Assembly (NCBI GenBank): GCA_947372865.1
Contig: CANBVJ010000008.1
Coordinates: 1 to 64,000 of the forward strand
DNA length: 64,000 nucleotides
Direction of reading: 5' to 3'
Source of the DNA: Comamonadaceae bacterium
Lineage (GTDB): Bacteria; Pseudomonadota; Gammaproteobacteria; Burkholderiales; Burkholderiaceae_C
Shown here: positions 1 through 64,000 of the stretch, piece by piece
Position numbering within the stretch: the first letter of the stretch is position 1
How the letters are laid out: the number at the start of each line of letters is the position of its first letter
Translations under genes and position numbers: made by a program
Notes under the pieces: model-generated
Database searches by the model: none
Seen by the model: the letters and a program-made list of their open reading frames with translations, nothing else
What the model was told of the DNA's origin: nothing

Positions 1-1
1 C

Positions 2-1591
2 TACTCCATCGAAGACCTCGCGCAGCTCATTCACGACCTGAAGAACACCGCGCCGCACGCCAGCATCAGCGTGAAGCTGGTGAGCGAAATTGGCGTGGGC
101 ACCATTGCCGCGGGCGTGGCCAAGTGCAAGGCCGACCACGTGGTGATCGCCGGGCACGACGGCGGCACGGGCGCTTCGCCCTGGTCGTCCATCAAGCATT
201 GCGGCAGCCCTTGGGAAATCGGCCTGGCCGAAACCCAGCAAACCTTGGTGCTCAACCGCCTGCGCAGCCGCATCCGCGTGCAGGCCGACGGCCAAATGAA
301 AACCGGCCGCGACGTGGCCATTGGCGCGCTCTTGGGCGCCGATGAATTCGGCTTTGCCACCGCACCGCTGGTAGTGGAAGGCTGCATCATGATGCGCAAA
401 TGCCACCTCAACACCTGCCCGGTGGGCGTGGCCACGCAAGACCCGACCCTGCGCAAGAAGTTCTCGGGTAAGCCCGAGCACGTGGTCAATTACTTCTTCT
501 TTATTGCCGAAGAAGTGCGCCACATCATGGCCCAGCTCGGTATCCGCAAGTTTGACGACTTGATTGGCCGCGCCGACCTGCTCGACATGCGCAAGGGCAT
601 CGAACACTGGAAAGCCAGCGGCCTGGATTTCAGCCGCCTGTTTGCCCAGCCCCAGGTGCCGGCCGACGTGCCGCGCTTCCAGATTGAGGAACAAGAACAC
701 GGCTTGGAAAAAGCCTTGGACAACGTGCTAATCGCCAAGAGCCGCGCCGCTATCGACAAGGGCGAACGCGTGCAGTTCATGGAAATGGCGCGCAACGTCA
801 ACCGCTCGGTGGGCGCCATGCTCTCGGGCGCGGTGACCAAAGTGCATCCTGAGGGCCTGCCGGACGATTCCATCCGCATCCAGTTGGAGGGCACCGGCGG
901 CCAGTCCTTTGGCGCGTTTTTGTGCAACGGCATTACCTTGTACCTGATTGGCGACGCCAATGACTACACCGGCAAGGGCCTCTCCGGTGGTCGTGTGGTG
1001 GTGCGCCCGAGCATTGATTTCCGGGGCGAAGCGGTGCGCAACACCATCGTGGGCAACACCGTGATGTACGGCGCCACCACCGGCGAGGCGTTTTTCAGCG
1101 GCGTGGGCGGCGAGCGTTTTGCGGTGCGCCTCTCAGGCGCCACGGCGGTGATCGAAGGCACGGGTGACCATGGCTGCGAATACATGACCGGCGGCACCGT
1201 GGCCGTGCTGGGCCTGACCGGGCGCAACTTTGCGGCCGGCATGAGCGGCGGCGTGGCCTATGTCTATGACGAAGACGGCCAGTTCGCCAGCCGCTGCAAC
1301 ACCAGCATGGTGAGCCTGGAGAAAGTGCTGACGGCTAAAGAGCAGACGGCGCAAATCGACAAAGCGGTTTGGCACCGGGGTGAGACCGACGAGGCCCAGC
1401 TCAAAAAACTGCTCGAAGACCACAACCGCTGGACTGGCAGCAAGCGCGCCCGCGAACTGCTGGACCACTGGGACACGGCCCGCGCCAAGTTCGTCAAGGT
1501 ATTCCCCACCGAATACAAGCGCGCTCTGGCCGAGATTTACGCCAAAAAGCAGGCCATCACTGCCAAAACATTGGCCCCGGCGGCGCTCTAA
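2..1591 (+). CDS. gltB: Glutamate synthase [NADPH] large subunit, C-terminal part (left end cut)
   Basis: Large (alpha) subunit of glutamate synthase, which transfers the glutamine amide nitrogen to 2-oxoglutarate. Only about 529 C-terminal residues are present; the frame is open to the left edge, so the N-terminal glutaminase domain lies outside. Visible are the end of the FMN-binding synthase domain ([18 protein letters not shown]), the 3Fe-4S cysteines in the spacing C-x5-C-x4-C ([12 protein letters not shown]) and the glycine-rich beta-helix domain ([24 protein letters not shown]). The stop is 33 bp before gltD, which encodes its partner, so the two form an operon. Identification is firm; only the missing 5' part is unknown. 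Confidence 0.97.
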
Positions 1592-1624
1592 GCGCGCGTT
1601 CACCACCGATCAAGGAACACCATC

Positions 1625-3091
1625 ATGGGAAAAATCACCGGCTTCATGGAGTTTGAGCGCGTTGAGGAAGGCTACAAGCCCGTGCCTGAGCGCCTGAAGA
1701 ACTACAAAGAATTCGTCATCGGCCTGGACGACGCGCACGCCAAGGTGCAAAGCGCGCGCTGCATGGACTGCGGCACGCCGTTTTGCAACAACGGCTGCCC
1801 GGTCAACAACATCATTCCCGATTTCAACGAACTGGTGTTCCAGGGCGACTGGAAAAACGCGATTGACGTGCTGCACAGCACCAACAACTTCCCCGAGTTC
1901 ACCGGCCGCATCTGCCCGGCGCCCTGCGAAGCAGCGTGCACGCTCAATGTCAATGACGACGCGGTGGGCATCAAGTCCATCGAGCACGCCATCATCGACC
2001 GCGCCTGGAGTGAAGGCTGGGTCACGCCCCAGCTGCCCAAGTCCAAGACCGGCAAAAAAATCGCCGTGGTCGGCTCCGGCCCTGCGGGCATGGCGGCCGC
2101 CCAGCAACTCGCGCGCGTGGGCCACGACGTGACCTTGTTTGAGAAAAACGACCGCATTGGCGGCTTGCTGCGTTATGGCATTCCCGACTTCAAGATGGAG
2201 AAGTCGCACATCGACCGGCGCGCCGCGCAGCTGCAGGCCGAGGGCGTCACCATCCGCACTCGCGTGCTGGTGGGCGAGATGCCCAAAGGTACCAAGGTGA
2301 CCAACTGGGCCAAAGAAACCATTTCTGCCGCCCAACTGCAAGCCGACTTTGACGCAGTGCTACTGACCGGCGGCTCCGAGCAGTCACGCGATTTGCCGGT
2401 GCCCGGGCGCGAGCTTGAAGGCATCCACTTCGCCATGGAATTTTTGCCCCAGCAAAACAAGGTTAACGCTGGCGACAAGCTCAAGGGCCAGTTGCGCGCC
2501 GACGGCAAGCATGTCATCGTGATCGGCGGCGGTGACACCGGCAGCGACTGCGTGGGCACCAGCAACCGCCACGGCGCGGCCAGCGTCACCCAGTTTGAGG
2601 TGATGCCCCAGCCCCCCGAAGAAGAAAACCGCCCCATGACCTGGCCCTACTGGCCGCTCAAGCTGCGCACCAGCTCCAGCCACGAAGAAGGCTGCGTGCG
2701 CGAATTTGCGGTGTCCACCAAGGCCTTTACCGGCGAAAACGGCAAAGTCACCGGCCTGACCACGGTGCACGTCGAGTTCAAGGACGGAAAACTGGTTGAA
2801 ATCGCAGGCACCGAGAAGCACCACCAAGCCGATCTGGTCTTGCTGGCCATGGGCTTTGTGAACCCGGTGGCCACTGTGCTGGACGCGTTTGGTGTGGAAA
2901 AAGACGCCCGCGCCAACGCCAAAGCCAGCACCGACGAGCGCGGCGGCTACGCCACCAACGTGAAAAAAGTGTTTGCTGCGGGCGACATGCGCCGCGGCCA
3001 GTCGCTGGTGGTGTGGGCGATCCGCGAGGGCCGCCAAGCGGCGCGCGCGGTTGACACTTTCCTGATGGGAAGCAGCGATTTGCCGCGTTAA
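1625..3091 (+). CDS. gltD: Glutamate synthase [NADPH] small subunit
   Basis: Beta subunit of glutamate synthase; it passes electrons from NADPH through FAD and 4Fe-4S clusters to the large subunit. The 488 residues match the usual family length. The N-terminal cluster-binding region shows [17 protein letters not shown] followed by CPAPCEAAC. An FAD-binding [10 protein letters not shown] motif comes next, then a GGGDTGSDC nucleotide-binding motif in the second Rossmann fold. The ATG at 1625 follows an AAGGAAC Shine-Dalgarno-like stretch. It lies directly downstream of gltB. I saw no terminator before mlaF, only about 120 bp of spacer. Confidence 0.97.
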
Positions 3092-3210
3092 TCGCGCCAA
3101 ACTACTGTCACGTGCGGTCTTGCAGCAGTAAATCTGCGGTAAACCGTGCGCGGCAAAGGCCGGGGAATTCGGGTAATCCCGTATGATTGGGGCTGAATTT
3201 ACTTGTCAAC

Positions 3211-4026
3211 ATGCAAACCTTCCCCCGCGCTCTCGTCGAACTCAATCACCTGACCTTTGGTTATGGTGACCGGGTCATCCTCGACGACGTTTCATTGCAA
3301 GTGCCGCGCGGCAAGGTCACGGCGCTCATGGGCGCCTCGGGCGGCGGCAAGACCACCATCCTGCGCCTGATCGGTGGCCAGAACCGCGCCCAGTCCGGCA
3401 CCTTGCTGTTTGACGGGCAAGACATCACGCCCATGCACCAGCAAGCGCTGTACGCCGCGCGCCGCCGCATGGGCATGCTGTTCCAGTTTGGCGCGCTGTT
3501 TGCCGACTTGTCGGTCTATGAAAACGTGGCCTTTCCGCTGCGCGAACACACCGACTTGTCTGAAGACCTGATCCGCGACATCGTGCTGATGAAACTCAAC
3601 GCCGTGGGCCTGCGTGGCGCGCGCGACCTCATGCCCAGCGAAGTCTCGGGCGGCATGGCCCGGCGCATCGCCCTGGCGCGCGCCATTGCCCTGGATCCGG
3701 AATTGGTGATGTACGACGAGCCGTTCTCCGGCCTGGACCCGATTTCCCTGGGCACCGCCGCGCACCTGATTCGCCAGCTCAACGATTCCATGGGCCTGAC
3801 CAGCATTTTTGTCTCGCACGAGCTGGAGCAGACCTTTGCCATTGCCGACCACGTGATCATCCTGGCCAACGGCAAAGTTGCCACCCAGGGCACGCCCGAC
3901 GAGGTGCGCCAGAGCACCGACCCGCTGGTCTACCAGTATGTGCACGCCCTGGCTGACGGCCCGGTGCGCTTTCACTACCCCAGTGTTAGCGTGGAACAAG
4001 ACTTTGGACCGGAGCGCACGCTATGA
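3211..4026 (+). CDS. mlaF: Phospholipid ABC transporter ATPase MlaF
   Basis: ATPase of the Mla system, which handles mislocalised phospholipids between outer and inner membranes. Residues 41-49 form the Walker A motif (GASGGGKTT), SGGMARR is the ABC signature and LVMYDEPFSGLD contains Walker B. I chose the ATG at 3211 (271 aa), because the family normally begins just before the ALVELNHLTFGYGD segment. A TTG at 3187 would add eight residues without a better ribosome site. The stop overlaps the mlaE start in ATGA, which suggests translational coupling. First gene of a six-gene mla cluster. Confidence 0.96.
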   Translation: MQTFPRALVELNHLTFGYGDRVILDDVSLQVPRGKVTALMGASGGGKTTILRLIGGQNRAQSGTLLFDGQDITPMHQQALYAARRRMGMLFQFGALFADLSVYENVAFPLREHTDLSEDLIRDIVLMKLNAVGLRGARDLMPSEVSGGMARRIALARAIALDPELVMYDEPFSGLDPISLGTAAHLIRQLNDSMGLTSIFVSHELEQTFAIADHVIILANGKVATQGTPDEVRQSTDPLVYQYVHALADGPVRFHYPSVSVEQDFGPERTL

Positions 4027-4805
4027 GCTGGATCAATCCCCGAGACATCGGTTTTGCCGCACGCCGCCAAATGGCCGAAATAGGCCACGGCGCGCGCTTG
4101 TTTTTCCGCCTGCTCACCACGCTGCCGGGCAGCCTGCGCCGTTTTGCGCTGATTCGTGACCAGATCCACTTTCTGGGCAACTATTCCCTGGTCATCATTG
4201 CGGTCTCGGGCCTCTTTGTGGGTTTCGTCTTTGGTTTGCAGGGCTATTACACGCTGCAGCGCTACGGCTCATCCGAGGCGCTGGGCCTGCTGGTAACGCT
4301 CAGTCTGGTGCGCGAACTCGGCCCGGTAGTGACGGCCCTGCTGTTTGCCGGACGTGCCGGCACGTCGCTCACTGCCGAAATTGGCCTGATGAAGGCCGGA
4401 GAACAAATCAGCGTGATGGAGATGATGGCCGTTGACCCGGTGCTGCGCGTGCTGGCGCCCCGGTTTTGGGCTGGCGTCATCACCATGCCGCTCTTGGCGG
4501 CCGTGTTCAGCGCCATGGGCATTATTGGAGGCTGGGTGGTGGGCGTGCTGATGATTGGCGTTGATTCGGGCTCGTTCTGGAGCCAAATCCAGGGTGGTGT
4601 GGATGTCTGGCGCGACGTGGGCAACGGCATCATCAAGAGCGTGGTGTTCGGTTTTACGGTAACTTTTGTGGCTTTGTTGCAAGGTTTTGAGGCCCAGCCC
4701 ACACCGGAAGGGGTGGCCAGCGCCACCACGCGCACGGTGGTGGTGGCTTCTTTGGCAGTTTTGGCACTGGATTTCATCCTGACCGCCATGATGTTTACGA
4801 TTTAA
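4023..4805 (+). CDS. mlaE: Phospholipid ABC transporter permease MlaE
   Basis: Inner-membrane permease of the MlaFEDB complex. At 260 residues it has the usual family length, with an amphipathic N-terminus (about residues 1-45) and several hydrophobic segments, including the family-typical LVRELGPVVTALLFAGRAG and a GLMKAGEQISVMEMM coupling region that would contact the ATPase. The start overlaps the mlaF stop by 4 bp and mlaD follows after 21 bp. Assignment rests on family pattern and gene order together. Confidence 0.96.
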   Translation: MSWINPRDIGFAARRQMAEIGHGARLFFRLLTTLPGSLRRFALIRDQIHFLGNYSLVIIAVSGLFVGFVFGLQGYYTLQRYGSSEALGLLVTLSLVRELGPVVTALLFAGRAGTSLTAEIGLMKAGEQISVMEMMAVDPVLRVLAPRFWAGVITMPLLAAVFSAMGIIGGWVVGVLMIGVDSGSFWSQIQGGVDVWRDVGNGIIKSVVFGFTVTFVALLQGFEAQPTPEGVASATTRTVVVASLAVLALDFILTAMMFTI

Positions 4806-4826
4806 CGGTGACTAGAAAGGTGTTGC

Positions 4827-5306
4827 ATGCAGCGCTCTAAGAATGATGTGTGGGTTGGGCTGTTTGTGCTCATCGGGGCGGTGGCCATCCTTTTTCTGGC
4901 TTTGCAGTCGGCCAATTTGCTGAGTCTGAACTTCCAGAAAACCTATACCGTCACGGCCAAGTTTGACAACGTGGGCGGCCTCAAACCCAAAGCTGCGGTG
5001 CGCAGCGCCGGCGTGGTGGTGGGCCGGGTGGACAAGATCGTGTTTGACGACAAATCCTTCCAAGCCCGCGTGGTGCTGGCGATGGAAAGCCGCTACAGCT
5101 TTCCCAAAGACAGCTCGCTCAAGATTCTCACCAGCGGTTTGTTGGGTGAGCAGTACCTAGGCATCGAAGCTGGCGCCTCGGACGTGCTGCTGGCGGCGGG
5201 GGATACCATTTCCAGTACCCAGTCCGCGGTGGTGCTGGAAAGCCTGATCAGCCAGTTCTTGTACAGCAAGGCGGCTGACGGTGCGGGCACCAAGCAAGCG
5301 GACTAG
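4827..5306 (+). CDS. mlaD: MCE-domain lipid-binding protein MlaD
   Basis: Substrate-binding component of the Mla complex, anchored in the inner membrane with its MCE domain in the periplasm. One N-terminal membrane helix (about residues 8-28, VWVGLFVLIGAVAILFLAL) precedes a single MCE domain with FDNVGGLKPKAAVRSAGVVV. At 159 residues it is slightly shorter than the E. coli protein because the C-terminal tail is short. It starts 21 bp after mlaE, and the stop is only 13 bp before the preferred mlaA start. Confidence 0.95.
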   Translation: MQRSKNDVWVGLFVLIGAVAILFLALQSANLLSLNFQKTYTVTAKFDNVGGLKPKAAVRSAGVVVGRVDKIVFDDKSFQARVVLAMESRYSFPKDSSLKILTSGLLGEQYLGIEAGASDVLLAAGDTISSTQSAVVLESLISQFLYSKAADGAGTKQAD

Positions 5307-5319
5307 GGGCACAGCGGGC

Positions 5320-6042
5320 ATGCGCACGGTGATTTGGGTAAAGCGGGTCAGCGCCATGGCGCTGCTGCTCGCCTGCCTGTTGCCCGCGCAGGCGCAGCCC
5401 AACCGCCCGGACCCGCGCGACCCCTTTGAGCCTTTTAACCGCGCCATGTTCTCGGTGAACGACGTGCTGGACCGCGCGCTGATCAAGCCGGTCGCAACCG
5501 TGTACAGCAAGCTTGCGCCCCACTGGGTGCGCAAGGGCGTGGGTAACTTTTTCGGTAATTTGGGCGATGTGTGGTCGGTGGTGAACAACGCGGCCACGCT
5601 CAAAGGCCAGGCCACCAGCGACAGCCTGGGGCGGGTCATGGTCAACAGCACGGTGGGTCTTTTGGGCCTGCTCGATGTGGCCACTGAGATGGATATCGAA
5701 AAACACCCGGCTGACTTTGGCCTAACCCTGGGCCGCTGGGGCGTGAAGCCCGGCCCTTACGTGGTGTTGCCGATATTGGGGCCTTACACCTTGCGTGAAG
5801 TCGTCGCCTTGCCCTTGGATTACCAGGGCAATCTGGTCAACCATGTAGCAGACCAGGGAACGCGCGACGGCTTGACCGTGCTCAATGCCATCGACGTGCG
5901 GGAGAGCTACCTTAAGGCGGGCGATGTGATTGACGCCGCCGCGCTGGACGCGTATTCCTTCACCCGCGACTCGTATTTCCAGCGCCAGCGCTACCGCCAG
6001 TACGACGGCGACGTGCCCGAAAGCCCGGAAGACGCGCCGTAG
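5320..6042 (+). CDS. mlaA: Outer-membrane lipid asymmetry protein MlaA (VacJ)
   Basis: Outer-membrane component of the Mla pathway that removes phospholipids from the outer leaflet. The VacJ domain is recognisable from DPFEPFNRAMFSVNDVLDRA and PYVVLPILGPYTLREVV. I prefer the ATG at 5320 (240 aa) to a GTG at 5281 that would overlap mlaD, since the ATG opens directly onto a signal peptide. A possible lipobox (LLAC, cysteine near residue 19) is imperfect; cleavage after AQA by signal peptidase I is the alternative. Gene order mlaD-mlaA-mlaC is as in other betaproteobacteria. Confidence 0.93.
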   Translation: MRTVIWVKRVSAMALLLACLLPAQAQPNRPDPRDPFEPFNRAMFSVNDVLDRALIKPVATVYSKLAPHWVRKGVGNFFGNLGDVWSVVNNAATLKGQATSDSLGRVMVNSTVGLLGLLDVATEMDIEKHPADFGLTLGRWGVKPGPYVVLPILGPYTLREVVALPLDYQGNLVNHVADQGTRDGLTVLNAIDVRESYLKAGDVIDAAALDAYSFTRDSYFQRQRYRQYDGDVPESPEDAP

Positions 6043-6142
6043 AATTTACGTTTACATAAAAATTACCGGGGCCTGTCCGTCAGGCAGGGCGCTTGCGCGT
6101 TGTGTGAAGAGGCCCACCGGTCTGAAATTATTAGGGAACCAC

Positions 6143-6772
6143 ATGAACCGTCAGTTATTTATCCGCCTGTTTGCCACGCTGGCTTTGGCCGTGTCGTTGG
6201 GCAGCGCCTGGGCCGAAGACGAGGCGCCGGACGCCTTTGTCAAGCGCATCTCGGTCGATGTGCTCGACACCATCAAGGCCGACAAGGCCATGCGCAACGG
6301 CGACATTGGCCGCATCGTCACCTTGGTGGATACCCGCATCATGCCGCACGTTGATTTTCAGCGCATGACGGCCTCTGCCGTGGGCCCCGGCTGGCGCCAG
6401 GCCACGCCCGAACAGCAAAAACGGCTGCAAGACGAGTTCAAGATTTTGCTGGTGCGCACCTACGCCGGTGCGCTGTCGCAGGTGAGCGACCAGACCGTGG
6501 TGATGAAGCCCTTGCGCGCTTCGCCCGAGGACAAAGAGCTGGTGGTGCGCAGCGAAGTGCGCGGCAGTGGCGACCCGATTCAGCTCGATTACCGCCTTGA
6601 AAAAACCCCGGGCCAGGGCGCAGGCTGGCGCATTTACAACCTCAATGTGTTGGGCGTGTGGCTGGTAGAAACCTACAAGAGCCAGTTTTCGCAGGAAATC
6701 AACGCCAAGGGCATTGACGGCCTGATCGACTCCTTGGCCGCGCGCAACAAATCCAACACCAAGAAAGTCTGA
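6143..6772 (+). CDS. mlaC: Periplasmic phospholipid-binding protein MlaC
   Basis: Soluble periplasmic carrier that shuttles phospholipids between MlaA and MlaFEDB. The ATG at 6143 gives 209 residues with a clear signal peptide (MNRQLFIRLFATLALAVSL, cleavage near SAWA-ED) and a Tol_Tol_Ttg2-type domain (VDTRIMPHVDFQRMTASAVG). The reading frame is open for more than 200 bp upstream, but only this ATG gives a signal peptide. About 100 bp separate it from mlaA, and mlaB begins one base after its stop. Confidence 0.95.
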   Translation: MNRQLFIRLFATLALAVSLGSAWAEDEAPDAFVKRISVDVLDTIKADKAMRNGDIGRIVTLVDTRIMPHVDFQRMTASAVGPGWRQATPEQQKRLQDEFKILLVRTYAGALSQVSDQTVVMKPLRASPEDKELVVRSEVRGSGDPIQLDYRLEKTPGQGAGWRIYNLNVLGVWLVETYKSQFSQEINAKGIDGLIDSLAARNKSNTKKV

Positions 6773-6773
6773 C

Positions 6774-7076
6774 GTGCTGCAACTGCCCGCCACCCTGACG
6801 CACGCCCAGGCTTCGGCTTGTCTGCGGGATTTGGGCCAGGCCTTGGCGGCACAGCCAGGCGCTGCGGTGCTAGATGCGTCGGCCTTGACCAGTTTTGATT
6901 CTTCGGCGCTGGCAGTCTTGCTGGAGCTCCAGCGCGTGGGCGTCCGCCTGGGAAAAGCGCTGGAGGTGCAGGGTTTGCCCGCGCGCCTGCTGGCGCTGGC
7001 CACACTCTACGGCGTGCAGACCTTGCTGGGCGCGGGTGCTGCTCCCGTGGCGGGTGACGCGTCAACTGCGGGCTGA
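6774..7076 (+). CDS. mlaB: STAS-domain protein MlaB
   Basis: Small cytoplasmic STAS-domain subunit that binds and stabilises MlaF. The 100 residues include the typical core LDASALTSFDSSALAVLLEL, whose serine/threonine cluster matches anti-sigma-antagonist-like folds. It uses a GTG start at 6774, one base after the mlaC stop. Small size and position complete the mlaFEDACB set. I see no sign of truncation. Confidence 0.9.
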   Translation: MLQLPATLTHAQASACLRDLGQALAAQPGAAVLDASALTSFDSSALAVLLELQRVGVRLGKALEVQGLPARLLALATLYGVQTLLGAGAAPVAGDASTAG

Positions 7077-7136
7077 TTCTGCCACTGCCCCTGCTTTTCG
7101 CCGGGTAAGCGGCGGCGCGTAAAATCGCGTGCTCCC

Positions 7137-8084
7137 ATGCTCGCAATTTCCTTCCAATCCATCTCCAAGGCCTACTCGTCCCCCAAAGGACCCCCAGGCA
7201 CCACCTTTTTAGCGGTTGACAATGTCAGTCTCGGCATTGAGGAGGGGGAGTTTTTTGGCTTGCTCGGCCCCAATGGCGCGGGCAAAACCACCATGATCAG
7301 CATGCTCGCCGGCCTGACCCGGCCCAGCAGCGGTTCGGCCAGCGTCTTGGGCCACGATGTGCAAAATGACTTTGCCGCGGCCCGTCGCAGCCTTGGTGTG
7401 GTGCCGCAAGAGCTGGTGTTTGACCCCTTTTTCAATGTGCGAGAGGCCTTGCGCATCCAGTCGGGCTACTTCGGCGTCAAGAACAACGACGCCTGGATTG
7501 ACGAACTGCTAGAAAGCCTGGGCCTGGCCGACAAGGCCGAAGCCAATATGCGCCAGCTCTCGGGCGGCATGAAGCGCAGGGTGCTAGTGGCGCAGGCCTT
7601 GGTGCACAAGCCGCCGGTGATTGTGCTCGACGAGCCTACGGCCGGCGTGGACGTGGAACTGCGCCAGACGCTGTGGCAGTTCATCGCCAAACTCAACAAG
7701 CAAGGCCATACCGTGCTGCTGACCACGCACTACCTGGAAGAGGCCGAGGCCTTGTGCGGGCGCATTGCCATGCTCAAGTCTGGGCGCATCGTGGCGCTGG
7801 ACCACACCAGCACGCTGCTCAAGGCGGCGTCGAGCAATGTGCTGCGCTTCAAGGTGGACGGCGACTTGTCGCCCGCGCTGGCCGCGCAGGCGCGTGTGAC
7901 CGGGCGCATCGTGCAGTTCCCGGCGCATGACGCACTGGAAATCGAACACTTTTTGGCCGCCGTGCGCGAGTCCGGCCTGGTGGCCCAGGACGTGGAAATT
8001 CGCAAAGCCGATCTGGAAGATGTGTTTTTGGACGTGATGCAAAAGCATTCTGGTCAAACGGCGACTGCGGGAGTCTTGGCATGA
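7137..8084 (+). CDS. ABC-2 type exporter, ATP-binding protein (YadG/CcmA-like)
   Basis: ATPase of an ABC-2 export system of unknown substrate. Walker A (GPNGAGKTT, about residues 46-54), signature LSGGMKRR and Walker B VIVLDEPTAGVD are all intact, followed by a C-terminal extension typical of drug- or polysaccharide-export ATPases. The stop overlaps the start of the permease gene by 4 bp (ATGA). The pair sits between mlaB and bolA. That position is common in related genomes and suggests an envelope role, but the substrate cannot be read from sequence. Confidence 0.9.
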   Translation: MLAISFQSISKAYSSPKGPPGTTFLAVDNVSLGIEEGEFFGLLGPNGAGKTTMISMLAGLTRPSSGSASVLGHDVQNDFAAARRSLGVVPQELVFDPFFNVREALRIQSGYFGVKNNDAWIDELLESLGLADKAEANMRQLSGGMKRRVLVAQALVHKPPVIVLDEPTAGVDVELRQTLWQFIAKLNKQGHTVLLTTHYLEEAEALCGRIAMLKSGRIVALDHTSTLLKAASSNVLRFKVDGDLSPALAAQARVTGRIVQFPAHDALEIEHFLAAVRESGLVAQDVEIRKADLEDVFLDVMQKHSGQTATAGVLA

Positions 8085-8836
8085 ACGGCTGGCAAACGCT
8101 TTTGTACAAGGAAGTGCTGCGCTTTTGGAAGGTCGCGTTTCAAACCATCGCGGGCCCCGTGCTCACCGCCATGCTGTACCTGCTGATCTTTGGCCACGCG
8201 CTGGAAGACCACGTCAAGGTCTATGACCAGGTGAGCTACACCGCGTTTTTGGTGCCCGGCCTGGCCATGATGAGCTTGCTGCAAAACAGCTTTGCCAACA
8301 GTTCGTCTTCGCTCATCATGAGCAAGGTGATGGGCAACCTGGTCTTCATCATGCTCACGCCGCTGTCGTACTGGCACTGGTTTGTGGCCTATGTGGGCGC
8401 GGCGGTAGTGCGCGGCCTGGTGGTGGGGGCGGGCGTGTTTGTGATTTCCGCGCTGTTTACCCATATCAGTTGTGCCCAGCCCTTGTTTATTGTGGCTTTT
8501 GCGGTGATGGGCGCAGCCCTCATGGGTACCTTGGGGTTGATTGCTGGCCTGTGGGCCGAAAAATTTGACCAACTCGCGGCCTTCCAGAACTTTGTGGTCA
8601 TGCCCATGACGTTTTTGAGCGGCGTGTTTTATTCCATCCATTCGCTGCCCGCCTTCTGGCAGGGCGTGAGCCACTTCAACCCGTTTTTCTACATGATCGA
8701 CGGCTTTCGCTACGGCTTTTTTGGTGTGAGCGATGTCTCGCCCTGGCTCAGTTTGAGCGTGGTGGGCGTGGCACTGGCGCTGGTCAGTGGCATTGCGCTG
8801 CAGTTGCTGCGCAGCGGCTACAAAATCCGCAGCTAA
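8081..8836 (+). CDS. ABC-2 type exporter, permease (YadH-like)
   Basis: Membrane partner of the preceding ATPase; 251 residues with about six hydrophobic segments and the ABC-2 signature region near the C-terminus (QNFVVMPMTFLSGVFYSIHS). Translation is probably coupled to the ATPase through the ATGA overlap. bolA starts 18 bp after the stop, which keeps the gene within the long plus-strand run. Substrate unknown. Confidence 0.9.
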   Translation: MNGWQTLLYKEVLRFWKVAFQTIAGPVLTAMLYLLIFGHALEDHVKVYDQVSYTAFLVPGLAMMSLLQNSFANSSSSLIMSKVMGNLVFIMLTPLSYWHWFVAYVGAAVVRGLVVGAGVFVISALFTHISCAQPLFIVAFAVMGAALMGTLGLIAGLWAEKFDQLAAFQNFVVMPMTFLSGVFYSIHSLPAFWQGVSHFNPFFYMIDGFRYGFFGVSDVSPWLSLSVVGVALALVSGIALQLLRSGYKIRS

Positions 8837-8854
8837 TTTTTACCGATTGCCTTC

Positions 8855-9097
8855 ATGACCGCCGACCAACTCCAAGCCCTCATTACCGCAGGTTTGCCCT
8901 GCGACCACTGTGCCCTGGAGGGCGACGGCCGCCACTGGTACGCCACCATCGTGTCGGGCGCCTTTGAGGGCAAGCGCCTGATTGGGCGCCACCAGATGGT
9001 GTACGCCACCCTGGGCACGCGCATGCAAACCGACGAGGTGCACGCCTTGTCGATGAAAACCTATACCCCGGCCGAATGGGCGCAGCAATCGGCCTGA
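8855..9097 (+). CDS. ibaG: BolA family protein (IbaG-like)
   Basis: BolA-fold protein of 80 residues. The family helix-strand pattern is visible, with a [20 protein letters not shown] segment and the [16 protein letters not shown] loop whose histidine contributes to Fe-S handling with monothiol glutaredoxins. IbaG-type BolA genes commonly sit directly upstream of murA, as here (16 bp spacing). The role is probably Fe-S trafficking or envelope stress, inferred from family knowledge. Confidence 0.9.
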
Positions 9098-9113
9098 GCC
9101 AATCTACAAGACC

Positions 9114-10379
9114 ATGGACAAATTACTCATACGCGGCGGGCGCAGCCTGCATGGCACGGTGCCTATTTCCGGCGCCAAAAATGCCGCCTTGCCCGAACTC
9201 TGCGCCACGCTGCTCACCGCCGAGCCGGTGACGCTGCGCAACGTGCCACGCCTGCAAGACGTGTCCACCATGCTTAAGCTGATTCGCCACATGGGCGTGC
9301 AGATGGAGCAGCACGCCGATGGCAGCGTCAGCGCCAATGCCGGCGCGCTGAACCTGCCCGAAGCCCCTTATGAGCTGGTGAAAACCATGCGCGCCTCGGT
9401 GCTGGCGCTGGGCCCCTTGCTGGCGCGTTTTGGCCATGCCAAGGTGTCGCTGCCCGGCGGCTGCGCTATTGGCTCGCGTCCGGTGGACCAGCATTTGCTG
9501 GGGCTGACCGCCATGGGCGCCGAAATCAGCGTGGAGCATGGCTACATGCTGGCGCGCGTGGGCGGCGGGCGCAAGCGTCTCCAAGGCGCGCGCATCACCA
9601 CTGACATGGTGACAGTGACCGGCACTGAAAACTTTTTGATGGCCGCCGCGCTGGCCGAGGGCGAAACCATTCTGGAAAACGCTGCGCAAGAGCCCGAGAT
9701 TCCCGACCTGGCCGAAATGCTGATTGCCATGGGTGCGCGCATTGAGGGCCACGGCACGAGCCGCATCCGCATCCAGGGCGTCGAAGCCCTGCACGGCTGC
9801 GACCACCAGGTGGTGGCCGACCGCATTGAGGCGGGCACCTTTTTGTGCGCAGTGGCCGCCACCGGCGGTGACGTGGTGCTGCAACACGGCCGCGCCGACC
9901 ATCTGGATGCGGTGATCGAAAAATTGCGCGCGGCCGGCGCCACGGTGAAGGCGGTGGACGGTGGCATTCGCGTGCAGTCCAGCGGGCGCTTGCAGGCCCA
10001 GGGCTTTCGCACCACCGAATACCCGGGCTTTCCGACCGACATGCAGGCGCAATTCATGGCGCTTAATTGCATCTCGCACGGCGCGTCCAAGGCCACTGAG
10101 ACGATTTTTGAGAACCGCTTCATGCACGTCAACGAGCTGGTGCGCTTGGGCGCCAACATCCAGATCGAGGGCAAAGTGGCGCTGGTGCAAGGCGTGGCCG
10201 CGCTCTCGGGCGCGACCGTCATGGCTACTGATTTGCGCGCCTCTGCCTCGCTGGTGATTGCCGGCCTGGTAGCCCAGGGCGAAACCGTGGTCGAGCGCAT
10301 CTACCACCTGGACCGCGGCTACGACCAAATGGAATCCAAGCTGCGCGGCATTGGCGCCGACATTGAGCGCATCAAATAA
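9114..10379 (+). CDS. murA: UDP-N-acetylglucosamine 1-carboxyvinyltransferase
   Basis: First committed enzyme of peptidoglycan synthesis: transfers enolpyruvate from PEP to UDP-GlcNAc in the cytoplasm. The 421 residues match the family. The active-site cysteine that fosfomycin alkylates is present in [14 protein letters not shown], and the N-terminal [20 protein letters not shown] and C-terminal [21 protein letters not shown] segments are typical. It lies between bolA and hisG with short spacers. Confidence 0.98.
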
Positions 10380-10421
10380 GGCGGCGCTTTGCACCGCCAC
10401 CCCACCGAAAACGAGAACCGC

Positions 10422-11087
10422 ATGATCACCATTGCCTTGTCCAAAGGCCGCATTTTTGAAGAAACGCTGCCGCTCTTGCGCGCCGCCGGCATCGAAGTGC
10501 TGGACGACCCCGAGAAATCGCGCAAGCTGATTCTGGACACCAACCACGCGGACGTTCGTGTGTTGGTGGTGCGCGCCACCGACGTGCCTACTTATGTGCA
10601 GTTTGGCGGCGCCGATATGGGCATCACCGGCAAAGACACGCTGCTCGAACACGGCGGCGACTGGGGCAGCGCCACCAGCGGCGCGGGCCTGTTCCAGCCG
10701 CTGGATTTGCAGATTTCCAAATGCCGCATCAGCGTGGCCGTGCGCGCCGACTTTGACTACGCCCACGCGGTGCGCCAGGGCGCGCGCCTGAAGGTGGCGA
10801 CCAAGTACGTGGCCATTGCCCGCGAGTTTTTTGCCACCAAAGGCGTGCACGTGGACCTGATCAAGCTCTACGGCAGCATGGAACTCGCGCCATTGGTGGG
10901 CATGGCCGACGCCATCGTGGATCTGGTGTCTACCGGCAACACGCTCAAGGCCAACAACCTGGTCGAGGTAGAGCACATCATGGACATCAGCGCGCGCCTG
11001 GTGGTCAACCAAGCGGCCCTGAAGCTCAAGCGCGAGCCGATCCGCAACATCATCAACGCCTTTGCTGGCGCGATTGGCAAGGCTTGA
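10422..11087 (+). CDS. hisG: ATP phosphoribosyltransferase catalytic subunit, short form
   Basis: First step of histidine synthesis (ATP + PRPP to phosphoribosyl-ATP). The ATG at 10422 gives 221 residues beginning [18 protein letters not shown], the expected start. This is the short HisG lacking the C-terminal regulatory domain; such enzymes need the HisZ subunit for activity and feedback control. No hisZ is in this window, so it must lie elsewhere. [15 protein letters not shown] is the PRPP-binding motif. Nine bases separate the stop from the preferred hisD start. Confidence 0.97.
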
Positions 11088-11095
11088 ATCCGGCC

Positions 11096-12412
11096 ATGAC
11101 ATTTACTGCCACGCCCGCGCGCCTGTCCACCCAGGACGCCGACTTTGAGGCCCAGTTTCAAGCCCGCCTGCATTGGTCCGCTGACACCGACGCCGCCATC
11201 GAGCAGCGCGTAGCCGATATCCTGGCCGATGTGCAGCAGCGCGGCGACGCCGCCGTGCTGGACTACACCGCGCGCTTTGACGGACTGAGCGCCGACAGCG
11301 TGTCGGCGCTGGAACTCACCCAGACTGAACTCAAGGCCGCGTTTGACGCCATTCCGCAGGCCCAGCGCCAGGCGCTGGAATTTGCTGCGGCTCGGGTGCG
11401 CAGCTACCACGAGGCGCAAAAACAGGCCTGCGGCCAAAGCTGGAGCTACCGCGACGCGGACGGCACGCTCCTGGGCCAAAAAGTCACGCCGCTGGACCGC
11501 GTGGGCATTTACGTGCCCGGCGGCAAGGCGGCCTATCCTTCCAGCGTGCTCATGAACGCCATTCCCGCCCACGTGGCCGGGGTGGGCGAAATCATCATGG
11601 TCGTGCCCACGCCGCAGGGGGTGAAAAACCCGCTGGTGCTGGCGGCGGCCTATGTGGCGGGCGTGACACGCGCCTTTACCGTGGGTGGCGCGCAGGCTGT
11701 GGCCGCGCTGGCCTATGGCACGGCGACCATTCCTGCGGTCAACAAAATCACCGGCCCGGGCAACGCCTATGTGGCGGCTGCCAAGCGCCGCGTGTTTGGC
11801 ACCGTGGGCATTGACATGATTGCTGGCCCGAGCGAGATCTTGGTGCTGGCCGACGGCAGCACGCCTCCTGACTGGGTGGCCATGGACTTGTTCAGCCAGG
11901 CCGAACACGACGAGCTGGCGCAAAGCATTTTGCTGTGCCCCGATGCCGCTTATATCGACCAGGTACAAGCCGCTATTGACCGCTTGCTGCCCACCATGCC
12001 GCGCGCTGACATCATCGCCAAGTCGCTCACCGGGCGCGGCGCGCTGGTGCACACCCGCAGCATGGAAGAAGCCTGCGCCCTGAGCAACCGCATCGCGCCC
12101 GAGCACCTGGAAGTCTCCAGCGCCGACCCGCACCGCTGGGAGCCACTGTTGCTGCACGCCGGGGCCATCTTTTTGGGCGCCTACACCAGCGAATCGCTGG
12201 GCGACTACTGCGCCGGGCCCAACCATGTGCTGCCCACCAGCGGCACGGCGCGCTTTTCCAGCCCGCTGGGCGTGTATGACTTTCAAAAACGCAGCAGCCT
12301 GATAGAGGTGAGCGCCGCCGGTGCGCGCGTGCTCGGGCCGGTAGCCGCTGTGCTGGCCTATGGCGAAGGTCTGCAGGCCCACGCCCGCGCCGCAGAAATG
12401 AGGCTCGAATGA
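11096..12412 (+). CDS. hisD: Histidinol dehydrogenase
   Basis: Catalyses the last two steps of histidine synthesis (histidinol to histidine, NAD-dependent, zinc enzyme). The ATG at 11096 gives 438 residues; an upstream TTG at 11084 would overlap hisG and is less likely. Recognisable segments are [10 protein letters not shown]-like [48 protein letters not shown] and [17 protein letters not shown]. The stop overlaps hisC in ATGA. Confidence 0.98.
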
Positions 12413-13560
12413 GCGGCTCGCTTCCCCCAAGCCCGCAAGCGCTGGTGGCGCGGCGCATCCGCGCCGATGTGCAGGCCATGCACGCCTATCTGGTGCAAGA
12501 CCCGCAAGGTATGGTCAAGCTTGACGCCATGGAAAACCCCTACCGCCTGAGCGCCGAATTGCAGAGCGCGCTGGGCGCGCGCCTGGGCGCCGTGGCGCTC
12601 AACCGCTATCCTGGCGTGCGTGTGCACGACCTGCGCCAGGCGCTCGCGCACTACGCGCACATGCCCGCGGGCTACGACATTGTTTTGGGTAACGGCTCGG
12701 ACGAGCTGATTTCGCTGCTCAGCCTGGCTTGCGCCGTGGGCACCGATCGGGTGACCGGCAAACCGCCGGTGGTGCTGGCGCCTGTGCCCGGCTTTGTGAT
12801 GTACGCCATGAGCGCGCAACTCCAGGGCCTGGACTTCGTCGGCGTGCCCCTGACGCCCGACTTTGCGCTGGACGTGCCGGCCATGCTGGCCGCCATTGCG
12901 CAGACCCAGCCGGCCATCGTCTACCTGGCCTACCCGAACAACCCCACCGCCAATCTGTGGAGCGAGGCCGACATGGCGCAGGTGGTGGCCGCCGCTGCGC
13001 AGAGTGGCAGCCTGGTAGTGCTCGATGAGGCCTACCAGCCTTTTTCCAGCCGGAGCTACCTGGACACCATTCGCGCCCAGCCGCAGATTCACACCCATGT
13101 GCTGCTGATGCGCACCTTGAGCAAATTTGGCCTGGCCGGTGTGCGCCTGGGGTATTTGATGGGGCCGCAGGCCCTGGTAGCCGAGTTGGACAAGGTGCGC
13201 CCGCCCTACAACATCAGCGTGCTCAACTGCGAGTGCGCTCTGTTTGCGCTAGAGCACGCCGACGCCTTTGCCGCTCAGGCCCGGGCCATTTGCGAGGAGC
13301 GCGCCCGCTTGCTGCAGGCGCTGCGCCAGCTGCCCGGCCTGCAGGTGTGGGGCAGCGACGCCAATATGGTGTTGGTGCGCGTGCCAGCGCGCGCGGGCCA
13401 AGACGCCGCCCAGGCGGTGTTTGAATCCATGCGCGCGCGCAGCGTGCTGGTAAAGAACGTTTCTAAAATGCACCCCTTGCTGGCAGATTGTCTGCGCCTG
13501 ACGGTCGGCACCGCCGACGAGAACACCCAGCTGCTCGCAGCACTAAAGGCTTCCCTATGA
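12409..13560 (+). CDS. hisC: Histidinol-phosphate aminotransferase
   Basis: PLP-dependent class I/II aminotransferase making histidinol phosphate; 383 residues. The PLP lysine sits in [18 protein letters not shown], and [14 protein letters not shown] and [10 protein letters not shown] are the other cofactor-binding motifs. Start overlaps hisD by 4 bp and stop overlaps hisB by 4 bp (ATGA at both junctions), so translation is probably coupled. Position in the his operon separates it from other aminotransferases. Confidence 0.96.
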
Positions 13561-14201
13561 CCCAACACGCCCTGATTGAAGTGCCCGGCGCCAACGCCGG
13601 CGGCCCGCGCCCCGCGCGCACGGCTGAGGTGGCCCGCAACACCGCCGAGACGCGCATCCACGTCAAGCTCAATCTCGACGGCAGCGGCCATTCGCGCCTG
13701 TCCACCGGAATTGGCTTCTTCGACCACATGCTCGACCAGATCGCCCGCCACGGGCTGATTGACCTGGACATTGAGGCTGAGGGCGATTTGCACATCGACG
13801 GCCACCACACGGTAGAAGACGTGGGCATCACCCTGGGCCAGGCGGTGTTGAAGGCCGTGGGCGATAAAAAAGGCATTCGCCGCTACGGCCACGCCTATGT
13901 GCCGCTGGACGAGGCCTTGTCCCGCGTGGTGATTGACCTCTCAGGCCGCCCGGGCCTGACCATGAACATTCCGTTTACCAGCGGCAGCATCGGCGGCTTT
14001 GACACCCAGCTCACGCACGAGTTCTTTCACGGTTTTGTCAACCACGCCGGTGTCACCCTGCACATTGACAACCTCAAGGGCGACAACGCCCACCACCAGG
14101 CCGAAACCGTGTTCAAGGCCTTTGCCCGCGCCCTGCGCAGTGCACTCGAATACGATCCGCGCGCGCTGGATGCCATTCCTTCGACCAAGGGCTCGCTCTA
14201 G
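13557..14201 (+). CDS. hisB: Imidazoleglycerol-phosphate dehydratase
   Basis: Dehydrates imidazole glycerol phosphate; metal-dependent. The 214 residues are the monofunctional form, with no fused histidinol phosphatase, unlike E. coli HisB. The metal-binding histidines are in [25 protein letters not shown] and ELTHEFF-like [17 protein letters not shown]. About 20 residues of poorly conserved N-terminal leader precede the domain. The ATG at 13557 overlaps the hisC stop. The histidinol-phosphate phosphatase is not in this window. Confidence 0.97.
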
Positions 14202-14232
14202 CGCCTGACGGCGTGTTCCTGCTTCGCTCTCT

Positions 14233-14889
14233 ATGAAAACAGTCGCCATCATTGATTACGGCATGGGCAATTTGCGCTCGGTCACGCAGGCCGTGATGCA
14301 CGCCGCCGAGCACGAAGGCGTGCAGGCGGTTTGGGCGCGTACGCCCCAAGAAGTGATGGACGCCGAGCGCGTGGTGCTGCCCGGCCAGGGCGGCATGCGC
14401 GACTGCATGCGCGAGCTGCACGACTCGGGCATGCTGGCCGCCGTGCTGCACGCCGCCGCAAACAAGCCGCTCATGGGCGTGTGCGTGGGCATGCAAATGC
14501 TGCTGGACCATAGCGAAGAACTTGACACCGCCTGCCTGGGCCTGATTCCCGGCAATGTGGTGAAGTTTGATCTGGCCGGCCAAATGCAGGCCGACGGCAG
14601 CCGCTTCAAGGTGCCGCAAATGGGCTGGAACCAGGTCTGGCGCAACAACCATGGCGGCGCGCCGCACCCGGTCTGGGGCGAGGTGCCCGACGGCAGTTAC
14701 TTCTATTTTGTGCACAGTTATTACGCCAAACCGTCCGATGCGCGCCACAGCGTGGGCGAAACCGACTATGGTTCGCGCTTTAGTTCGGCCATTGCGCGTG
14801 ATAATATTTTTGCCACCCAGTTCCACCCGGAAAAAAGCGCCAAACAGGGCCTGGCCCTGTACCGCAACTTTTTGCGCTGGAACCCGTAA
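14233..14889 (+). CDS. hisH: Imidazole glycerol phosphate synthase, glutaminase subunit
   Basis: Glutamine amidotransferase that supplies ammonia to HisF; 218 residues. The class I triad is visible: nucleophile cysteine in [15 protein letters not shown] and His/Glu in [13 protein letters not shown]. The N-terminal [14 protein letters not shown] is diagnostic. Its partner hisF lies three genes downstream; the two encode one enzyme complex. Confidence 0.97.
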
Positions 14890-14932
14890 GCTCCTTCTTC
14901 CGTTTTATTTCTTCATCCACCGCTAAAGCACC

Positions 14933-15673
14933 ATGCTGTTAATTCCTGCGATTGACCTAAAAGACGGCCACTGTGTTCGCCTCAAACAGGGCGATATGGA
15001 CCAATCCACCACTTTCGGCGAAGACCCGGCGGTCATGGCGCGCAGTTGGGTGGACAAGGGCGCGCGGCGCTTGCACCTGGTGGACCTGAACGGCGCCTTT
15101 GCCGGTCACCCCAAGAACGAGGCGGCGATCCGCAAAATCCTCAAGGAAGTCGGCAGCGAAATCGACGTGCAGCTCGGCGGCGGCATTCGCGACCTTGACA
15201 CCATCGAGCGCTATTTGGATGCCGGTCTGCGCTACGTCATCATTGGCACCGCAGCCGTCAAAAACCCCGGTTTTCTGCAAGACGCCTGCACCGCTTTTGG
15301 CGGCCACATCATCGTCGGACTGGACGCGCGCGACGGCAAGGTGGCCACCGACGGCTGGAGCAAGCTCACCCGACACGACGTGGTCGATTTGGGCAAAAAG
15401 TTTGAAGACTATGGCGTCGAATCCATCATTTACACCGACATCGGCCGCGACGGCATGCTCAGCGGCATCAATATTGACGCCACCGTCAAACTCGCCCAGG
15501 CCCTGTCGATTCCGGTAATCGCCTCGGGCGGCCTGAGCAACCTGGCCGACATTGAGGCCCTGTGCGCCGTAGAAGACGAGGGCGTGGAGGGCGTCATTTG
15601 CGGCCGCGCCATTTACACCGGTGACCTCGACTTTGCTGCTGGACAAGCCCGCGCTGACGAAATCAATGGCTGA
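14933..15673 (+). CDS. hisA: Phosphoribosylformimino-5-aminoimidazole carboxamide ribotide isomerase
   Basis: TIM-barrel ProFAR isomerase, the step before HisF/HisH. The 246 residues start with [20 protein letters not shown] (catalytic Asp in strand 1), with the second catalytic Asp in [16 protein letters not shown] and phosphate-binding glycines in [12 protein letters not shown]. Its last 8 bases overlap the preferred start of an aldose-epimerase-like gene that separates it from hisF. Confidence 0.97.
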
Positions 15674-16526
15674 TGGCGGCGCGCTGTGCCGCAGCGAAAC
15701 CCAGTACGGCCAAGCCGGTCAGCGTCTCACGCTGGCCAATGGCGACACGGTGTGGGTGGCTTTGCAGGGCGCGCACGTGGTGTCCTGGCAGGCGGCGGGC
15801 CGTGAGCGCCTGTATGTGAGCCCGCGCAATGTGTGGGACGGCCAAAGCGCCATTCGCGGCGGCGTGCCCCTGTGTTTTCCCCAGTTCAACCAGCGCGGTA
15901 GCCTGCCCAAACACGGATTTGCCCGCAACAGCGTTTGGACGGCGGGCCCGGCCACGGTGCAGGGCGACCATGTGCAGCAAGATTTCACGCTCGCCTCCAG
16001 TGCGCCAAGCCTGGCGCTCTGGCCCCAGCATTTCGAGGCCACGCTGCGCGTTACCTTGGTCCCTAATGAGCTGACCGTGGCGCTGTCGGTGCACAACACC
16101 GGTACCCAGGCGCTGGAGTTTTCCGGCGCATTGCACAGCTACTTGGCGGTGGACGACATTGCGCAAGCGCGCCTGCATGGCCTGCAAGGCCAGCCCGAGT
16201 GGGACGCGCTGACCGATACCCACGCCAGCGCCGCTGCCGAACTGCAATTTGACGGCGAATTTGACCGCGTCTACGGGGCCGCACCTGGCCTCTTGGCGCT
16301 GCAAGACGGCGTGCATCGCCTGGACATCAGCCAAAGCCCGGGCTGGGCCAACAGCGTGGTCTGGAACCCCGGGCGCGACAAATGCGCGGCCATGGCCGAC
16401 TTGCCCGCCGACGGTTTTTCTCATTTTGTGTGCGTGGAGGCGGCACAAGTAATGTCGCCGATTACTGTTGCGGCCGCTGCCAACTGGCAGGGCTGGCAGC
16501 GTTTTCGCGCGCTGCAGGAAGCATAG
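15666..16526 (+). CDS. Aldose 1-epimerase / hexose-6-phosphate mutarotase-like protein
   Basis: Protein of 286 residues with the YeaD-type galactose-mutarotase-like beta-sandwich; it probably interconverts anomers of hexose 6-phosphates. Active-site-like features are the substrate-arginine region [15 protein letters not shown] and the histidine in [11 protein letters not shown]. The ATG at 15666 overlaps the hisA stop by 8 bp, and the stop is 2 bp before hisF, so it is embedded in the his operon although it has no known histidine role. A farther upstream start at 15621 would overlap hisA by 53 bp and is less likely. Confidence 0.88.
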
Positions 16527-16528
16527 AT

Positions 16529-17311
16529 ATGTTGGCCAAACGCATCATTCCTTGCCTAGACGTGACCGGTGGACGCGTCGTCAAAGGCGTGAACTTTGTC
16601 GAACTGCGCGACGCCGGTGACCCGGTAGAAATCGCCGCCCGTTACAACGAGCAGGGCGCCGATGAGCTGACTTTTCTGGACATCACCGCCACCAGCGACG
16701 CCCGCGACGTGATTCTCCACATCATTGAGGCCGTGGCCTCGCAGGTGTTTATTCCGCTCACGGTAGGCGGCGGCGTGCGCACCGTGGACGATGTGCGCCG
16801 CCTGCTCAACGCGGGCGCCGACAAGGTGAGTTTCAACTCGGCGGCCATTGCGCGGCCCCAGGTGATTGAGGACGCATCGCACAAATACGGCGCCCAGTGC
16901 ATTGTGGTGGCCATTGACGCCAAGCGCCGCGTGGGTGAGGCGCTGCAACTGCGCGGCCCCGGCTGGGACGTGTTCAGCCACGGTGGGCGCCAAAACACCG
17001 GCCTGGACGCGGTGGTGTGGGCCACCGAGATGGCACGCCGCGGTGCGGGCGAGATTTTGCTCACCAGCATGGACCGCGACGGTACCAAGAGCGGCTTTGA
17101 CCTTGAGCTGACACGCGCCGTAGCCGACGCGGTGCCGGTGCCGGTGATCGCCTCCGGCGGCGTAGGCACGCTGGACCACTTGGCCGACGGCGTCAGCATT
17201 GGCGGCGCCGACGCAGTGCTGGCGGCCAGCATTTTTCATTACGGCGAATTCACCGTGGGTCAAGCCAAAGCGCGCATGGCCGCGCGTGGCATTCCGGTGC
17301 GATTGGAATGA
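16529..17311 (+). CDS. hisF: Imidazole glycerol phosphate synthase, cyclase subunit
   Basis: TIM-barrel cyclase that, with HisH, forms imidazole glycerol phosphate and AICAR. The 260 residues begin [20 protein letters not shown], containing the catalytic Asp; the second catalytic Asp is in [14 protein letters not shown]. Phosphate-binding glycines appear in [16 protein letters not shown]. It starts 2 bp after the epimerase gene and overlaps hisI in ATGA. Confidence 0.98.
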
Positions 17312-17703
17312 CTATGGGCTGGCTGGACGAGATCAAATGGGACGCCCAGGGCCTGGTACCCGCCATTGCGCAAGAGCAGGGCAGCAAAGACGTGCTGATG
17401 TTTGCCTGGATGAACCGCGAGTCGCTGCAAAAAACCGCCGAACTCGGCCGCGCCGTCTACTTCAGCCGCTCGCGCAACAAGCTCTGGTTCAAGGGCGAAG
17501 AGTCAGGCCATGTGCAAGTGGTGCACGAAATCCGGGTCGATTGCGACACCGACGTGGTGCTGCTCACCGTCACCCAGCAAGGGCATACTCCAGGGATTGC
17601 TTGCCACACCGGGCGCCACAGCTGCTTTTTTAGCGTCCTCAAAGACGGCCAATGGCAGGCGGTGGACCCGGTCTTGAAAAATCCCGACTCCATTTACAAA
17701 TAG
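17308..17703 (+). CDS. hisI: Phosphoribosyl-AMP cyclohydrolase
   Basis: Opens the purine ring of phosphoribosyl-AMP; zinc enzyme. The 131 residues contain [17 protein letters not shown] and the metal-binding cysteines of [13 protein letters not shown] and [11 protein letters not shown]. The single-domain form is encoded separately from hisE, which follows after 4 bp. The start overlaps the hisF stop. Confidence 0.97.
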
Positions 17704-17707
17704 CCCC

Positions 17708-18103
17708 ATGACCGCCCCAGCGCCTGCCCTGAACCCCTTGTCCCAAGACGCCTTGGCACGTCTGTCCGCCGTGATCGAAAGCCGCAAGGCCGCCAACGGG
17801 GGCGACCCGGCTGCCAGCTACGTTGCGCGCCTCCTTCACCAGGGCCCGGACGCTTTCCTGAAAAAAATTGGCGAAGAAGCCACCGAAGTGGTGATGGCCG
17901 CCAAAGACGCCGACCACGGCGGCGACCGCAGCAAAATCGTCTATGAGGTGGCCGACCTGTGGTTTCACTGCCTGATTGCGCTGGCGCATTACGATTTATC
18001 GCCCGCTGACGTGGTGGCTGAGCTTGCGCGCCGCGCTGGCACCAGCGGCATCGAAGAAAAAGCCTTGCGCAAGGCGCTGCTGCGCGATGCCCAGGGTGGC
18101 TGA
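17708..18103 (+). CDS. hisE: Phosphoribosyl-ATP pyrophosphatase
   Basis: Hydrolyses phosphoribosyl-ATP to phosphoribosyl-AMP; MazG-like all-alpha fold. The 131 residues are longer than many HisE proteins through extra N- and C-terminal sequence. The core [16 protein letters not shown] carries the metal-binding glutamates, and [17 protein letters not shown] is the second helix pair. Last of the his genes in this run; a HIT protein follows after a short spacer. Confidence 0.95.
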
Positions 18104-18138
18104 GCGTCAAATTTCCTTCTTTGAGTGTTTTTCGTCCC

Positions 18139-18540
18139 ATGAGCCTTACTTTTGCTGCTGCGCACAACGCCAGCCACACGCCAGACCACGACCCCCATTG
18201 CCTGTTTTGCAAGATCGTGGCCAAGAAAATTCCGTCACGCACGGTGTTTGAGGACGCCGATTTTTATGCCTTCCATGACATCGCGCCCTGGGCGCCGGTG
18301 CACTTCTTGTTGATCCCCAAGCTGCACATTCCGTCCATGGCGCACATTACCGAGGCGCACGTCGGCCTGATGGGGCGCATGATGGCGCTGGTGCCCGGAC
18401 TGGCTTTGCAAGAGGGCTGCAACCCCTACCCCGAGGGCGGCTACCGCCTGGTGACCAACACCGGTGCCGAAGGCGGACAAGAGGTGCACCACCTGCATTT
18501 CCACGTGATGGGTGGCACGCGCCCCTGGCTGCGCGGCTAA
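18139..18540 (+). CDS. HIT family histidine triad protein (HinT-like)
   Basis: Purine nucleoside phosphoramidase-type protein. At 133 residues the HIT domain runs from CLFCKIVAKKIPSR, with its zinc-binding-type CxxC, to the triad HHLHFHVMGG (H-x-H-x-H). I prefer the ATG at 18139; a TTG at 18121 would add six residues. A HIT gene between hisE and tatA is usual in betaproteobacteria. The substrate is not defined by sequence. Confidence 0.93.
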   Translation: MSLTFAAAHNASHTPDHDPHCLFCKIVAKKIPSRTVFEDADFYAFHDIAPWAPVHFLLIPKLHIPSMAHITEAHVGLMGRMMALVPGLALQEGCNPYPEGGYRLVTNTGAEGGQEVHHLHFHVMGGTRPWLRG

Positions 18541-18605
18541 TGGCCACATGCATACGCGCAGGCGCGGTGGCGACTAGAATTCTGTTTACTAATTAGGAGG
18601 AACGT

Positions 18606-18842
18606 ATGGGTTTATCAACCACGCACCTGATCATATTTTTGGTCATCATCGTTGTGATTTTTGGTACCAAGAAGCTGCGCAACATTGGCGCCGACCTCGG
18701 CGGTGCTGTCAAAGGTTTCAAGGACGGCATGAAAGACGGCGGCGAAAAGCCTGCTGATGCAGCGGCGCCGGCCCAGCAAGTCGCGGCCAACGCCCCGGCG
18801 GCCAAGGAAACCATCGACGTTGAAGCCAAAGCCAAGCACTGA
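18606..18842 (+). CDS. tatA: Sec-independent translocase subunit TatA
   Basis: Pore-forming subunit of the twin-arginine translocase. The 78 residues show one N-terminal membrane helix ([13 protein letters not shown]), the [20 protein letters not shown] hinge and amphipathic helix, and an Ala/Lys-rich tail. A strong AGGAGG Shine-Dalgarno (18596-18601) lies just before the ATG. tatB and tatC follow. Confidence 0.97.
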
Positions 18843-18886
18843 ATGCGTCTGCATGAACGCTTCTGCGCGCCAAGGTTGGGGTTCTA

Positions 18887-19345
18887 GTGTTTGATATCGG
18901 TGTTACCAAGCTCGCCATCGTCGGCGGCATTGCGCTGATCGTCATTGGCCCGGAAAAGCTGCCCGGTTTGGCCAAAACCCTGGGCACGCTGCTCGGACGC
19001 GCACGGCGCTATGTGGCAGACGTGAAAGAAGAGGTCAACCGCTCGATTGACCTCGAAGAGCTGCGCAAAATGAAGGACACGATGGAAACCGCCGCGCAAG
19101 CCGTGGAAACTTCCATCCAGACCAGCGCCGACGAGGTGCAAAAAACCTGGTCGGCGGCGACGTATTCGGGCCAAGAGGCGGTGTCACTGCCTTATTACTC
19201 CGTCCACCAATTGCCCAAGAAACGCTGGCGCACCAAAATCAGCGCCACCCCCAACTGGTACAAGGCCCGCTCTGGCACCCGCACCAAGGCCCTCTCAGGC
19301 GCGGCCCGCGTGGCGCGCTTTCGGCCACCCAAAGTGAATCCATGA
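18887..19345 (+). CDS. tatB: Sec-independent translocase subunit TatB
   Basis: Receptor-complex subunit of the Tat translocase. It has a GTG start at 18887 and 152 residues: [20 protein letters not shown] membrane helix, the [13 protein letters not shown] hinge that marks TatB, a charged amphipathic helix, and a basic C-terminus. It overlaps tatC by 4 bp (ATGA). Confidence 0.95.
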
Positions 19346-20151
19346 ACGACTCCGGCTCCAAAGACGACGAACTCGCGGGCACCGAGCAACCGTTCGTTCA
19401 ACACCTGTTTGAACTGCGCGACCGGCTCTTGCGCTCCATCTACGGCATCGCCGCCGTGTTCCTGGTGCTGGTGTTCTATCCGGGCCCGTCCCAGCTCTAC
19501 GATTTGTTGGCCATGCCTTTGGTGCGCGCGCTGCCTGAGGGTTCCAAAATGATTGCGGTGGGCGTGGTCTCGCCCTTTTTGGTGCCCATCAAGGTGTCGG
19601 TGATGGCCGCCATTGCGCTGGCCCTGCCCTGGATCTTGTACCAGGTGTGGGCTTTTGTGGCGCCGGGCCTGTACAGGCACGAGAAAAAGCTGGTGCTGCC
19701 CCTGGTTGCGGCCAGTACGGTGCTGTTCTACGCCGGCGCGGCGTTTTGCTACTTTTTTGTTTTTGGCCAGGCTTTTCCGGCCATCCAGAAAATGGCGCCG
19801 GCCTCAGTGGCAGTCAGCCCCGATATTGAGGCTTACCTGGATTTCGTCATCACCATGTTCATCGCCTTTGGCGTGGCCTTTGAAGTGCCCATCGTGGTGG
19901 TAATCCTGGCGCGCATGAACGTGGTGACCGTGGCGCAGCTCAAAGCGTTTCGCACCTACTTTATTGTGGCCGCCGCTGCGGCCGCCGGGCTGGTGACGCC
20001 GCCTGATCCCGTGTCCATGTTGGCGCTTCTGGTGCCAATGTGCATCTTGTACGAAATGGGCATCTGGGCGGCGCAAATCTTTATCCGCCACACCCAGGCG
20101 CCCGACGCTGATCCAGTCAAAGACCCGGCTGCCAGCGCCGCCGAGTCCTGA
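19342..20151 (+). CDS. tatC: Sec-independent translocase subunit TatC
   Basis: Polytopic membrane receptor that binds twin-arginine signal peptides. The 269 residues begin with the conserved [19 protein letters not shown], followed by six hydrophobic segments ([40 protein letters not shown]). The C-terminal tail is short and polar. It ends the plus-strand mla-his-tat run; the next gene is on the opposite strand, 42 bp away. Confidence 0.97.
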
Positions 20152-20193
20152 ACCTGACTGCCAGCGGCGCCAGTTCCTGAAACACGCCGCCGT

Positions 20194-21336
<1,143 letters not shown>

Positions 21337-21385
21337 GAAAGTCCGATCCGGTAGGGCATGCGCACGCTGCGCTGCACAGCGGCAA

Positions 21386-21391
21386 ATTGTA
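21386..21391 (-). promoter_or_regulatory. Candidate -10 box (TACAAT) for the HtrA-type gene
   Basis: Minus-strand CCCTACAATTT, about 50 bp before the protease start. The same CCTACAAT context precedes 6S RNA and the zapA operon here. No convincing -35 box is visible. Confidence 0.4.
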
Positions 21392-21544
21392 GGGCGCACC
21401 CCGAAGGCAGCCGCTGCGCCGGGTCATATCACGATAGCGTCTGATAATGGCGCTCCCACCCTTGCGGTGGCGCAGGCCCAGTCGCCTGCGTGCCGCCGAT
21501 GATGCAACTGTTCTTAAAGCCACACCCAGCCCCAAGGCGCGACC

Positions 21545-22300
21545 ATGAAGCACCCTATTGACCTGTTAACCGCCCTGGACGCGATGCTGGAGCCCGCGCG
21601 CTTCAAAGATTACGGCCCCAACGGCCTGCAAGTCGAGGGCCGGCGCCCGGTGCGCAAACTGGTCAGCGGTGTCACCGCCAGCTTGGCGCTGATTGAGGCC
21701 GCTGTGGCCCAAGACGCCGATGCCATTCTGGTGCACCACGGCTTGTTTTGGCGCGGCCACGACGGCTGCGTGACCGGTTGGATGCGCCAGCGCCTGGCGC
21801 TGCTGCTTTCGCACGATGTCCACCTGTTCGCCTACCACCTGCCGCTGGACGCGCACGAACTCTGGGGTAACAACGCGCAACTCGGCCAGCGCCTGGGGCT
21901 GGTCGGGCAGGCGCGCTTTGGCGAGCAGCAACTCGGCTGGCTGGGCGAGCCGGTGCAGGGCAGTTTTGCCGACGCTGCCGCGCTGGCCGCCCACGTTCAA
22001 GCGGTGCTGGGTCGCCCGGTGGTGTTAGTGGCGGGCAAACCGGGGCCGCTGCGGCGCATCGCCTGGTGCAGCGGCGGTGCACAAGGCTATTTTGAAGCCG
22101 CCATTGCCGCCGGGGCGGACGCATTTATTACCGGTGAAATCTCCGAGCCCCAGGCGCACTACGCGCGCGAATGCGGTGTGGCCTTTATTGCCTGCGGCCA
22201 CCACGCCAGCGAACGCTATGGCGTGCAGGCCGTGGCGCACCAGGTGGCGCTGCAACTGGGGCTGGCGCATACCTTTATTGATATTGACAACCCGGCGTGA
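21545..22300 (+). CDS. NIF3-like dinuclear metal centre protein (GTP cyclohydrolase 1 type 2 family)
   Basis: Protein of 251 residues from the Nif3/YbgI family, conserved but with no settled function. Metal-site histidines are visible in AILVHHGLFWRGHD and FIACGHHASERYGVQA. The TRSM-like SGVTASLALIEAAVAQDAD and GGAQGYFEAAIAAGADAFIT segments are also family-typical. It is divergent from the HtrA-type gene across 208 bp and is followed by pdxA after 47 bp. Confidence 0.9.
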   Translation: MKHPIDLLTALDAMLEPARFKDYGPNGLQVEGRRPVRKLVSGVTASLALIEAAVAQDADAILVHHGLFWRGHDGCVTGWMRQRLALLLSHDVHLFAYHLPLDAHELWGNNAQLGQRLGLVGQARFGEQQLGWLGEPVQGSFADAAALAAHVQAVLGRPVVLVAGKPGPLRRIAWCSGGAQGYFEAAIAAGADAFITGEISEPQAHYARECGVAFIACGHHASERYGVQAVAHQVALQLGLAHTFIDIDNPA

Positions 22301-22347
22301 ACGGGTGATGTCTTAGTCCTGCGTCCGAACCGAAAGCCCCTTTTTTG

Positions 22348-23418
22348 ATGACCGCCACCCCTGCCGCGCACGACCTGCCCATTGCCATCACCCTGGGCGA
22401 CGCCGCCGGCATTGGCCCGGAAATCATCGCCAAGGCCTTTATGGCCGAGACGGCGTTGCTGCGCCCCTGTTTTGTGGCGGGCGACGTGGCCACCATGCGC
22501 CGCGCGCTGGCGCTGGTGGCAGGTTCTGGCGCCCCAGCCTGGCCGGTGGCGCAGATTGCGCACCCCAGCGAGCTGCTGCAACTGCCGCCACGCTGCCTGC
22601 CGGTGCTGCAGGTGGGCGCGCCGCTTTCGCCCGTGGCCACGGGCCAGGTCAGCGCCGTGGCAGGCGAATTTGCCGGGCGCTGCGTGGCCTGGGCGGCCAA
22701 ACAGGCGCTGCAGGGCCAGATTGCCGCGCTGGTGACCGCGCCCTTGCACAAAGAGGCGCTACACGCGGCGGGCGCGCCCTACAACAACTACCCCGGCCAC
22801 ACCGAAATGCTGCAGGCGCTGGCCGCCGAGCACCTGCATACCACGGTGGCGCAGTTGCCGGTGCGCATGATGCTGGCCAATGAAGAGCTGCGCACCGTGC
22901 TGGTCAGCATCCACCTGTCGCTGCGCCAGGCGCTGGAGGCGGTGACGTTTGACAACGTGCTGCAAACGCTGCTGATCACCCACCGCGCCTTGCAGGCGGT
23001 ACTCGGTCGGGCCCCGCGCATTGCGGTAGCCGGACTCAACCCCCACGCGGGGGAGGGCGGCCTGTTTGGCGACGAAGAGATCCGCACCATTGCCCCGGCG
23101 ATTGCGGCCGCGCGCGCCCAAGGTTGCGACGCCAGCGGCCCCTGGGCGCCGGATACGGTGTTCATGCGCGCCCGGGCGCGGCCCGGCGTGGCGCCAGAAT
23201 TTGACGCCGTGCTGGCCATGTACCACGACCAGGGGCTGATTCCAGTGAAATACCTGGGCGTGGAGCAGGGCGTCAACGTCACCCTGGGCCTGCCGCTGGT
23301 GCGCACCAGTCCGGACCACGGCACCGCTTTTGACATTGCCGGCCAGGGCCGCGCCGACCCGGCCAGTCTGATTGCCGCCGTGCGCATGGCGCGTCAATTG
23401 GTGGGTCAGGGGACTTGA
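22348..23418 (+). CDS. pdxA: 4-hydroxythreonine-4-phosphate dehydrogenase
   Basis: NAD-dependent, metal-requiring enzyme of pyridoxal phosphate synthesis. The 356 residues include ITLGDAAGIGPEIIAKA near the start, TAPLHKEAL and GHTEML with the metal-binding histidine, VAGLNPHAGEGGLFGDEE, and YHDQGLIPVKYLG near the C-terminus. ATG at 22348 preferred; the preceding TTG at 22345 is adjacent. pdxJ and other pathway genes are not in the window. Confidence 0.96.
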   Translation: MTATPAAHDLPIAITLGDAAGIGPEIIAKAFMAETALLRPCFVAGDVATMRRALALVAGSGAPAWPVAQIAHPSELLQLPPRCLPVLQVGAPLSPVATGQVSAVAGEFAGRCVAWAAKQALQGQIAALVTAPLHKEALHAAGAPYNNYPGHTEMLQALAAEHLHTTVAQLPVRMMLANEELRTVLVSIHLSLRQALEAVTFDNVLQTLLITHRALQAVLGRAPRIAVAGLNPHAGEGGLFGDEEIRTIAPAIAAARAQGCDASGPWAPDTVFMRARARPGVAPEFDAVLAMYHDQGLIPVKYLGVEQGVNVTLGLPLVRTSPDHGTAFDIAGQGRADPASLIAAVRMARQLVGQGT

Positions 23419-23541
23419 TCGGGCATCGGAGCCATGCCAAGCCAGGCCATGCTTTTGGGGTGGCAAAGCGCTAAGCGGTGTCTCTTGGCGGTCAGCTACA
23501 ATCTGCGGCTTCCCACGTAGTGATTTTTCCTGAGGATTCTC

Positions 23542-24156
23542 ATGAGCGACACCCTCGTCGGCAACAAGCCGAACGACCCCAGCAAACGCACCTGGATCAT
23601 TGCATCCTCCTGCGTTGGCATCGCAGGCGCTGCAGCAACCACAGTGCCTTTTGTCAGTACTTTCCAGCCGTCCGAGCGCGCAAAAGCGGCCGGTGCGGCG
23701 GTTGAAGTGGATATTTCCGCTATCAAACCGGGCGAGAAAATCACCGTGGAATGGCGCGGCAAGCCGGTTTGGGTGGTGCGTCGCACGCCTGAGCAGCTCG
23801 CAGCATTGCCAGGCTTGGACAGCGCCTTGGCCGACCCGCAAAGCAAGCGCAAGCAAGACGAGTTCACGCCCGTTTACGCACGCAATGAAGGTCGCTCGAT
23901 CAAGCCTGAATATTTTGTTGCGGTCGGCATTTGCACCCATTTGGGTTGCTCGCCGTCCGACAAGTTCCAGATCGGCGCCCAGGCTTCCTTGCCCGACGAC
24001 TGGAAGGGCGGCTTTTTGTGCCCTTGCCACGGCTCGACGTTTGACATGGCCGGCCGCGTGTTCAAGAACAAGCCCGCACCTGACAACCTCGAAATTCCGC
24101 CACATATGTACCTTTCCGACAGCAAGCTGCTGATCGGCGAAGACACCAAGGCCTGA
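23542..24156 (+). CDS. petA: Ubiquinol-cytochrome c reductase Rieske iron-sulfur subunit
   Basis: Rieske subunit of the cytochrome bc1 complex. At 204 residues it carries an N-terminal membrane anchor behind a Tat-like signal (DPSKRTWIIASSCVGIAGA) in which Lys-Arg replaces the usual twin arginine. The 2Fe-2S ligands are in CTHLGC and CPCHGSTFDMAGRV. petB follows after 21 bp. tatABC, which would export it folded, lies 3.4 kb upstream in this window. Confidence 0.97.
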   Translation: MSDTLVGNKPNDPSKRTWIIASSCVGIAGAAATTVPFVSTFQPSERAKAAGAAVEVDISAIKPGEKITVEWRGKPVWVVRRTPEQLAALPGLDSALADPQSKRKQDEFTPVYARNEGRSIKPEYFVAVGICTHLGCSPSDKFQIGAQASLPDDWKGGFLCPCHGSTFDMAGRVFKNKPAPDNLEIPPHMYLSDSKLLIGEDTKA

Positions 24157-24177
24157 CCCCCGCCTCCGGAGCACACT

Positions 24178-25578
24178 ATGGCTGAAATGAAAGAAATCTC
24201 CCCCAACGCGCCCGCCGCCGCCAAGCTGCTGAACTGGGTGGACAACCGTTTTCCCCTGAGCAAGCTCTACAACGAGCACATGGGCGAGTACTACGCACCC
24301 AAGAACTTCAACTTCTTTTACATCTTCGGTTCGCTGGCGATGTTGGTGCTAGTGATCCAGATCGTTACCGGTATTTTTCTGGTGATGCATTACAAACCCG
24401 ACGCCGCGCTGGCGTTTGGTTCGGTCGAATACATCATGCGCGACGTGCCATGGGGCTGGTTGATCCGCTACATGCACTCCACCGGCGCATCGGCCTTCTT
24501 CATCGTGATTTACATGCACATGTTCCGCGGCCTGATCTACGGCAGCTACCGCAAGCCACGTGAGCTGGTCTGGCTGTTCGGTTGTGGCATTTTCTTGTGC
24601 CTGATGGCCGAAGCTTTCATGGGTTATCTGCTGCCTTGGGGCCAGATGAGCTATTGGGGCGCCCAGGTGATCGTGAACTTGTTTGCCGCCGTGCCTTTTG
24701 TTGGTCCGGACTTGGCCTTGCTGATTCGCGGCGACTACGTGGTCGGTGACGCCACGCTGAACCGCTTCTTCAGCTTCCACGTGATTGCCGTGCCCCTGGT
24801 GCTGCTCGGCCTGGTGGCTGCGCACATCATCGCCTTGCATGAAGTCGGATCCAACAACCCGGACGGCGTCGAGATCAAGGCGACCAAGGGCGCTGACGGC
24901 CACCCGCTGGACGGCATTCCTTTCCACCCTTACTACACGGTGCACGACATTTTTGCCGTAAGCATGTTCCTGATGGTGTTTACCGCCATCATCTTCTTTG
25001 CGCCTGAGTTTGGTGGTTACTTTCTGGAATACAACAACTTCATCCCGGCCGATCCGCTGAAAACACCGCTGCACATCGCGCCGGTCTGGTATTTCACGCC
25101 TTACTACTCCATGCTGCGTGCCATCACCAGCGAAATGGTGCTGGTGCTGATTGCCTGCGTGGTGGGTGCTGCTGCCCTGAGCGTGTTCAAGATCAAGATG
25201 CCCGCGATCTTCAAGCTCGTTATCGTGGGTGCGGCCGCTGTCGTGACCGCCATGATGCTGTCGATCGACGCCAAGTTCTGGGGTGTCGTGATCATGGGCG
25301 GCGCCGTTGTCATTCTGTTCTTCTTGCCATGGCTGGACAACTGCGCGGTCAAGTCGATCCGCTACCGTCCAAGCTGGCACAAATACCTGTACGGCATTTT
25401 TGTGGTCAATTTCATCGTGCTGGCCTACCTTGGCGTGCAGCCACCGTCGGCCATCGGCGAGCGCGTGTCGCAAGTCGGCACCCTGTTTTACTTCGGCTTC
25501 TTCTTGCTGATGCCGTGGTGGAGCCAGATGGGCGAGACCAAGACGGTTCCCCAGCGCGTCACCTTTGCCGCCCATTGA
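24178..25578 (+). CDS. petB: Ubiquinol-cytochrome c reductase cytochrome b subunit
   Basis: Membrane core of the bc1 complex carrying hemes bL and bH and both quinone sites. The 466 residues include the heme-ligand helices ([20 protein letters not shown] and [20 protein letters not shown]), [12 protein letters not shown] and the Qo-site motif PEFGGYF, a variant of the usual PEWY region. The ATG at 24178 follows a TCCGGAG ribosome site. Confidence 0.97.
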
Positions 25579-25594
25579 GCTGGAGTTTGAAAAA

Positions 25595-26350
25595 ATGAAA
25601 AAAATCGTACTCAGCCTGATAACCGCCCTGGGCCTAATGGTGGGGGCGCAAGCCAACACCGGGGGCATTGCCTGGGACAAGGCGCCCAACAACGTCAACG
25701 ACATGGCGGCCCTGCAAAGCGGCGCCAAGACCTTTGTCAACTACTGCCTGAACTGCCACGCCGCTGCCTTCATGCGCTTTAACCGCCTGAAAGACATTGG
25801 CCTGACCGACCAGCAGATCAAGGACAACCTGCTGTTCACCACCGAAAAAGTCGGCGAAACCATGAAAGTGGCGATGGACCCACGCCAAGCCAAAGACTGG
25901 TTTGGCGGCAACCCGCCCGACCTGACGGTGATTGCCCGTTCCCGTTCGGGCGCGCAAGGCACCGGTGCGGATTACCTGTACACCTACTTGCGCACTTTCT
26001 ACGTGGACGAGAAAAAAGCCACGGGCTGGAACAACCTGGCTTTCCCGAACGTGGCTATGCCTCACGTGCTTTGGGAACTGCAGGGCAAGCGCGCTGCGGT
26101 TTACACCACGGAAGTTGTGCATGGTCATGAAACCGAAGTCTTCAAAGGCTGGGAACAGCTCACCCCCGGTAAGATGACCCCCCTGCAATTCGACCAAGCC
26201 ATGGGTGACTTGGTGGGCTACCTGCAGTGGATGTCCGAGCCAGCCCAAGGCAAGCGGGTGCAGGTGGGTGTCTGGGTACTGTTGTTCTTGCTGGTCATGA
26301 CCCTCTTTACCTGGCGCCTGAACGCGGCGTACTGGAAAGACGTCAAGTAA
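25595..26350 (+). CDS. petC: Ubiquinol-cytochrome c reductase cytochrome c1 subunit
   Basis: Membrane-anchored c-type cytochrome that passes electrons to soluble cytochrome c. The ATG at 25595 gives 251 residues with a signal peptide (KKIVLSLITALGLMVGAQA), the heme-binding CLNCH motif in FVNYCLNCHAAAFMRFNRL, and a C-terminal anchor (GVWVLLFLLVMTLFTWRL). Third and last pet gene; a hairpin terminator follows before sspA. Confidence 0.96.
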   Translation: MKKIVLSLITALGLMVGAQANTGGIAWDKAPNNVNDMAALQSGAKTFVNYCLNCHAAAFMRFNRLKDIGLTDQQIKDNLLFTTEKVGETMKVAMDPRQAKDWFGGNPPDLTVIARSRSGAQGTGADYLYTYLRTFYVDEKKATGWNNLAFPNVAMPHVLWELQGKRAAVYTTEVVHGHETEVFKGWEQLTPGKMTPLQFDQAMGDLVGYLQWMSEPAQGKRVQVGVWVLLFLLVMTLFTWRLNAAYWKDVK

Positions 26351-26401
26351 GCCCATTTCCAACCGGTAGCGCGACCGCGATCTGCGGTCGTCGTTCATTA
26401 C

Positions 26402-26442
26402 AGAGTGGGCCCGCCAAGCGCTGCCCACTCTTTTTATTTTTT
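26402..26442 (+). terminator. Rho-independent terminator between petC and sspA
   Basis: Nine-base-pair stem AGAGTGGGC/GCCCACTCT with a 12-nt loop, followed by an almost unbroken T-run. It ends immediately before the sspA ribosome site (AGGAG), so sspA either has a promoter inside this spacer or is fed by read-through. A second hairpin (CGACCGC/GCGGTCG, 26372-26390) lies just upstream without a T-run. Confidence 0.8.
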
Positions 26443-26456
26443 AGGAGTCCCCCGCC

Positions 26457-27068
26457 ATGATGGTGCTGTATTCAGGAACAACCTGCCCCTTTTCCCACCG
26501 CTGCCGTTTTGTGCTGTTTGAAAAAGGCATGGACTTCGAAATCCGGGACGTGGACCTGTACAACAAGCCCGAAGACATCAACGTCATGAACCCGTATGGC
26601 CAGGTGCCTATCCTGGTCGAGCGTGACCTGATTCTGTACGAGTCGAACATCATCAACGAGTACATCGACGAGCGCTTTCCCCATCCCCAGTTGATGCCCG
26701 GCGACCCGGTGGACCGCGCCCGTGTGCGCTTGTTCCTGCTCAATTTTGAGAAGGAGCTCTTTGTGCACGTCAGCACCCTGGAAGCCCGCAGCTCCAAGGG
26801 CAACGAAAAGGCGCTGGAAAAAGCCCGCGCCCACATCCGCGACCGCTTGACCCAGCTCGCTCCCGTATTCCTGAAAAACAAGTTCATGATGGGCGACAAC
26901 TTTTCCATGCTCGACGTGGCAATTGCTCCGCTGCTGTGGCGCCTAGAGTATTACGGCATTGACCTGAGCAAGAACGCCGCGCCGCTGCTCAAATACGCAG
27001 AGCGCATCTTTTCACGTCCGGCCTACATTGAGGCGCTCACCCCGTCCGAAAAGGTCATGCGCAAGTAA
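26457..27068 (+). CDS. sspA: Stringent starvation protein A
   Basis: GST-fold RNA-polymerase-associated protein without transferase activity; 203 residues. The thioredoxin-like N-terminal domain (VLYSGTTCPFSHRCRFVLFE) is followed by the helical GST C-domain. AGGAG at 26444-26448 precedes the ATG. Paired with sspB downstream, after the petABC block, as in many beta- and gammaproteobacteria. Confidence 0.95.
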   Translation: MMVLYSGTTCPFSHRCRFVLFEKGMDFEIRDVDLYNKPEDINVMNPYGQVPILVERDLILYESNIINEYIDERFPHPQLMPGDPVDRARVRLFLLNFEKELFVHVSTLEARSSKGNEKALEKARAHIRDRLTQLAPVFLKNKFMMGDNFSMLDVAIAPLLWRLEYYGIDLSKNAAPLLKYAERIFSRPAYIEALTPSEKVMRK

Positions 27069-27088
27069 GCGCTGCCGTTCTGCGATTC

Positions 27089-27583
27089 ATGCAAGCCCCT
27101 GCGACAAGTTCCACCCGCCCGTACATGGTTCGCGCCATGTACGACTGGTGCGTGGACAACAACTGTACGCCCTTCATTGTGGTGGCGGTAGACGCCAGCG
27201 TGCGGGTGCCACAGGAGTTTGTGCAAAACGGCGAAATCGTCCTCAACGTGAGCCTGGGTGCCACCAGCAATATGACCTTGGGCAATGACTACATCGAGTT
27301 CAAGGCACGTTTCGGTGGCGTGGCGCGTGATATTTGCGTGCCTTTGGGCCGGGTGTCTGCCATCTATGCGCGCGAGAACGGGCAGGGGATGACCTTCCCG
27401 GTAGAAGCCACCAGCATTGATGCCGCCGTTCGTGCAAAACCTGGCGTGGCGAGTGTCCCCAACGGGCCCACAGAAGCCGCGCAGCCGCCGGTGTTCGGAA
27501 TTGTGCCAAGCGACGATGGCGCCAAAGAAACCGACCCCAAGCCGCCCACAGGCCCGCGCCCGTCGCTGACCCGCGTGAAATAA
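27089..27583 (+). CDS. sspB: ClpXP protease specificity-enhancing factor SspB
   Basis: Adaptor that delivers ssrA-tagged and other substrates to ClpXP. The 164 residues show the folded substrate-binding domain (RPYMVRAMYDWCVDNNCTPF, VNVSLGATSNMTLGNDYIEF). A Pro-rich, poorly conserved linker leads to a short basic tail (PRPSLTRVK) that resembles the ClpX-docking XB peptide. It follows sspA by 20 bp. Confidence 0.95.
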   Translation: MQAPATSSTRPYMVRAMYDWCVDNNCTPFIVVAVDASVRVPQEFVQNGEIVLNVSLGATSNMTLGNDYIEFKARFGGVARDICVPLGRVSAIYARENGQGMTFPVEATSIDAAVRAKPGVASVPNGPTEAAQPPVFGIVPSDDGAKETDPKPPTGPRPSLTRVK

Positions 27584-27659
27584 ACGGCATCAAATTAGTC
27601 GCATCAAAGCGCGCTATGCGCCCAGGTCCATGCAGGCCCTGCGTTAGAATAAAACCCGT

Positions 27660-27735
27660 GCCGATTTAGCTCAGTTGGTAGAGCAACCGCCTTGTAAGCG
27701 GTAGGTCATCAGTTCGAATCCGATAATCGGCACCA
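27660..27735 (+). tRNA. tRNA-Thr (anticodon TGT)
   Basis: Complete cloverleaf of 76 nt with encoded CCA. Acceptor stem GCCGATT pairs with AATCGGC; the anticodon stem CCGCT/GCGG-type arm encloses TTGTAA with anticodon TGT; the T loop is GTTCGAATC. A hairpin terminator follows within 7 nt. Confidence 0.97.
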
Positions 27736-27741
27736 CCCTTT

Positions 27742-27770
27742 AAAAGCCTGACTTGTTCAGGCTTTTTTTT
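27742..27770 (+). terminator. Rho-independent terminator after tRNA-Thr
   Basis: Ten-base-pair stem AAAAGCCTGA/TCAGGCTTTT with a 5-nt loop (CTTGT), running into eight T residues. The 200 bp between it and tRNA-Leu contain no ORF or structure I can name. Confidence 0.9.
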
Positions 27771-27971
27771 ATTGGGCGAGCGAATAGCGCAGCCGCTCAA
27801 AGTGCGTCGAAGAACGCATTCAGACTATTTGCATTTGGATGGGTGGAGCGCAAGGGCAGCTTCATCGAAGTGCCGTAGACTCCGGCTGCTGGAGCCATTG
27901 ATTTTCTTTCTCATTTTCTAGCTTTGTTTCCTTGCCAACCACAAGGCGGACAGAGAAACAGAGAAGAAAAT

Positions 27972-28056
<85 letters not shown>

Positions 28057-28106
28057 ATTTCAGGAAAGAGAGTGATTGTATCAAACAAGTTAGCCAAACC
28101 AGCGGA

Positions 28107-30326
28107 TTGCTGGACGAAGTTGAAGGTGTTGTTCAAGGACACCGTGATGGACACGGTTTTGTGTCGCGCGATGACGGCGGTCCGGACATTTATTTGCCCC
28201 CCAACGAGATGCGTGCCGTGCTGCACAAAGACCGCGTCAAGGCGCGCATTGTGCGCAGCGATCGCAAGGGTCGACCCGAGGGCCGGGTGCTGGAAATTGT
28301 CGAGCGCTCGACCCAGCCCATCATCGGCCGTTTGCTGCAGGAAAGCGGCGTGTGGCTGGTGGCCCCCGAGGACAAACGCTACGGCCAGGATATTCTGATT
28401 CCGCGCGGCGGCACGGGCAACGCCAAGACCGGCCAAGTAGTGGTGGTGCAACTCACCGAACCGCCGGCCCTGTTTGGCCAGCCCGTGGGCCGGGTGCAAG
28501 AGGTGCTGGGCGAGGTGGACGACCCCGGGATGGAGATTGAAATCGCGGTGCGCAAATACAGCGTGCCGCATGAGTTTTCGCTGGCCTGCATGGCGCTGTC
28601 CAAAACCCTGCCCGACGCGGTGCGGCCCCAAGACCACGCCCACCGCGTTGACCTGACGGATGTCCCGCTGGTCACGATTGACGGCGAAGACGCGCGCGAT
28701 TTTGACGACGCGGTGTATTGCGAGCCTGCCACGCAAGGGCGTGGCAAATCGGCCGTCAAAGGCTGGCGTTTGCTGGTGGCAATTGCCGACGTGAGCCATT
28801 ACGTGGAAAACGGCTCAGCCATTGACATTGACGCTTACGACCGCGCCACCAGCGTGTACTTTCCGCGTCGGGTCATTCCCATGTTGCCCGAGAAGCTGTC
28901 CAACGGCCTGTGTTCCCTCAAGCCCGAGGTTGAGCGCCTTTGCATGGTCTGCGACATGTTTGTCACGCTCGAGGGCGAAGTCACGGCCTACCAGTTTTAC
29001 CCCGCGGTGATGTGGAGCCACGCGCGCTTTACCTATACCGAAGTGGCAGCTATTTTGGGCAACACACGCGGGCCGGAGGCGCAAAAACGCAAAGCCCTGG
29101 TGGGTGACTTGCTGAATTTGCATGGGGTGTATGAGTCGCTGCTCAAGTCGCGCCAGCGCCGTGGCGCGGTGGACTTTGAGACCACCGAGACGCAAATCGT
29201 GTGCGACGAGACCGGCCGCATCGAGAAGATCGTGCCGCGCACCCGCAATGTGGCGCACAAGCTCATTGAAGAGGCCATGCTTGCAGCCAACGTTTGCAGT
29301 GCGGACTTCATTGCGCAAAGCAAGCACGCCGGCCTGTTTCGGGTGCATGAGGGCCCCACCGCCGAGAAGGTGGAGGCCTTGCGCGCCTACCTCAAAGCCA
29401 TGGGCATCGGTATGACCATCAGCGACACGCCCAAGCCAGGCGAGTTCCAGATGATTGCTGCGGCCACCAAGGACCGACCGGACGCTGCGCAAATCCATTC
29501 CATGCTGCTGCGCTCCATGCAGCAGGCGATTTACACGCCTGGCAACAACGGCCACTTCGGCCTGGCCTTTGACGCTTACACCCACTTCACCAGCCCGATT
29601 CGGCGTTACCCCGATTTGCTGGTGCACCGTGTGATCAAGGCGGTGCTGGCCAACGCCAAATACCATTTGCCAGTGTTGCCCATGCCGGGTGAGGCGCACG
29701 CCAAGCTGGCGCGCCGCCTGGAAAAAGGCAAGGCTGCCAAGGCGCAAGAGCCCGGCGCCAAGCCCAAAAAAGCCAGCGCCGAGAACCTAGCCTGGGAGGC
29801 CGCCGGCCTGCACTGCAGCGCCAACGAGCGCCGCGCCGACGAGGCCAGCCGCGATGTGGAAGCCTGGCTCAAATGCAAGTACATGTACGAGCATTTGGGC
29901 GAGGAATACAGCGGCGTGGTCACCTCGGCCACTTCGTTTGGCCTGTTTGTCACGCTCGACGCGATGTATGTCGAAGGCCTGGTGCACATCACCGAGCTGG
30001 GCGGCGAATACTTCCGCTTTGACGAGGTGCGCCAGGAACTGCGCGGCGAGCGCACTGGCATGCGCTATGCCATCGGCACCCGGGTGGACATCCAGGTCAG
30101 CCGCGTGGACCTGGACGGCCGCAAGATCGACTTCCGCTTGGTGCAAAACGGCCAGCCGCTCACGTCTAAGACTTTGCTCGACAAGGGCTCAGACACCGAA
30201 CGCAGCCCGCGCAGCCGCGAGCAAGGACCTGCGCGTGGAAAGTCGGGCAAGGGTGTAAGCGCCAAGGCGCCCATGGCAGAGAAGAAGGCCGCCGCTAAAA
30301 GTAAGACGCCGCGCAAGCGGCGTTAA
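28107..30326 (+). CDS. rnr: Ribonuclease R
   Basis: 3'-to-5' exoribonuclease that degrades structured RNA. From the TTG at 28107 it has 739 residues: cold-shock-like OB domains (VEGVVQGHRDGHGFVSRDD), the RNB catalytic domain with VTIDGEDARDFDDAVY and FTSPIRRYPDLLVHRVIKAV, an S1 domain near residues 590-670 (YSGVVTSATSFGLFVTLDAM) and a Lys/Arg-rich tail. The N-terminal winged-helix domain of E. coli RNase R is absent. The start is uncertain: this frame has no ATG or GTG upstream outside the antisense tRNA-Leu, and an out-of-frame GTG at 28072 has the better ribosome site. Confidence 0.93.
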   Translation: MLDEVEGVVQGHRDGHGFVSRDDGGPDIYLPPNEMRAVLHKDRVKARIVRSDRKGRPEGRVLEIVERSTQPIIGRLLQESGVWLVAPEDKRYGQDILIPRGGTGNAKTGQVVVVQLTEPPALFGQPVGRVQEVLGEVDDPGMEIEIAVRKYSVPHEFSLACMALSKTLPDAVRPQDHAHRVDLTDVPLVTIDGEDARDFDDAVYCEPATQGRGKSAVKGWRLLVAIADVSHYVENGSAIDIDAYDRATSVYFPRRVIPMLPEKLSNGLCSLKPEVERLCMVCDMFVTLEGEVTAYQFYPAVMWSHARFTYTEVAAILGNTRGPEAQKRKALVGDLLNLHGVYESLLKSRQRRGAVDFETTETQIVCDETGRIEKIVPRTRNVAHKLIEEAMLAANVCSADFIAQSKHAGLFRVHEGPTAEKVEALRAYLKAMGIGMTISDTPKPGEFQMIAAATKDRPDAAQIHSMLLRSMQQAIYTPGNNGHFGLAFDAYTHFTSPIRRYPDLLVHRVIKAVLANAKYHLPVLPMPGEAHAKLARRLEKGKAAKAQEPGAKPKKASAENLAWEAAGLHCSANERRADEASRDVEAWLKCKYMYEHLGEEYSGVVTSATSFGLFVTLDAMYVEGLVHITELGGEYFRFDEVRQELRGERTGMRYAIGTRVDIQVSRVDLDGRKIDFRLVQNGQPLTSKTLLDKGSDTERSPRSREQGPARGKSGKGVSAKAPMAEKKAAAKSKTPRKRR

Positions 30327-30344
30327 ACAGGCGCTAAAAAGGCC

Positions 30345-31751
30345 TTAAACCCCTCGCAGCAAAAACACGCCAGCATCGCGCCCCAAAGGCGCAGCCAGCC
30401 GTTGCACCAAGAGCCGGTAGGTGTCCAGGTCAAAGGCCAGGCGCTGGCGGGTTTGCAGGGCGTCTGCCAGGTCGGCCTCGTCGTGCACCGTGGCCACGTG
30501 GCACCACTGATCGAATATGTGGATGTCGGTGCGCTCGGTGCGGGCGTCAAATTCGCGCACTGCCACGGGCGCGGGGTGGGGCCAGGCTTGCAGGCGGTGC
30601 TGGCCCAGCGCCATTTGCAGGCGCAGACGGTGGACTGCCGCACTTTCGCGCCCGGCGCAAACCCCCTTGCACTTTCCAATCTGGCTGGCAAAGCAGGCGC
30701 CTTTGCCAGACTCCAAGCCCAGCGCCTGCGGGCACAGGCCGTGGTTGTCGCACAAGCTGCGCAGCGCGTCCGTGGCCTGGCGTTTGGAGCGGTACACGCC
30801 ATAGAGCTGGTGCAGCGTGCCGGGGTGCTGCGCGTCCAGGCCCACCAGGCGCAACAGCGGGCGGGCGTTGGGGTCGTCGGACAGTTCCCAGGCGCTCAGG
30901 CCCTTGCTTTGGCGCAGTTGCCGGTTGTGGATGGGTTGCATCGACTTGACCAAGCGCGCTTCCAATAGCAGGGCGCCCAATTCGCCCGCTGTTTCTCGCC
31001 ACTCAATGCGGCGGATTTCTTGCAGGATACGCATTTCGCGCGCCTGCTTGGTGGACGCCTGAAAGTGCGACAGCACGCGCGTACGCATATGGATGCTTTT
31101 GCCCACGTAGAGCGGAATCTCGCCCTCGCCATAAAACAGGTACACGCCGGGCGTGTCGGGAATGTCGTGGATGGGGGTTTCCAGTTGCGGCGGCACGCTG
31201 GCGCTGCCTTGCAACAGGGCGGTGGCCTCGCGCTGAAGGGCGTCCAGGCCCAACTCGTGCTGCGCTACCTGCAGCCAGGCCAGCACCACGTCCACGTCGC
31301 CCATGGCACGGTGGCGTGCCAGCGTTTGCAGGCCGTGGCGCTGCAAAATGGCGTCGAGCCCGTGGCCCTTGTGCTGCGGATACAGTTTGCGCGAAAGGCG
31401 CACGGTGCACAGGGTTTTGACCTTGAGCGCGTGGCCCATGCGCTCCAAGGACTGGTGCACAAATCCGTGGTCAAAGCGTACGTTGTGGGCCACGAAAACA
31501 GCGCCTTCTAGCAGCTCTAGCAGCTGGCGCGCCACGTCTTCAAAAGGCGGCGCGTCTTGCACCATGGCGTCGGTGATGCCGGTCAGGCTCTGGATAAAGG
31601 CCGGAATGCGACAGCCGGGGTTGACCAGCGTGCTCCAGCGCGCCACCTCCACGCCATGCTCAATACGCACGGCGGCGATTTCGGTAATGCGGTCGTGCTG
31701 TGCGTTGCCGCCTGTGGTTTCCAGGTCGAGCATGACGTAGCAGGGCAGCAT
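30345..31751 (-). CDS. DnaQ-like 3'-5' exonuclease fused to GIY-YIG nuclease domain
   Basis: Fusion protein of 468 residues from the ATG at 31751; a TTG at 31775 is possible but would overlap the small gene just upstream. Residues 5-170 form a DEDDh exonuclease (MLDLETTGG for ExoI, VAHNVRFDHGF for ExoII, HRAMGDVDVV for ExoIII). Residues 205-285 form a UvrC/Cho-type GIY-YIG domain (PGVYLFYGEGEIPLYVGKS). The C-terminal part resembles the rest of Cho-like proteins. Probably a DNA-repair nuclease, annotated in other genomes as an epsilon-subunit-like protein. Convergent with rnr, 18 bp apart. Confidence 0.88.
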   Translation of the reverse strand: MLPCYVMLDLETTGGNAQHDRITEIAAVRIEHGVEVARWSTLVNPGCRIPAFIQSLTGITDAMVQDAPPFEDVARQLLELLEGAVFVAHNVRFDHGFVHQSLERMGHALKVKTLCTVRLSRKLYPQHKGHGLDAILQRHGLQTLARHRAMGDVDVVLAWLQVAQHELGLDALQREATALLQGSASVPPQLETPIHDIPDTPGVYLFYGEGEIPLYVGKSIHMRTRVLSHFQASTKQAREMRILQEIRRIEWRETAGELGALLLEARLVKSMQPIHNRQLRQSKGLSAWELSDDPNARPLLRLVGLDAQHPGTLHQLYGVYRSKRQATDALRSLCDNHGLCPQALGLESGKGACFASQIGKCKGVCAGRESAAVHRLRLQMALGQHRLQAWPHPAPVAVREFDARTERTDIHIFDQWCHVATVHDEADLADALQTRQRLAFDLDTYRLLVQRLAAPLGRDAGVFLLRGV

Positions 31752-31768
31752 GGCGGCAGCCTTGGCGT

Positions 31769-31939
31769 CTAGCAAAACATCAGCGCCAGCCAGGCCGGGT
31801 CGTCAAGCAGGTTGATGGCGCCGTAGACGCCAAAGCGGTAGGTCCAGCCTTGCAGCAGCTCCAGCCGATCTGGCCAAGTTGAGGCAAAAAACAACTCCAG
31901 CGCCAGCACGGGCGGCGGCTTGGCGCGCTGCAGGTGCAT
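31769..31939 (-). CDS. Small conserved-looking hypothetical protein, 56 aa, coupled to the NUDIX gene
   Basis: A 57-codon frame that I identified by reading the gap. Its ATG shares one base with the stop of the NUDIX gene (TGATG), and it ends 17 bp before the start of the exonuclease gene, so it completes a three-gene minus-strand operon. The peptide runs MHLQRAKPPPVLALELFFAS, then an aromatic-rich central part (GWTYRFGVYGAINLLDD) and ends WLALMFC. Composition is amphipathic, without a clear membrane helix. No function recognised. Coding status rests on the coupling and on the lack of any other use for the gap. Confidence 0.55.
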   Translation of the reverse strand: MHLQRAKPPPVLALELFFASTWPDRLELLQGWTYRFGVYGAINLLDDPAWLALMFC

Positions 31940-32481
31940 CAAATGTCGAATGCGTGAAAGCCAAAGGCCCCGGCGCGCCGGTCGGCAAAAAAGCGCTCCA
32001 GTGTGTCTTTGACGGTGCGAAAGGCAATCTCGTCCCAGGGAATGTCGGCCTCGTCAAACAGCAGCGCCTCTTGTGTTTCGGTGCCCGGATTGAACACGTC
32101 ACTGAGCAGCTCGGCGCGGTAAAACAAATGCACCTGCCCGACCCGCGCCACGTTGACCAAAGAAAACAACGCTTGCAGCGCAAACTCCGCACCGGCCTCT
32201 TCCACGGTTTCGCGGGCGGCGCCGTCGGCCGTGGTTTCACCCATTTCCATGAAGCCGGCCGGCAGCGTCCACTTGCCCAGGCGCGGCTCGATATTGCGTT
32301 TGCACAGCAAAACCTTGTCGCCCCAGACCGGGATGGTGCCCACCACATTGAGCGGATTGACGTAATGCACCGTGGTGCAAGCCGGGCACACCGCGCGCAC
32401 CTTGGTGTCGCCGTCATCAGGCAGGCGGTGAACCACCGCCGTGCCGCAGGACTTGCAGTGTTTGATGGGAGCGCCGTACAT
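31939..32481 (-). CDS. NUDIX hydrolase with zinc-ribbon N-terminus (NudC-like)
   Basis: Nucleoside-diphosphate-linked hydrolase of about 180 residues. A zinc ribbon (CKSCG and CPAC) precedes the NUDIX box GFMEMGETTADGAARETVEE, which matches G-x5-E-x7-R-E-x2-E-E. The ATG at 32481 is preferred to a TTG six bases upstream. The substrate is unknown; NADH- or ADP-ribose-type compounds are typical. Its stop overlaps the next small gene. Confidence 0.9.
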   Translation of the reverse strand: MYGAPIKHCKSCGTAVVHRLPDDGDTKVRAVCPACTTVHYVNPLNVVGTIPVWGDKVLLCKRNIEPRLGKWTLPAGFMEMGETTADGAARETVEEAGAEFALQALFSLVNVARVGQVHLFYRAELLSDVFNPGTETQEALLFDEADIPWDEIAFRTVKDTLERFFADRRAGAFGFHAFDI

Positions 32482-32499
32482 CGTCAAAAAAACACTCCT

Positions 32500-33201
32500 T
32501 TACGCAGCCACCACGGCCACGCGGATGCCGCTCAAGCCCGTGATGTCGCCCTGCATCACGTCACCCGCCACCACGGCGCCAACGCCGGCCGGTGTGCCGG
32601 TGAAGATCAGGTCGCCGGGCTGTAGCTCCCAGGCGGCAGAGAGTTGCTCAAGGGTCTCGGCCACGTTCCAAATAAGCTGCGCAATCGTGCTGTTTTGGCG
32701 CACTGCGCCGTTGACGCCTAGCGAGATCGTGGCTTGGCCAATATTGGGCACCTGCGCGGCCGGGGTGATGGAGCCGATGGGCGCGGAGTGGTCAAAGCCC
32801 TTGCCAATGCACCAAGGGCGGCCGGCTTTTTTCATGTCGTTTTGCAGGTCGCGCCGCGTCATGTCCAGGCCCACGGCGTAGCCGTAAATGTGGCGCTGTG
32901 CGTCGGCTGCTGCAATATTGCGCCCGCCTGTGCCTATGGCCACCACCAGCTCAATCTCGTGGTGCAAGTTGGAAGTGAGCGTGGGATAGGGCATGTGCGC
33001 CGTGGCACCTGGGGCGGCGTAGCGCAGCGCGTCGGCAGGTTTCATGAAAAAGAACGGCGCCTCGCGCCCGGTGCCGCCCATTTCTTTAGCGTGCTCTTCG
33101 TAGTTGCGGCCCACGCAATAGATGCGGTGCACTGGAAACTGTTCTGACAGGCCGACAACGGGCACGCTGACCGTGGCGGGTGGAGCGAATGTGTAGTTCA
33201 T
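32500..33201 (-). CDS. Fumarylacetoacetate hydrolase family protein
   Basis: Metal-dependent hydrolase/isomerase of the FAH fold, 233 residues. The N-terminal motif VHRIYCVGRNYEEHAKEMGG and metal-ligand residues in LHHEIELVVAIG are intact. The pattern is closest to fumarylpyruvate or acylpyruvate hydrolases of gentisate-type pathways, but no ring-cleavage genes are nearby, so the substrate stays open. It lies 18 bp upstream of the NUDIX gene on the same strand. Confidence 0.9.
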   Translation of the reverse strand: MNYTFAPPATVSVPVVGLSEQFPVHRIYCVGRNYEEHAKEMGGTGREAPFFFMKPADALRYAAPGATAHMPYPTLTSNLHHEIELVVAIGTGGRNIAAADAQRHIYGYAVGLDMTRRDLQNDMKKAGRPWCIGKGFDHSAPIGSITPAAQVPNIGQATISLGVNGAVRQNSTIAQLIWNVAETLEQLSAAWELQPGDLIFTGTPAGVGAVVAGDVMQGDITGLSGIRVAVVAA

Positions 33202-33230
33202 GGGCGTATTGCGCGAGCGCTTCGGATTTA

Positions 33231-33533
33231 TCAGGCGGACTGGGCGACCAGGTCAAAGTGTTCGACCACGGGCGGGGCAGCAAAAAACGGGCCGACCACG
33301 GCGCGCCAAGCGGGAAAGGCGGGAGAGCCGCGAAAGCCCACGGTGTGGTCTTCCAGTGTTTCCCAAAACACTTGCAGCACATAGCGCTCGGGGCTTTCGA
33401 TGCTGCGGTTGACCTTGTAGCCCTTGAAACCTTTGGCGTGTGAGATCACCGTGCTGGCGCCTTGGGCGATGGCCGCTTCAAAGGCGGCGTTCTGGCCGGG
33501 GTGGATGCGGATGTCGGCAATTTCGAGAATCAT
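33231..33533 (-). CDS. Antibiotic biosynthesis monooxygenase (ABM) domain protein
   Basis: Small dimeric ferredoxin-like fold protein of 100 residues, beginning ILEIADIRIHPGQNAAFEAA and containing ERYVLQVFWETLEDHTVGFR, the usual ABM pattern. Such proteins range from heme-degrading enzymes to quinone-metabolising monooxygenases; nothing here fixes the reaction. First gene of the minus-strand group that continues with the FAH and NUDIX genes; 130 bp separate it from the divergent laccase-domain gene. Confidence 0.85.
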   Translation of the reverse strand: MILEIADIRIHPGQNAAFEAAIAQGASTVISHAKGFKGYKVNRSIESPERYVLQVFWETLEDHTVGFRGSPAFPAWRAVVGPFFAAPPVVEHFDLVAQSA

Positions 33534-33663
33534 TGGGGGCTCCAGGTGGGGGTTCAGGGGGTTAGACCATCAAGGCACATCGCCAAGGCGCCATGTTACC
33601 GGGCCGCGCCTTGGTGCGCGCAAAGGTCGCGTCGCCAACCGCCGGGCGTATGCTTCGGGCCTT

Positions 33664-34482
33664 ATGCGATTTTCCGCCCCAGACGCTAGCGCAGACCTGC
33701 GCGCACCACCCAGGTGGGCGGCTGACTGGCTGCGTCCGCAATGGCCTGCACCCAAAAATGTCCAGGCGTTTTGCACGGGCCGCGCAGGCGGCGTCTCTGC
33801 TGCGCCTTATGACGCCCTCAATCTGGGCGATCACGTGGGTGACGCGCCTGAGGCGGTAGCCGCTAACCGCGCGCAATTGCAACAGGTGCTGGGCGTACGC
33901 ACTGTGTTTTTGAACCAGGTGCACGGCACCGAGGTGCTGGCGCTGCACGCCGACTGCGCCGATGGCACCCAGGCTGACGGCTGTTGGACGGACGCGCCCG
34001 GCTTGGCTTGCACCGTGATGGTGGCCGACTGCCTGCCCGTGCTCTTGTGCAGCGCCGACGGCACCCGGGTGGCAGCCCTGCACGCGGGCTGGCGCGGGCT
34101 GGCTGGTGGCGTGGGCGCGGTGGGCGTTCTGGAGTCTTTCTTGCAAAGCCAAAGCGCGCAGGGCGTAGCGCCTGAACATTGGTTGGCCTGGCTGGGTCCG
34201 TGCATTGGACCGCTGGCGTTTGAAGTGGGCGACGAGGTGCGCGCTGCGTTTGTGGACCACTCCAACGCTGCAAGCCAGGCATTTACGCCGCACGGGCCTG
34301 GTAAGTGGCTGGCAGATTTGGCGCTTTTGGCACGTCAGCGCTTGCAGGCTGCGGGCGTGGTGCAGGTCTATGGCAACGACAGCAGCGCGCGATGGTGCAC
34401 CGTGGGCAATCCGCTACAGTTCTTTTCGCACCGGCGTGACCGCGTCAGTGGCCGCCAGGCTGCTGGCATCTGGCTCGCCTGA
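33664..34482 (+). CDS. pgeF: Laccase-domain protein, purine nucleoside phosphorylase/peptidoglycan editing factor (YfiH)
   Basis: Protein of the YfiH family, 272 residues from the ATG at 33664. The metal/active-site residues are in LNQVHGTEV, VMVADCLPVLLC and AALHAGWRGL (His, Cys, His). Family members remove wrongly incorporated serine from peptidoglycan precursors or act on adenosine; which applies here cannot be told. Its last 69 bp overlap a convergent gene. Confidence 0.92.
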   Translation: MRFSAPDASADLRAPPRWAADWLRPQWPAPKNVQAFCTGRAGGVSAAPYDALNLGDHVGDAPEAVAANRAQLQQVLGVRTVFLNQVHGTEVLALHADCADGTQADGCWTDAPGLACTVMVADCLPVLLCSADGTRVAALHAGWRGLAGGVGAVGVLESFLQSQSAQGVAPEHWLAWLGPCIGPLAFEVGDEVRAAFVDHSNAASQAFTPHGPGKWLADLALLARQRLQAAGVVQVYGNDSSARWCTVGNPLQFFSHRRDRVSGRQAAGIWLA

Positions 34483-34728
34483 CCGCGCTAGTCCCGCTGC
34501 CGGGGCCGCAGCGACTTGCGCGCTGGCTTGGGCCTCTTGGGCTTCTTTTGCCTCGCGCGCACGCCGCCTTGCCGGCGTGGCCATGAAATACAGCACCAAG
34601 CCCACGGGCAGCAGGCCGTAGAGGACAAAAGTCACCAGTGCGCCCAGCAGCGTGCCGTTGGTGTTGGTGGCTTCGGCCACCGCCATCATCAAGGTCACGT
34701 AAATCCAGGCGATAGGAATCAGGTACAT
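34414..34728 (-). CDS. Small integral membrane protein, hypothetical
   Basis: Predicted 104-residue protein with two membrane segments: YLIPIAWIYVTLMMAVAEAT and ALVTFVLYGLLPVGLVLYFM. They are followed by a short basic stretch (ARRRAREAKEAQ) and an Ala-rich tail. ATG at 34728 chosen because a TTG at 34770 would add only polar residues. The 3' end overlaps pgeF by 69 bp, convergent. Similar small proteins occur in Comamonadaceae, but I know no function. Confidence 0.7.
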   Translation of the reverse strand: MYLIPIAWIYVTLMMAVAEATNTNGTLLGALVTFVLYGLLPVGLVLYFMATPARRRAREAKEAQEAQASAQVAAAPAAGLARSGEPDASSLAATDAVTPVRKEL

Positions 34729-34859
34729 CAGAGTTACGTTTCGGGTTTGTTTCGTGGCAAGGCGTTGCAAATGTCAGGAAAAAGAAGGACATCGACAGGA
34801 TAATTCTTCCACTATGCCTTAGGAACGCGCGCATTGAGGCTTTATTACAAGGAGACAGC

Positions 34860-36587
34860 GTGAAAAACCAGCAAAACCTGTGGGCCCACTCGGCAGAGCA
34901 TTTTCAAACCGCCTTGAGCGACAGCTGGGCCAAGGCCTTGTCGAGTTTTCAGAACCTCACGCCCGGTGCGGGCGCGGCGCCTGCCATGCCCACGCCACCG
35001 CAGCTGCACTTTGCGCCCGAAAAGCTGCAAGAAGTCCAGCAGCAATACCTCAAAGACGCCGCAGAACTGATGACGCAGGGCGTGATGGTGAAAGCCCCTG
35101 TGTCTGGCGACAAGCGCTTTTCAGGCGCCGCCTGGGAAACCAACCCAGTAGCCGCTTTTACCGCCGCCATGTACTTGCTCAACAGCCGCACCCTGCTGGC
35201 CATGACCGATGCCGTGGATTCGGACGCTAAAACCCGCAACCGCCTGCGCTTTGCGGTCGAACAAGGGCTGGCCGCCGCCGCGCCCAGCAACTTTTTGGCC
35301 TTCAACGCCGAGGCGCAGAAAAAAGCCATCGAGACCAAGGGCGAAAGCATTGCCAAGGGCATGCAAAACCTGATGCACGACATGCGCCAGGGCCATGTGT
35401 CGATGACGGACGAGAGCCTGTTTACCGTCGGACAAAACGTGGCCACTACCGAAGGCGCCGTGGTCTTTGAGAACGAATTTTTCCAGTTGCTGGAATACAA
35501 GCCCTTAACTGCAAAGGTGTTCGAGAAGCCCTTTTTGCTGGTGCCGCCCTGCATCAACAAGTTCTACATCCTGGACCTGCAGCCCGAAAACTCGTTGATC
35601 CGCTACGCCGTGTCGCAAGGCCACCGCACCTTTGTGATCAGCTGGCGCAACCCCGACGAGTCCATGGCCACCAAAACCTGGGACGACTACATCGAACACG
35701 CGGTCATCAAGGCCATTGCCGTGACCAGCGAAATTGCCGGTAAACCGGGCACCGATGATTCGATCAACGCCCTGGGTTTTTGCGTGGGCGGCACCATGCT
35801 GACCACCGCACTGGCGGTGTTGGCCGCACGGGGTGAAAAGCCGGTGGCCAGCGCGACGCTGCTGACCACGCTGCTCGATTTCACGGACACCGGCATTCTG
35901 GACGTGTTTATTGACGAGGCTTTTGTCAAATACCGCGAACAGGAAATGGGCCAGGGCGGCCTGATGAAGGGGCAAGATCTGGCCTCGACCTTTAGCTTCT
36001 TGCGCCCCAATGACTTGGTCTGGAACTACGTGGTGGGCAACTACCTCAAGGGCGAAACGCCGCCCCCGTTTGACCTGTTGTACTGGAACTCAGACGCCAC
36101 CAACCTGCCTGGCCCCTATTACGCCTGGTATTTGCGCAACACCTACTTGGAAAACAAGTTGGTTCAACCCGGCGCGGCCAGCAGCTGTGGCGAAAAAATT
36201 GACCTCGGTTTGGTGGATATGCCGGTCTACATCTACGGTTCGCGCGAAGACCACATCGTGCCCATCAACGCCGCCTACGCCTCCACCCAGGTGTTACCGG
36301 GCAAAAAGCGCTTTGTCATGGGCGCCTCCGGCCACATCGCCGGGGTGATCAACCCACCTGCCAAAAACAAGCGCAGCCACTGGATCCGCGCCGACGGCAA
36401 ATTGCCCAAGACCCACGCTGCATGGCTGCAAGGCGCCACAGAGCACCCTGGCAGCTGGTGGACCGACTGGTCGCAGTGGCTTAAAGCCCACGCAGGCAAG
36501 CAAATCGCGGCGCCCAAGGCCTATGGCCGCGGCAAATACAAAGAAAGCATGCCAGCACCGGGTAACTACGTACTCGCCAAGGCCTGA
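34860..36587 (+). CDS. phaC: Class I poly(3-hydroxyalkanoate) synthase
   Basis: Polymerises 3-hydroxyacyl-CoA into PHA granules. The 575 residues match class I length. The lipase-like box with catalytic cysteine is ALGFCVGGTML; the catalytic Asp/His region is YIYGSREDHIVPINAAY and GASGHIAGVINPP. GTG start at 34860 with an AAGGAGAC ribosome site. phaA and phaB downstream supply the monomer from acetyl-CoA. Confidence 0.96.
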   Translation: MKNQQNLWAHSAEHFQTALSDSWAKALSSFQNLTPGAGAAPAMPTPPQLHFAPEKLQEVQQQYLKDAAELMTQGVMVKAPVSGDKRFSGAAWETNPVAAFTAAMYLLNSRTLLAMTDAVDSDAKTRNRLRFAVEQGLAAAAPSNFLAFNAEAQKKAIETKGESIAKGMQNLMHDMRQGHVSMTDESLFTVGQNVATTEGAVVFENEFFQLLEYKPLTAKVFEKPFLLVPPCINKFYILDLQPENSLIRYAVSQGHRTFVISWRNPDESMATKTWDDYIEHAVIKAIAVTSEIAGKPGTDDSINALGFCVGGTMLTTALAVLAARGEKPVASATLLTTLLDFTDTGILDVFIDEAFVKYREQEMGQGGLMKGQDLASTFSFLRPNDLVWNYVVGNYLKGETPPPFDLLYWNSDATNLPGPYYAWYLRNTYLENKLVQPGAASSCGEKIDLGLVDMPVYIYGSREDHIVPINAAYASTQVLPGKKRFVMGASGHIAGVINPPAKNKRSHWIRADGKLPKTHAAWLQGATEHPGSWWTDWSQWLKAHAGKQIAAPKAYGRGKYKESMPAPGNYVLAKA

Positions 36588-36658
36588 GGCGCTGCCTGGT
36601 TCAGGCATGATCACTTTTTGAATTAATTCACCCCTAACCCAGTATTTGGAGCAAATAA

Positions 36659-37837
36659 ATGGAAGACATCGTCATCGTCGCAGCCACCCGCACCGCCGTC
36701 GGCAAATTTGGCGGCAGCCTGGCCAAAATCCCTGCCCCTGAGCTGGGTGCTGCGGTTATCAAGAACCTGCTCGAGCGCACCGGTTTGGGCGCGGACCAGA
36801 TCGGCGAAGTCATCATGGGCCAGGTGCTGGCCGCAGGTTCGGGCCAAAACCCGGCGCGCCAGTCGCTCATCAAGAGCGGCGTGGCCAAGGAAACCCCGGC
36901 GCTGACCATCAACGCCGTGTGCGGCTCCGGCCTCAAGGCCGTGATGCTGGCCGCCCAGGCCGTGGCCTATGGCGACAGCGAAATCGTGATTGCCGGCGGC
37001 CAGGAAAACATGAGCGCCTCGCCCCATGTGCTGATGGGCAGCCGCGACGGCCAGCGCATGGGCAACTGGAACATGGTCGATTCGATGATCGTGGACGGCC
37101 TGTGGGACGTCTACAACCAGTACCACATGGGCATCACCGCTGAAAACGTGGCCAAGGCCCACGGCATCACCCGTGACATGCAAGACGCGCTGGCCCTGGC
37201 CAGCCAGCAAAAAGCCGCTGCCGCGCAAGACGCAGGCAAGTTTGTGGGCGAGATCGTGCCGTTCTCCATCGCGCAGAAAAAGGGCGACCCGCTCATTTTT
37301 GCGGCCGACGAATTCATCAACCGCAAATCCAACGCCGAAGCGCTGGCCGGTTTGCGCCCCGCCTTTGACAAGGCCGGTGGCGTGACCGCAGGTAACGCCT
37401 CGGGCATCAACGACGGCGCCGCCGCCGTGATGGTGATGACGGCCAAGAAAGCCGCCGCCCTGGGCCTGACGCCGCTGGGCCGCATTGCCAGCTTTGCCAC
37501 CAGTGGCCTGGACCCCGCCATGATGGGCATGGGCCCGGTGCCTGCGTCGCAAAAAGCGCTGGCACGCGCCGGCTGGAAGGCGCAAGACCTCGATTTGCTC
37601 GAAATCAACGAAGCCTTTGCCGCCCAAGCCTGTGCGGTCAATCAACAAATGGGCTGGGACACGTCCAAGGTCAACGTCAACGGCGGCGCCATTGCGATTG
37701 GTCACCCCATTGGTGCGTCCGGCTGCCGTATTCTGGTCACCCTGCTGCACGAAATGCAGCGGCGCGACGCCAAGCGTGGCATTGCCAGCCTGTGCATCGG
37801 CGGCGGCATGGGTGTTGCTTTGACCATTGAGCGCTAA
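36659..37837 (+). CDS. phaA: Acetyl-CoA acetyltransferase (beta-ketothiolase)
   Basis: Condenses two acetyl-CoA to acetoacetyl-CoA, the first step of PHB synthesis. The 392 residues carry the nucleophile cysteine in NAVCGSGLKAV, the active-site NEAFAAQA and the C-terminal GGAIAIGHPIGASGCR with catalytic His and Cys. Between phaC and phaB; the three-gene order supports the role. Confidence 0.96.
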   Translation: MEDIVIVAATRTAVGKFGGSLAKIPAPELGAAVIKNLLERTGLGADQIGEVIMGQVLAAGSGQNPARQSLIKSGVAKETPALTINAVCGSGLKAVMLAAQAVAYGDSEIVIAGGQENMSASPHVLMGSRDGQRMGNWNMVDSMIVDGLWDVYNQYHMGITAENVAKAHGITRDMQDALALASQQKAAAAQDAGKFVGEIVPFSIAQKKGDPLIFAADEFINRKSNAEALAGLRPAFDKAGGVTAGNASGINDGAAAVMVMTAKKAAALGLTPLGRIASFATSGLDPAMMGMGPVPASQKALARAGWKAQDLDLLEINEAFAAQACAVNQQMGWDTSKVNVNGGAIAIGHPIGASGCRILVTLLHEMQRRDAKRGIASLCIGGGMGVALTIER

Positions 37838-37896
37838 ACCATGTCACGCCTTTTTCACGCGTCAGTTGCCAGTTAATAACCAAGAAGGAGATAAGC

Positions 37897-38634
37897 ATGA
37901 GTCAGAAAGTAGCCTACGTCACCGGCGGCATGGGTGGTATCGGTACCGCTATTTGCCAGCGCCTGCACAAAGAAGGTTTCAAAGTCATCGCCGGTTGCGG
38001 CCCCACGCGCGACCACGTCAAGTGGATCGCCGAGCAAGCGGCCCTGGGATACACCTTTTACGCCTCGGCCGGCAATGTGGGCGACTGGGACTCTACGGTC
38101 GAAGCCTTCACCAAGACCAAGGCCGAGCACGGCAATATTGACGTGCTGGTGAACAACGCCGGCATCACCCGCGACCGCATGTTCCTGAAAATGAGCCGCG
38201 AAGACTGGGATATGGTCATAGAGACCAACCTCAACTCCATGTTCAACGTGACCAAGCAAGTGGTGGCCGACATGGTGGAAAAAGGCTGGGGCCGTATCAT
38301 CAACATTTCGTCGGTCAATGGCGAAAAAGGCCAGGCCGGTCAAACCAACTACTCGGCTGCCAAAGCCGGCATGCACGGGTTTTCGATGGCGCTGGCGCAA
38401 GAACTGGCCACCAAAGGCGTAACCGTCAACACCGTGAGCCCCGGCTACATCGGCACCGACATGGTCAAGGCCATCCGTGAAGACGTGCTGGCCAAGATCG
38501 TGGCCACCGTGCCCGTCAAACGCCTGGGCGAGCCCAGCGAAATCGCGTCCATCATCGCCTGGCTGGCGTCGGAAGAAGGTGGTTACGCCACCGGCGCCGA
38601 CTTCTCGGTCAACGGCGGTTTGCACATGGGCTAA
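37897..38634 (+). CDS. phaB: Acetoacetyl-CoA reductase
   Basis: NADPH-dependent short-chain dehydrogenase that makes (R)-3-hydroxybutyryl-CoA for the PHA synthase; 245 residues. Cofactor motif VTGGMGGIGTAICQ, NNAGITRD, and the catalytic Ser...Tyr-x3-Lys in ISSVNGEKGQAGQTNYSAAK. AAGGAGAT ribosome site before the ATG. A strong terminator follows, closing the pha operon. Confidence 0.96.
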   Translation: MSQKVAYVTGGMGGIGTAICQRLHKEGFKVIAGCGPTRDHVKWIAEQAALGYTFYASAGNVGDWDSTVEAFTKTKAEHGNIDVLVNNAGITRDRMFLKMSREDWDMVIETNLNSMFNVTKQVVADMVEKGWGRIINISSVNGEKGQAGQTNYSAAKAGMHGFSMALAQELATKGVTVNTVSPGYIGTDMVKAIREDVLAKIVATVPVKRLGEPSEIASIIAWLASEEGGYATGADFSVNGGLHMG

Positions 38635-38670
38635 GGCCTTGACCGTTGCTGCATTGCCGGTGACGCGCAT

Positions 38671-38699
38671 AAAAAAAACCCGCTTCGGCGGGTTTTTTT
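38671..38699. terminator. Bidirectional terminator after phaB
   Basis: Six-base-pair GC stem (ACCCGC/GCGGGT) with a TTCG tetraloop, flanked by A7-8 upstream and T7 downstream, so it can terminate both phaB and the convergent TSUP gene. Confidence 0.92.
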
Positions 38700-38719
38700 A
38701 TGTTCGCGCTGCGCCAGAT

Positions 38720-39532
38720 TTAACCGGCCAGCCCTTTGTACAACATATAGGCCGCCAGACAATACAGCAGCAGCGCGAATATGCGCTTGAGCTGCGCCAC
38801 TGGCACGAGGTGGGCGATCTTGGCTCCCCAGGGTGCGGTCAGCACGCTGCCCGCGCCGATCACCGCCAGCGCTGGCAGCCAGACGTAGCCCAGCGCGCCT
38901 TCGGGTAGCGCGGTCAGGGCCGAGCCGCTGACGATATAGCCCACGGTGTTGGCCAGCGCAATCGGAAAACCCAGCGCCGCGCTGGTGCCTACGGCGTTGC
39001 GCATGGGCACGTTGCGCGAAACCATAAAGGGCACGCTGACAAAACCGCCGCCAGCGCCCACCAGCCCGGATAAAAAGCCGATCACGCCGCCGGCCGCCAC
39101 CTGGCCGGCGGGGCCAGGCATTTCGCGGTTAGCCTGGGGTTTTTTGTCGCGCAGCATTTGGGTGGCGGAAAAACTCACAAAAAGGCCAAAAAAGATGGCC
39201 AGCCAGGTGCCCTTGAGCACGCTGAACATACCCACGCTGGCCAGCGCACCGCCCAGCATGATGCCGGGCGCCAGGCTTTTGACAATGTCCCAGCGCACTG
39301 CGCCACGCTGGTGGTGGGCGCGCACGCTGGCCACGCTGGTAAATACGATAGTGGCCATGGACGTGGCAATCGCCATCTTGACTGCCAGATCGGCGCTGAC
39401 ACCGCGGTGCGACAGGATCAGGGTCAGAAAAGGGCCCATCAGCATGCCCCCGCCAATGCCCAAGAGGCCTGCCAAAAATCCAGTACACAGGCCAAGCAAC
39501 GCCAGTTCGGCGATCAGGGTGGGTTCGAGCAT
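38720..39532 (-). CDS. TSUP family permease (sulfite exporter TauE/SafE-like)
   Basis: Membrane protein of about 270 residues with eight or so hydrophobic segments. The two family repeats are visible as GFLAGLLGIGGGMLMGPFL and GFLSGLVGAGGGFVSVPFM. TSUP members move sulfite, sulfoacetate or other small organosulfur anions; the substrate is unknown. I chose the ATG at 39532; an in-frame GTG at 39580 lies inside the 6S RNA 3' arm and is rejected. Confidence 0.87.
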   Translation of the reverse strand: MLEPTLIAELALLGLCTGFLAGLLGIGGGMLMGPFLTLILSHRGVSADLAVKMAIATSMATIVFTSVASVRAHHQRGAVRWDIVKSLAPGIMLGGALASVGMFSVLKGTWLAIFFGLFVSFSATQMLRDKKPQANREMPGPAGQVAAGGVIGFLSGLVGAGGGFVSVPFMVSRNVPMRNAVGTSAALGFPIALANTVGYIVSGSALTALPEGALGYVWLPALAVIGAGSVLTAPWGAKIAHLVPVAQLKRIFALLLYCLAAYMLYKGLAG

Positions 39533-39562
39533 GGGGAGTGGGGGAGTGAGAGGTTGAAAGAA

Positions 39563-39737
39563 GGTGTCTGCAAGTGCCACCGGACCGGCATCCTGAACCG
39601 GGGTTCAGGTGGGCGAGGTCAGCCCCACATTGGGTCCGTCTAACGCGAGACGGTCACGCTTGCGGGGAATATTCCAAGCCCTGGCTCATAGAGCATAGGT
39701 TCAAGGAAATATAAAGCCCGGCGGGCACCGCAGACGC
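39563..39737 (-). ncRNA. ssrS: 6S RNA
   Basis: About 175 nt on the minus strand directly downstream of zapA, the usual location of ssrS. The ends pair: 5' GTCTGC-G-GTGCC with 3' GGCAC-TT-GCAGAC. The 3' part contains CCACCTGAACCCCGGTTCAGG, resembling the E. coli ACCTTGAACC/GGTTCAAGG hairpin, and CCTTGAACC occurs near the 5' side. A TACAAT -10 box sits 6-7 nt before the proposed 5' end. 6S RNA sequesters sigma-70 RNA polymerase in stationary phase. Ends are approximate. Confidence 0.85.
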
Positions 39738-39742
39738 TTTGG

Positions 39743-39748
39743 ATTGTA
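39743..39748 (-). promoter_or_regulatory. -10 box (TACAAT) of the 6S RNA gene
   Basis: Minus-strand GCCTACAATCC; places the start of transcription near 39737, which matches the start of the terminal helix of 6S RNA. No clear -35 box. Confidence 0.5.
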
Positions 39749-39795
39749 GGCCCGCGCACCGACTTGCGTGCGCCGCTGGGGTGCGTCTTTTGGGG

Positions 39796-40128
39796 CTAAA
39801 ACAACAGGCCGTCGCGCGCCAGCACCTTGTCCAGGCGGTGGATCAATGGCTCCAGCAGCTTGTCGTCCTGGCGGCGGTCCAGGGTGAGCGCGGGCGCAGG
39901 TTCGACCGCTACGCCTTCGGGTGGGGCGTCGGCATTGGCCACCTCAAAGGCCAGGTTCAGCGCCGCCAGCACCGCAATGCGGTCCCGGGCGCGCACCTTG
40001 CCGGCGTCGCGGATCTTGCACATGGCGGCGTCCACACGCTGCACGGCCTGGGTCAGCTTGGCCTCGCCGCCCTCGGGACAGCCGAGAAGGTAGTTTTGAC
40101 CCATGATCTGGACGTCGAGTTGTTTCAT
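39796..40128 (-). CDS. zapA: Cell division protein ZapA
   Basis: FtsZ-ring-associated protein; 110 residues. The N-terminal globular domain begins KQLDVQIMGQNYLLGCPEGG, as in other ZapA proteins, with RDRIAVLAALNLAFE leading into the coiled coil. The C-terminal tail is longer than in E. coli. Start overlaps the stop of the upstream coiled-coil gene by 4 bp; 6S RNA lies downstream. Confidence 0.92.
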   Translation of the reverse strand: MKQLDVQIMGQNYLLGCPEGGEAKLTQAVQRVDAAMCKIRDAGKVRARDRIAVLAALNLAFEVANADAPPEGVAVEPAPALTLDRRQDDKLLEPLIHRLDKVLARDGLLF

Positions 40129-40379
40129 GGTGTGTCGTCAGGCTTGGGGCTGGGGGTGGGCGCCACGGCGTCGCTGTCAGGCTGGCCGGGCAGGCGGTCG
40201 AGCAAGGCGTCGATACGCGCGCGCGCCGCACTCAGGCGGGATTTGAAAGAATCGCGCTCGGTGGTGAGCGCCTGCACCTGGCTGCTGAGCAAGGCGTTGG
40301 TGCGTTGGAGTTCTTCGTATCGCACCAGCAGGCGCTCAACGCGCTCGGCGATTTGCTCAGTGGGGGACAAGGGCTGCAT
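40125..40379 (-). CDS. Small coiled-coil protein upstream of zapA (ZapB-like/TIGR02449-like)
   Basis: 84-residue protein with a predicted coiled coil over residues 5-62 (IAERVERLLVRYEELQRTNA onward) and a Pro/Asp-rich tail. Proteins of this type precede zapA in many beta- and gammaproteobacteria and are thought to act in cell division. The stop overlaps zapA by 4 bp. A TACAAT box 9-14 bp before the ATG would place the transcript start at or next to the start codon. Confidence 0.8.
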   Translation of the reverse strand: MQPLSPTEQIAERVERLLVRYEELQRTNALLSSQVQALTTERDSFKSRLSAARARIDALLDRLPGQPDSDAVAPTPSPKPDDTP

Positions 40380-40387
40380 AGCGCGAC

Positions 40388-40393
40388 ATTGTA
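40388..40393 (-). promoter_or_regulatory. Candidate -10 box (TACAAT) of the zapA operon
   Basis: Minus-strand GACCTACAATGTCGCGCTATG. The spacing to the ATG at 40379 is only 8 nt, so the mRNA would be leaderless or nearly so. Confidence 0.45.
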
Positions 40394-40431
40394 GGTCGCA
40401 GCCAAGCGGTTTTCTTACGCGCTCTGCGCCT

Positions 40432-40437
40432 TAGAAT
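40432..40437 (+). promoter_or_regulatory. Candidate -10 box (TAGAAT) of the btu operon
   Basis: TTAGAATCAG lies just before the riboswitch, so transcription would start near 40444, at its first paired element. The -35 region (TTTTCT about 17-18 bp upstream) is weak. Confidence 0.4.
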
Positions 40438-40440
40438 CAG

Positions 40441-40663
40441 CCCGTTGGTGCTCGCGCCGTGGTTCACACGGTGCAGTTCAACGGGAAGCAGGAGGGAAAA
40501 GCTGTGCAACAGCCGACCTAACCTGCGCTGCCCCCGCAACGGTAAGTGGACAAATCGACGCTCGTACCTGGGTTTCGATTTCGCTCCCATCACAGCCACT
40601 GAGTGCCCTGAACAAGCACTTGGGAAGGCGATGGGGGTTGTGCCATCAGCCCGGATACCGGCC
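40441..40663 (+). promoter_or_regulatory. Cobalamin (AdoCbl-type) riboswitch
   Basis: Leader RNA that represses the downstream transport operon when B12 is bound. Conserved parts appear in order: GTTGGTGCTCGCGCC, CAACGGGAAGCAGGAGGGAA, CTGCCCCCGCAACGGTAAGT, AGCCACTG, and the B12 box CAGCCCGGATACCGGCC at 40647-40663. The position directly before btuB fits. The output platform is probably in the hairpins at 40673-40725. Confidence 0.93.
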
Positions 40664-40672
40664 AATAAAGTG

Positions 40673-40692
40673 GTTGCACGCCTGCGTGCAAC
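40673..40692 (+). promoter_or_regulatory. Hairpin downstream of the B12 box
   Basis: Perfect 9-bp inverted repeat GTTGCACGC-CT-GCGTGCAAC, 9 nt after the B12 box. The position suits a switch partner of the riboswitch, but no T-run follows. Confidence 0.6.
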
Positions 40693-40705
40693 TGTGACGC
40701 CCATG

Positions 40706-40729
40706 CGCTGTCGGGGAAGACGGCGAGGG
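40706..40729 (+). terminator. Possible riboswitch-controlled terminator before btuB
   Basis: CGCTGTC/GACGGCG stem (one G-T pair) with a GGGGAA loop, followed by AGGGTTTTA. The T-run is short, so attenuation by this hairpin is possible rather than certain. Confidence 0.4.
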
Positions 40730-40751
40730 TTTTATTGATGGTCTTTTTCCT

Positions 40752-42668
40752 ATGAAAACTGGTAACTCTCGTGCGCGCTTGGCCGCGCTTCCTTTTGCCG
40801 TGGCTGCGGCTTTTTCTTCCAACTCTGGTTTTGCGCAATCTGCGGATAACGCCACGGCGCTGCAGCAGGTGGTGGTGACGGCCATGCGCGTCGAACAGCC
40901 GCTGGCCGATGTGCTGTCGTCCTTGTCGGTCATCACCCGCAAGGACATTGAGCGCTCCCAAGCGCAAACCCTGGCCGACTTGCTGCAAGGCGAGGCCGGT
41001 TTTGAGTTTGGTCGCAACGGCGGGCCAGGCGCGGTCACTTCCTTCTTCTTGCGCGGGCAAGACAGCATCAACACCGCCATCGTGATTGACGGCGTCCGCG
41101 CACCGGTCGATCAGATCGGCTCTTTGCTGGTGATCGACATTCCGATCCAGCAAATTGAACGAATTGAGATCCTGCGTGGCAATGCCAGCGCCTTGTATGG
41201 CGACGCCGCAGTAGGCGGGGTTATCAGCATTACCACCCGCGCTGGCAGCGGGGCGCCCAAAGCCTACGGTTCGGTGACGCTCGGCGCACGCAACACCCGT
41301 GAAGTGCTGCTGGGTTACGCCGGGGAATCCGACGGTTACAAACTTAACCTCAATGTGGGAAGCGCGGCCTCAGACGGCTTTTCGGCAATGAACAGCCAGC
41401 AAAAGACCCGGGCTAATCCAGAGAATGACGGCTACACCAGCCAGTCGCTGGCATTTCGCTTGGATAAAAAGGTCGATGCCGACCTGTCCGTCGGCGTGCA
41501 CTTGAAGGCGAACGCCTCATCGGCTGACTATGACGACGTGGACGATCAAACAGCCACTGCAGCGGACGCCCAAGTCCTGAAAAAGCAAACCCAAAATCTG
41601 GGAGCCTATCTGCGGCGCAATATGACATCGGACTGGTCTACCACCCTGGCGCTCGACATATCCCAGTTGCGATATGAAGATACGAAGAACGGCGTGCTGT
41701 ACGTGGATTGTGGCGGTTGCACTTATCACAATGGCATCTCTACGGCCCATCAAAGCGAAGTTCGATGGTCAAACAACTATCAGGCCGCAGCAGACACGCT
41801 GGTGAACTTTGGCGTTGATTCGACGCAGGCCAGCTATTTAGCCACAGGGGACAGCGCCTATGACATGCGCAAAACCAGCGTGGGCTACTACGCAGGTGTC
41901 ACGCAAAACTTGGGCAAACTCACGCTGCAAGGAAATATGCGTAAAGACCAATTGGTGACAGAAAACACGGTCTCGGGCACCACCGGTCGCAGCGACCAAT
42001 CGGCGAACTCCGGCCTGTTGGGCTTGGGCTATCGCTTGGATGACCAGTGGAAAGTGACCAGCTCCCTTTCCGCTGGCTTTAGGGCGCCTACCGCTTATGA
42101 AGTGGCCGCCACCCCGCTTGTCAAGCCAGAGTTCCACCACAGCCAGGAGATCGGTTTGGTCTACGCAGGCGGCGTAACTTATGCGCGTGCTGTCTATTTT
42201 GAAACCCGCACGGACGACGCCATCACCTCGGACGATGGCTGGCCAGAGATTTACAGCAACGTGGGGCGCACAGAAAACAAGGGCTTGGAGGCGGTGCTGC
42301 AAACCCAGTGGTGGGGCAACCGTGTGCGGGTGTCTTTGGTGTCGCAAGACCCCAAGAACCTGAGCACCGGCTTCGCGCTGGCGCGCCGGGCTCGCAACTA
42401 CGGCAGTATCGACGTCTCGCGGATGGTGGCGGGCTATGAGCTGGGTGCCAAGGTCTATGGTGCTGACGAGCGCAAGAACAGCCAATACGACAGCGTGGTG
42501 CTGGCCGGTTACAGCGTCTGGTCCTTCTACGCCAGCCGGCAAATCGACAGCGAATGGACGCTGCGTGCGCGGGTAGAAAATGCCTTTGACCGCCAGTACC
42601 AGCTCGCCTCCGGCTACAACACGCCGGGCGCGGGTGCTTTTGTTACCCTGCAATACCAGCCTAAATAG
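40752..42668 (+). CDS. btuB: TonB-dependent vitamin B12 receptor
   Basis: Outer-membrane receptor for cobalamin; 638 residues. Signal peptide (ALPFAVAAAFSSNSGFAQ), TonB-box-like QQVVVTAMRVEQ, plug domain (SFFLRGQDSINTAIVIDGVR, IERIEILRGNASALYGDAAV) and a beta-barrel ending in the aromatic-rich FVTLQYQPK. Specificity is inferred from the riboswitch and the downstream btuFCD genes. The ATG has no obvious Shine-Dalgarno, as may be expected for a riboswitch-controlled start. Confidence 0.93.
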   Translation: MKTGNSRARLAALPFAVAAAFSSNSGFAQSADNATALQQVVVTAMRVEQPLADVLSSLSVITRKDIERSQAQTLADLLQGEAGFEFGRNGGPGAVTSFFLRGQDSINTAIVIDGVRAPVDQIGSLLVIDIPIQQIERIEILRGNASALYGDAAVGGVISITTRAGSGAPKAYGSVTLGARNTREVLLGYAGESDGYKLNLNVGSAASDGFSAMNSQQKTRANPENDGYTSQSLAFRLDKKVDADLSVGVHLKANASSADYDDVDDQTATAADAQVLKKQTQNLGAYLRRNMTSDWSTTLALDISQLRYEDTKNGVLYVDCGGCTYHNGISTAHQSEVRWSNNYQAAADTLVNFGVDSTQASYLATGDSAYDMRKTSVGYYAGVTQNLGKLTLQGNMRKDQLVTENTVSGTTGRSDQSANSGLLGLGYRLDDQWKVTSSLSAGFRAPTAYEVAATPLVKPEFHHSQEIGLVYAGGVTYARAVYFETRTDDAITSDDGWPEIYSNVGRTENKGLEAVLQTQWWGNRVRVSLVSQDPKNLSTGFALARRARNYGSIDVSRMVAGYELGAKVYGADERKNSQYDSVVLAGYSVWSFYASRQIDSEWTLRARVENAFDRQYQLASGYNTPGAGAFVTLQYQPK

Positions 42669-42672
42669 GTTT

Positions 42673-43503
42673 ATGCCCGACCTCTCCCCCCAACGCATCG
42701 TCTGCCTGACCGAGGAAACCACCGAGTGGTTGTACTTGCTCGGGCAGGAGCGGCGCATTGTGGGGATTTCGGGCTACACCGTGCGCCCCGCGCGGGCACG
42801 GCAAGAAAAGCCCAAGGTGAGCGCGTTTCTGAGCGCCAAGATCGACAAGATCTTGGCGCTGCAGCCAGACTGCGTGTTTGGGTTTTCTGACTTGCAGGCC
42901 GATATTGCGGCCTTGCTCATTCGCCAGGGCGTGCAGGTCACCGTGTTCAACCAGCGCAGCGTGGCCGAGATTTTTTCGATGATGTACCAGGTGGCGGCCA
43001 TGGTGGGCGAGGCCGCGCAAGGCCTGGAGCGCATTGACGCTATGCGGCAAGGGCTGGACCAGATGCGTACGGAAGTGGCAGCGCTGGAGGCGCAGGGTGC
43101 GCGCCGGCCGCGCGTGTTTTTTGAAGAGTGGGATGTGCCCCACATCAGCGCGATCCGCTGGGTGTCCGAACTCATGGGCATCGCCGGGGGCGACGATATT
43201 TTTCCCGATCTGGCCCACGAGTCGCTGGGCAAGAACCGCATCATTGCCGACGGCTTTGATATCGTGCGGCGCAACCCGGACATCATCATTGGTTCGTGGT
43301 GCGGCAAGAAGTTTCGGCCCGAGACGGTAGCTGCGCGCCCCGGTTGGGCGCAGGTGGCTGCCGTGCGCGACGGCGCTTTGTTTGAAATCAAATCCTCGCT
43401 GATCTTGCAGCCCGGCCCTGCGGCCTTGACTGACGGCGTGGCCGCGCTACACCGCATTTGCCGTGACTGGATGCGGGCGTCTATCGGGCGGGCTGCGGCA
43501 TGA
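42673..43503 (+). CDS. BtuF-like cobalamin-binding protein without signal peptide
   Basis: 276-residue protein with the class III periplasmic-binding fold (PQRIVCLTEETTEWLYLLGQ, ILALQPDCVFGFSDLQADI, RRNPDIIIGSWCGKKF). It starts four bases after the btuB stop and overlaps btuF by 4 bp. The N-terminus is MPDLSPQRIVC, with no hydrophobic leader, so the mature protein should stay in the cytoplasm unless the true start is elsewhere; upstream in-frame sequence is btuB-coding. It may be a cytosolic cobalamin chaperone or a diverged BtuF. Confidence 0.82.
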   Translation: MPDLSPQRIVCLTEETTEWLYLLGQERRIVGISGYTVRPARARQEKPKVSAFLSAKIDKILALQPDCVFGFSDLQADIAALLIRQGVQVTVFNQRSVAEIFSMMYQVAAMVGEAAQGLERIDAMRQGLDQMRTEVAALEAQGARRPRVFFEEWDVPHISAIRWVSELMGIAGGDDIFPDLAHESLGKNRIIADGFDIVRRNPDIIIGSWCGKKFRPETVAARPGWAQVAAVRDGALFEIKSSLILQPGPAALTDGVAALHRICRDWMRASIGRAAA

Positions 43504-44408
43504 AGGCGCTGGCGCTCTTGCTTTCTGTGTTGGCGCTGCTGTGGGGCGCCTGCGCCCAGGCCGCCGCCAGCGCCACCTTGCTGGACGACCGGGGTGCGGT
43601 GGTGCAACTTTTGCCCGTGCCCCAGCGCATCGTCAGCCTTTTGCCTTCGATGACCGAGTCGGTCTGCGCCTTGGGCCAGTGCGCCCAATTGGTGGGCGTG
43701 GACCGCTATTCCAATTACCCAGCCAGCGTGCGCGCGCTGGCGAGCGTGGGCGGCGGGTTGGACCCGAATATTGAAGCCATCGTGGCGCTCAAGCCCGACT
43801 TGGTGTTGGTGGCCACCTCGGCCCCCGGCACCGAGCGCCTGCGCGCCCTGGGCCTGCGCGTGGTGGCGCTGGAGCCCAAAGACTACGTAAACGCCGTGCG
43901 CGTGCTGCGCACCCTGGGCCAGTTACTGGGCGTGGATACGGCCAAGGCCGTGGTGCAAACCATGGAAGCCGATATGCGCGCTGCCGTAGCGCAAGTGCCG
44001 GCCAGCGCGCGTGGCAAGCGGGTGTACTTTGAAGTGAGCCCCGGCCCGTATGCTGCCAGCGCATCGTCCTTTTTGGGGCAGACGCTGGAGCGCCTGGGCC
44101 TGCAAAACATCGTATCCGGCAGCCTGGGGCCTTTTCCCAAGGTCAATCCCGAGTTTGTGGTGCGGGCGCAGCCTGACGTGATTTTGATTGGCGACAGCAA
44201 CGCGGACGCCATGCCAAGCCGCCCCGGCTGGGCCGCCTTGAGCGCCCTGCAGGCGCGCCGCGTGTGCGCTTTTAGCAAAGAAGACGCCGATGTGTTGGTG
44301 CGCGCCGGCCCGCGTATGGCCCAAGGGGCGATGCTGGTGGCGCGCTGCTTGCAAACCGTCTACGGCGCTGCCCCCGCATCGGCCAGCTCCAAGGCGGGCG
44401 CGCCATGA
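43500..44408 (+). CDS. btuF: Cobalamin ABC transporter, periplasmic binding protein
   Basis: 302 residues with a clear signal peptide (MKALALLLSVLALLWGACAQ) and the BtuF fold: PQRIVSLLPSMTESVCALGQ, NIEAIVALKPDLVLV, VNPEFVVRAQPDVILIGD. It delivers B12 to BtuCD. A WGAC sequence could be a lipobox. Overlaps both neighbours by 4 bp, so the operon is tightly coupled. Confidence 0.9.
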   Translation: MKALALLLSVLALLWGACAQAAASATLLDDRGAVVQLLPVPQRIVSLLPSMTESVCALGQCAQLVGVDRYSNYPASVRALASVGGGLDPNIEAIVALKPDLVLVATSAPGTERLRALGLRVVALEPKDYVNAVRVLRTLGQLLGVDTAKAVVQTMEADMRAAVAQVPASARGKRVYFEVSPGPYAASASSFLGQTLERLGLQNIVSGSLGPFPKVNPEFVVRAQPDVILIGDSNADAMPSRPGWAALSALQARRVCAFSKEDADVLVRAGPRMAQGAMLVARCLQTVYGAAPASASSKAGAP

Positions 44409-45421
44409 AGCAGTGGGTGCGCCAACGCCCCATGGCACTTGCGGCCGGGCTGGCCCTGTTGTCGCTGCTCTTGCTGGGTTTGGGTGCCTGTGTGGGCAGC
44501 ACTGGCTTGCAAAGCGTGCGCGAGGTTTGGAGCGACGCCGTGTCGCGGCAAATCGTTTGGGATATTCGGCTGCCGCGCAGCGCCGGGGCCTGGGCTGCGG
44601 GCGCCTTGCTTGGCCTGGCCGGGGCGGTGGCGCAAGGCCTGTTTCGCAATCCGTTGGCCGATCCGTATTTGCTGGGCAGCGCGGCGGGTGCTTCTTTGGG
44701 CGTGTGCGTAGCCTTGGCGCTTTTGGGTGCGTCGCCTGTGGCGGCTCCCTGGCTGCTGCAACTTGGCACTACGGGGGCGGCCTTTGTGGGCGCTACGGCG
44801 GCGGTGTTTTTGACGCTGGCGTTGGCGCGCGGTGTGCAGCAGACCCTGCGCTTGCTGCTGGCCGGGGTGGTGGTGGGCGTGGTGCTGGGGGCGGCCAGCT
44901 CTTTGGTTTTGCTGGTGCAGCCGCAGCTCATGCAGGCCATGCAGGGATTCATGTTGGGCAGCACCGCCTTTGTCGGCTGGGACGCCTGCGTGCTGATGCT
45001 GGGCGGCTGGTGCCTGTGCATGGCGCTGGCCTGGGGCCTGAGCCCGGTGCTTGACGGCCTGTCGCTGGGCGAGAGCACCGCTGCCAGCCTGGGCCTGCCG
45101 GTGGTGCCCATGCGCATGGCGCTGGTGCTGGTGCTGGCGCTGGCTACCGGCACCGCCGTGGCGCACACCGGGCTGATTGCTTTTGTGGGTCTGGCCGCGC
45201 CGCACTTGGTGCGCGCGATGACGCGCGCGGGCCATGCGCGCCTGGTGCTCTTGTCGAGTTTGATGGGAGGCGCCTTGCTGCTGGGCGCGGACCTGCTGGC
45301 GCGCAGCCTGCTGGCCCCGCAAGAGTTGCCCGTGGGCGTGCTGACCGCCGTGCTGGGCGGCGGCTACTTACTCTGGCTGATGCACCGGCAAAACCCTGTG
45401 GCGGTGGGAGCCAAGCCATGA
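44405..45421 (+). CDS. btuC: Cobalamin ABC transporter permease
   Basis: FecCD-family permease, 338 residues with about ten hydrophobic helices. Typical segments are IRLPRSAGAWAAGALLGLAG (Arg-Leu-Pro-Arg motif), GFMLGSTAF and LIAFVGLAAPHLVRAMTRAG, the coupling region. Position between btuF and btuD supports B12 rather than siderophore transport. Confidence 0.92.
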   Translation: MKQWVRQRPMALAAGLALLSLLLLGLGACVGSTGLQSVREVWSDAVSRQIVWDIRLPRSAGAWAAGALLGLAGAVAQGLFRNPLADPYLLGSAAGASLGVCVALALLGASPVAAPWLLQLGTTGAAFVGATAAVFLTLALARGVQQTLRLLLAGVVVGVVLGAASSLVLLVQPQLMQAMQGFMLGSTAFVGWDACVLMLGGWCLCMALAWGLSPVLDGLSLGESTAASLGLPVVPMRMALVLVLALATGTAVAHTGLIAFVGLAAPHLVRAMTRAGHARLVLLSSLMGGALLLGADLLARSLLAPQELPVGVLTAVLGGGYLLWLMHRQNPVAVGAKP

Positions 45422-46218
45422 CGGCCGCCCTGAAGCCGGCATCAACCGTGGCGCTGAGCGCCCAAGGTATTGGCGCCCGCTTGGGCAGCACGCAAGTGCT
45501 GCAAGGCCTGGATTTGCAGATCGAGGCCGCGCGCTGGACCAGCATCGTCGGGCCCAACGGCGCGGGCAAGTCCACCTTGCTCAAGGTGCTTGCTGGTTTG
45601 ATGGCGCACACGGGTGTGGTGCATTTGCAGGGCCAGCCGCTGGCGGCGTGGCCGGCGCGCCAGCGTGCGCAGCAGCTCGCCTGGCTGGGCCAAAGTGAAG
45701 GCGCGGGCGACGATTTGACGGTGTGGGACGTGGCGCTCTTGGGCCGCCTGCCGCACCAGGCCTGGTTGAGCAAGCCCAGGCCCGAAGATTACGCTGCGGT
45801 AGAACACGCCCTGCGCCAGACGCAGGCCTGGGACTGGCGTGAGCGCACCCTGGGCCAGCTCTCGGGCGGTGAGCGCCAGCGCGTGCTGCTGGCGCGCGCC
45901 CTGAGCGTGCAAGCGCCCGTGCTGCTGATGGACGAACCCCTGGTCAACCTGGACCCGCCACACCAGGCCGACTGGCTGCACATCGTGCGCACACTGGTGG
46001 CCCAGGGCACCACGGTGGTCAGCGTGCTGCATGAAATTTCGATGGCCTTGCAGGCTGACACGCTGGTGGTGATGGCGCAGGGCCGCATCTGCCACCAAGG
46101 CCCGTGCGCGGACCCTGCCAGCCACCGCGCACTCGAGGCGGTGTTTGACGCTCGCATTGCCATCCACGCGGTGCAGGGCCAGTGGGTGGCGCTGCCGCGC
46201 GCGACCGACGCCGCATGA
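45418..46218 (+). CDS. btuD: Cobalamin ABC transporter ATPase
   Basis: 266 residues with Walker A (GPNGAGKSTLL), signature LSGGERQRVLLARAL and Walker B PVLLMDEPLVNLD. Energises the BtuC permease. Its stop overlaps the cobQ start by 4 bp (ATGA), which links transport to corrinoid remodelling. Confidence 0.92.
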   Translation: MTAALKPASTVALSAQGIGARLGSTQVLQGLDLQIEAARWTSIVGPNGAGKSTLLKVLAGLMAHTGVVHLQGQPLAAWPARQRAQQLAWLGQSEGAGDDLTVWDVALLGRLPHQAWLSKPRPEDYAAVEHALRQTQAWDWRERTLGQLSGGERQRVLLARALSVQAPVLLMDEPLVNLDPPHQADWLHIVRTLVAQGTTVVSVLHEISMALQADTLVVMAQGRICHQGPCADPASHRALEAVFDARIAIHAVQGQWVALPRATDAA

Positions 46219-47738
46219 GCGCCAAGTGCGTCATGGTGCTGGGCACTACCAGTGGCGCAGGCAAAAGCTGGCTGACCACGGCGCTGTGCCGCTATTACGC
46301 CCGCCAGGGCTTGAAGGTGGCGCCCTTCAAAGCGCAAAACATGAGCAACAACGCCCGCGTGGTGGCGGCGTGGCCCAGTGCAGATCCCGATGCAGCACCC
46401 GGCGCGCTGGACGCCGAAATCGGCAGCGCCCAGTACTTTCAGGCCTTGGCCGCACGCGCCGAGCCCGACGTGCGCATGAACCCGCTGCTGCTCAAGCCCG
46501 AACGCGACACGCACAGCCAGGTGGTTTTGCTGGGGCGCGTCAGCACCGCCTTGTCTGAGTTACCCTGGCGCGAGCGCAGCAGCCACGTCTGGCCGGCTAT
46601 TACGCAGTCGCTGGACGCGCTGCGTGCGGAAAACGACGTGGTGGTGATTGAAGGGGCAGGCTCGCCCGCCGAGATCAACCTAGCTAGCAGCGACATCGTC
46701 AACATGCGCGTGGCCTTGCATGCGCAGGCCGCCTGCCTGCTGGTTACCGACATTGACCGTGGCGGCGCTTTTGCCCATTTGTATGGCACCTGGGCGCTGC
46801 TGCCGCAGGGAGAGCGTGTGCGGATCAAAGGCTTTGTGCTCAACAAGTTTCGGGGCGATGCCGCGCTGTTGGCGCCGGGGCCGCAAATGCTGCAAGACCT
46901 GACCGGCATCCCCACCGTGGCCACGCTGCCCATGTGGTGGCAGCACGGTTTGCCGGAAGAAGACGGCCTGTTTGACGAGCGCAGCCTGGCGCAAGGCGCC
47001 GTGCGCACCACGGTGGCGGTGGTCGCCTATCCGCGCATCAGCAATCTGGACGAGTTTCAGCCGCTCAAGAATATTCCCGGTCTGCGCCTGCAGTGGGTGC
47101 GCAGCCCGTCTGAGCTGGCCGGTTTGGCCGCCACCGACTGGATCATCCTGCCAGGCTCCAAAAACACCAGCGGCGACCTGGCCTGGCTGCGAAGCCAGGG
47201 GCTGGACCAGGCCGTGGCCACGCATGCGGCGCGCGGCGGCGCGGTGCTGGGCATTTGTGGCGGTCTGCAAATGCTGGGCGAGGCGCTGATTGACCCGCAC
47301 GGCATTGACGGCAATGCGCCAGGGCTGGGGCTGCTGCCATTGGTGACGGTGTTTGAAACCGAAAAAACCGTGCGCCGCGCGGCCAGCCGTTTTCAGACCG
47401 CGCTACCCGCTTCATCATCACCCTGGCAGGCGCTTGATGGCGTGGCCGTCACCGGCTACGAAATCCACCACGGCCAAACCCAGGCGCACACCGCCATGCT
47501 CGCGCAAGGCCACCAGGCCCATGCGGTGCTGGATGCCGGCCTGGGATGGCAAAACGCGCAGGGCAATGTGATGGGCATTTACCTGCACGGCCTGTTTGAA
47601 GACGCCGCCGCCTTGCAAGCCCTGTTTGGCCACCAACTGGCTGGGCCGGTGCCGACGCTGGAGTCGGTGTTTGAGGGGCTGGCCGATTTTGTGGGTGCGC
47701 ATTTTTCGCCTGGCGTGCTGGACGGTTTGCTGGCCTAG
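46215..47738 (+). CDS. cobQ: Adenosylcobyric acid synthase
   Basis: Amidates adenosylcobyrinic acid a,c-diamide at four side chains, using glutamine. 507 residues: an N-terminal dethiobiotin-synthetase-like ATPase (MVLGTTSGAGKSWLTTALCR, PFKAQNMSNNARV) and a class I-like glutaminase domain with the cysteine in VLGICGGLQMLGEAL. It is the only corrinoid-synthesis gene in this operon; the rest of the pathway, if present, lies elsewhere. Confidence 0.95.
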   Translation: MSAKCVMVLGTTSGAGKSWLTTALCRYYARQGLKVAPFKAQNMSNNARVVAAWPSADPDAAPGALDAEIGSAQYFQALAARAEPDVRMNPLLLKPERDTHSQVVLLGRVSTALSELPWRERSSHVWPAITQSLDALRAENDVVVIEGAGSPAEINLASSDIVNMRVALHAQAACLLVTDIDRGGAFAHLYGTWALLPQGERVRIKGFVLNKFRGDAALLAPGPQMLQDLTGIPTVATLPMWWQHGLPEEDGLFDERSLAQGAVRTTVAVVAYPRISNLDEFQPLKNIPGLRLQWVRSPSELAGLAATDWIILPGSKNTSGDLAWLRSQGLDQAVATHAARGGAVLGICGGLQMLGEALIDPHGIDGNAPGLGLLPLVTVFETEKTVRRAASRFQTALPASSSPWQALDGVAVTGYEIHHGQTQAHTAMLAQGHQAHAVLDAGLGWQNAQGNVMGIYLHGLFEDAAALQALFGHQLAGPVPTLESVFEGLADFVGAHFSPGVLDGLLA

Positions 47739-47874
47739 GCATCGCCGGTGACCAAGGGCAGCCCGCAGCCATCGCGCTGGGCTTGATACAGGGCAAGGCC
47801 TCTTGTTTCTGGCCACGCCGCTCAGCCGCACAATAGTGCCACGGCCTCTCAGGCCGACTTTGCACAAAAACACC

Positions 47875-48747
47875 ATGCCATCCTCCACCCCGCCCCAGAC
47901 CCCCTGGACCGCCGCCGACGCCCGCGCCTGCATCAAACTCCCCACCGCAAGCGACCACAAATACACGCGCGGCGTGCTGGGTGTGGTGACCGGCTCGCGC
48001 CAATACCCCGGCGCCGCCGTGCTGACCACGGCCGCCGCGTTGGCTACGGGCTTGGGCATGGTGCGCTTTTACACGGATGCTGCGCGCGCCGGTCTGGCCA
48101 TGCTGGTGCTGCAACGCAGCCCCGAAGTGGTGGTGGCGGCGGGCAAGGTGCAGGCGTGGCTGCTGGGTTCGGGCGTGGCGCCCGCAGGTGGCTGGTCGCT
48201 GAGCAACTGGCTGCGCCACCGCCAAATGGCTGCCACGCGCGCCCAGGCTGCTCCTACCGTGCTGGACGCTGGCGCCTTGCACCTGGCGGGTACCCTGCGC
48301 GTCCCCACGCTCATCACCCCGCACGCTGGTGAACTGGCCACACTGCTGAGCGCGCGCGGCGTGCCAGTGTCGCACCATGCCATTGCCGCCGACCCGCCGC
48401 ATTGGGCCGCCCTGGCGCAACAGACCTTGGGTGTGACGGTGTTGCTCAAAGGCGCGCGCACCGTGGTGGCGGGCGAGGGCATTTGCATCACCTTGCCACC
48501 GTCCACGCCTTGGCTGGCCACTGCCGGCACGGGCGATGTACTAGCAGGCATCGTCGGGGCGTTGGTCGCTAATTGGCATCTGGAACTGGTTAACCAAACG
48601 TCGCTAATGGTGAAGTTGGCTGCCACGGGCGCCTACATCCACGCCCGTGCGGCGCATAAGGCCTCAGGCGGTGGCCCGGTGACGGCTACTGCGCTGATTG
48701 ATTCGATTGCGCCGGTGGTGCGGGAGTTGCTGGGGGCGCAGGATTAG
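47875..48747 (+). CDS. nnrD: ADP-dependent NAD(P)H-hydrate dehydratase
   Basis: Repairs damaged NAD(P)H hydrates; ribokinase-like fold. The 290 residues contain KYTRGVLGVVTGSRQYPGAA near the start, PTLITPHAGELATLL and the diagnostic WLATAGTGDVLAGIVGALV. It is the dehydratase domain alone, without the N-terminal epimerase fused in E. coli YjeF. ATG at 47875 chosen; 136 bp separate it from cobQ. Confidence 0.9.
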   Translation: MPSSTPPQTPWTAADARACIKLPTASDHKYTRGVLGVVTGSRQYPGAAVLTTAAALATGLGMVRFYTDAARAGLAMLVLQRSPEVVVAAGKVQAWLLGSGVAPAGGWSLSNWLRHRQMAATRAQAAPTVLDAGALHLAGTLRVPTLITPHAGELATLLSARGVPVSHHAIAADPPHWAALAQQTLGVTVLLKGARTVVAGEGICITLPPSTPWLATAGTGDVLAGIVGALVANWHLELVNQTSLMVKLAATGAYIHARAAHKASGGGPVTATALIDSIAPVVRELLGAQD

Positions 48748-48867
48748 GGCGTCTGTTGCGGCAGGCGGTTTGGATTGGTGCTGTGTCGAATGCGGGCCTT
48801 GCGCTTGCAGCTTGGTGGGCGCAGGCTTTTGTGCGCCGAGGGCAACGGGGTAGATGCTTCCGCGAAT

Positions 48868-48906
48868 GTCCCCCGAACCGGGCTGTGCCCGGTTCTCCTC
48901 CTTTAT
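48868..48906. repeat. REP-like element, copy 1
   Basis: GTCCCCC followed by a perfect 9-bp hairpin (GAACCGGGC-TGT-GCCCGGTTC) and TCCTCCTTTA. The same framework, in opposite orientation and with a shorter hairpin, forms the centre of the element at 48999-49094. Confidence 0.6.
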
Positions 48907-48998
48907 TTCGCTTCAGCATCCACCCCATTACCCTCGGCAGCCTGCGCTGTGGGCACGTAAGTCCTGAATCCTTTTTGTTTCTACCAGCAACACTTTCA

Positions 48999-49094
48999 GA
49001 CGCAGGGCGGCATGGCGCTTAGCGCAGTGAGGTAAAGGAGGAGGCCGCAGGCCGGGGGACACGAACGAAGCTGAGTGCCATGGCGCCCTGCGTC
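48999..49094. repeat. REP/MITE-like element with 25-bp terminal inverted repeats
   Basis: Arms 48999-49023 and 49070-49094 are inverted copies matching at 22 of 25 positions (GACGCAGGGCG...AGC). The 46-bp centre read on the minus strand contains GTCCCCCGGCCTGCGGCCTC and CTCCTTTA, the framework of copy 1. No coding capacity. It could fold as a long hairpin in either transcript end. Confidence 0.7.
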
Positions 49095-49122
49095 CCACGT
49101 GCCTTATAAAAAAACCCCAGGA

Positions 49123-49746
49123 TCAGCCCTTGAACCCACAAACCCCCGCCACCGCACAGTTCCCGCAGTCTGGCGTGCGAGCCTTGCACACATAGCGGCC
49201 GTGCAAGATGAGCCAGTGGTGGGCGTCCACCAGGTATTTTTTAGGAATGCGCTTGAGCAGTTTGAGTTCGACGGCCAGCGGCGTTTTGCCGGGCGCAAGA
49301 CCGGTGCGGTTGCCCAGGCGAAACAGGTGGGTGTCTACCGCCATGGTGGGTTCGCCAAAGGCCACGTTGAGCACCACGTTGGCGGTTTTTCGGCCTACGC
49401 CGGGCAGGGCTTCGAGTGCCTCGCGGGTGCGCGGCACCACGCCGTCGTGCTGGGCCACCAAGATTTCACAGGTCTGCAGCAAATGCCGCGCCTTGCTGCG
49501 AAACAAGCCGATGGTTTTGATCTGCGCCTCCAAGCCGACCAGCCCGAGCGCGATGATTTTTTGCGGCGTATTGGCCACGGCAAACAGGCCGCGCGTGGCC
49601 TTGTTCACGCCTACGTCGGTGGCCTGGGCGGAAAGCAGCACGGCGGCCAGCAGCTCAAACACGCTGGCGTAGTGCAGCTCGGTTTGCGGGTGCGGGTTGG
49701 CCGCCTGCAGGGTGGCAAAAAAGGTCTCGATCTGGGTGGCGTTCAT
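49123..49746 (-). CDS. nth: Endonuclease III
   Basis: DNA glycosylase/AP lyase for oxidised pyrimidines. The ATG at 49746 gives 207 residues: catalytic Lys in LLSAQATDVGVNKATRGLF, helix-hairpin-helix LPGVGRKTANVVLN, catalytic Asp in AVDTHLFRLGNR, and 4Fe-4S cysteines in the spacing C-x6-C-x2-C-x5-C (CKARTPDCGNCAVAGVC). The frame is open for another 560 bp upstream but that part is antisense to the next gene. Confidence 0.97.
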   Translation of the reverse strand: MNATQIETFFATLQAANPHPQTELHYASVFELLAAVLLSAQATDVGVNKATRGLFAVANTPQKIIALGLVGLEAQIKTIGLFRSKARHLLQTCEILVAQHDGVVPRTREALEALPGVGRKTANVVLNVAFGEPTMAVDTHLFRLGNRTGLAPGKTPLAVELKLLKRIPKKYLVDAHHWLILHGRYVCKARTPDCGNCAVAGVCGFKG

Positions 49747-49816
49747 AGCGTGGGCGGTTTGGCGGGCGGTTTGAAAAGTAGACAATAGCGGCAAAACCAC
49801 ACGGACAAGATACACC

Positions 49817-51010
49817 ATGCCCCTGCAATTCGCCGACCGCCTGCAAAACATCGAAACCTCTGCCATCCGCGAGCTGTTCAAGCTGCTGGGCAAACCCGGC
49901 ATCATCAGCTTTGCCGGGGGCTTTCCCGATCCTGCGCTGTTTGACGTCGAGGGCCTCAAGATATCGTCTGACGCGGTGCTCTCCAACAACCCCGGCCCGG
50001 TGCTGCAATATGGCGCGACTGAAGGCTGGGGCCCGCTGCGCGAGCAGATCAGCCACTTTATGGCGGGCAAGGGCGCCACCGTGGCGCCCGACGGCCTGAT
50101 CGTCACCACCGGCAGCCAACAGGCCCTGGACCTGATTGGCAAAACCATGATCTCGCCCGGCGACAAGGTGATTGTGGAAGCGCCCACGTTTTTGGCCACC
50201 ATCCAGTGCTTTCGTCTGTACGGCGCGCATCTGATTGGTGCGCCGATTGACGCCGACGGCGTGGACGTGGGCCGCTTGGAGCAGCTCATTGTCGAACATA
50301 AGCCCAAGCTCGTCTACCTGATTCCCACCTTTGGCAACCCCAGCGGCGCCACCCTCAGTCTGGAGCGCCGCCTGCGCGTGCTGGAAATCGCAGCGCGCAC
50401 CCACACCCTGATCGTGGAAGACGACCCTTATGGCGAGCTGTACTTTGACCAAGCGCCGCCACCGAGCCTGCTGGCGCTGAGCGACCAGGTGCCGGGCAGC
50501 CGCGAATATTTGGTGCACTGCGGCAGCCTGAGCAAAATTTTGAGCCCGGGCCTGCGCGTGGGCTGGATGATTGCGCCGCCCGAGCTGCTCGCGCGTGCCG
50601 CCATGTGCAAGCAGTTCAGCGACGCCCACACCAGCAACCTGACGCAGGCCATTGGCGCGCACTACCTCACCCTGGGGCGCTTGGACGCCGCGCTGGCCGT
50701 GGTGCGCCGCACCTATGCCGAACGCGCCCGCGTGATGGCCGCCAGCCTGCAGCGCACGCTGGGTGAGGCCATTGCTTTTGACGCGCCGCAGGGCGGCATG
50801 TTCTTTTGGGCGCGCCTGACCGGTGCCAATGGCGGCCCGACCAACGCCGCCGAATTTGCCAAGCGCGCCATTGAACAACTGGTGGCCTTTGTGCCCGGCG
50901 CCCCGTTTTACCCGCACGATCCAGACCCGGCCACCCTGCGCCTGAGCTTTGCCACCGCCGACGTGGCCAAGATTGAAGAAGGCATTGCCCGCCTGGGCGC
51001 CGCCTTGTGA
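49817..51010 (+). CDS. PLP-dependent aminotransferase, class I/II (2-aminoadipate/valine-pyruvate-type)
   Basis: 397 residues with the fold and motifs of LysN/AlaA-like aminotransferases: GIISFAGGFPDPALFDVEGL, LIPTFGNPSGATLS, VEDDPYGELYFD and the PLP lysine in HCGSLSKILSPGLRVGWM. No GntR DNA-binding domain is fused. Substrate specificity is not evident. Divergent from nth across 70 bp; its stop overlaps the YoaK-type gene in GTGA. Confidence 0.88.
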   Translation: MPLQFADRLQNIETSAIRELFKLLGKPGIISFAGGFPDPALFDVEGLKISSDAVLSNNPGPVLQYGATEGWGPLREQISHFMAGKGATVAPDGLIVTTGSQQALDLIGKTMISPGDKVIVEAPTFLATIQCFRLYGAHLIGAPIDADGVDVGRLEQLIVEHKPKLVYLIPTFGNPSGATLSLERRLRVLEIAARTHTLIVEDDPYGELYFDQAPPPSLLALSDQVPGSREYLVHCGSLSKILSPGLRVGWMIAPPELLARAAMCKQFSDAHTSNLTQAIGAHYLTLGRLDAALAVVRRTYAERARVMAASLQRTLGEAIAFDAPQGGMFFWARLTGANGGPTNAAEFAKRAIEQLVAFVPGAPFYPHDPDPATLRLSFATADVAKIEEGIARLGAAL

Positions 51011-51759
51011 CGGGCGCACCGCTCACGAGCGAACGGGGGTGGGTGCTGTCCCACGTAGAGCTGGGCGCGGTCTTGTGTTTTGTGGCCGGGGCGATCAACG
51101 CGGGTGGCTTTTTGGCGGTGGGCATGTACACCTCGCACATGAGCGGCGTGGTCTCGTCCATGGCCGACAACGCGGTGCTGGGCAAGTGGCTTGCGGTGTG
51201 GATTGGCCTGTGGAGCGTGCTGGCCTTTGTGGGCGGCGCCATGACCACGGCGCTGATGGTGCGCTGGGCGCTGCGGCGCAATTTGCGCAGCGCCTACAGC
51301 CGGCCGCTCTTGGTCGAAGCGGTGTTGCTGCTGGTGTTTGGCCTGTTTGGCGCGGCCATTGACGCGCGCAGCATGGCGCTGGTGCCGTATGCGGTGGTGT
51401 TGCTGTGCTTCATCATGGGCTTGCAAAACGCGCTCATTACCAAGCGCTCCAATGCTGAGATTCGCACCACCCACATCACCGGCCTGGTCACCGACCTGGG
51501 GATTGAGCTGGGCAATTTGTTTTATTTCAACCGCAGTTTTCCGGACGCGCCCAAGGTCCGGGCTAACCGCCACAAGATTGCCAACTACCTCAAGCTCTTG
51601 GTGAGCTTTGTGCTGGGCGCGCTCACCGGGGCCTGGGGTTTCAAGGCGGTCGGCTATATCGCCACCGTGCCGCTGGCCTTGGTGCTGGTAACACTGGTGG
51701 TGCGGCCCGTGTTGTTTGACTTTCATGCATGGCGCCGGCGCCTGATGGCGCGCCGGTGA
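51007..51759 (+). CDS. YoaK family (DUF1275) membrane protein
   Basis: 250 residues, about six membrane segments, with the family pattern AGAINAGGFLAVGMYTSHMS near the start and IMGLQNALITKRSNAEIRTT in the middle. The GTG start overlaps the aminotransferase stop, so the two are probably co-translated. Function unknown; a transport role is usually presumed. phoD follows after 7 bp. Confidence 0.87.
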   Translation: MTGAPLTSERGWVLSHVELGAVLCFVAGAINAGGFLAVGMYTSHMSGVVSSMADNAVLGKWLAVWIGLWSVLAFVGGAMTTALMVRWALRRNLRSAYSRPLLVEAVLLLVFGLFGAAIDARSMALVPYAVVLLCFIMGLQNALITKRSNAEIRTTHITGLVTDLGIELGNLFYFNRSFPDAPKVRANRHKIANYLKLLVSFVLGALTGAWGFKAVGYIATVPLALVLVTLVVRPVLFDFHAWRRRLMARR

Positions 51760-51766
51760 TGGGCCT

Positions 51767-53344
51767 GTGACCGCGCCAGACCGCCGCCAGTTGTTGCGCT
51801 GGGCTACGGCAGCCAGCAGCTCCCTGTGGCTGCCGCGCAGCGCCTGGAGCCAGACTCGGGCGCTTGACGACCCCTTTTATTGCGGCGTGGCCAGCGGATC
51901 GCCCACCGCAGACGGCGTGGTCTTGTGGACCCGCTTGGACCCCAAAGCCCTGCGCCCCGCCAATGACGGCACGGCCGCCGTGCGCTGGGAGCTGGCGCAC
52001 GACGCGCAATTTGCGCGGGTGGTGCAGCGCGGCCAAAGCCTGGCCAGCGCGGCGCTGGGCTGGTCGGTGCATGTGGATGTGGCCGGGCTAGAAAGTGCGC
52101 GTGGCTACCACTACCGTTTTTTGCTGGGCGACGCGGTTAGCGCCACCGGGCAGACCCGTACCTTGCCTGCGCCCGGCAGCGCGGCGGCGCACCTGCGGCT
52201 GGCCTATGCCTCGTGCCAAAAGTGGGAGGACGGTTATTTCAGCGCCTGGCGCCACATGCTTGCCGACGCGCCCGACCTGGTGCTGTTTTTGGGTGACTAC
52301 ATTTACGAATACCCCGGCACCAGCAGCAAATTGCGCAAGCCCGGCGGTGGCTGGGTGCTGACGCTGGACGACTACCGCGCCCGCTACGCGCTCTACAAAA
52401 GCGACCCCGACCTGCAAGCCATGCACGCCGCCTGCCCCTGGCTCATGACCTGGGACGACCACGAGGTGCAAAACGACTACGCCGGCCTGCAAGCGGGCGA
52501 GGGCCTGGTCAGCGCCCCCGACTTTGCCGCGCGCCGCGCCGCCGCTTACCAGGCGTATTACGAGAATTTGCCCTTGCGCGCCAGCGTGCTTACCCAAGCC
52601 CTGGGCGGCCTGGCCCAGGGTGCGGAGATGCGGCTCTATGGCAAGCTCGCTTACGGGAATTTGGCCCAGTTGTATTTGCTCGACGCCCGCCAGTACAAAG
52701 ACCCGCAGGCCTGCAACCCCGAGGGCAAAACCGGATCAAGCATCTTGCGCCCCGAATCTTGCGCCACCTGGAATGACCCGGCGCGCAGCCTGCTGGGCGG
52801 CACGCAAGAAAAATGGCTCGCGGGCGCGCTGGCCTCGGCAGCAGCAGGCGGCGCCCGCTGGAACGTGCTGGGCCAGCAAACCCTGCTGGGCCCGCGCGAC
52901 TTTGCGATCGGGCCGGCACAAAAGTTCTGGAACGATGGCTGGGACGGCTACAGCGCCGCCCGCACCCGGCTGACCACGGCGCTGCAGCAGCCTGGCGTCG
53001 CCAACCCGGTGGTGCTGGGCGGCGATGTGCACGAAAACTGGGTCGGCCACGTGCTGGCCGACTACACGCGCCCAGGCAGCAAAAAAGTGGGCGTGGAGTT
53101 TTGCGGAACCAGCATTACCTCGCGCTCGGGCAAGACGGATTCGAGCGCCGCGCTGCTGCAAGAAAACCCGCATTTCGTGTTTGCCAACGCGCAGTACCGA
53201 GGCTACGGCCTGGCCGATTTCACACCGGGGCAACTGAACGTGCGCCTGCGCGTGCTCGACGACGTGCAGCGCCAAGACAGCACCGTCAGCACCCTGGCCG
53301 CCTTTGCCGTAGAGGCCGGGCGTGCCGAAGTGCTGCCGGTTTAA
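51767..53344 (+). CDS. phoD: PhoD-like alkaline phosphatase/phosphodiesterase, Tat-exported
   Basis: 525 residues with a twin-arginine signal (DRRQLLRWATAASSSLW) followed by the PhoD N-terminal and metallophosphatase domains. Key segments are FYCGVASGSPTADGVVLWTR, ASCQKWEDGYFSAWRHM, LFLGDYIYEY, MTWDDHEVQNDYAG and VVLGGDVHENWVGHV, which hold the Fe/Ca-type metal ligands. GTG start at 51767. The Tat machinery for its export is encoded in this window. The physiological substrate (phosphate monoester or diester) is open. Confidence 0.9.
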   Translation: MTAPDRRQLLRWATAASSSLWLPRSAWSQTRALDDPFYCGVASGSPTADGVVLWTRLDPKALRPANDGTAAVRWELAHDAQFARVVQRGQSLASAALGWSVHVDVAGLESARGYHYRFLLGDAVSATGQTRTLPAPGSAAAHLRLAYASCQKWEDGYFSAWRHMLADAPDLVLFLGDYIYEYPGTSSKLRKPGGGWVLTLDDYRARYALYKSDPDLQAMHAACPWLMTWDDHEVQNDYAGLQAGEGLVSAPDFAARRAAAYQAYYENLPLRASVLTQALGGLAQGAEMRLYGKLAYGNLAQLYLLDARQYKDPQACNPEGKTGSSILRPESCATWNDPARSLLGGTQEKWLAGALASAAAGGARWNVLGQQTLLGPRDFAIGPAQKFWNDGWDGYSAARTRLTTALQQPGVANPVVLGGDVHENWVGHVLADYTRPGSKKVGVEFCGTSITSRSGKTDSSAALLQENPHFVFANAQYRGYGLADFTPGQLNVRLRVLDDVQRQDSTVSTLAAFAVEAGRAEVLPV

Positions 53345-53353
53345 AGCCACGCC

Positions 53354-53620
53354 ATGAACCCCGAAGACCTAGAACGCCTGGTAACTTTGCCCATGCCTTT
53401 TGGCAAGCACAAGGGCGTGCTCATTGCCGATTTGCCCGGCAACTACCTGAACTGGTTTGCCCGCGAGGGATTCCCCAAAGGCGAGATTGGCCGCCTGCTG
53501 CAGCTCATGCAAGAGATTGACCACAACGGTCTGTCAGAGCTGCTCACGCCGCTGCGCCACCGCCCGCTAAACGTAGGGGCGCCGCCGTTAGCCGGCGGGC
53601 AGTTCCCGGTGGTGCCGTAG
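53354..53620 (+). CDS. DUF3820 family protein (putative quorum-sensing-regulated virulence factor fold)
   Basis: 88 residues starting MNPEDLERLVTLPMPFGKHK, with LPGNYLNWFAREGFPKGEIG, which is the family pattern: a short beta-hairpin with FGKxKG followed by helices. The first 65 residues are the domain; the rest is a Pro-rich tail. It starts 9 bp after phoD. No known biochemical role; similar segments occur next to exonuclease domains in other proteins. Confidence 0.85.
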   Translation: MNPEDLERLVTLPMPFGKHKGVLIADLPGNYLNWFAREGFPKGEIGRLLQLMQEIDHNGLSELLTPLRHRPLNVGAPPLAGGQFPVVP

Positions 53621-53654
53621 CCGAAGCGAAAAAATCAGATGTGGCTGTTTGGCC

Positions 53655-53720
53655 CCCCTCTCTCGCCCGCTGGGCGAGAGAGGGGTTGGGGGAGAGAGGG
53701 GTTGGGGGAGAGAGTGGGCG
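53655..53720. repeat. Hairpin plus G-rich tandem repeat with G-quadruplex potential
   Basis: A perfect 14-bp inverted repeat (CCCCTCTCTCGCCC-GCT-GGGCGAGAGAGGGG, 53655-53685) runs into a 16-bp tandem unit GAGAGGGGTTGGGGGA, present twice, and a partial third. Four G-runs (53682-53685, 53688-53692, 53698-53701, 53704-53708) are separated by TT, AGAGA and TT. Lies between the convergent DUF3820 and serB genes. Confidence 0.8.
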
Positions 53721-53750
53721 AAAAAGCGAGAGTCGGGAGAGAGTGGGAAA

Positions 53751-54455
53751 TTACACCAGCACTTCGAGCAGCCGGTCCAGCCCGCCTTCGTTGATCGCCA
53801 CCATGGCCTGCGCGCGCACTGCGGGTTTGGCGTGGTAGGCCACGGACAGGCCGGCCGCGCCCATCATGGGCAGGTCGTTGGCGCCGTCACCCATGGCAAT
53901 CGCCTGCGTCGGGTTGATGTCCATCTGGGCGCAGGTTTGCAGCAGCATGGTGCGCTTTTCTTCGCCGTCACAAATATCGCCCCAGGGCTGGTCCAGCATG
54001 CGCCCAGTGAGCAGGCCGTTGGCCACTTCGAGCACGTTGGAGCGCGTCCAGTCGATGCGCAGGCGGTCGCGCACATGGTCTGTAAAAAACGTGAAACCGC
54101 CGCTGACCAACAGCGTTTTCAGGCCCGCCGCCTGGCAGGCGCGCACCAGGTCTGCGGCGCCCGGATTGAGTTGCAGGCGGTGGTCGAGCACCTGCTGCAT
54201 GTGGCCCACTGTCACCCCGGCGAGCAATGTCACGCGCTGGCGCAGGCTTTCCTTGTAGTCGGCAATTTCGCCACGCATGGCGGCCTCGGTGATCGCCGCC
54301 ACTTCCGTCTTGCGCCCAGCAGCATCAGCAATCTCGTCCACGCACTCGATGTTGATCAGCGTGGAGTCCATGTCAAAGGCTATGAGCTTGAAGTCGGACA
54401 GGCGCAAGGGGGCGGTGAAGCCTTGGAGGACGAGGCCCGGGGAGAAGATGGTCAT
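53751..54455 (-). CDS. serB: Phosphoserine phosphatase
   Basis: Final step of serine synthesis; HAD-family enzyme, 234 residues. The nucleophile motif is IAFDMDSTLINIECVDEIAD, motif II is KTLLVSGGFTFF, and motif III/IV AMGDGANDLPMMGAAGLSV. No ACT domain at the N-terminus. In relatives it is commonly found directly after mfd; here vapBC lies between. Confidence 0.95.
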   Translation of the reverse strand: MTIFSPGLVLQGFTAPLRLSDFKLIAFDMDSTLINIECVDEIADAAGRKTEVAAITEAAMRGEIADYKESLRQRVTLLAGVTVGHMQQVLDHRLQLNPGAADLVRACQAAGLKTLLVSGGFTFFTDHVRDRLRIDWTRSNVLEVANGLLTGRMLDQPWGDICDGEEKRTMLLQTCAQMDINPTQAIAMGDGANDLPMMGAAGLSVAYHAKPAVRAQAMVAINEGGLDRLLEVLV

Positions 54456-54515
54456 TTGTATATTTATTCGGTGGTCGGTGCCGCTTTGTCCGGCAGCAAA
54501 GATAAAGCGTGGTGG

Positions 54516-54938
54516 CTAGCTTTCCTCGCTGAGCCAGTTTTCTAAAGCCAGCCCTGGCACGCGGGCAAAGGCCGCGTCGCCACTGACCAGCGTGGCGCCC
54601 AAAGCGAGCGCGTGGGCGGCGATCAGGGTGTCGTTGGGGCTCATGGGCGTACCGCATTGTTCCAAGGCGGTACGCATATCTGCGTAATGTTGGGCAACGT
54701 CGGCATCCAGAGCCAACACATCAAGGGTGGGAAGAATCGCTTGCAGGGCGCGCTCCAAGCGTAAGTTGGGTTTGCGCGCCAAGCCAAAGTACAGCTCACA
54801 AAGCACTACGCTGCTTACGGTGACGCTGCAGCCCGCATCTTGCTCGGTAAGCCTGGCGACTTGTTGGGTGGCTCTGCCCATGGGGTCGCGCATCATCTGG
54901 GACACGACATTGGTGTCGAGCATGTAAATAGGCATCAT
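54516..54938 (-). CDS. vapC: VapC family PIN-domain toxin
   Basis: Probable site-specific ribonuclease toxin; 140 residues. Acidic residues of the PIN site are present: Asp in YMLDTNVVSQMM, Glu in VVLCELYFGLARKP, Asp in SPNDTLIAAHAL and Asp in VSGDAAFARV. The ATG at 54938 overlaps the vapB stop by 4 bp. A start one codon later is equally possible. The intact active site argues that the toxin is functional. Confidence 0.9.
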   Translation of the reverse strand: MMPIYMLDTNVVSQMMRDPMGRATQQVARLTEQDAGCSVTVSSVVLCELYFGLARKPNLRLERALQAILPTLDVLALDADVAQHYADMRTALEQCGTPMSPNDTLIAAHALALGATLVSGDAAFARVPGLALENWLSEES

Positions 54939-55288
54939 TTTTCGAGGTCGATTTCGTCCAGTGGCAGCATGCCTTCATCGGCATTGGGAAAGGGTTCGGT
55001 AACCGCAGGCCAGTTCTTCATGCTGTTTAGCGCTGCCAACAACGCGGCCGCCGTGCCTTTTTTGGGCTTGGGACTTAGGGCCTCCAGCACCAAGGTATTA
55101 CCCACCTTGGTCATCACTACCTCTTGGGCTTCAAACTCAAACTCGCGGGGAATGCGCACGGCCTGGTTGGCGCCGTTGCGAAACAGGCGCACCTGACGCG
55201 CTGGCGCAGTGGGCGCAGTGGGCGCGAGCGTGTAGTCGGCCGCTTTTTCGGCGGCAATAAGGCTGCTGGGTTGGTGGCTGGCGGACAT
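54935..55288 (-). CDS. vapB: VapB family antitoxin
   Basis: 117 residues, with an AbrB/SpoVT-type DNA-binding domain around residues 32-72 (RQVRLFRNGANQAVRIPREF) and an acidic C-terminal tail (EGMLPLDEIDLEK) that should bind the toxin. The first 30 or so residues are an Ala/Pro/Thr-rich extension unlike most VapB proteins, which are about 80 residues. AGGAG 8 nt before the ATG supports this start. A perfect palindrome lies just upstream. Confidence 0.85.
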   Translation of the reverse strand: MSASHQPSSLIAAEKAADYTLAPTAPTAPARQVRLFRNGANQAVRIPREFEFEAQEVVMTKVGNTLVLEALSPKPKKGTAAALLAALNSMKNWPAVTEPFPNADEGMLPLDEIDLEK

Positions 55289-55323
55289 GGTCTGGCTCCT
55301 GAAAAGAAGTGCCGAAACTTTAG

Positions 55324-55341
55324 CATAGGCCCGGGCCTATG
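55324..55341. promoter_or_regulatory. 18-bp perfect palindrome upstream of vapB (candidate operator)
   Basis: CATAGGCCCGGGCCTATG, between the mfd stop and the vapB start (36 bp). Minus-strand TATGCTAAAG next to it could serve as a -10 region, so binding here would block vapBC transcription. VapBC complexes usually autoregulate through such palindromes. Confidence 0.6.
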
Positions 55342-58300
55342 TCACGCTGAAACAGCCTCTGCCAGCGGCTGCCCCAGGCTGCGCAAGATGTCGCGCACCA
55401 TCTGCGTGCGGTCTTTCACCTCAGGCAGCTCGCGCTCAATGCGCAGTTTTTCGTTGCCCACCAGCTTGATGTGCTTGTTCTTCTGGATCAGGCCGATGAT
55501 CTTCATCGGGTCAATCGGGGCATTCTTCTTGAAGGTGATGCTGATCACGCCTGGCGCCGCATCCACCTTGACCACGCCGTAGGGCTTGGCGATCACGCGC
55601 AGGCGGTGTACGTCCACCAGGGTTTGCGCCTGCGCGGGCAGCTTGCCAAAGCGGTCCACAATTTCTTCGAGCAGCGTGTCGATTTGCTCGGTGTTTTTGG
55701 CGGTGGCAAACTTTTTGTAAAACGACAGGCGCAAATGCACATCGCCACAAAAGTCGTCGGGCAAGAGCGCCGGCGCATGCAAATTGATCTCGGTGGTCAC
55801 ATTGAGCGGGCTGAGCAAGTCGGGCTCGATGCCGGCTTTCAGGCAGCGCACCGCCTCGGAGAGCATTTCGTTGTAAAGCTGAAAGCCCACTTCCAGCATA
55901 TTGCCGCTCTGGTTTTCGCCCAGCACTTCGCCCGCACCACGAATCTCCAGGTCGTGCATGGCCAGATAAAAGCCGCTGCCGAGTTCTTCCATTTGCTGGA
56001 TCGCGTCCAGGCGCTGCTGCGCCTGCTTGGTCAGACCTTCCAGGTCGGGCACCATCAGGTACGCATAGGCTTGGTGGTGGCTGCGCCCCACGCGTCCGCG
56101 CAACTGGTGCAACTGCGCCAGACCAAACTTGTCGGCGCGGCTCATCACAATGGTGTTGGCGGTGGGCACGTCGATACCCGTTTCGATGATGGTGGAGCAC
56201 AAGAGCAGGTTGTAGCGCTGGGCGATAAAGTCGCGCATCACGGCTTCCAGTTGCCGCTCCGGCATCTGGCCGTGGGCCACAGCAATGCGCGCCTCGGGCA
56301 GCAATTCTTCGAGCTTGGCACGGCGGTTCTCGATGGTGTCCACTTCGTTGTGCAAAAAGTAGACCTGGCCGCCGCGCTTGAGCTCGCGCAATACGGCCTC
56401 GCGGATCACGCCATTGCCCTCGGTACGCACAAAGGTTTTGATAGCCAGGCGACGCTGCGGCGCAGTGGCAATCACGCTCAGGTCGCGCAGGCCTTCCAGG
56501 GCCATGCCCAGGGTGCGGGGAATCGGTGTGGCAGTCAGCGTGAGCACGTCCACCTCGGCGCGCAAGGCCTTCATGGCCTCTTTGTGGCGCACGCCAAAGC
56601 GGTGTTCCTCGTCAATGATCAACAGGCCCAGGTTTTTGAAATGCGTGTCTTGGCTCAGCAGCTTGTGCGTGCCGACCACGATGTCGATGGTGCCGTCTGC
56701 CACGCCCTTGAGCGCGGCAGTAATCTCTTTGCCGCTGCGAAAGCGGCTCATCTCGGCCACCTTGACCGGCCATTTGCCAAAGCGGTCCACCAGCGTCTGG
56801 TAGTGCTGCTCGGCCAAGAGCGTCGTGGGCGCCAGCAGCGCCACCTGTTTGCCGCCGGTAATGGCGATAAAGGCAGCGCGCAAGGCCACTTCGGTCTTGC
56901 CAAAACCCACGTCGCCACACACCAGCCGGTCCATGGGGCGCGGGCTGATCATGTCCTGGATGACGGCGTGGATGGCGGCTTTTTGGTCCGGCGTTTCTTC
57001 AAAGCCAAAGTCGTTGGCAAAGGTTTCGTAGTCGGTGGGCGAGTAGCGGAAGGCATGGCCCTCGCGTGCGGCGCGCCTGGCGTAGATGTTGAGCAGCTCG
57101 GCGGCGGCGTCGCGCACCTGTTCGGCTGCGCGGCGCTTGGCTTTTTCCCACTGGCCCGAGCCCAGGCGGTGCAAGGGCGCCTCGTCGGCGCTCACGCCGG
57201 TGTAGCGGCTGATGAGCTGCAACTGGCTTACCGGCACATACAAGGTGGCTTTGTCGGCGTATTCCAGGTGCAAAAACTCTTGCAGCTCGGGCTCGCCCTG
57301 GGCGTTTTTGTTGCCCAGGTCCAGGTGCACCAGACCGGTGTAGCGGCCAATGCCGTGGGCCGAATGCACCACCGGGTCGCCCACTTTGAGTTCGCTCAGG
57401 TCTTTGATCAGCGCTTCAACGTCGCTCACCTGCTCCTGCTTTTTGCGTCGGCGCGTGGTGGGCCCGGCGGCAAAGAGCTCGGTCTCGGTGACCAAATCAA
57501 CACCGTGCGCCAGCCAGCGAAAGCCTACGTTCAGCGCGGCAGTGGCAATGCCCAGCGGCTCGGGGCTGGCCAAAAATTCGGCCAGGCTGTCGAAAGTCGG
57601 CGGGCGCAGGTGGCTGGCGTGCAAAAAGTCGAGCAAGCTGGTTTGCCGCCCCTGGCTTTCGGCCAGCACCAGCACGCGGTGCGCGGTATTGGCCAAGTGG
57701 CTTTTGAGTTGTAACAGCGGGTCTTCCACCCCGCGCACCGCCGCCACGGCGGGCATGGCGTCAAATTCGGCATAGGCGCTGATGGCGCCGGGCTCGGCCG
57801 CTACCGGGCGAATGGCGAGTTGGGCGTAGTCGCGGGCTACCGTGTAGAACTGCTCGATGCCCAAAAACAAGGCTTCAGGCGGCAGCACCGGGCGCTCCGG
57901 GTCGCCTTGCACCAAGCGGTAGCGGTCTTTGGTGTCTTGCCAAAAGCGCTGAAACGACGGCTCCAGGTCGCCATGCAGCACCACGGTGGCCTGCGGGCCC
58001 AGGTAGTCAAACACGGTGGCGGTGTCGTCAAAAAACAGGGGCAGGTAGTACTCAATGCCAGCCGTGGCCACGCCCGCGCCCATGTCCTTGTAGATGCGGC
58101 TTTTGGTCGGGTCGCCTTCGAGCAGCTCGCGCCAGCGGCTGCGAAACTTGGCGCGCGCGGCCTCGTCCATCGGAAACTCGCGTCCGGGCAGCAAGCGCAC
58201 TTCGGGCACCGGGTACAGGCTGCGCTGGCTGTCGGGATCAAAAGTGCGGATGCTGTCGATCTCGTCGTCAAACAAATCGACCCGAAAGGGAACGAGCGAA

Positions 58301-58833
58301 CCCATGGGAAACAAATCGATCAGGCCGCCGCGCACCGCGTATTCGCCGGGGCTGACCACTTGCGTCACGTGGCTGTAGCCCGCCAGCGTGAGCTGCGCCT
58401 TGAGTTTGGCCTCGTTCAGTTTTTGCCGCACCTTGAACTCAAAGGTGTAGCCGGCCAAAAACGCCGGGGGCGCGAGCCGGTACAGCGCGGTGGTGGCGGG
58501 CATGAGCACCACATCGGCGCCTTGCTCCTTGTCGCGCTGGCTGATGCGCCACAGCGTGGCCAGCCGTTCGCTGATCAGGTCTTGGTGCGGCGAAAACGTG
58601 TCGTAGGGCAGGGTTTCCCAGTCGGGAAACACGGTGCAGCGCAGCTCGGGTGCAAAAAACACCATCTCGTCCATCAGGCGCTGGGCGTCAGCGGCGTCGG
58701 CGGTGACGATGGCCGTCATCCGCCCGGCGGCCTTGTCGCGCTGGGCCAGTTGGGCCAGCAACACCGCGTCGGCAGAGCCGACCGGGCGCGGCAGCGTGAA
58801 ACGTTTACCAGGGGCGAGAACAGGAAGGGTCAT
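55342..58833 (-). CDS. mfd: Transcription-repair coupling factor
   Basis: ATP-dependent translocase that removes stalled RNA polymerase and recruits UvrA. The ATG at 58833 gives 1163 residues. In order: UvrB-homology region (residues about 1-330), an RNA-polymerase-interaction domain with GIGRYTGLVHLDLGNKN, helicase motifs GDVGFGKTEVALRAAF and LLIIDEEHRFGVRHKEAMKA, TLTATPIPRTLGMAL, RGRVGRSHHQAYAYLM, and the C-terminal TRCF domain. Divergent from ispD. Confidence 0.97.
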   Translation of the reverse strand: MTLPVLAPGKRFTLPRPVGSADAVLLAQLAQRDKAAGRMTAIVTADAADAQRLMDEMVFFAPELRCTVFPDWETLPYDTFSPHQDLISERLATLWRISQRDKEQGADVVLMPATTALYRLAPPAFLAGYTFEFKVRQKLNEAKLKAQLTLAGYSHVTQVVSPGEYAVRGGLIDLFPMGSLVPFRVDLFDDEIDSIRTFDPDSQRSLYPVPEVRLLPGREFPMDEAARAKFRSRWRELLEGDPTKSRIYKDMGAGVATAGIEYYLPLFFDDTATVFDYLGPQATVVLHGDLEPSFQRFWQDTKDRYRLVQGDPERPVLPPEALFLGIEQFYTVARDYAQLAIRPVAAEPGAISAYAEFDAMPAVAAVRGVEDPLLQLKSHLANTAHRVLVLAESQGRQTSLLDFLHASHLRPPTFDSLAEFLASPEPLGIATAALNVGFRWLAHGVDLVTETELFAAGPTTRRRKKQEQVSDVEALIKDLSELKVGDPVVHSAHGIGRYTGLVHLDLGNKNAQGEPELQEFLHLEYADKATLYVPVSQLQLISRYTGVSADEAPLHRLGSGQWEKAKRRAAEQVRDAAAELLNIYARRAAREGHAFRYSPTDYETFANDFGFEETPDQKAAIHAVIQDMISPRPMDRLVCGDVGFGKTEVALRAAFIAITGGKQVALLAPTTLLAEQHYQTLVDRFGKWPVKVAEMSRFRSGKEITAALKGVADGTIDIVVGTHKLLSQDTHFKNLGLLIIDEEHRFGVRHKEAMKALRAEVDVLTLTATPIPRTLGMALEGLRDLSVIATAPQRRLAIKTFVRTEGNGVIREAVLRELKRGGQVYFLHNEVDTIENRRAKLEELLPEARIAVAHGQMPERQLEAVMRDFIAQRYNLLLCSTIIETGIDVPTANTIVMSRADKFGLAQLHQLRGRVGRSHHQAYAYLMVPDLEGLTKQAQQRLDAIQQMEELGSGFYLAMHDLEIRGAGEVLGENQSGNMLEVGFQLYNEMLSEAVRCLKAGIEPDLLSPLNVTTEINLHAPALLPDDFCGDVHLRLSFYKKFATAKNTEQIDTLLEEIVDRFGKLPAQAQTLVDVHRLRVIAKPYGVVKVDAAPGVISITFKKNAPIDPMKIIGLIQKNKHIKLVGNEKLRIERELPEVKDRTQMVRDILRSLGQPLAEAVSA

Positions 58834-58968
58834 GGAACAGTACAAATACAAAAACCCCCGGCGGCCCCAAGACGGGGTGTACGGAGGTGAAAAACCAAAA
58901 AGCGCCACTGATTTTAGAATGCCCATTCCAAAACGGACGCCGCCCGTGCGGACGCCCTTAGGTTTTCG

Positions 58969-59739
58969 ATGCCACTTTCCCCTTCTGCCTCCACGCCCAC
59001 GCCCACGCCCCAAGACGCACCGCGCTATTACGCCCTCGTGCCCTGCGCGGGTGCGGGCAGCCGCGCGGGCACGGCAAGCCCCAAGCAATACCAAACTGTG
59101 GCCGGCCAGCCTTTGGTGATGCACACGCTGTGGGCGCTGGCCGGGGTGGTGCGCCTGCATGCCGGCCTGGTGGTGTTGTCGCCGGGCGACGACTTTGTCT
59201 GGCCGCAAGGCGCGCAATGGCCGCAGCGCTTTAGCCGCGCAAGTTGCGGGGGGGAGAGCCGGGCGCACAGCGTGTTCAACGGTCTGCAGGCCCTGCGTGC
59301 AGCGGGCGCACGCGACCACGACTGGGTGCTGGTGCACGACGCCGCGCGCTGCCTGATCACCCCCGCGCTGGTGGACGCCCTGATCCACGCCTGCACCGAT
59401 GACGCGGTGGGCGGCCTCTTGGCGCTGCCCTTGTCCGACACTTTGAAGCGCGCCGTGGACGGCCGCGTAGCCGCCACCGTGCCGCGCGAAGACAAATGGC
59501 TGGCCCAAACGCCGCAAATGTTTCGTCTGGGCGCCCTGCAACAAGCCCTGGCCGCCCAAGCTTCCTCGGGGTTTGCCGGAGTGACTGACGAGGCCAGCGC
59601 ACTGGAAATGGCCGGCTTGCGGCCGCTGCTGGTAATCGGCAGCGCGCACAACTTCAAAGTCACTTACCCGCAAGACTTTGCGCTGGCGCAGGCGGTCCTC
59701 AATAGCCGCAGTGCCATGGCACCGAAAGAAAATCCATGA
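58969..59739 (+). CDS. ispD: 2-C-methyl-D-erythritol 4-phosphate cytidylyltransferase
   Basis: Third step of the MEP isoprenoid pathway. 256 residues; a Thr/Pro-rich leader of about 18 residues precedes the CTP-binding region [40 protein letters not shown] and [18 protein letters not shown] are also diagnostic. Stop overlaps ispF in ATGA. Confidence 0.96.
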
Positions 59740-60221
59740 CAAACATCCGCATCGGCGAAGGCTGGGACATTCACGCTTTGGTGGAGGGACGCAAGCTGAT
59801 TTTGGGCGGGGTGGAAATCCCCCACAGCAAAGGCCTGCTGGGCCATTCGGACGCGGACGCCTTGCTGCACGCCATCACCGACGCCATTTTGGGCGCCGCT
59901 GCCTTGGGCGACATTGGCAGCCACTTTCCGGACACGGACGCGCAGTTCAAGGGGGCGGATTCGGCCGTGCTGCTGCGCGAAGTCGCCCGCCTGGTGCGCG
60001 CAAAAGGTTTTGAGATTGGCAACGTGGACAGCACCGTTATCGCCCAGGCACCCAAGCTGGCGCCGCACATTGGCGCCATGCGCCACAGCATCGCCCAGGC
60101 GCTTGGGGTTTCGCTGGAGCAAGTCAACGTGAAAGCCAAAACGGCCGAAAAGATGGGCCCGGTCGGCGAGGGCCGCGCCATGGAGGCGCGTGCGGTGGTC
60201 TTGCTGGTGAAAAACGCCTGA
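59736..60221 (+). CDS. ispF: 2-C-methyl-D-erythritol 2,4-cyclodiphosphate synthase
   Basis: Forms the cyclic diphosphate in the MEP pathway; zinc-dependent trimer. The 161 residues begin [20 protein letters not shown] with metal-binding Asp and His, then [20 protein letters not shown] and the C-terminal [19 protein letters not shown]. Translationally coupled to ispD. A terminator follows at 60265. Confidence 0.97.
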
Positions 60222-60264
60222 GCGTTTTTGCGACCGCTCTAGCGCTGGGGTCGCGCCAGAAAGC

Positions 60265-60294
60265 AAAAAGCCCATCACAGTGGATGGGCTTTTT
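60265..60294. terminator. Rho-independent terminator between ispF and tRNA-Gly
   Basis: AAAAAGCCCATC/GATGGGCTTTTT stem with a 6-nt ACAGTG loop. A- and T-runs on both sides let it work for ispF and for the convergent tRNA-Gly/tRNA-Phe transcript. Confidence 0.9.
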
Positions 60295-60306
60295 ACACAC
60301 AAAACA

Positions 60307-60382
60307 TGGAGCGGGAAAAGAGGCTCGAACTCTCGACCTATACCTTGGCAAGGTATCGCTCTACCAACTGAGCTATTCCCGC
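60307..60382 (-). tRNA. tRNA-Gly (anticodon GCC)
   Basis: 76-nt cloverleaf on the minus strand with encoded CCA: acceptor GCGGGAA/TTCCCGC, anticodon arm ATACC-TTGCCAA-GGTAT with GCC, T arm AGAGTTCGAGCCTCT. Probably co-transcribed with the upstream tRNA-Phe. Confidence 0.97.
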
Positions 60383-60436
60383 ATGTGACCACTTGCGTGG
60401 TCTTTAAGAAGCACATTGGTGCGCACTTCTTAAATC

Positions 60437-60512
60437 TGGTGGCCTGGGGCGGAATCGAACCACCGACACAAGGATTTTCAATCCTCTGCTCTACCGACTG
60501 AGCTACCGGGCC
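60437..60512 (-). tRNA. tRNA-Phe (anticodon GAA)
   Basis: 76 nt on the minus strand with encoded CCA. GGCCCGGTAGCTCAG begins the 5' side, the anticodon loop TTGAAAA carries GAA, and the T arm is GGTGGTTCGATTCCGCC. 54 bp upstream of tRNA-Gly on the same strand. Confidence 0.97.
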
Positions 60513-60639
60513 TAAGCCCCGAATTGTAACAGCTACTGAATAGCGATTTTGGCCTGCGCAATGGTTGCCGCATCAATGTCTTGTGCTGGCACGCATGGCG
60601 GTCTGGTTTTTTTGGGAGGATGTCACCCTCAAGCCGTGC

Positions 60640-61332
60640 TTAGGCTACCGGCGTGGGCTTGGTTGGCGGTGTTTGCAGTAGTTCGGCAAGGCGGATTTGC
60701 GCATCCTGGCGCTGTGGGTCGTGCGCCAGCGCTTGTTGGTACGCCTGCGCTGCCGCTTCAATCCGTCCTATCGTTTGCAGCGCCACGCCCAAGTGGTAGT
60801 GCGCTGCCGCAAAGTCCGGATGAAGGGCGAGCGCCTTGCGGTAACTTGCCACCGCCGCATCGAACTGCTGCAACCGTTGCAGCGTCAGGCCCATTTGAAA
60901 ATGGGCGTCGGCGTAATCGGGTTTGAACTGCGTGGCTTTTTCGAGGCAGGCAAGGGCGAGTTCTGGCTGCTCCAGCCGCTGAAAGAGGGTTCCCCGGTTG
61001 AAATGTGCCTCGGCGCTGGTGGGGTTGAGGCGAATCGCCTGGTCCAGGCTGGCAAAGGCGGCGTCCCATTGGGCCAGGTCTTTGTGCGCCAGCGCAAGAT
61101 TGGAATGAAAGTCGGACACATCGGGCGCAAGCGCGATGGCCAGTTCCATCAGACGCACTGCCGCTACGGCGTTTTGGCTTTGCAGGGCGATGACGCCCAG
61201 CAAATGCAGCGCATCAAAATGGTCGGGTTGCTGGCGCAGGATGGCGATGTACTGGGTTTTGGCCCGCGCCAAGTCACCTGCGTGGTGCAGCGCCAGTGCC
61301 TGGTCCAGGGGGTCTGCCGGGAGTGTTGCCAT
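60640..61332 (-). CDS. Tetratricopeptide repeat protein
   Basis: 230 residues built from about six TPR units of 34 residues, each with the W/L-G/A-F-A-P pattern (for example AHFNRGTLFQRLEQPELALA, AHYHLGVALQTIGRIEAAAQ). No signal peptide or membrane segment, so it is probably a cytoplasmic protein-protein scaffold. Similar TPR blocks are fused to glycosyltransferase (OGT-like) domains in relatives, but no catalytic domain is present here. The partner is unknown. Confidence 0.88.
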   Translation of the reverse strand: MATLPADPLDQALALHHAGDLARAKTQYIAILRQQPDHFDALHLLGVIALQSQNAVAAVRLMELAIALAPDVSDFHSNLALAHKDLAQWDAAFASLDQAIRLNPTSAEAHFNRGTLFQRLEQPELALACLEKATQFKPDYADAHFQMGLTLQRLQQFDAAVASYRKALALHPDFAAAHYHLGVALQTIGRIEAAAQAYQQALAHDPQRQDAQIRLAELLQTPPTKPTPVA

Positions 61333-61459
61333 AAAGGGTGTGAGAAGGTTGTCCCGTCTAGAGTAGTCCGTCGGCCATGGCCATTTACGCGCCGGTAAAT
61401 TCTATGCCGGGCGCCCGCTCCCAGCCTAACCGTGGCGACCCTGCACAGACAATAGAAGC

Positions 61460-61810
61460 ATGAACACCATCCTCCTATTGCTGTTGTCCAATGTTTTCAT
61501 GACCTTTGCCTGGTACGGCCACCTGAAATACGGCCACGACTGGCCGCTGTGGCAGGTGATTTTGGTGTCTTGGGGTATCGCGCTGTTTGAATATTGCCTG
61601 GCCGTACCCGCCAACCGCCTGGGCTACGGTGCTTTTAGCGGCTTTCAGCTCAAGATTCTCCAGGAGGTGATCACGCTGACGATTTTCATCGCCTTTGCCG
61701 TGCTGTTTCTGAAGGAAAAAATGGCCTGGAACTACCTGGTGGCCTTCGGCTTTTTGGGCGGCGCGGCGTTTTTTGCGTTTGCGTTTGAGGCCGCGCCTGC
61801 GGGGACGTAG
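61460..61810 (+). CDS. DMT family small membrane protein (DUF486)
   Basis: 116 residues with four hydrophobic segments (ILLLLLSNVFMTFAWYGHLK, LWQVILVSWGIALFEYCLAV, VITLTIFIAFAVLFL, YLVAFGFLGGAAFFAFAF). The conserved VPANRLGY and GAFSGFQLKILQE motifs mark DUF486. Half-size relative of the EamA transporter fold; probably works as a dimer, substrate unknown. Ends 20 bp before the 3' end of the convergent tRNA-Arg. Confidence 0.88.
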   Translation: MNTILLLLLSNVFMTFAWYGHLKYGHDWPLWQVILVSWGIALFEYCLAVPANRLGYGAFSGFQLKILQEVITLTIFIAFAVLFLKEKMAWNYLVAFGFLGGAAFFAFAFEAAPAGT

Positions 61811-61830
61811 GCGCCACCATAGCCCTAGCG

Positions 61831-61905
61831 TGGTCCCGCCGACAGGAATCGAACCTGTATTTCACGCTTAGGAGGCATGCGCACTATCCATTGTGCTACG
61901 GCGAG
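61831..61905 (-). tRNA. tRNA-Arg (anticodon CCT)
   Basis: 75-nt cloverleaf with encoded CCA on the minus strand. Acceptor CTCGCCG pairs with CGGCGGG (one T-G pair), anticodon arm CATGC-CTCCTAA-GCGTG carries CCT, T arm ACAGGTTCGATTCCTGT. A TAAAAT box lies about 10 bp before the 5' end. The 5' half plus upstream flank recurs at 62546-62602. Confidence 0.95.
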
Positions 61906-61924
61906 GGGTGGGGCATTTTAGGGG
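61868..61924. repeat. Direct repeat, copy 1 (5' half of tRNA-Arg and its upstream flank)
   Basis: 57 bp that recur at 62546-62602 with 3 mismatches; the first 40 bp are identical. The inner border falls in the anticodon loop. This copy belongs to the complete tRNA. Looks like an att-type repeat. Confidence 0.85.
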
Positions 61925-62011
61925 CTTGACCCTCTACTGGATGGTGTTTGGGTTCTGTGGGGGTGTCTGTCTGGCTCTGATGGGTGGCTGAAGACGGGTT
62001 GAGGGGGCCGA

Positions 62012-62389
62012 AAGGACTTCCTAGTCAAGAATTGGCGGCAAACAGAGATCGGTCGTGATTTCGATATTTTTGAGGAAGACGGTGAACTTGTCGGTCAGCA
62101 GTACCAAACAGACACAGGTCCAATGGATGTTCTGGCTATCAAGAAGGACAAGTCGCAGTTGCTTGTTGTAGAGCTCAAGAAGGGACGTGCCAGTGATGTC
62201 GTTGTTGGGCAGGTTCTGAGATACATGGGCTTTGTCAAACAGGAATTGGCTGATCCAAATCAAGTTGTCAAGGGCATCATCATTGCATTGGAAGACGACG
62301 TAAAGATTAGACGTGCCTTGGCAATGACCCCAGATATTTCGTTCTACCGATATGAGATTTCGTTCAAATTGAACAAGGTAACCCTGTAG
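62012..62389 (+). pseudogene. Truncated NucS-like PD-(D/E)XK nuclease gene (C-terminal part only)
   Basis: The frame is open from 62003 to the stop at 62389. Recognisable homology begins with KDFLVKNWRQTEIGRDFDIF at 62012, before any start codon; the first ATG in frame is 62123. The nuclease core is present (TDTGPMDVLAI and LLVVELKKG, i.e. D...E-x-K), then DVVVGQVLRYMGFVKQEL and a short C-terminus. From memory, full-length relatives have an additional N-terminal domain, so this is about the last 125 residues. Base composition is clearly AT-richer than its surroundings, which suggests transfer. An 88-residue product from 62123 would lack part of the fold. Confidence 0.75.
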
Positions 62390-62736
62390 ATTTACACCAT
62401 CAACTGGACTAACTGCAGAGGAAATCTAGAGTGGGGTAAGACTGGGGACACCCAATCCACCCCCAGTTTGTGTCAATCCACTGGACACACTCTGATGGTG
62501 ATCACTGAGGATAAACACTGGATATTCATTGCCAAATCGGAGATATTAGGAGGCATGCGCACTATCCATTGTGCTACGGCGAGGGACAGGGCATTTTAGG
62601 GGGTAGGTCCCAAGTGGATTGGGTGTGCAGTACTTCCTTTATGCATTCAAAATTCCAAGGCCTTCGCTTCTGTTAAAGCCACTCGGTGCGTGCATGGCGC
62701 GCGCGTGGGGTTTTGACGATTCTTTACGGATAGCTT
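62390..62736. other. Non-coding part of the integration scar
   Basis: 347 bp without a convincing ORF. It contains the second tRNA-Arg fragment (62546-62602), a 13-bp inverted repeat (ACACCCAATCCAC at 62448-62460 and its complement at 62614-62626) and otherwise AT-richer sequence with no recognisable gene. Confidence 0.7.
62546..62602. repeat. Direct repeat, copy 2 (isolated 5' half of tRNA-Arg with upstream flank)
   Basis: Repeats 61868-61924 at 54 of 57 positions, including the TAAAAT box. At the anticodon loop it runs into unrelated sequence, so no tRNA can form. Candidate second att site of a lost or decayed element. Confidence 0.85.
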
Positions 62737-63453
62737 TTAAATCAGCGCCGCTGTGCGCAGGCCTTCAAGGTTGACGATGGTGAGCCGCGAGTAGCTGACC
62801 CGCAGCAAGGCCTTGGCGGTCAGTGCCTGCAGCACTGCGTTGATGCCTTGGCGGCTTACACCTAACCAGTCGCCCAGGTCTTCTTGGGAAATCTTGATCT
62901 TTAACACCAGCCCGCCCGGGCGCTGTTCGCCATACAGGCTTGAGAGCGCAATCAGCAGGCGGGCAACGCGGGCTTCGATCGGCATGCCGGAGTCGGCCGC
63001 CAGTCGTTCGTGCAGCAGGCGGCTGCGGAAGGCCAGTTGCACCTCGAAGGCCCGGCCCAAACCGGGATCGCTCTGGCGCAACTCGCGCACGGCGGGCCCG
63101 GGAATGCGAAGGACGAGGGTGTTGGCGCTGCGGGCAATCTGGTCGTTGATATGGCCCAGGCCGTCGAGCATGCTGATGATGCCCACCACATCGCCGGGCT
63201 GCATGAAGCTGATGAGGTGGCGGTGCCCGTCGGAATTCAGGATGCGCGTCTCCAACGAGCCTTGCACTACAAGACACAAGGCGTCAAAAGGCTGCCCGCG
63301 CAGGATCAGAGCTTCGCCTTTGCCGAGCCTGAGCATGCTGCCAGCGGCCACCAGGCTGTCGAGCGTTTGGGGCAGGCAATCCCTAAAACCAAGGGTTTCT
63401 ACCAAGATCGCGAGCGCGACTTCCTTGGGATTTGAGGGGTTAATTTTTGTCAT
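62737..63453 (-). CDS. Crp/Fnr family transcriptional regulator
   Basis: 238 residues: a cyclic-nucleotide-binding-type beta-roll (about residues 30-150, LRLGKGEALILRGQPFDALC, FMQPGDVVGIISML) and a winged-helix C-domain with the recognition helix in ISQEDLGDWLGVSRQGINAV. No N-terminal cysteine cluster as in Fnr, so it does not look like an oxygen sensor of that type; the effector is unknown. A TGTCA-N6-TGACA palindrome overlaps its start codon. Divergent from a TPP-enzyme gene. Confidence 0.9.
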   Translation of the reverse strand: MTKINPSNPKEVALAILVETLGFRDCLPQTLDSLVAAGSMLRLGKGEALILRGQPFDALCLVVQGSLETRILNSDGHRHLISFMQPGDVVGIISMLDGLGHINDQIARSANTLVLRIPGPAVRELRQSDPGLGRAFEVQLAFRSRLLHERLAADSGMPIEARVARLLIALSSLYGEQRPGGLVLKIKISQEDLGDWLGVSRQGINAVLQALTAKALLRVSYSRLTIVNLEGLRTAALI

Positions 63454-63463
63454 TGATTTGACA
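63448..63463. promoter_or_regulatory. Palindrome TGTCA-N6-TGACA (candidate Crp/Fnr-type operator)
   Basis: Has the half-site length and spacing of CRP-family sites (TGTGA-N6-TCACA) with altered bases. It overlaps the ATG of the regulator gene and lies 75 bp before the divergent TPP-enzyme gene. Confidence 0.5.
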
Positions 63464-63537
63464 GATTTGAAAGAGTTGAGTTTCTAGACTGGCCGACTTG
63501 TTTGATCATAGCCATGCAGCCTTCCCAAGGAGACCCG

Positions 63538-64000
63538 ATGGGCCCAAGCGACCACACTATCAGTGCCACTGCCGCCGTAACCGCGCTGCGGCGCAACCAA
63601 GTTGACCATGTAGTGACCGTGCCGGACTGGATCCAGCTATCGCTGCATGACCGGCTCAACAAGGGGGTTGAGGGCATCCGCGTCATCAACGCCTGTAACG
63701 AGAACCAGGTTGTTACCGTCGCTGCGGGCCTGACCATAGGCGGCAAGCGACCCTTGGTGATGATGCAAAACCAGGGCCTCTACAACTGCTTTAACACCTT
63801 GCGCGCGGTGTGCCTGGATGCGCACATCCCTATGGTGTTCCTGGTGGGCCAGTTTGGCCGCGAGTTCAGCAACATCGGCCACCCCACCGCTGAGTCCGGC
63901 CGCACCATGGTGCGCATTGCGGAGCCCTTCCTGGCGTCCATCGGTGTGCCCTTTCACATTCTGGACACTGAGGCCGACCTACTGAAGCTGGACCAGGCCT
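63538..64000 (+). CDS. Thiamine pyrophosphate-binding protein, sulfo-/phosphonopyruvate decarboxylase alpha-like (right end cut)
   Basis: The first 154 residues run to the window edge without a stop. The pattern fits the N-terminal TPP-enzyme domain: VTVPDWIQLSLHDRLNKG, CNENQVVTVAAGLTIGGKRP with the catalytic-type Glu, and QNQGLYNCFNTLRA. This resembles the alpha subunits of sulfopyruvate decarboxylases or phosphonopyruvate decarboxylases; the second half or subunit should lie to the right. AAGGAGA before the ATG at 63538 supports this start over an in-frame ATG at 63514. Confidence 0.8.
   Translation, partial: MGPSDHTISATAAVTALRRNQVDHVVTVPDWIQLSLHDRLNKGVEGIRVINACNENQVVTVAAGLTIGGKRPLVMMQNQGLYNCFNTLRAVCLDAHIPMVFLVGQFGREFSNIGHPTAESGRTMVRIAEPFLASIGVPFHILDTEADLLKLDQA

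Follow-up and report, generated by a model that had tools for sequence, protein, structure and literature searches.

Probable remnant of a small integrative element that rebuilt the 5′ half of a tRNA-Arg(CCT) gene in a Comamonadaceae genome

In the Islander collection, 5′ fragments were recorded in 159 of 3919 tDNA islands, and islands of this kind are described there as exceptions (PMC4383910). As that report presents them, they have a complete tRNA gene with a 5′ fragment upstream in the same orientation, the element lying between the two and the crossover falling in the anticodon loop. For the archaeal pTN3-like integrases, attB is reported to be the 5′ half of a tRNA gene, which is whole after integration and parted from its original promoter (PMC8371274, PMC5495485). 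Classical elements of the 3′ type employ a tyrosine integrase and an overlap in the anticodon loop, and the tRNA gene is rebuilt at one junction. In tRNA-dependent lysogeny, as it has been described (PMC10865867), the element safeguards the tRNA gene that it attacks. The locus analysed here is like each of these systems in the respects named.

The locus lies in a stretch of 64,000 nucleotides (the window) from a draft genome of 84 contigs with an estimated contamination of 4.5%. Here a 57-bp block occurs twice at an offset of 678 bp (Table 1), with 54 of 57 positions identical; an ungapped scan of the whole 64-kb window over offsets of 60 to 1499 gave no second offset reaching 45/57. One copy belongs to the single intact tRNA-Arg(CCT) gene identified by ARAGORN (Rfam RF00005, 61.5 bits), and tRNA is the only Rfam match within 61700-62800. 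The edge of the block at 61868 is tRNA position 38, the final base of the 7-nt anticodon loop. A -10-like box, TAAAAT, is common to both copies and lies on the minus strand, its second occurrence being at 62593-62598. The DNA between the copies has a G+C content of 45-48% in 300-base windows, compared with 54-68% in windows wholly within the flanks, and it contains a fragment of a NucS_C-type nuclease gene (Pfam PF01939, E 4.7e-9). An earlier note on this DNA had reported the repeat ending in the anticodon loop, the duplicated box and the AT-richer DNA with a truncated nuclease gene, and all of these observations were borne out.

The truncated copy lies upstream of the complete tRNA gene in the same orientation and ends in the crossover subsite of the anticodon loop, which is the layout of a 5′-fragment tDNA island. 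No integrase gene is present in the 678-bp unit and no homologue was found in the rest of the genome at E 1e-20; since it is without this gene, we class the unit as a remnant and not as a functional island. The truncated 5′ half is seen once only in the window's own genome, where the best match to the tRNA-Arg(CCT) gene after the truncated copy is tRNA-Arg(TCT).

Table 1. Features of the tRNA-Arg(CCT) locus and its insert in the window
Feature	Coordinates	Strand	Basis or remark
DMT_6 (DUF486) gene, host flank on the 3′ side	61460..61810	+	Pfam
tRNA-Arg(CCT), reconstituted	61831..61905	-	3′ half, 61831-61867, assigned to host; 5′ half to position 38, 61868-61905, element-borne
Repeat copy 1: element-borne 5′ half and promoter block	61868..61924	-	repeat and flank comparison
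TAAAAT, element-borne -10-like box before the reconstituted tRNA gene	61915..61920	-	sequence
Element right end	61925..62014	-	motif CCACAGAACC at 61951-61960; similarity to G082
Putative deletion joint, inner boundary of the right end	about 62010-62027		position uncertain
NucS_C-type nuclease gene, 3′ part, start deleted	62015..62389	+	PF01939 over 62027-62389; colinear with 219-aa protein L067:12517-13176
Element left end	62390..62545	-	motif TGGATTGGGT at 62450-62459; similarity to G024 and G082
Repeat copy 2: original tRNA-Arg 5′ half of the host (62546-62583) and promoter block	62546..62602	-	runs on into crp-side host DNA as in G046
Crp/Fnr-type regulator gene, host flank	62737..63453	-	Pfam; adjoins the empty site in G046

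With the flank of the window as query, 61 genomes of the genus were searched, the window's own included, and only one, G046, has a match that continues from the crp-side flank into the tRNA gene. This genome matches window positions 62546-63460 at 87% and has the order crp-type gene, one intact tRNA-Arg(CCT), tRNA-Phe and tRNA-Gly, the downstream tRNA genes being as in the window. When the window flanks are joined at the anticodon loop, 260 bp can be aligned with G046 at 84.6% identity with three gap positions. This alignment of the joined flanks defines the insert as 678 bp and supplies the empty site with a single tRNA gene that the earlier note had proposed as a check. Two further genomes, G035 and G004, have the crp-type gene on one contig and the tRNA gene on another. 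The comparison with G046 also overturns the view that the intact gene is the original one. Judged from this alignment, the truncated copy is the host's own 5′ half with its promoter, and the 5′ half and TAAAAT box of the intact gene were supplied by the element, the DNA upstream of them being an element end and not host sequence.

The search for element ends, made over 103 genomes of the genus, gave matches in 26. It brought in 28 loci, 25 of which have an intact tRNA-Arg(CCT) gene. Truncated copies are few: apart from the window's own, present in two of the loci, G082 has two and G024 has one, and G042 (L028/L068) has an altered copy. The last of these breaks inside the loop and continues differently; it may be a deleted tRNA gene and was left out of the counts. 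An ancestral two-copy state, or a second copy forming part of a complete tandem tRNA gene, is not what these loci present. The element part itself was found, the window aside, only in G082, at two places, and in G024.

Contig 176 of G082 carries a complete element of 7.5 kb bracketed by a truncated 5′ half (448-503) and an intact tRNA gene (8022-8096), that is, the full island with an integrase gene between the same two repeats which had been named as the second check. The integrase (1290-2375; PF00589, E 1.2e-28, 100.5 bits) is encoded by a whole open reading frame whose start is about 790 bp from the truncated copy. Residues R212, H297, R300, H323 and Y332 are invariant in seven of seven aligned integrases, and we take them to be the catalytic R..H-x-x-R..H..Y residues of a tyrosine integrase. 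The element further encodes a replication protein of 1005 aa (2711-5728) that resembles members of phage replication, primase and helicase families, an RNase T-type exonuclease (7191-7907), a weak ribbon-helix-helix match and a protein from a phage family with no assigned function. The DNA to the left of the truncated copy resembles a right end, with 91% identity over 139 nt, and the G082 elements therefore seem to stand in tandem.

The match between these elements and the window unit extends to both ends. A further junction on contig 71 of G082 is followed by a gene for a NucS_C-type nuclease of 219 aa, and the window element can be aligned with this contig over 589 bp at 94.2%. On contig 176, window positions 61868-62027, the repeat included, match L066:347-503 at 83.4% over 163 nt and L066:7923-8059 at 81.7% over 142 nt. 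The left end together with the truncated 5′ half is matched in G024 (95% over 206 nt) and twice in G082 (95% over 212 nt and 91% over 211 nt); G024 shares the left junction of the window in a different chromosomal context. From the G082 matches, the window element consists of a left end, the 3′ part of the nuclease gene and a right end, with the deletion joint near 62010-62027. A G082-type integrase is encoded in one of the 103 genomes of the genus at E 1e-20, and the window's own genome is not among them; the tyrosine integrase (PF00589) is thus present in the relative and absent from the window. With the empty site in G046 and the full element in G082, the earlier interpretation as the scar of an integrated element that duplicated the 5′ half is upheld. 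Its description as a decayed or partly excised island is right as to decay, in the form of an internal deletion derivative; partial excision is needless, because both element ends are present.

We conclude that the window very probably contains what is left of a small integrative element that rebuilt the 5′ half of tRNA-Arg(CCT) and then lost its interior. The empty site, the full element with the same ends, the breakpoint in the loop and the recurrence in another tRNA gene (see below) all come from comparison of sequences. In the course of events that we favour, a tyrosine integrase would have carried out recombination, across the 7 bp of the anticodon loop, between the attP of the element and the tRNA-Arg(CCT) gene of the host. 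Because the right arm of attP would carry a tRNA 5′ half and a tRNA-type promoter region, the host promoter and 5′ half would have been displaced to the far end of the element and a complete gene rebuilt, with the promoter and 5′ half of the element joined to the 3′ half of the host. Transcription would then presumably proceed from the element's promoter. A later internal deletion, in the order of events that we infer, would have removed most of the element, including the start of the nuclease gene, to give an insert of 678 bp with both ends kept. The parent element, in the part now lost, presumably carried an integrase of the G082 type; in G082 the integrase and nuclease genes are on separate contigs, and the nuclease contig soon ends, by eye in the start of a transposase gene.

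Other explanations of the locus were weighed against this one. The alternative put forward in the earlier note, in which the tRNA region was duplicated in tandem and one copy then suffered a deletion, without any mobile element, agrees with the presence of just two copies of a short block, close together, and with an insert that retains no integrase. However, the DNA between the copies corresponds to both ends of the integrase-bearing G082 element, the left end being found in G024 as well, in other contexts, and the empty site in G046 is without this DNA. We regard tandem duplication as highly improbable and as refuted by the element ends shared with G082. Integration on the usual 3′ side, with the intact gene retaining the host 5′ half, has the weight of precedent, since 3′ fragments are recorded in 3760 of the 3919 islands (PMC4383910); yet the displaced piece here is a 5′ half, homology to the host extends beyond it on the crp side, and element right-end DNA stands upstream of the intact gene. 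The flank comparison with G046 refutes this reading, which is almost certainly wrong.

A different history would be that the 678-bp unit moved as such, as a small non-autonomous element mobilised in trans by the integrase of a relative, and did not decay in place. Retention of both ends with their left and right motifs would suit such a unit, as would a genome without an integrase of this group. Nevertheless, the nuclease gene is cut at its start, which fits a deletion, and the genome has one truncated 5′ half only; we consider mobilisation in trans rather unlikely.

The search for relatives of the integrase covered 399 genomes of the family at E 1e-30, 399 genomes of the order and 84 genomes of the genus of G285 at E 1e-60, and a collection of named genomes, where six exact peptide patterns gave 7 loci. 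Among viral contigs, no relative was found with a single-integrase query, and an alignment query gave one distant relative (30%). In phage and plasmid records all integrases were below 60% identity, with 25-29% among the 20 listed of each. Altogether, tRNA duplications were looked for at 15 distinct integrase loci, of which seven belong to the 5′ type (two by one end only), one belongs to the 3′ type, and seven are assigned to neither. The 5′-type elements are at tRNA-Arg(CCT) in G082 and L084 (Polynucleobacter) and at tRNA-Gly(CCC) in L081, L082 (Limnohabitans sp. Jir61) and G884; in G445 and G753, which were typed by one end, the contig holds only the truncated tRNA-Gly(CCC) side. The sole 3′-type element, L083, is at tRNA-Arg(CCG), and its integrase is 62% identical to that of G082. 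ARAGORN, BLAST and tRNA-arm patterns gave no assignable tRNA fragment in L085, L086, L089, L101, L102, L103 and L104, and these loci were counted for neither polarity.

Where an intact tRNA gene is at hand, the 5′ copies span tRNA positions 1-38 (Arg CCT) or 1-37 (Gly CCC) and the 3′ copy in L083 spans positions 31-76, which places the breaks at the edges of the anticodon loop. By eye, the breaks in G884 and G753 are also at the loop edge; that in G445 is less exact, as the bases after the loop could still be tRNA stem. A second, independent empty site was found for the L082 island, whose joined flanks can be aligned with G422 over 2118 bp at 83%. In L105 (G753:C12, 1-4970), a partial integrase gene and a replication gene are inverted relative to the truncated tRNA-Gly(CCC) end. 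In G884 (L141, G884:C1:2316000-2335900, 13922-16216), an insert of about 1.2 kb splits the integrase gene near residue 167. In L155 (G885:C1:379500-399400, 19084-19180), a tRNA-Gly(CCC) gene has a 5′-type element right end upstream, with neither an exact truncated copy nor an integrase match in the 19 kb upstream; this is perhaps an older remnant, and G885 was excluded from the polarity counts.

In a tree of 16 integrases, from which the interrupted G884 sequence was excluded, the 3′-type L083 grouped with five of the 5′-type rows (85/99) in a group drawn open, without a resolved inner order. The partial 5′-type sequence L105 falls outside this group, its placement being uncertain. Clustering of the 5′ label in the tree is not significant, 118 of 500 shuffles being as low. 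The tree is compatible with a switch of polarity, whichever its direction.

The element ends were compared for shared signals. The sequence TANAAT occurs within the final 60 bp before the tRNA gene in all six element-borne regions upstream of intact tRNA genes (window, G082, L081, L082, L084 and G884), a count with no shuffled control. It is also present in both regions upstream of truncated copies taken as tandem ends (G082 and L084) and is absent from the single 3′-type right end. The box starts 15-18 nt from the tRNA gene, except in L084, where the distance is 42 nt. A consensus promoter scan gave no sigma-70 match at the window tRNA gene, so that the promoter is indicated by the -10-like box only.

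Two further motifs mark the ends. The best match to TGGAWTGGGT lies 85-98 nt past the loop in ten of ten 5′-type left ends, with at most one mismatch in nine of them, and the motif is exact in L083. At the other end, CNACAGAACC is exact in six of nine right ends, L083 among them, and is missing in both L084 ends and in G884. Shuffled controls, scored at one mismatch, gave a match rate of 1% for each left end and 5% for each right end. These counts are not independent, since both motifs were picked from the very ends in which they were counted and the ends of the window, G082 and G024 are close copies. It may be that the integrase uses the motifs as arm sites. Among 5′-type elements that have the right motif, 86 nt separate the left motif from the loop and 54-59 nt separate the right motif from the tRNA start. 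The distances in L083 are 100 nt between the left motif and the tRNA end and 58 nt between the right motif and the fragment. By these distances, the half-tRNA segment seems to be similarly placed between the motifs in both polarity types, the 3′ type being represented by a single case. A conserved hairpin at the left-end motif was also considered and rejected: five left ends folded as single-stranded DNA did not clearly surpass their shuffled versions (z +0.5 to -2.0), and with folds so close to shuffles only the sequence motif was retained.

A different arrangement at tRNA-Arg(CCT) was observed elsewhere in the genus. In L073 (G013:C137:9000-25000, about 5473-10755), the native gene is split at the anticodon loop, with its halves about 5.2 kb apart; when joined, they are called as tRNA-Arg(CCT) by ARAGORN. 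The element between them has its own complete tRNA-Arg(CCT) gene (5670-5744), 100% identical to the tRNA of the window, and an integrase of another clade adjoins the 3′ half. This integrase, a weak profile match (E 2.4e-14), belongs with the whole-tRNA elements and was not counted with the 15 loci. L092 (G001:C1:3200000-3216000, 2127-13455) has the same split-tRNA layout around an element of 11.25 kb, with a divergent whole tRNA-Arg(CCT) gene (2358-2432, minus strand) and, by eye, a cytosine methyltransferase gene. Its integrase groups with that of G013 (100/100), and its joined native halves equal an intact tRNA allele in G041 and G029. In G031, a 5′ half (L160, G031:C84, about 530-620) lies beside a divergent whole tRNA-Arg(CCT) gene (L160:304-378), and a 3′ half is found on another contig (L093, G031:C246, about 4880-4960); together they are perhaps a third split tRNA-Arg(CCT) gene. 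Whole-tRNA replacement at tRNA-Arg(CCT) seems to have taken place in G013, G001 and perhaps G031, and the arrangement in L073 resembles tRNA-dependent lysogeny as described in PMC10865867.

A broader reading, which we put forward as possible rather than probable, is that these loci represent a betaproteobacterial group of small integrative elements for which promoter capture is the standard use of a tRNA gene, attP carrying a tRNA 5′ half with a promoter. The arm could flip, as L083 with its 3′ half, similar spacing and same end motifs would suggest, and tRNA-Arg(CCT) would be kept working in the genus by different restoration logics, whole-tRNA replacement included. If this is true, an arginine or glycine tRNA comes under the control of the element at every integration; if the element promoter works, transcription of the tRNA passes from host to element and the mature tRNA is unchanged. 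The complete elements, two empty sites, tandem pair, remnants and 3′-type cousin with its 62% identical integrase make it testable what fixes which tRNA half an element carries and how polarity can switch.

Overall, 5′-fragment islands form a rare kind that is already known, and in the window unit we see the remnant of a new member. Islander, as described, rejects islands of less than 2 kb and tests for an integrase gene (PMC4383910), so the window remnant would escape it; compared with the islands in that collection, there are here several related integrases with 5′ polarity, at two tRNA species. Integration of the pTN3-like elements is reported to disrupt the integrase gene, with the integrase promoter said to drive expression of the tRNA (PMC8371274, PMC5495485), whereas G082 has a whole integrase reading frame and the arm that restores the tRNA gene is the one distant from the integrase. 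In tRNA-dependent lysogeny, by the published description, a whole replacement tRNA is supplied and the split gene is left unrebuilt (PMC10865867). Classical 3′-type elements, of which L083 is an example, differ in that the host promoter stays in place and the 3′ half is duplicated. What is new in comparison with these systems is a group of related integrases favouring 5′ polarity, with ends that carry a -10-like box and with a close relative of the 3′ type.
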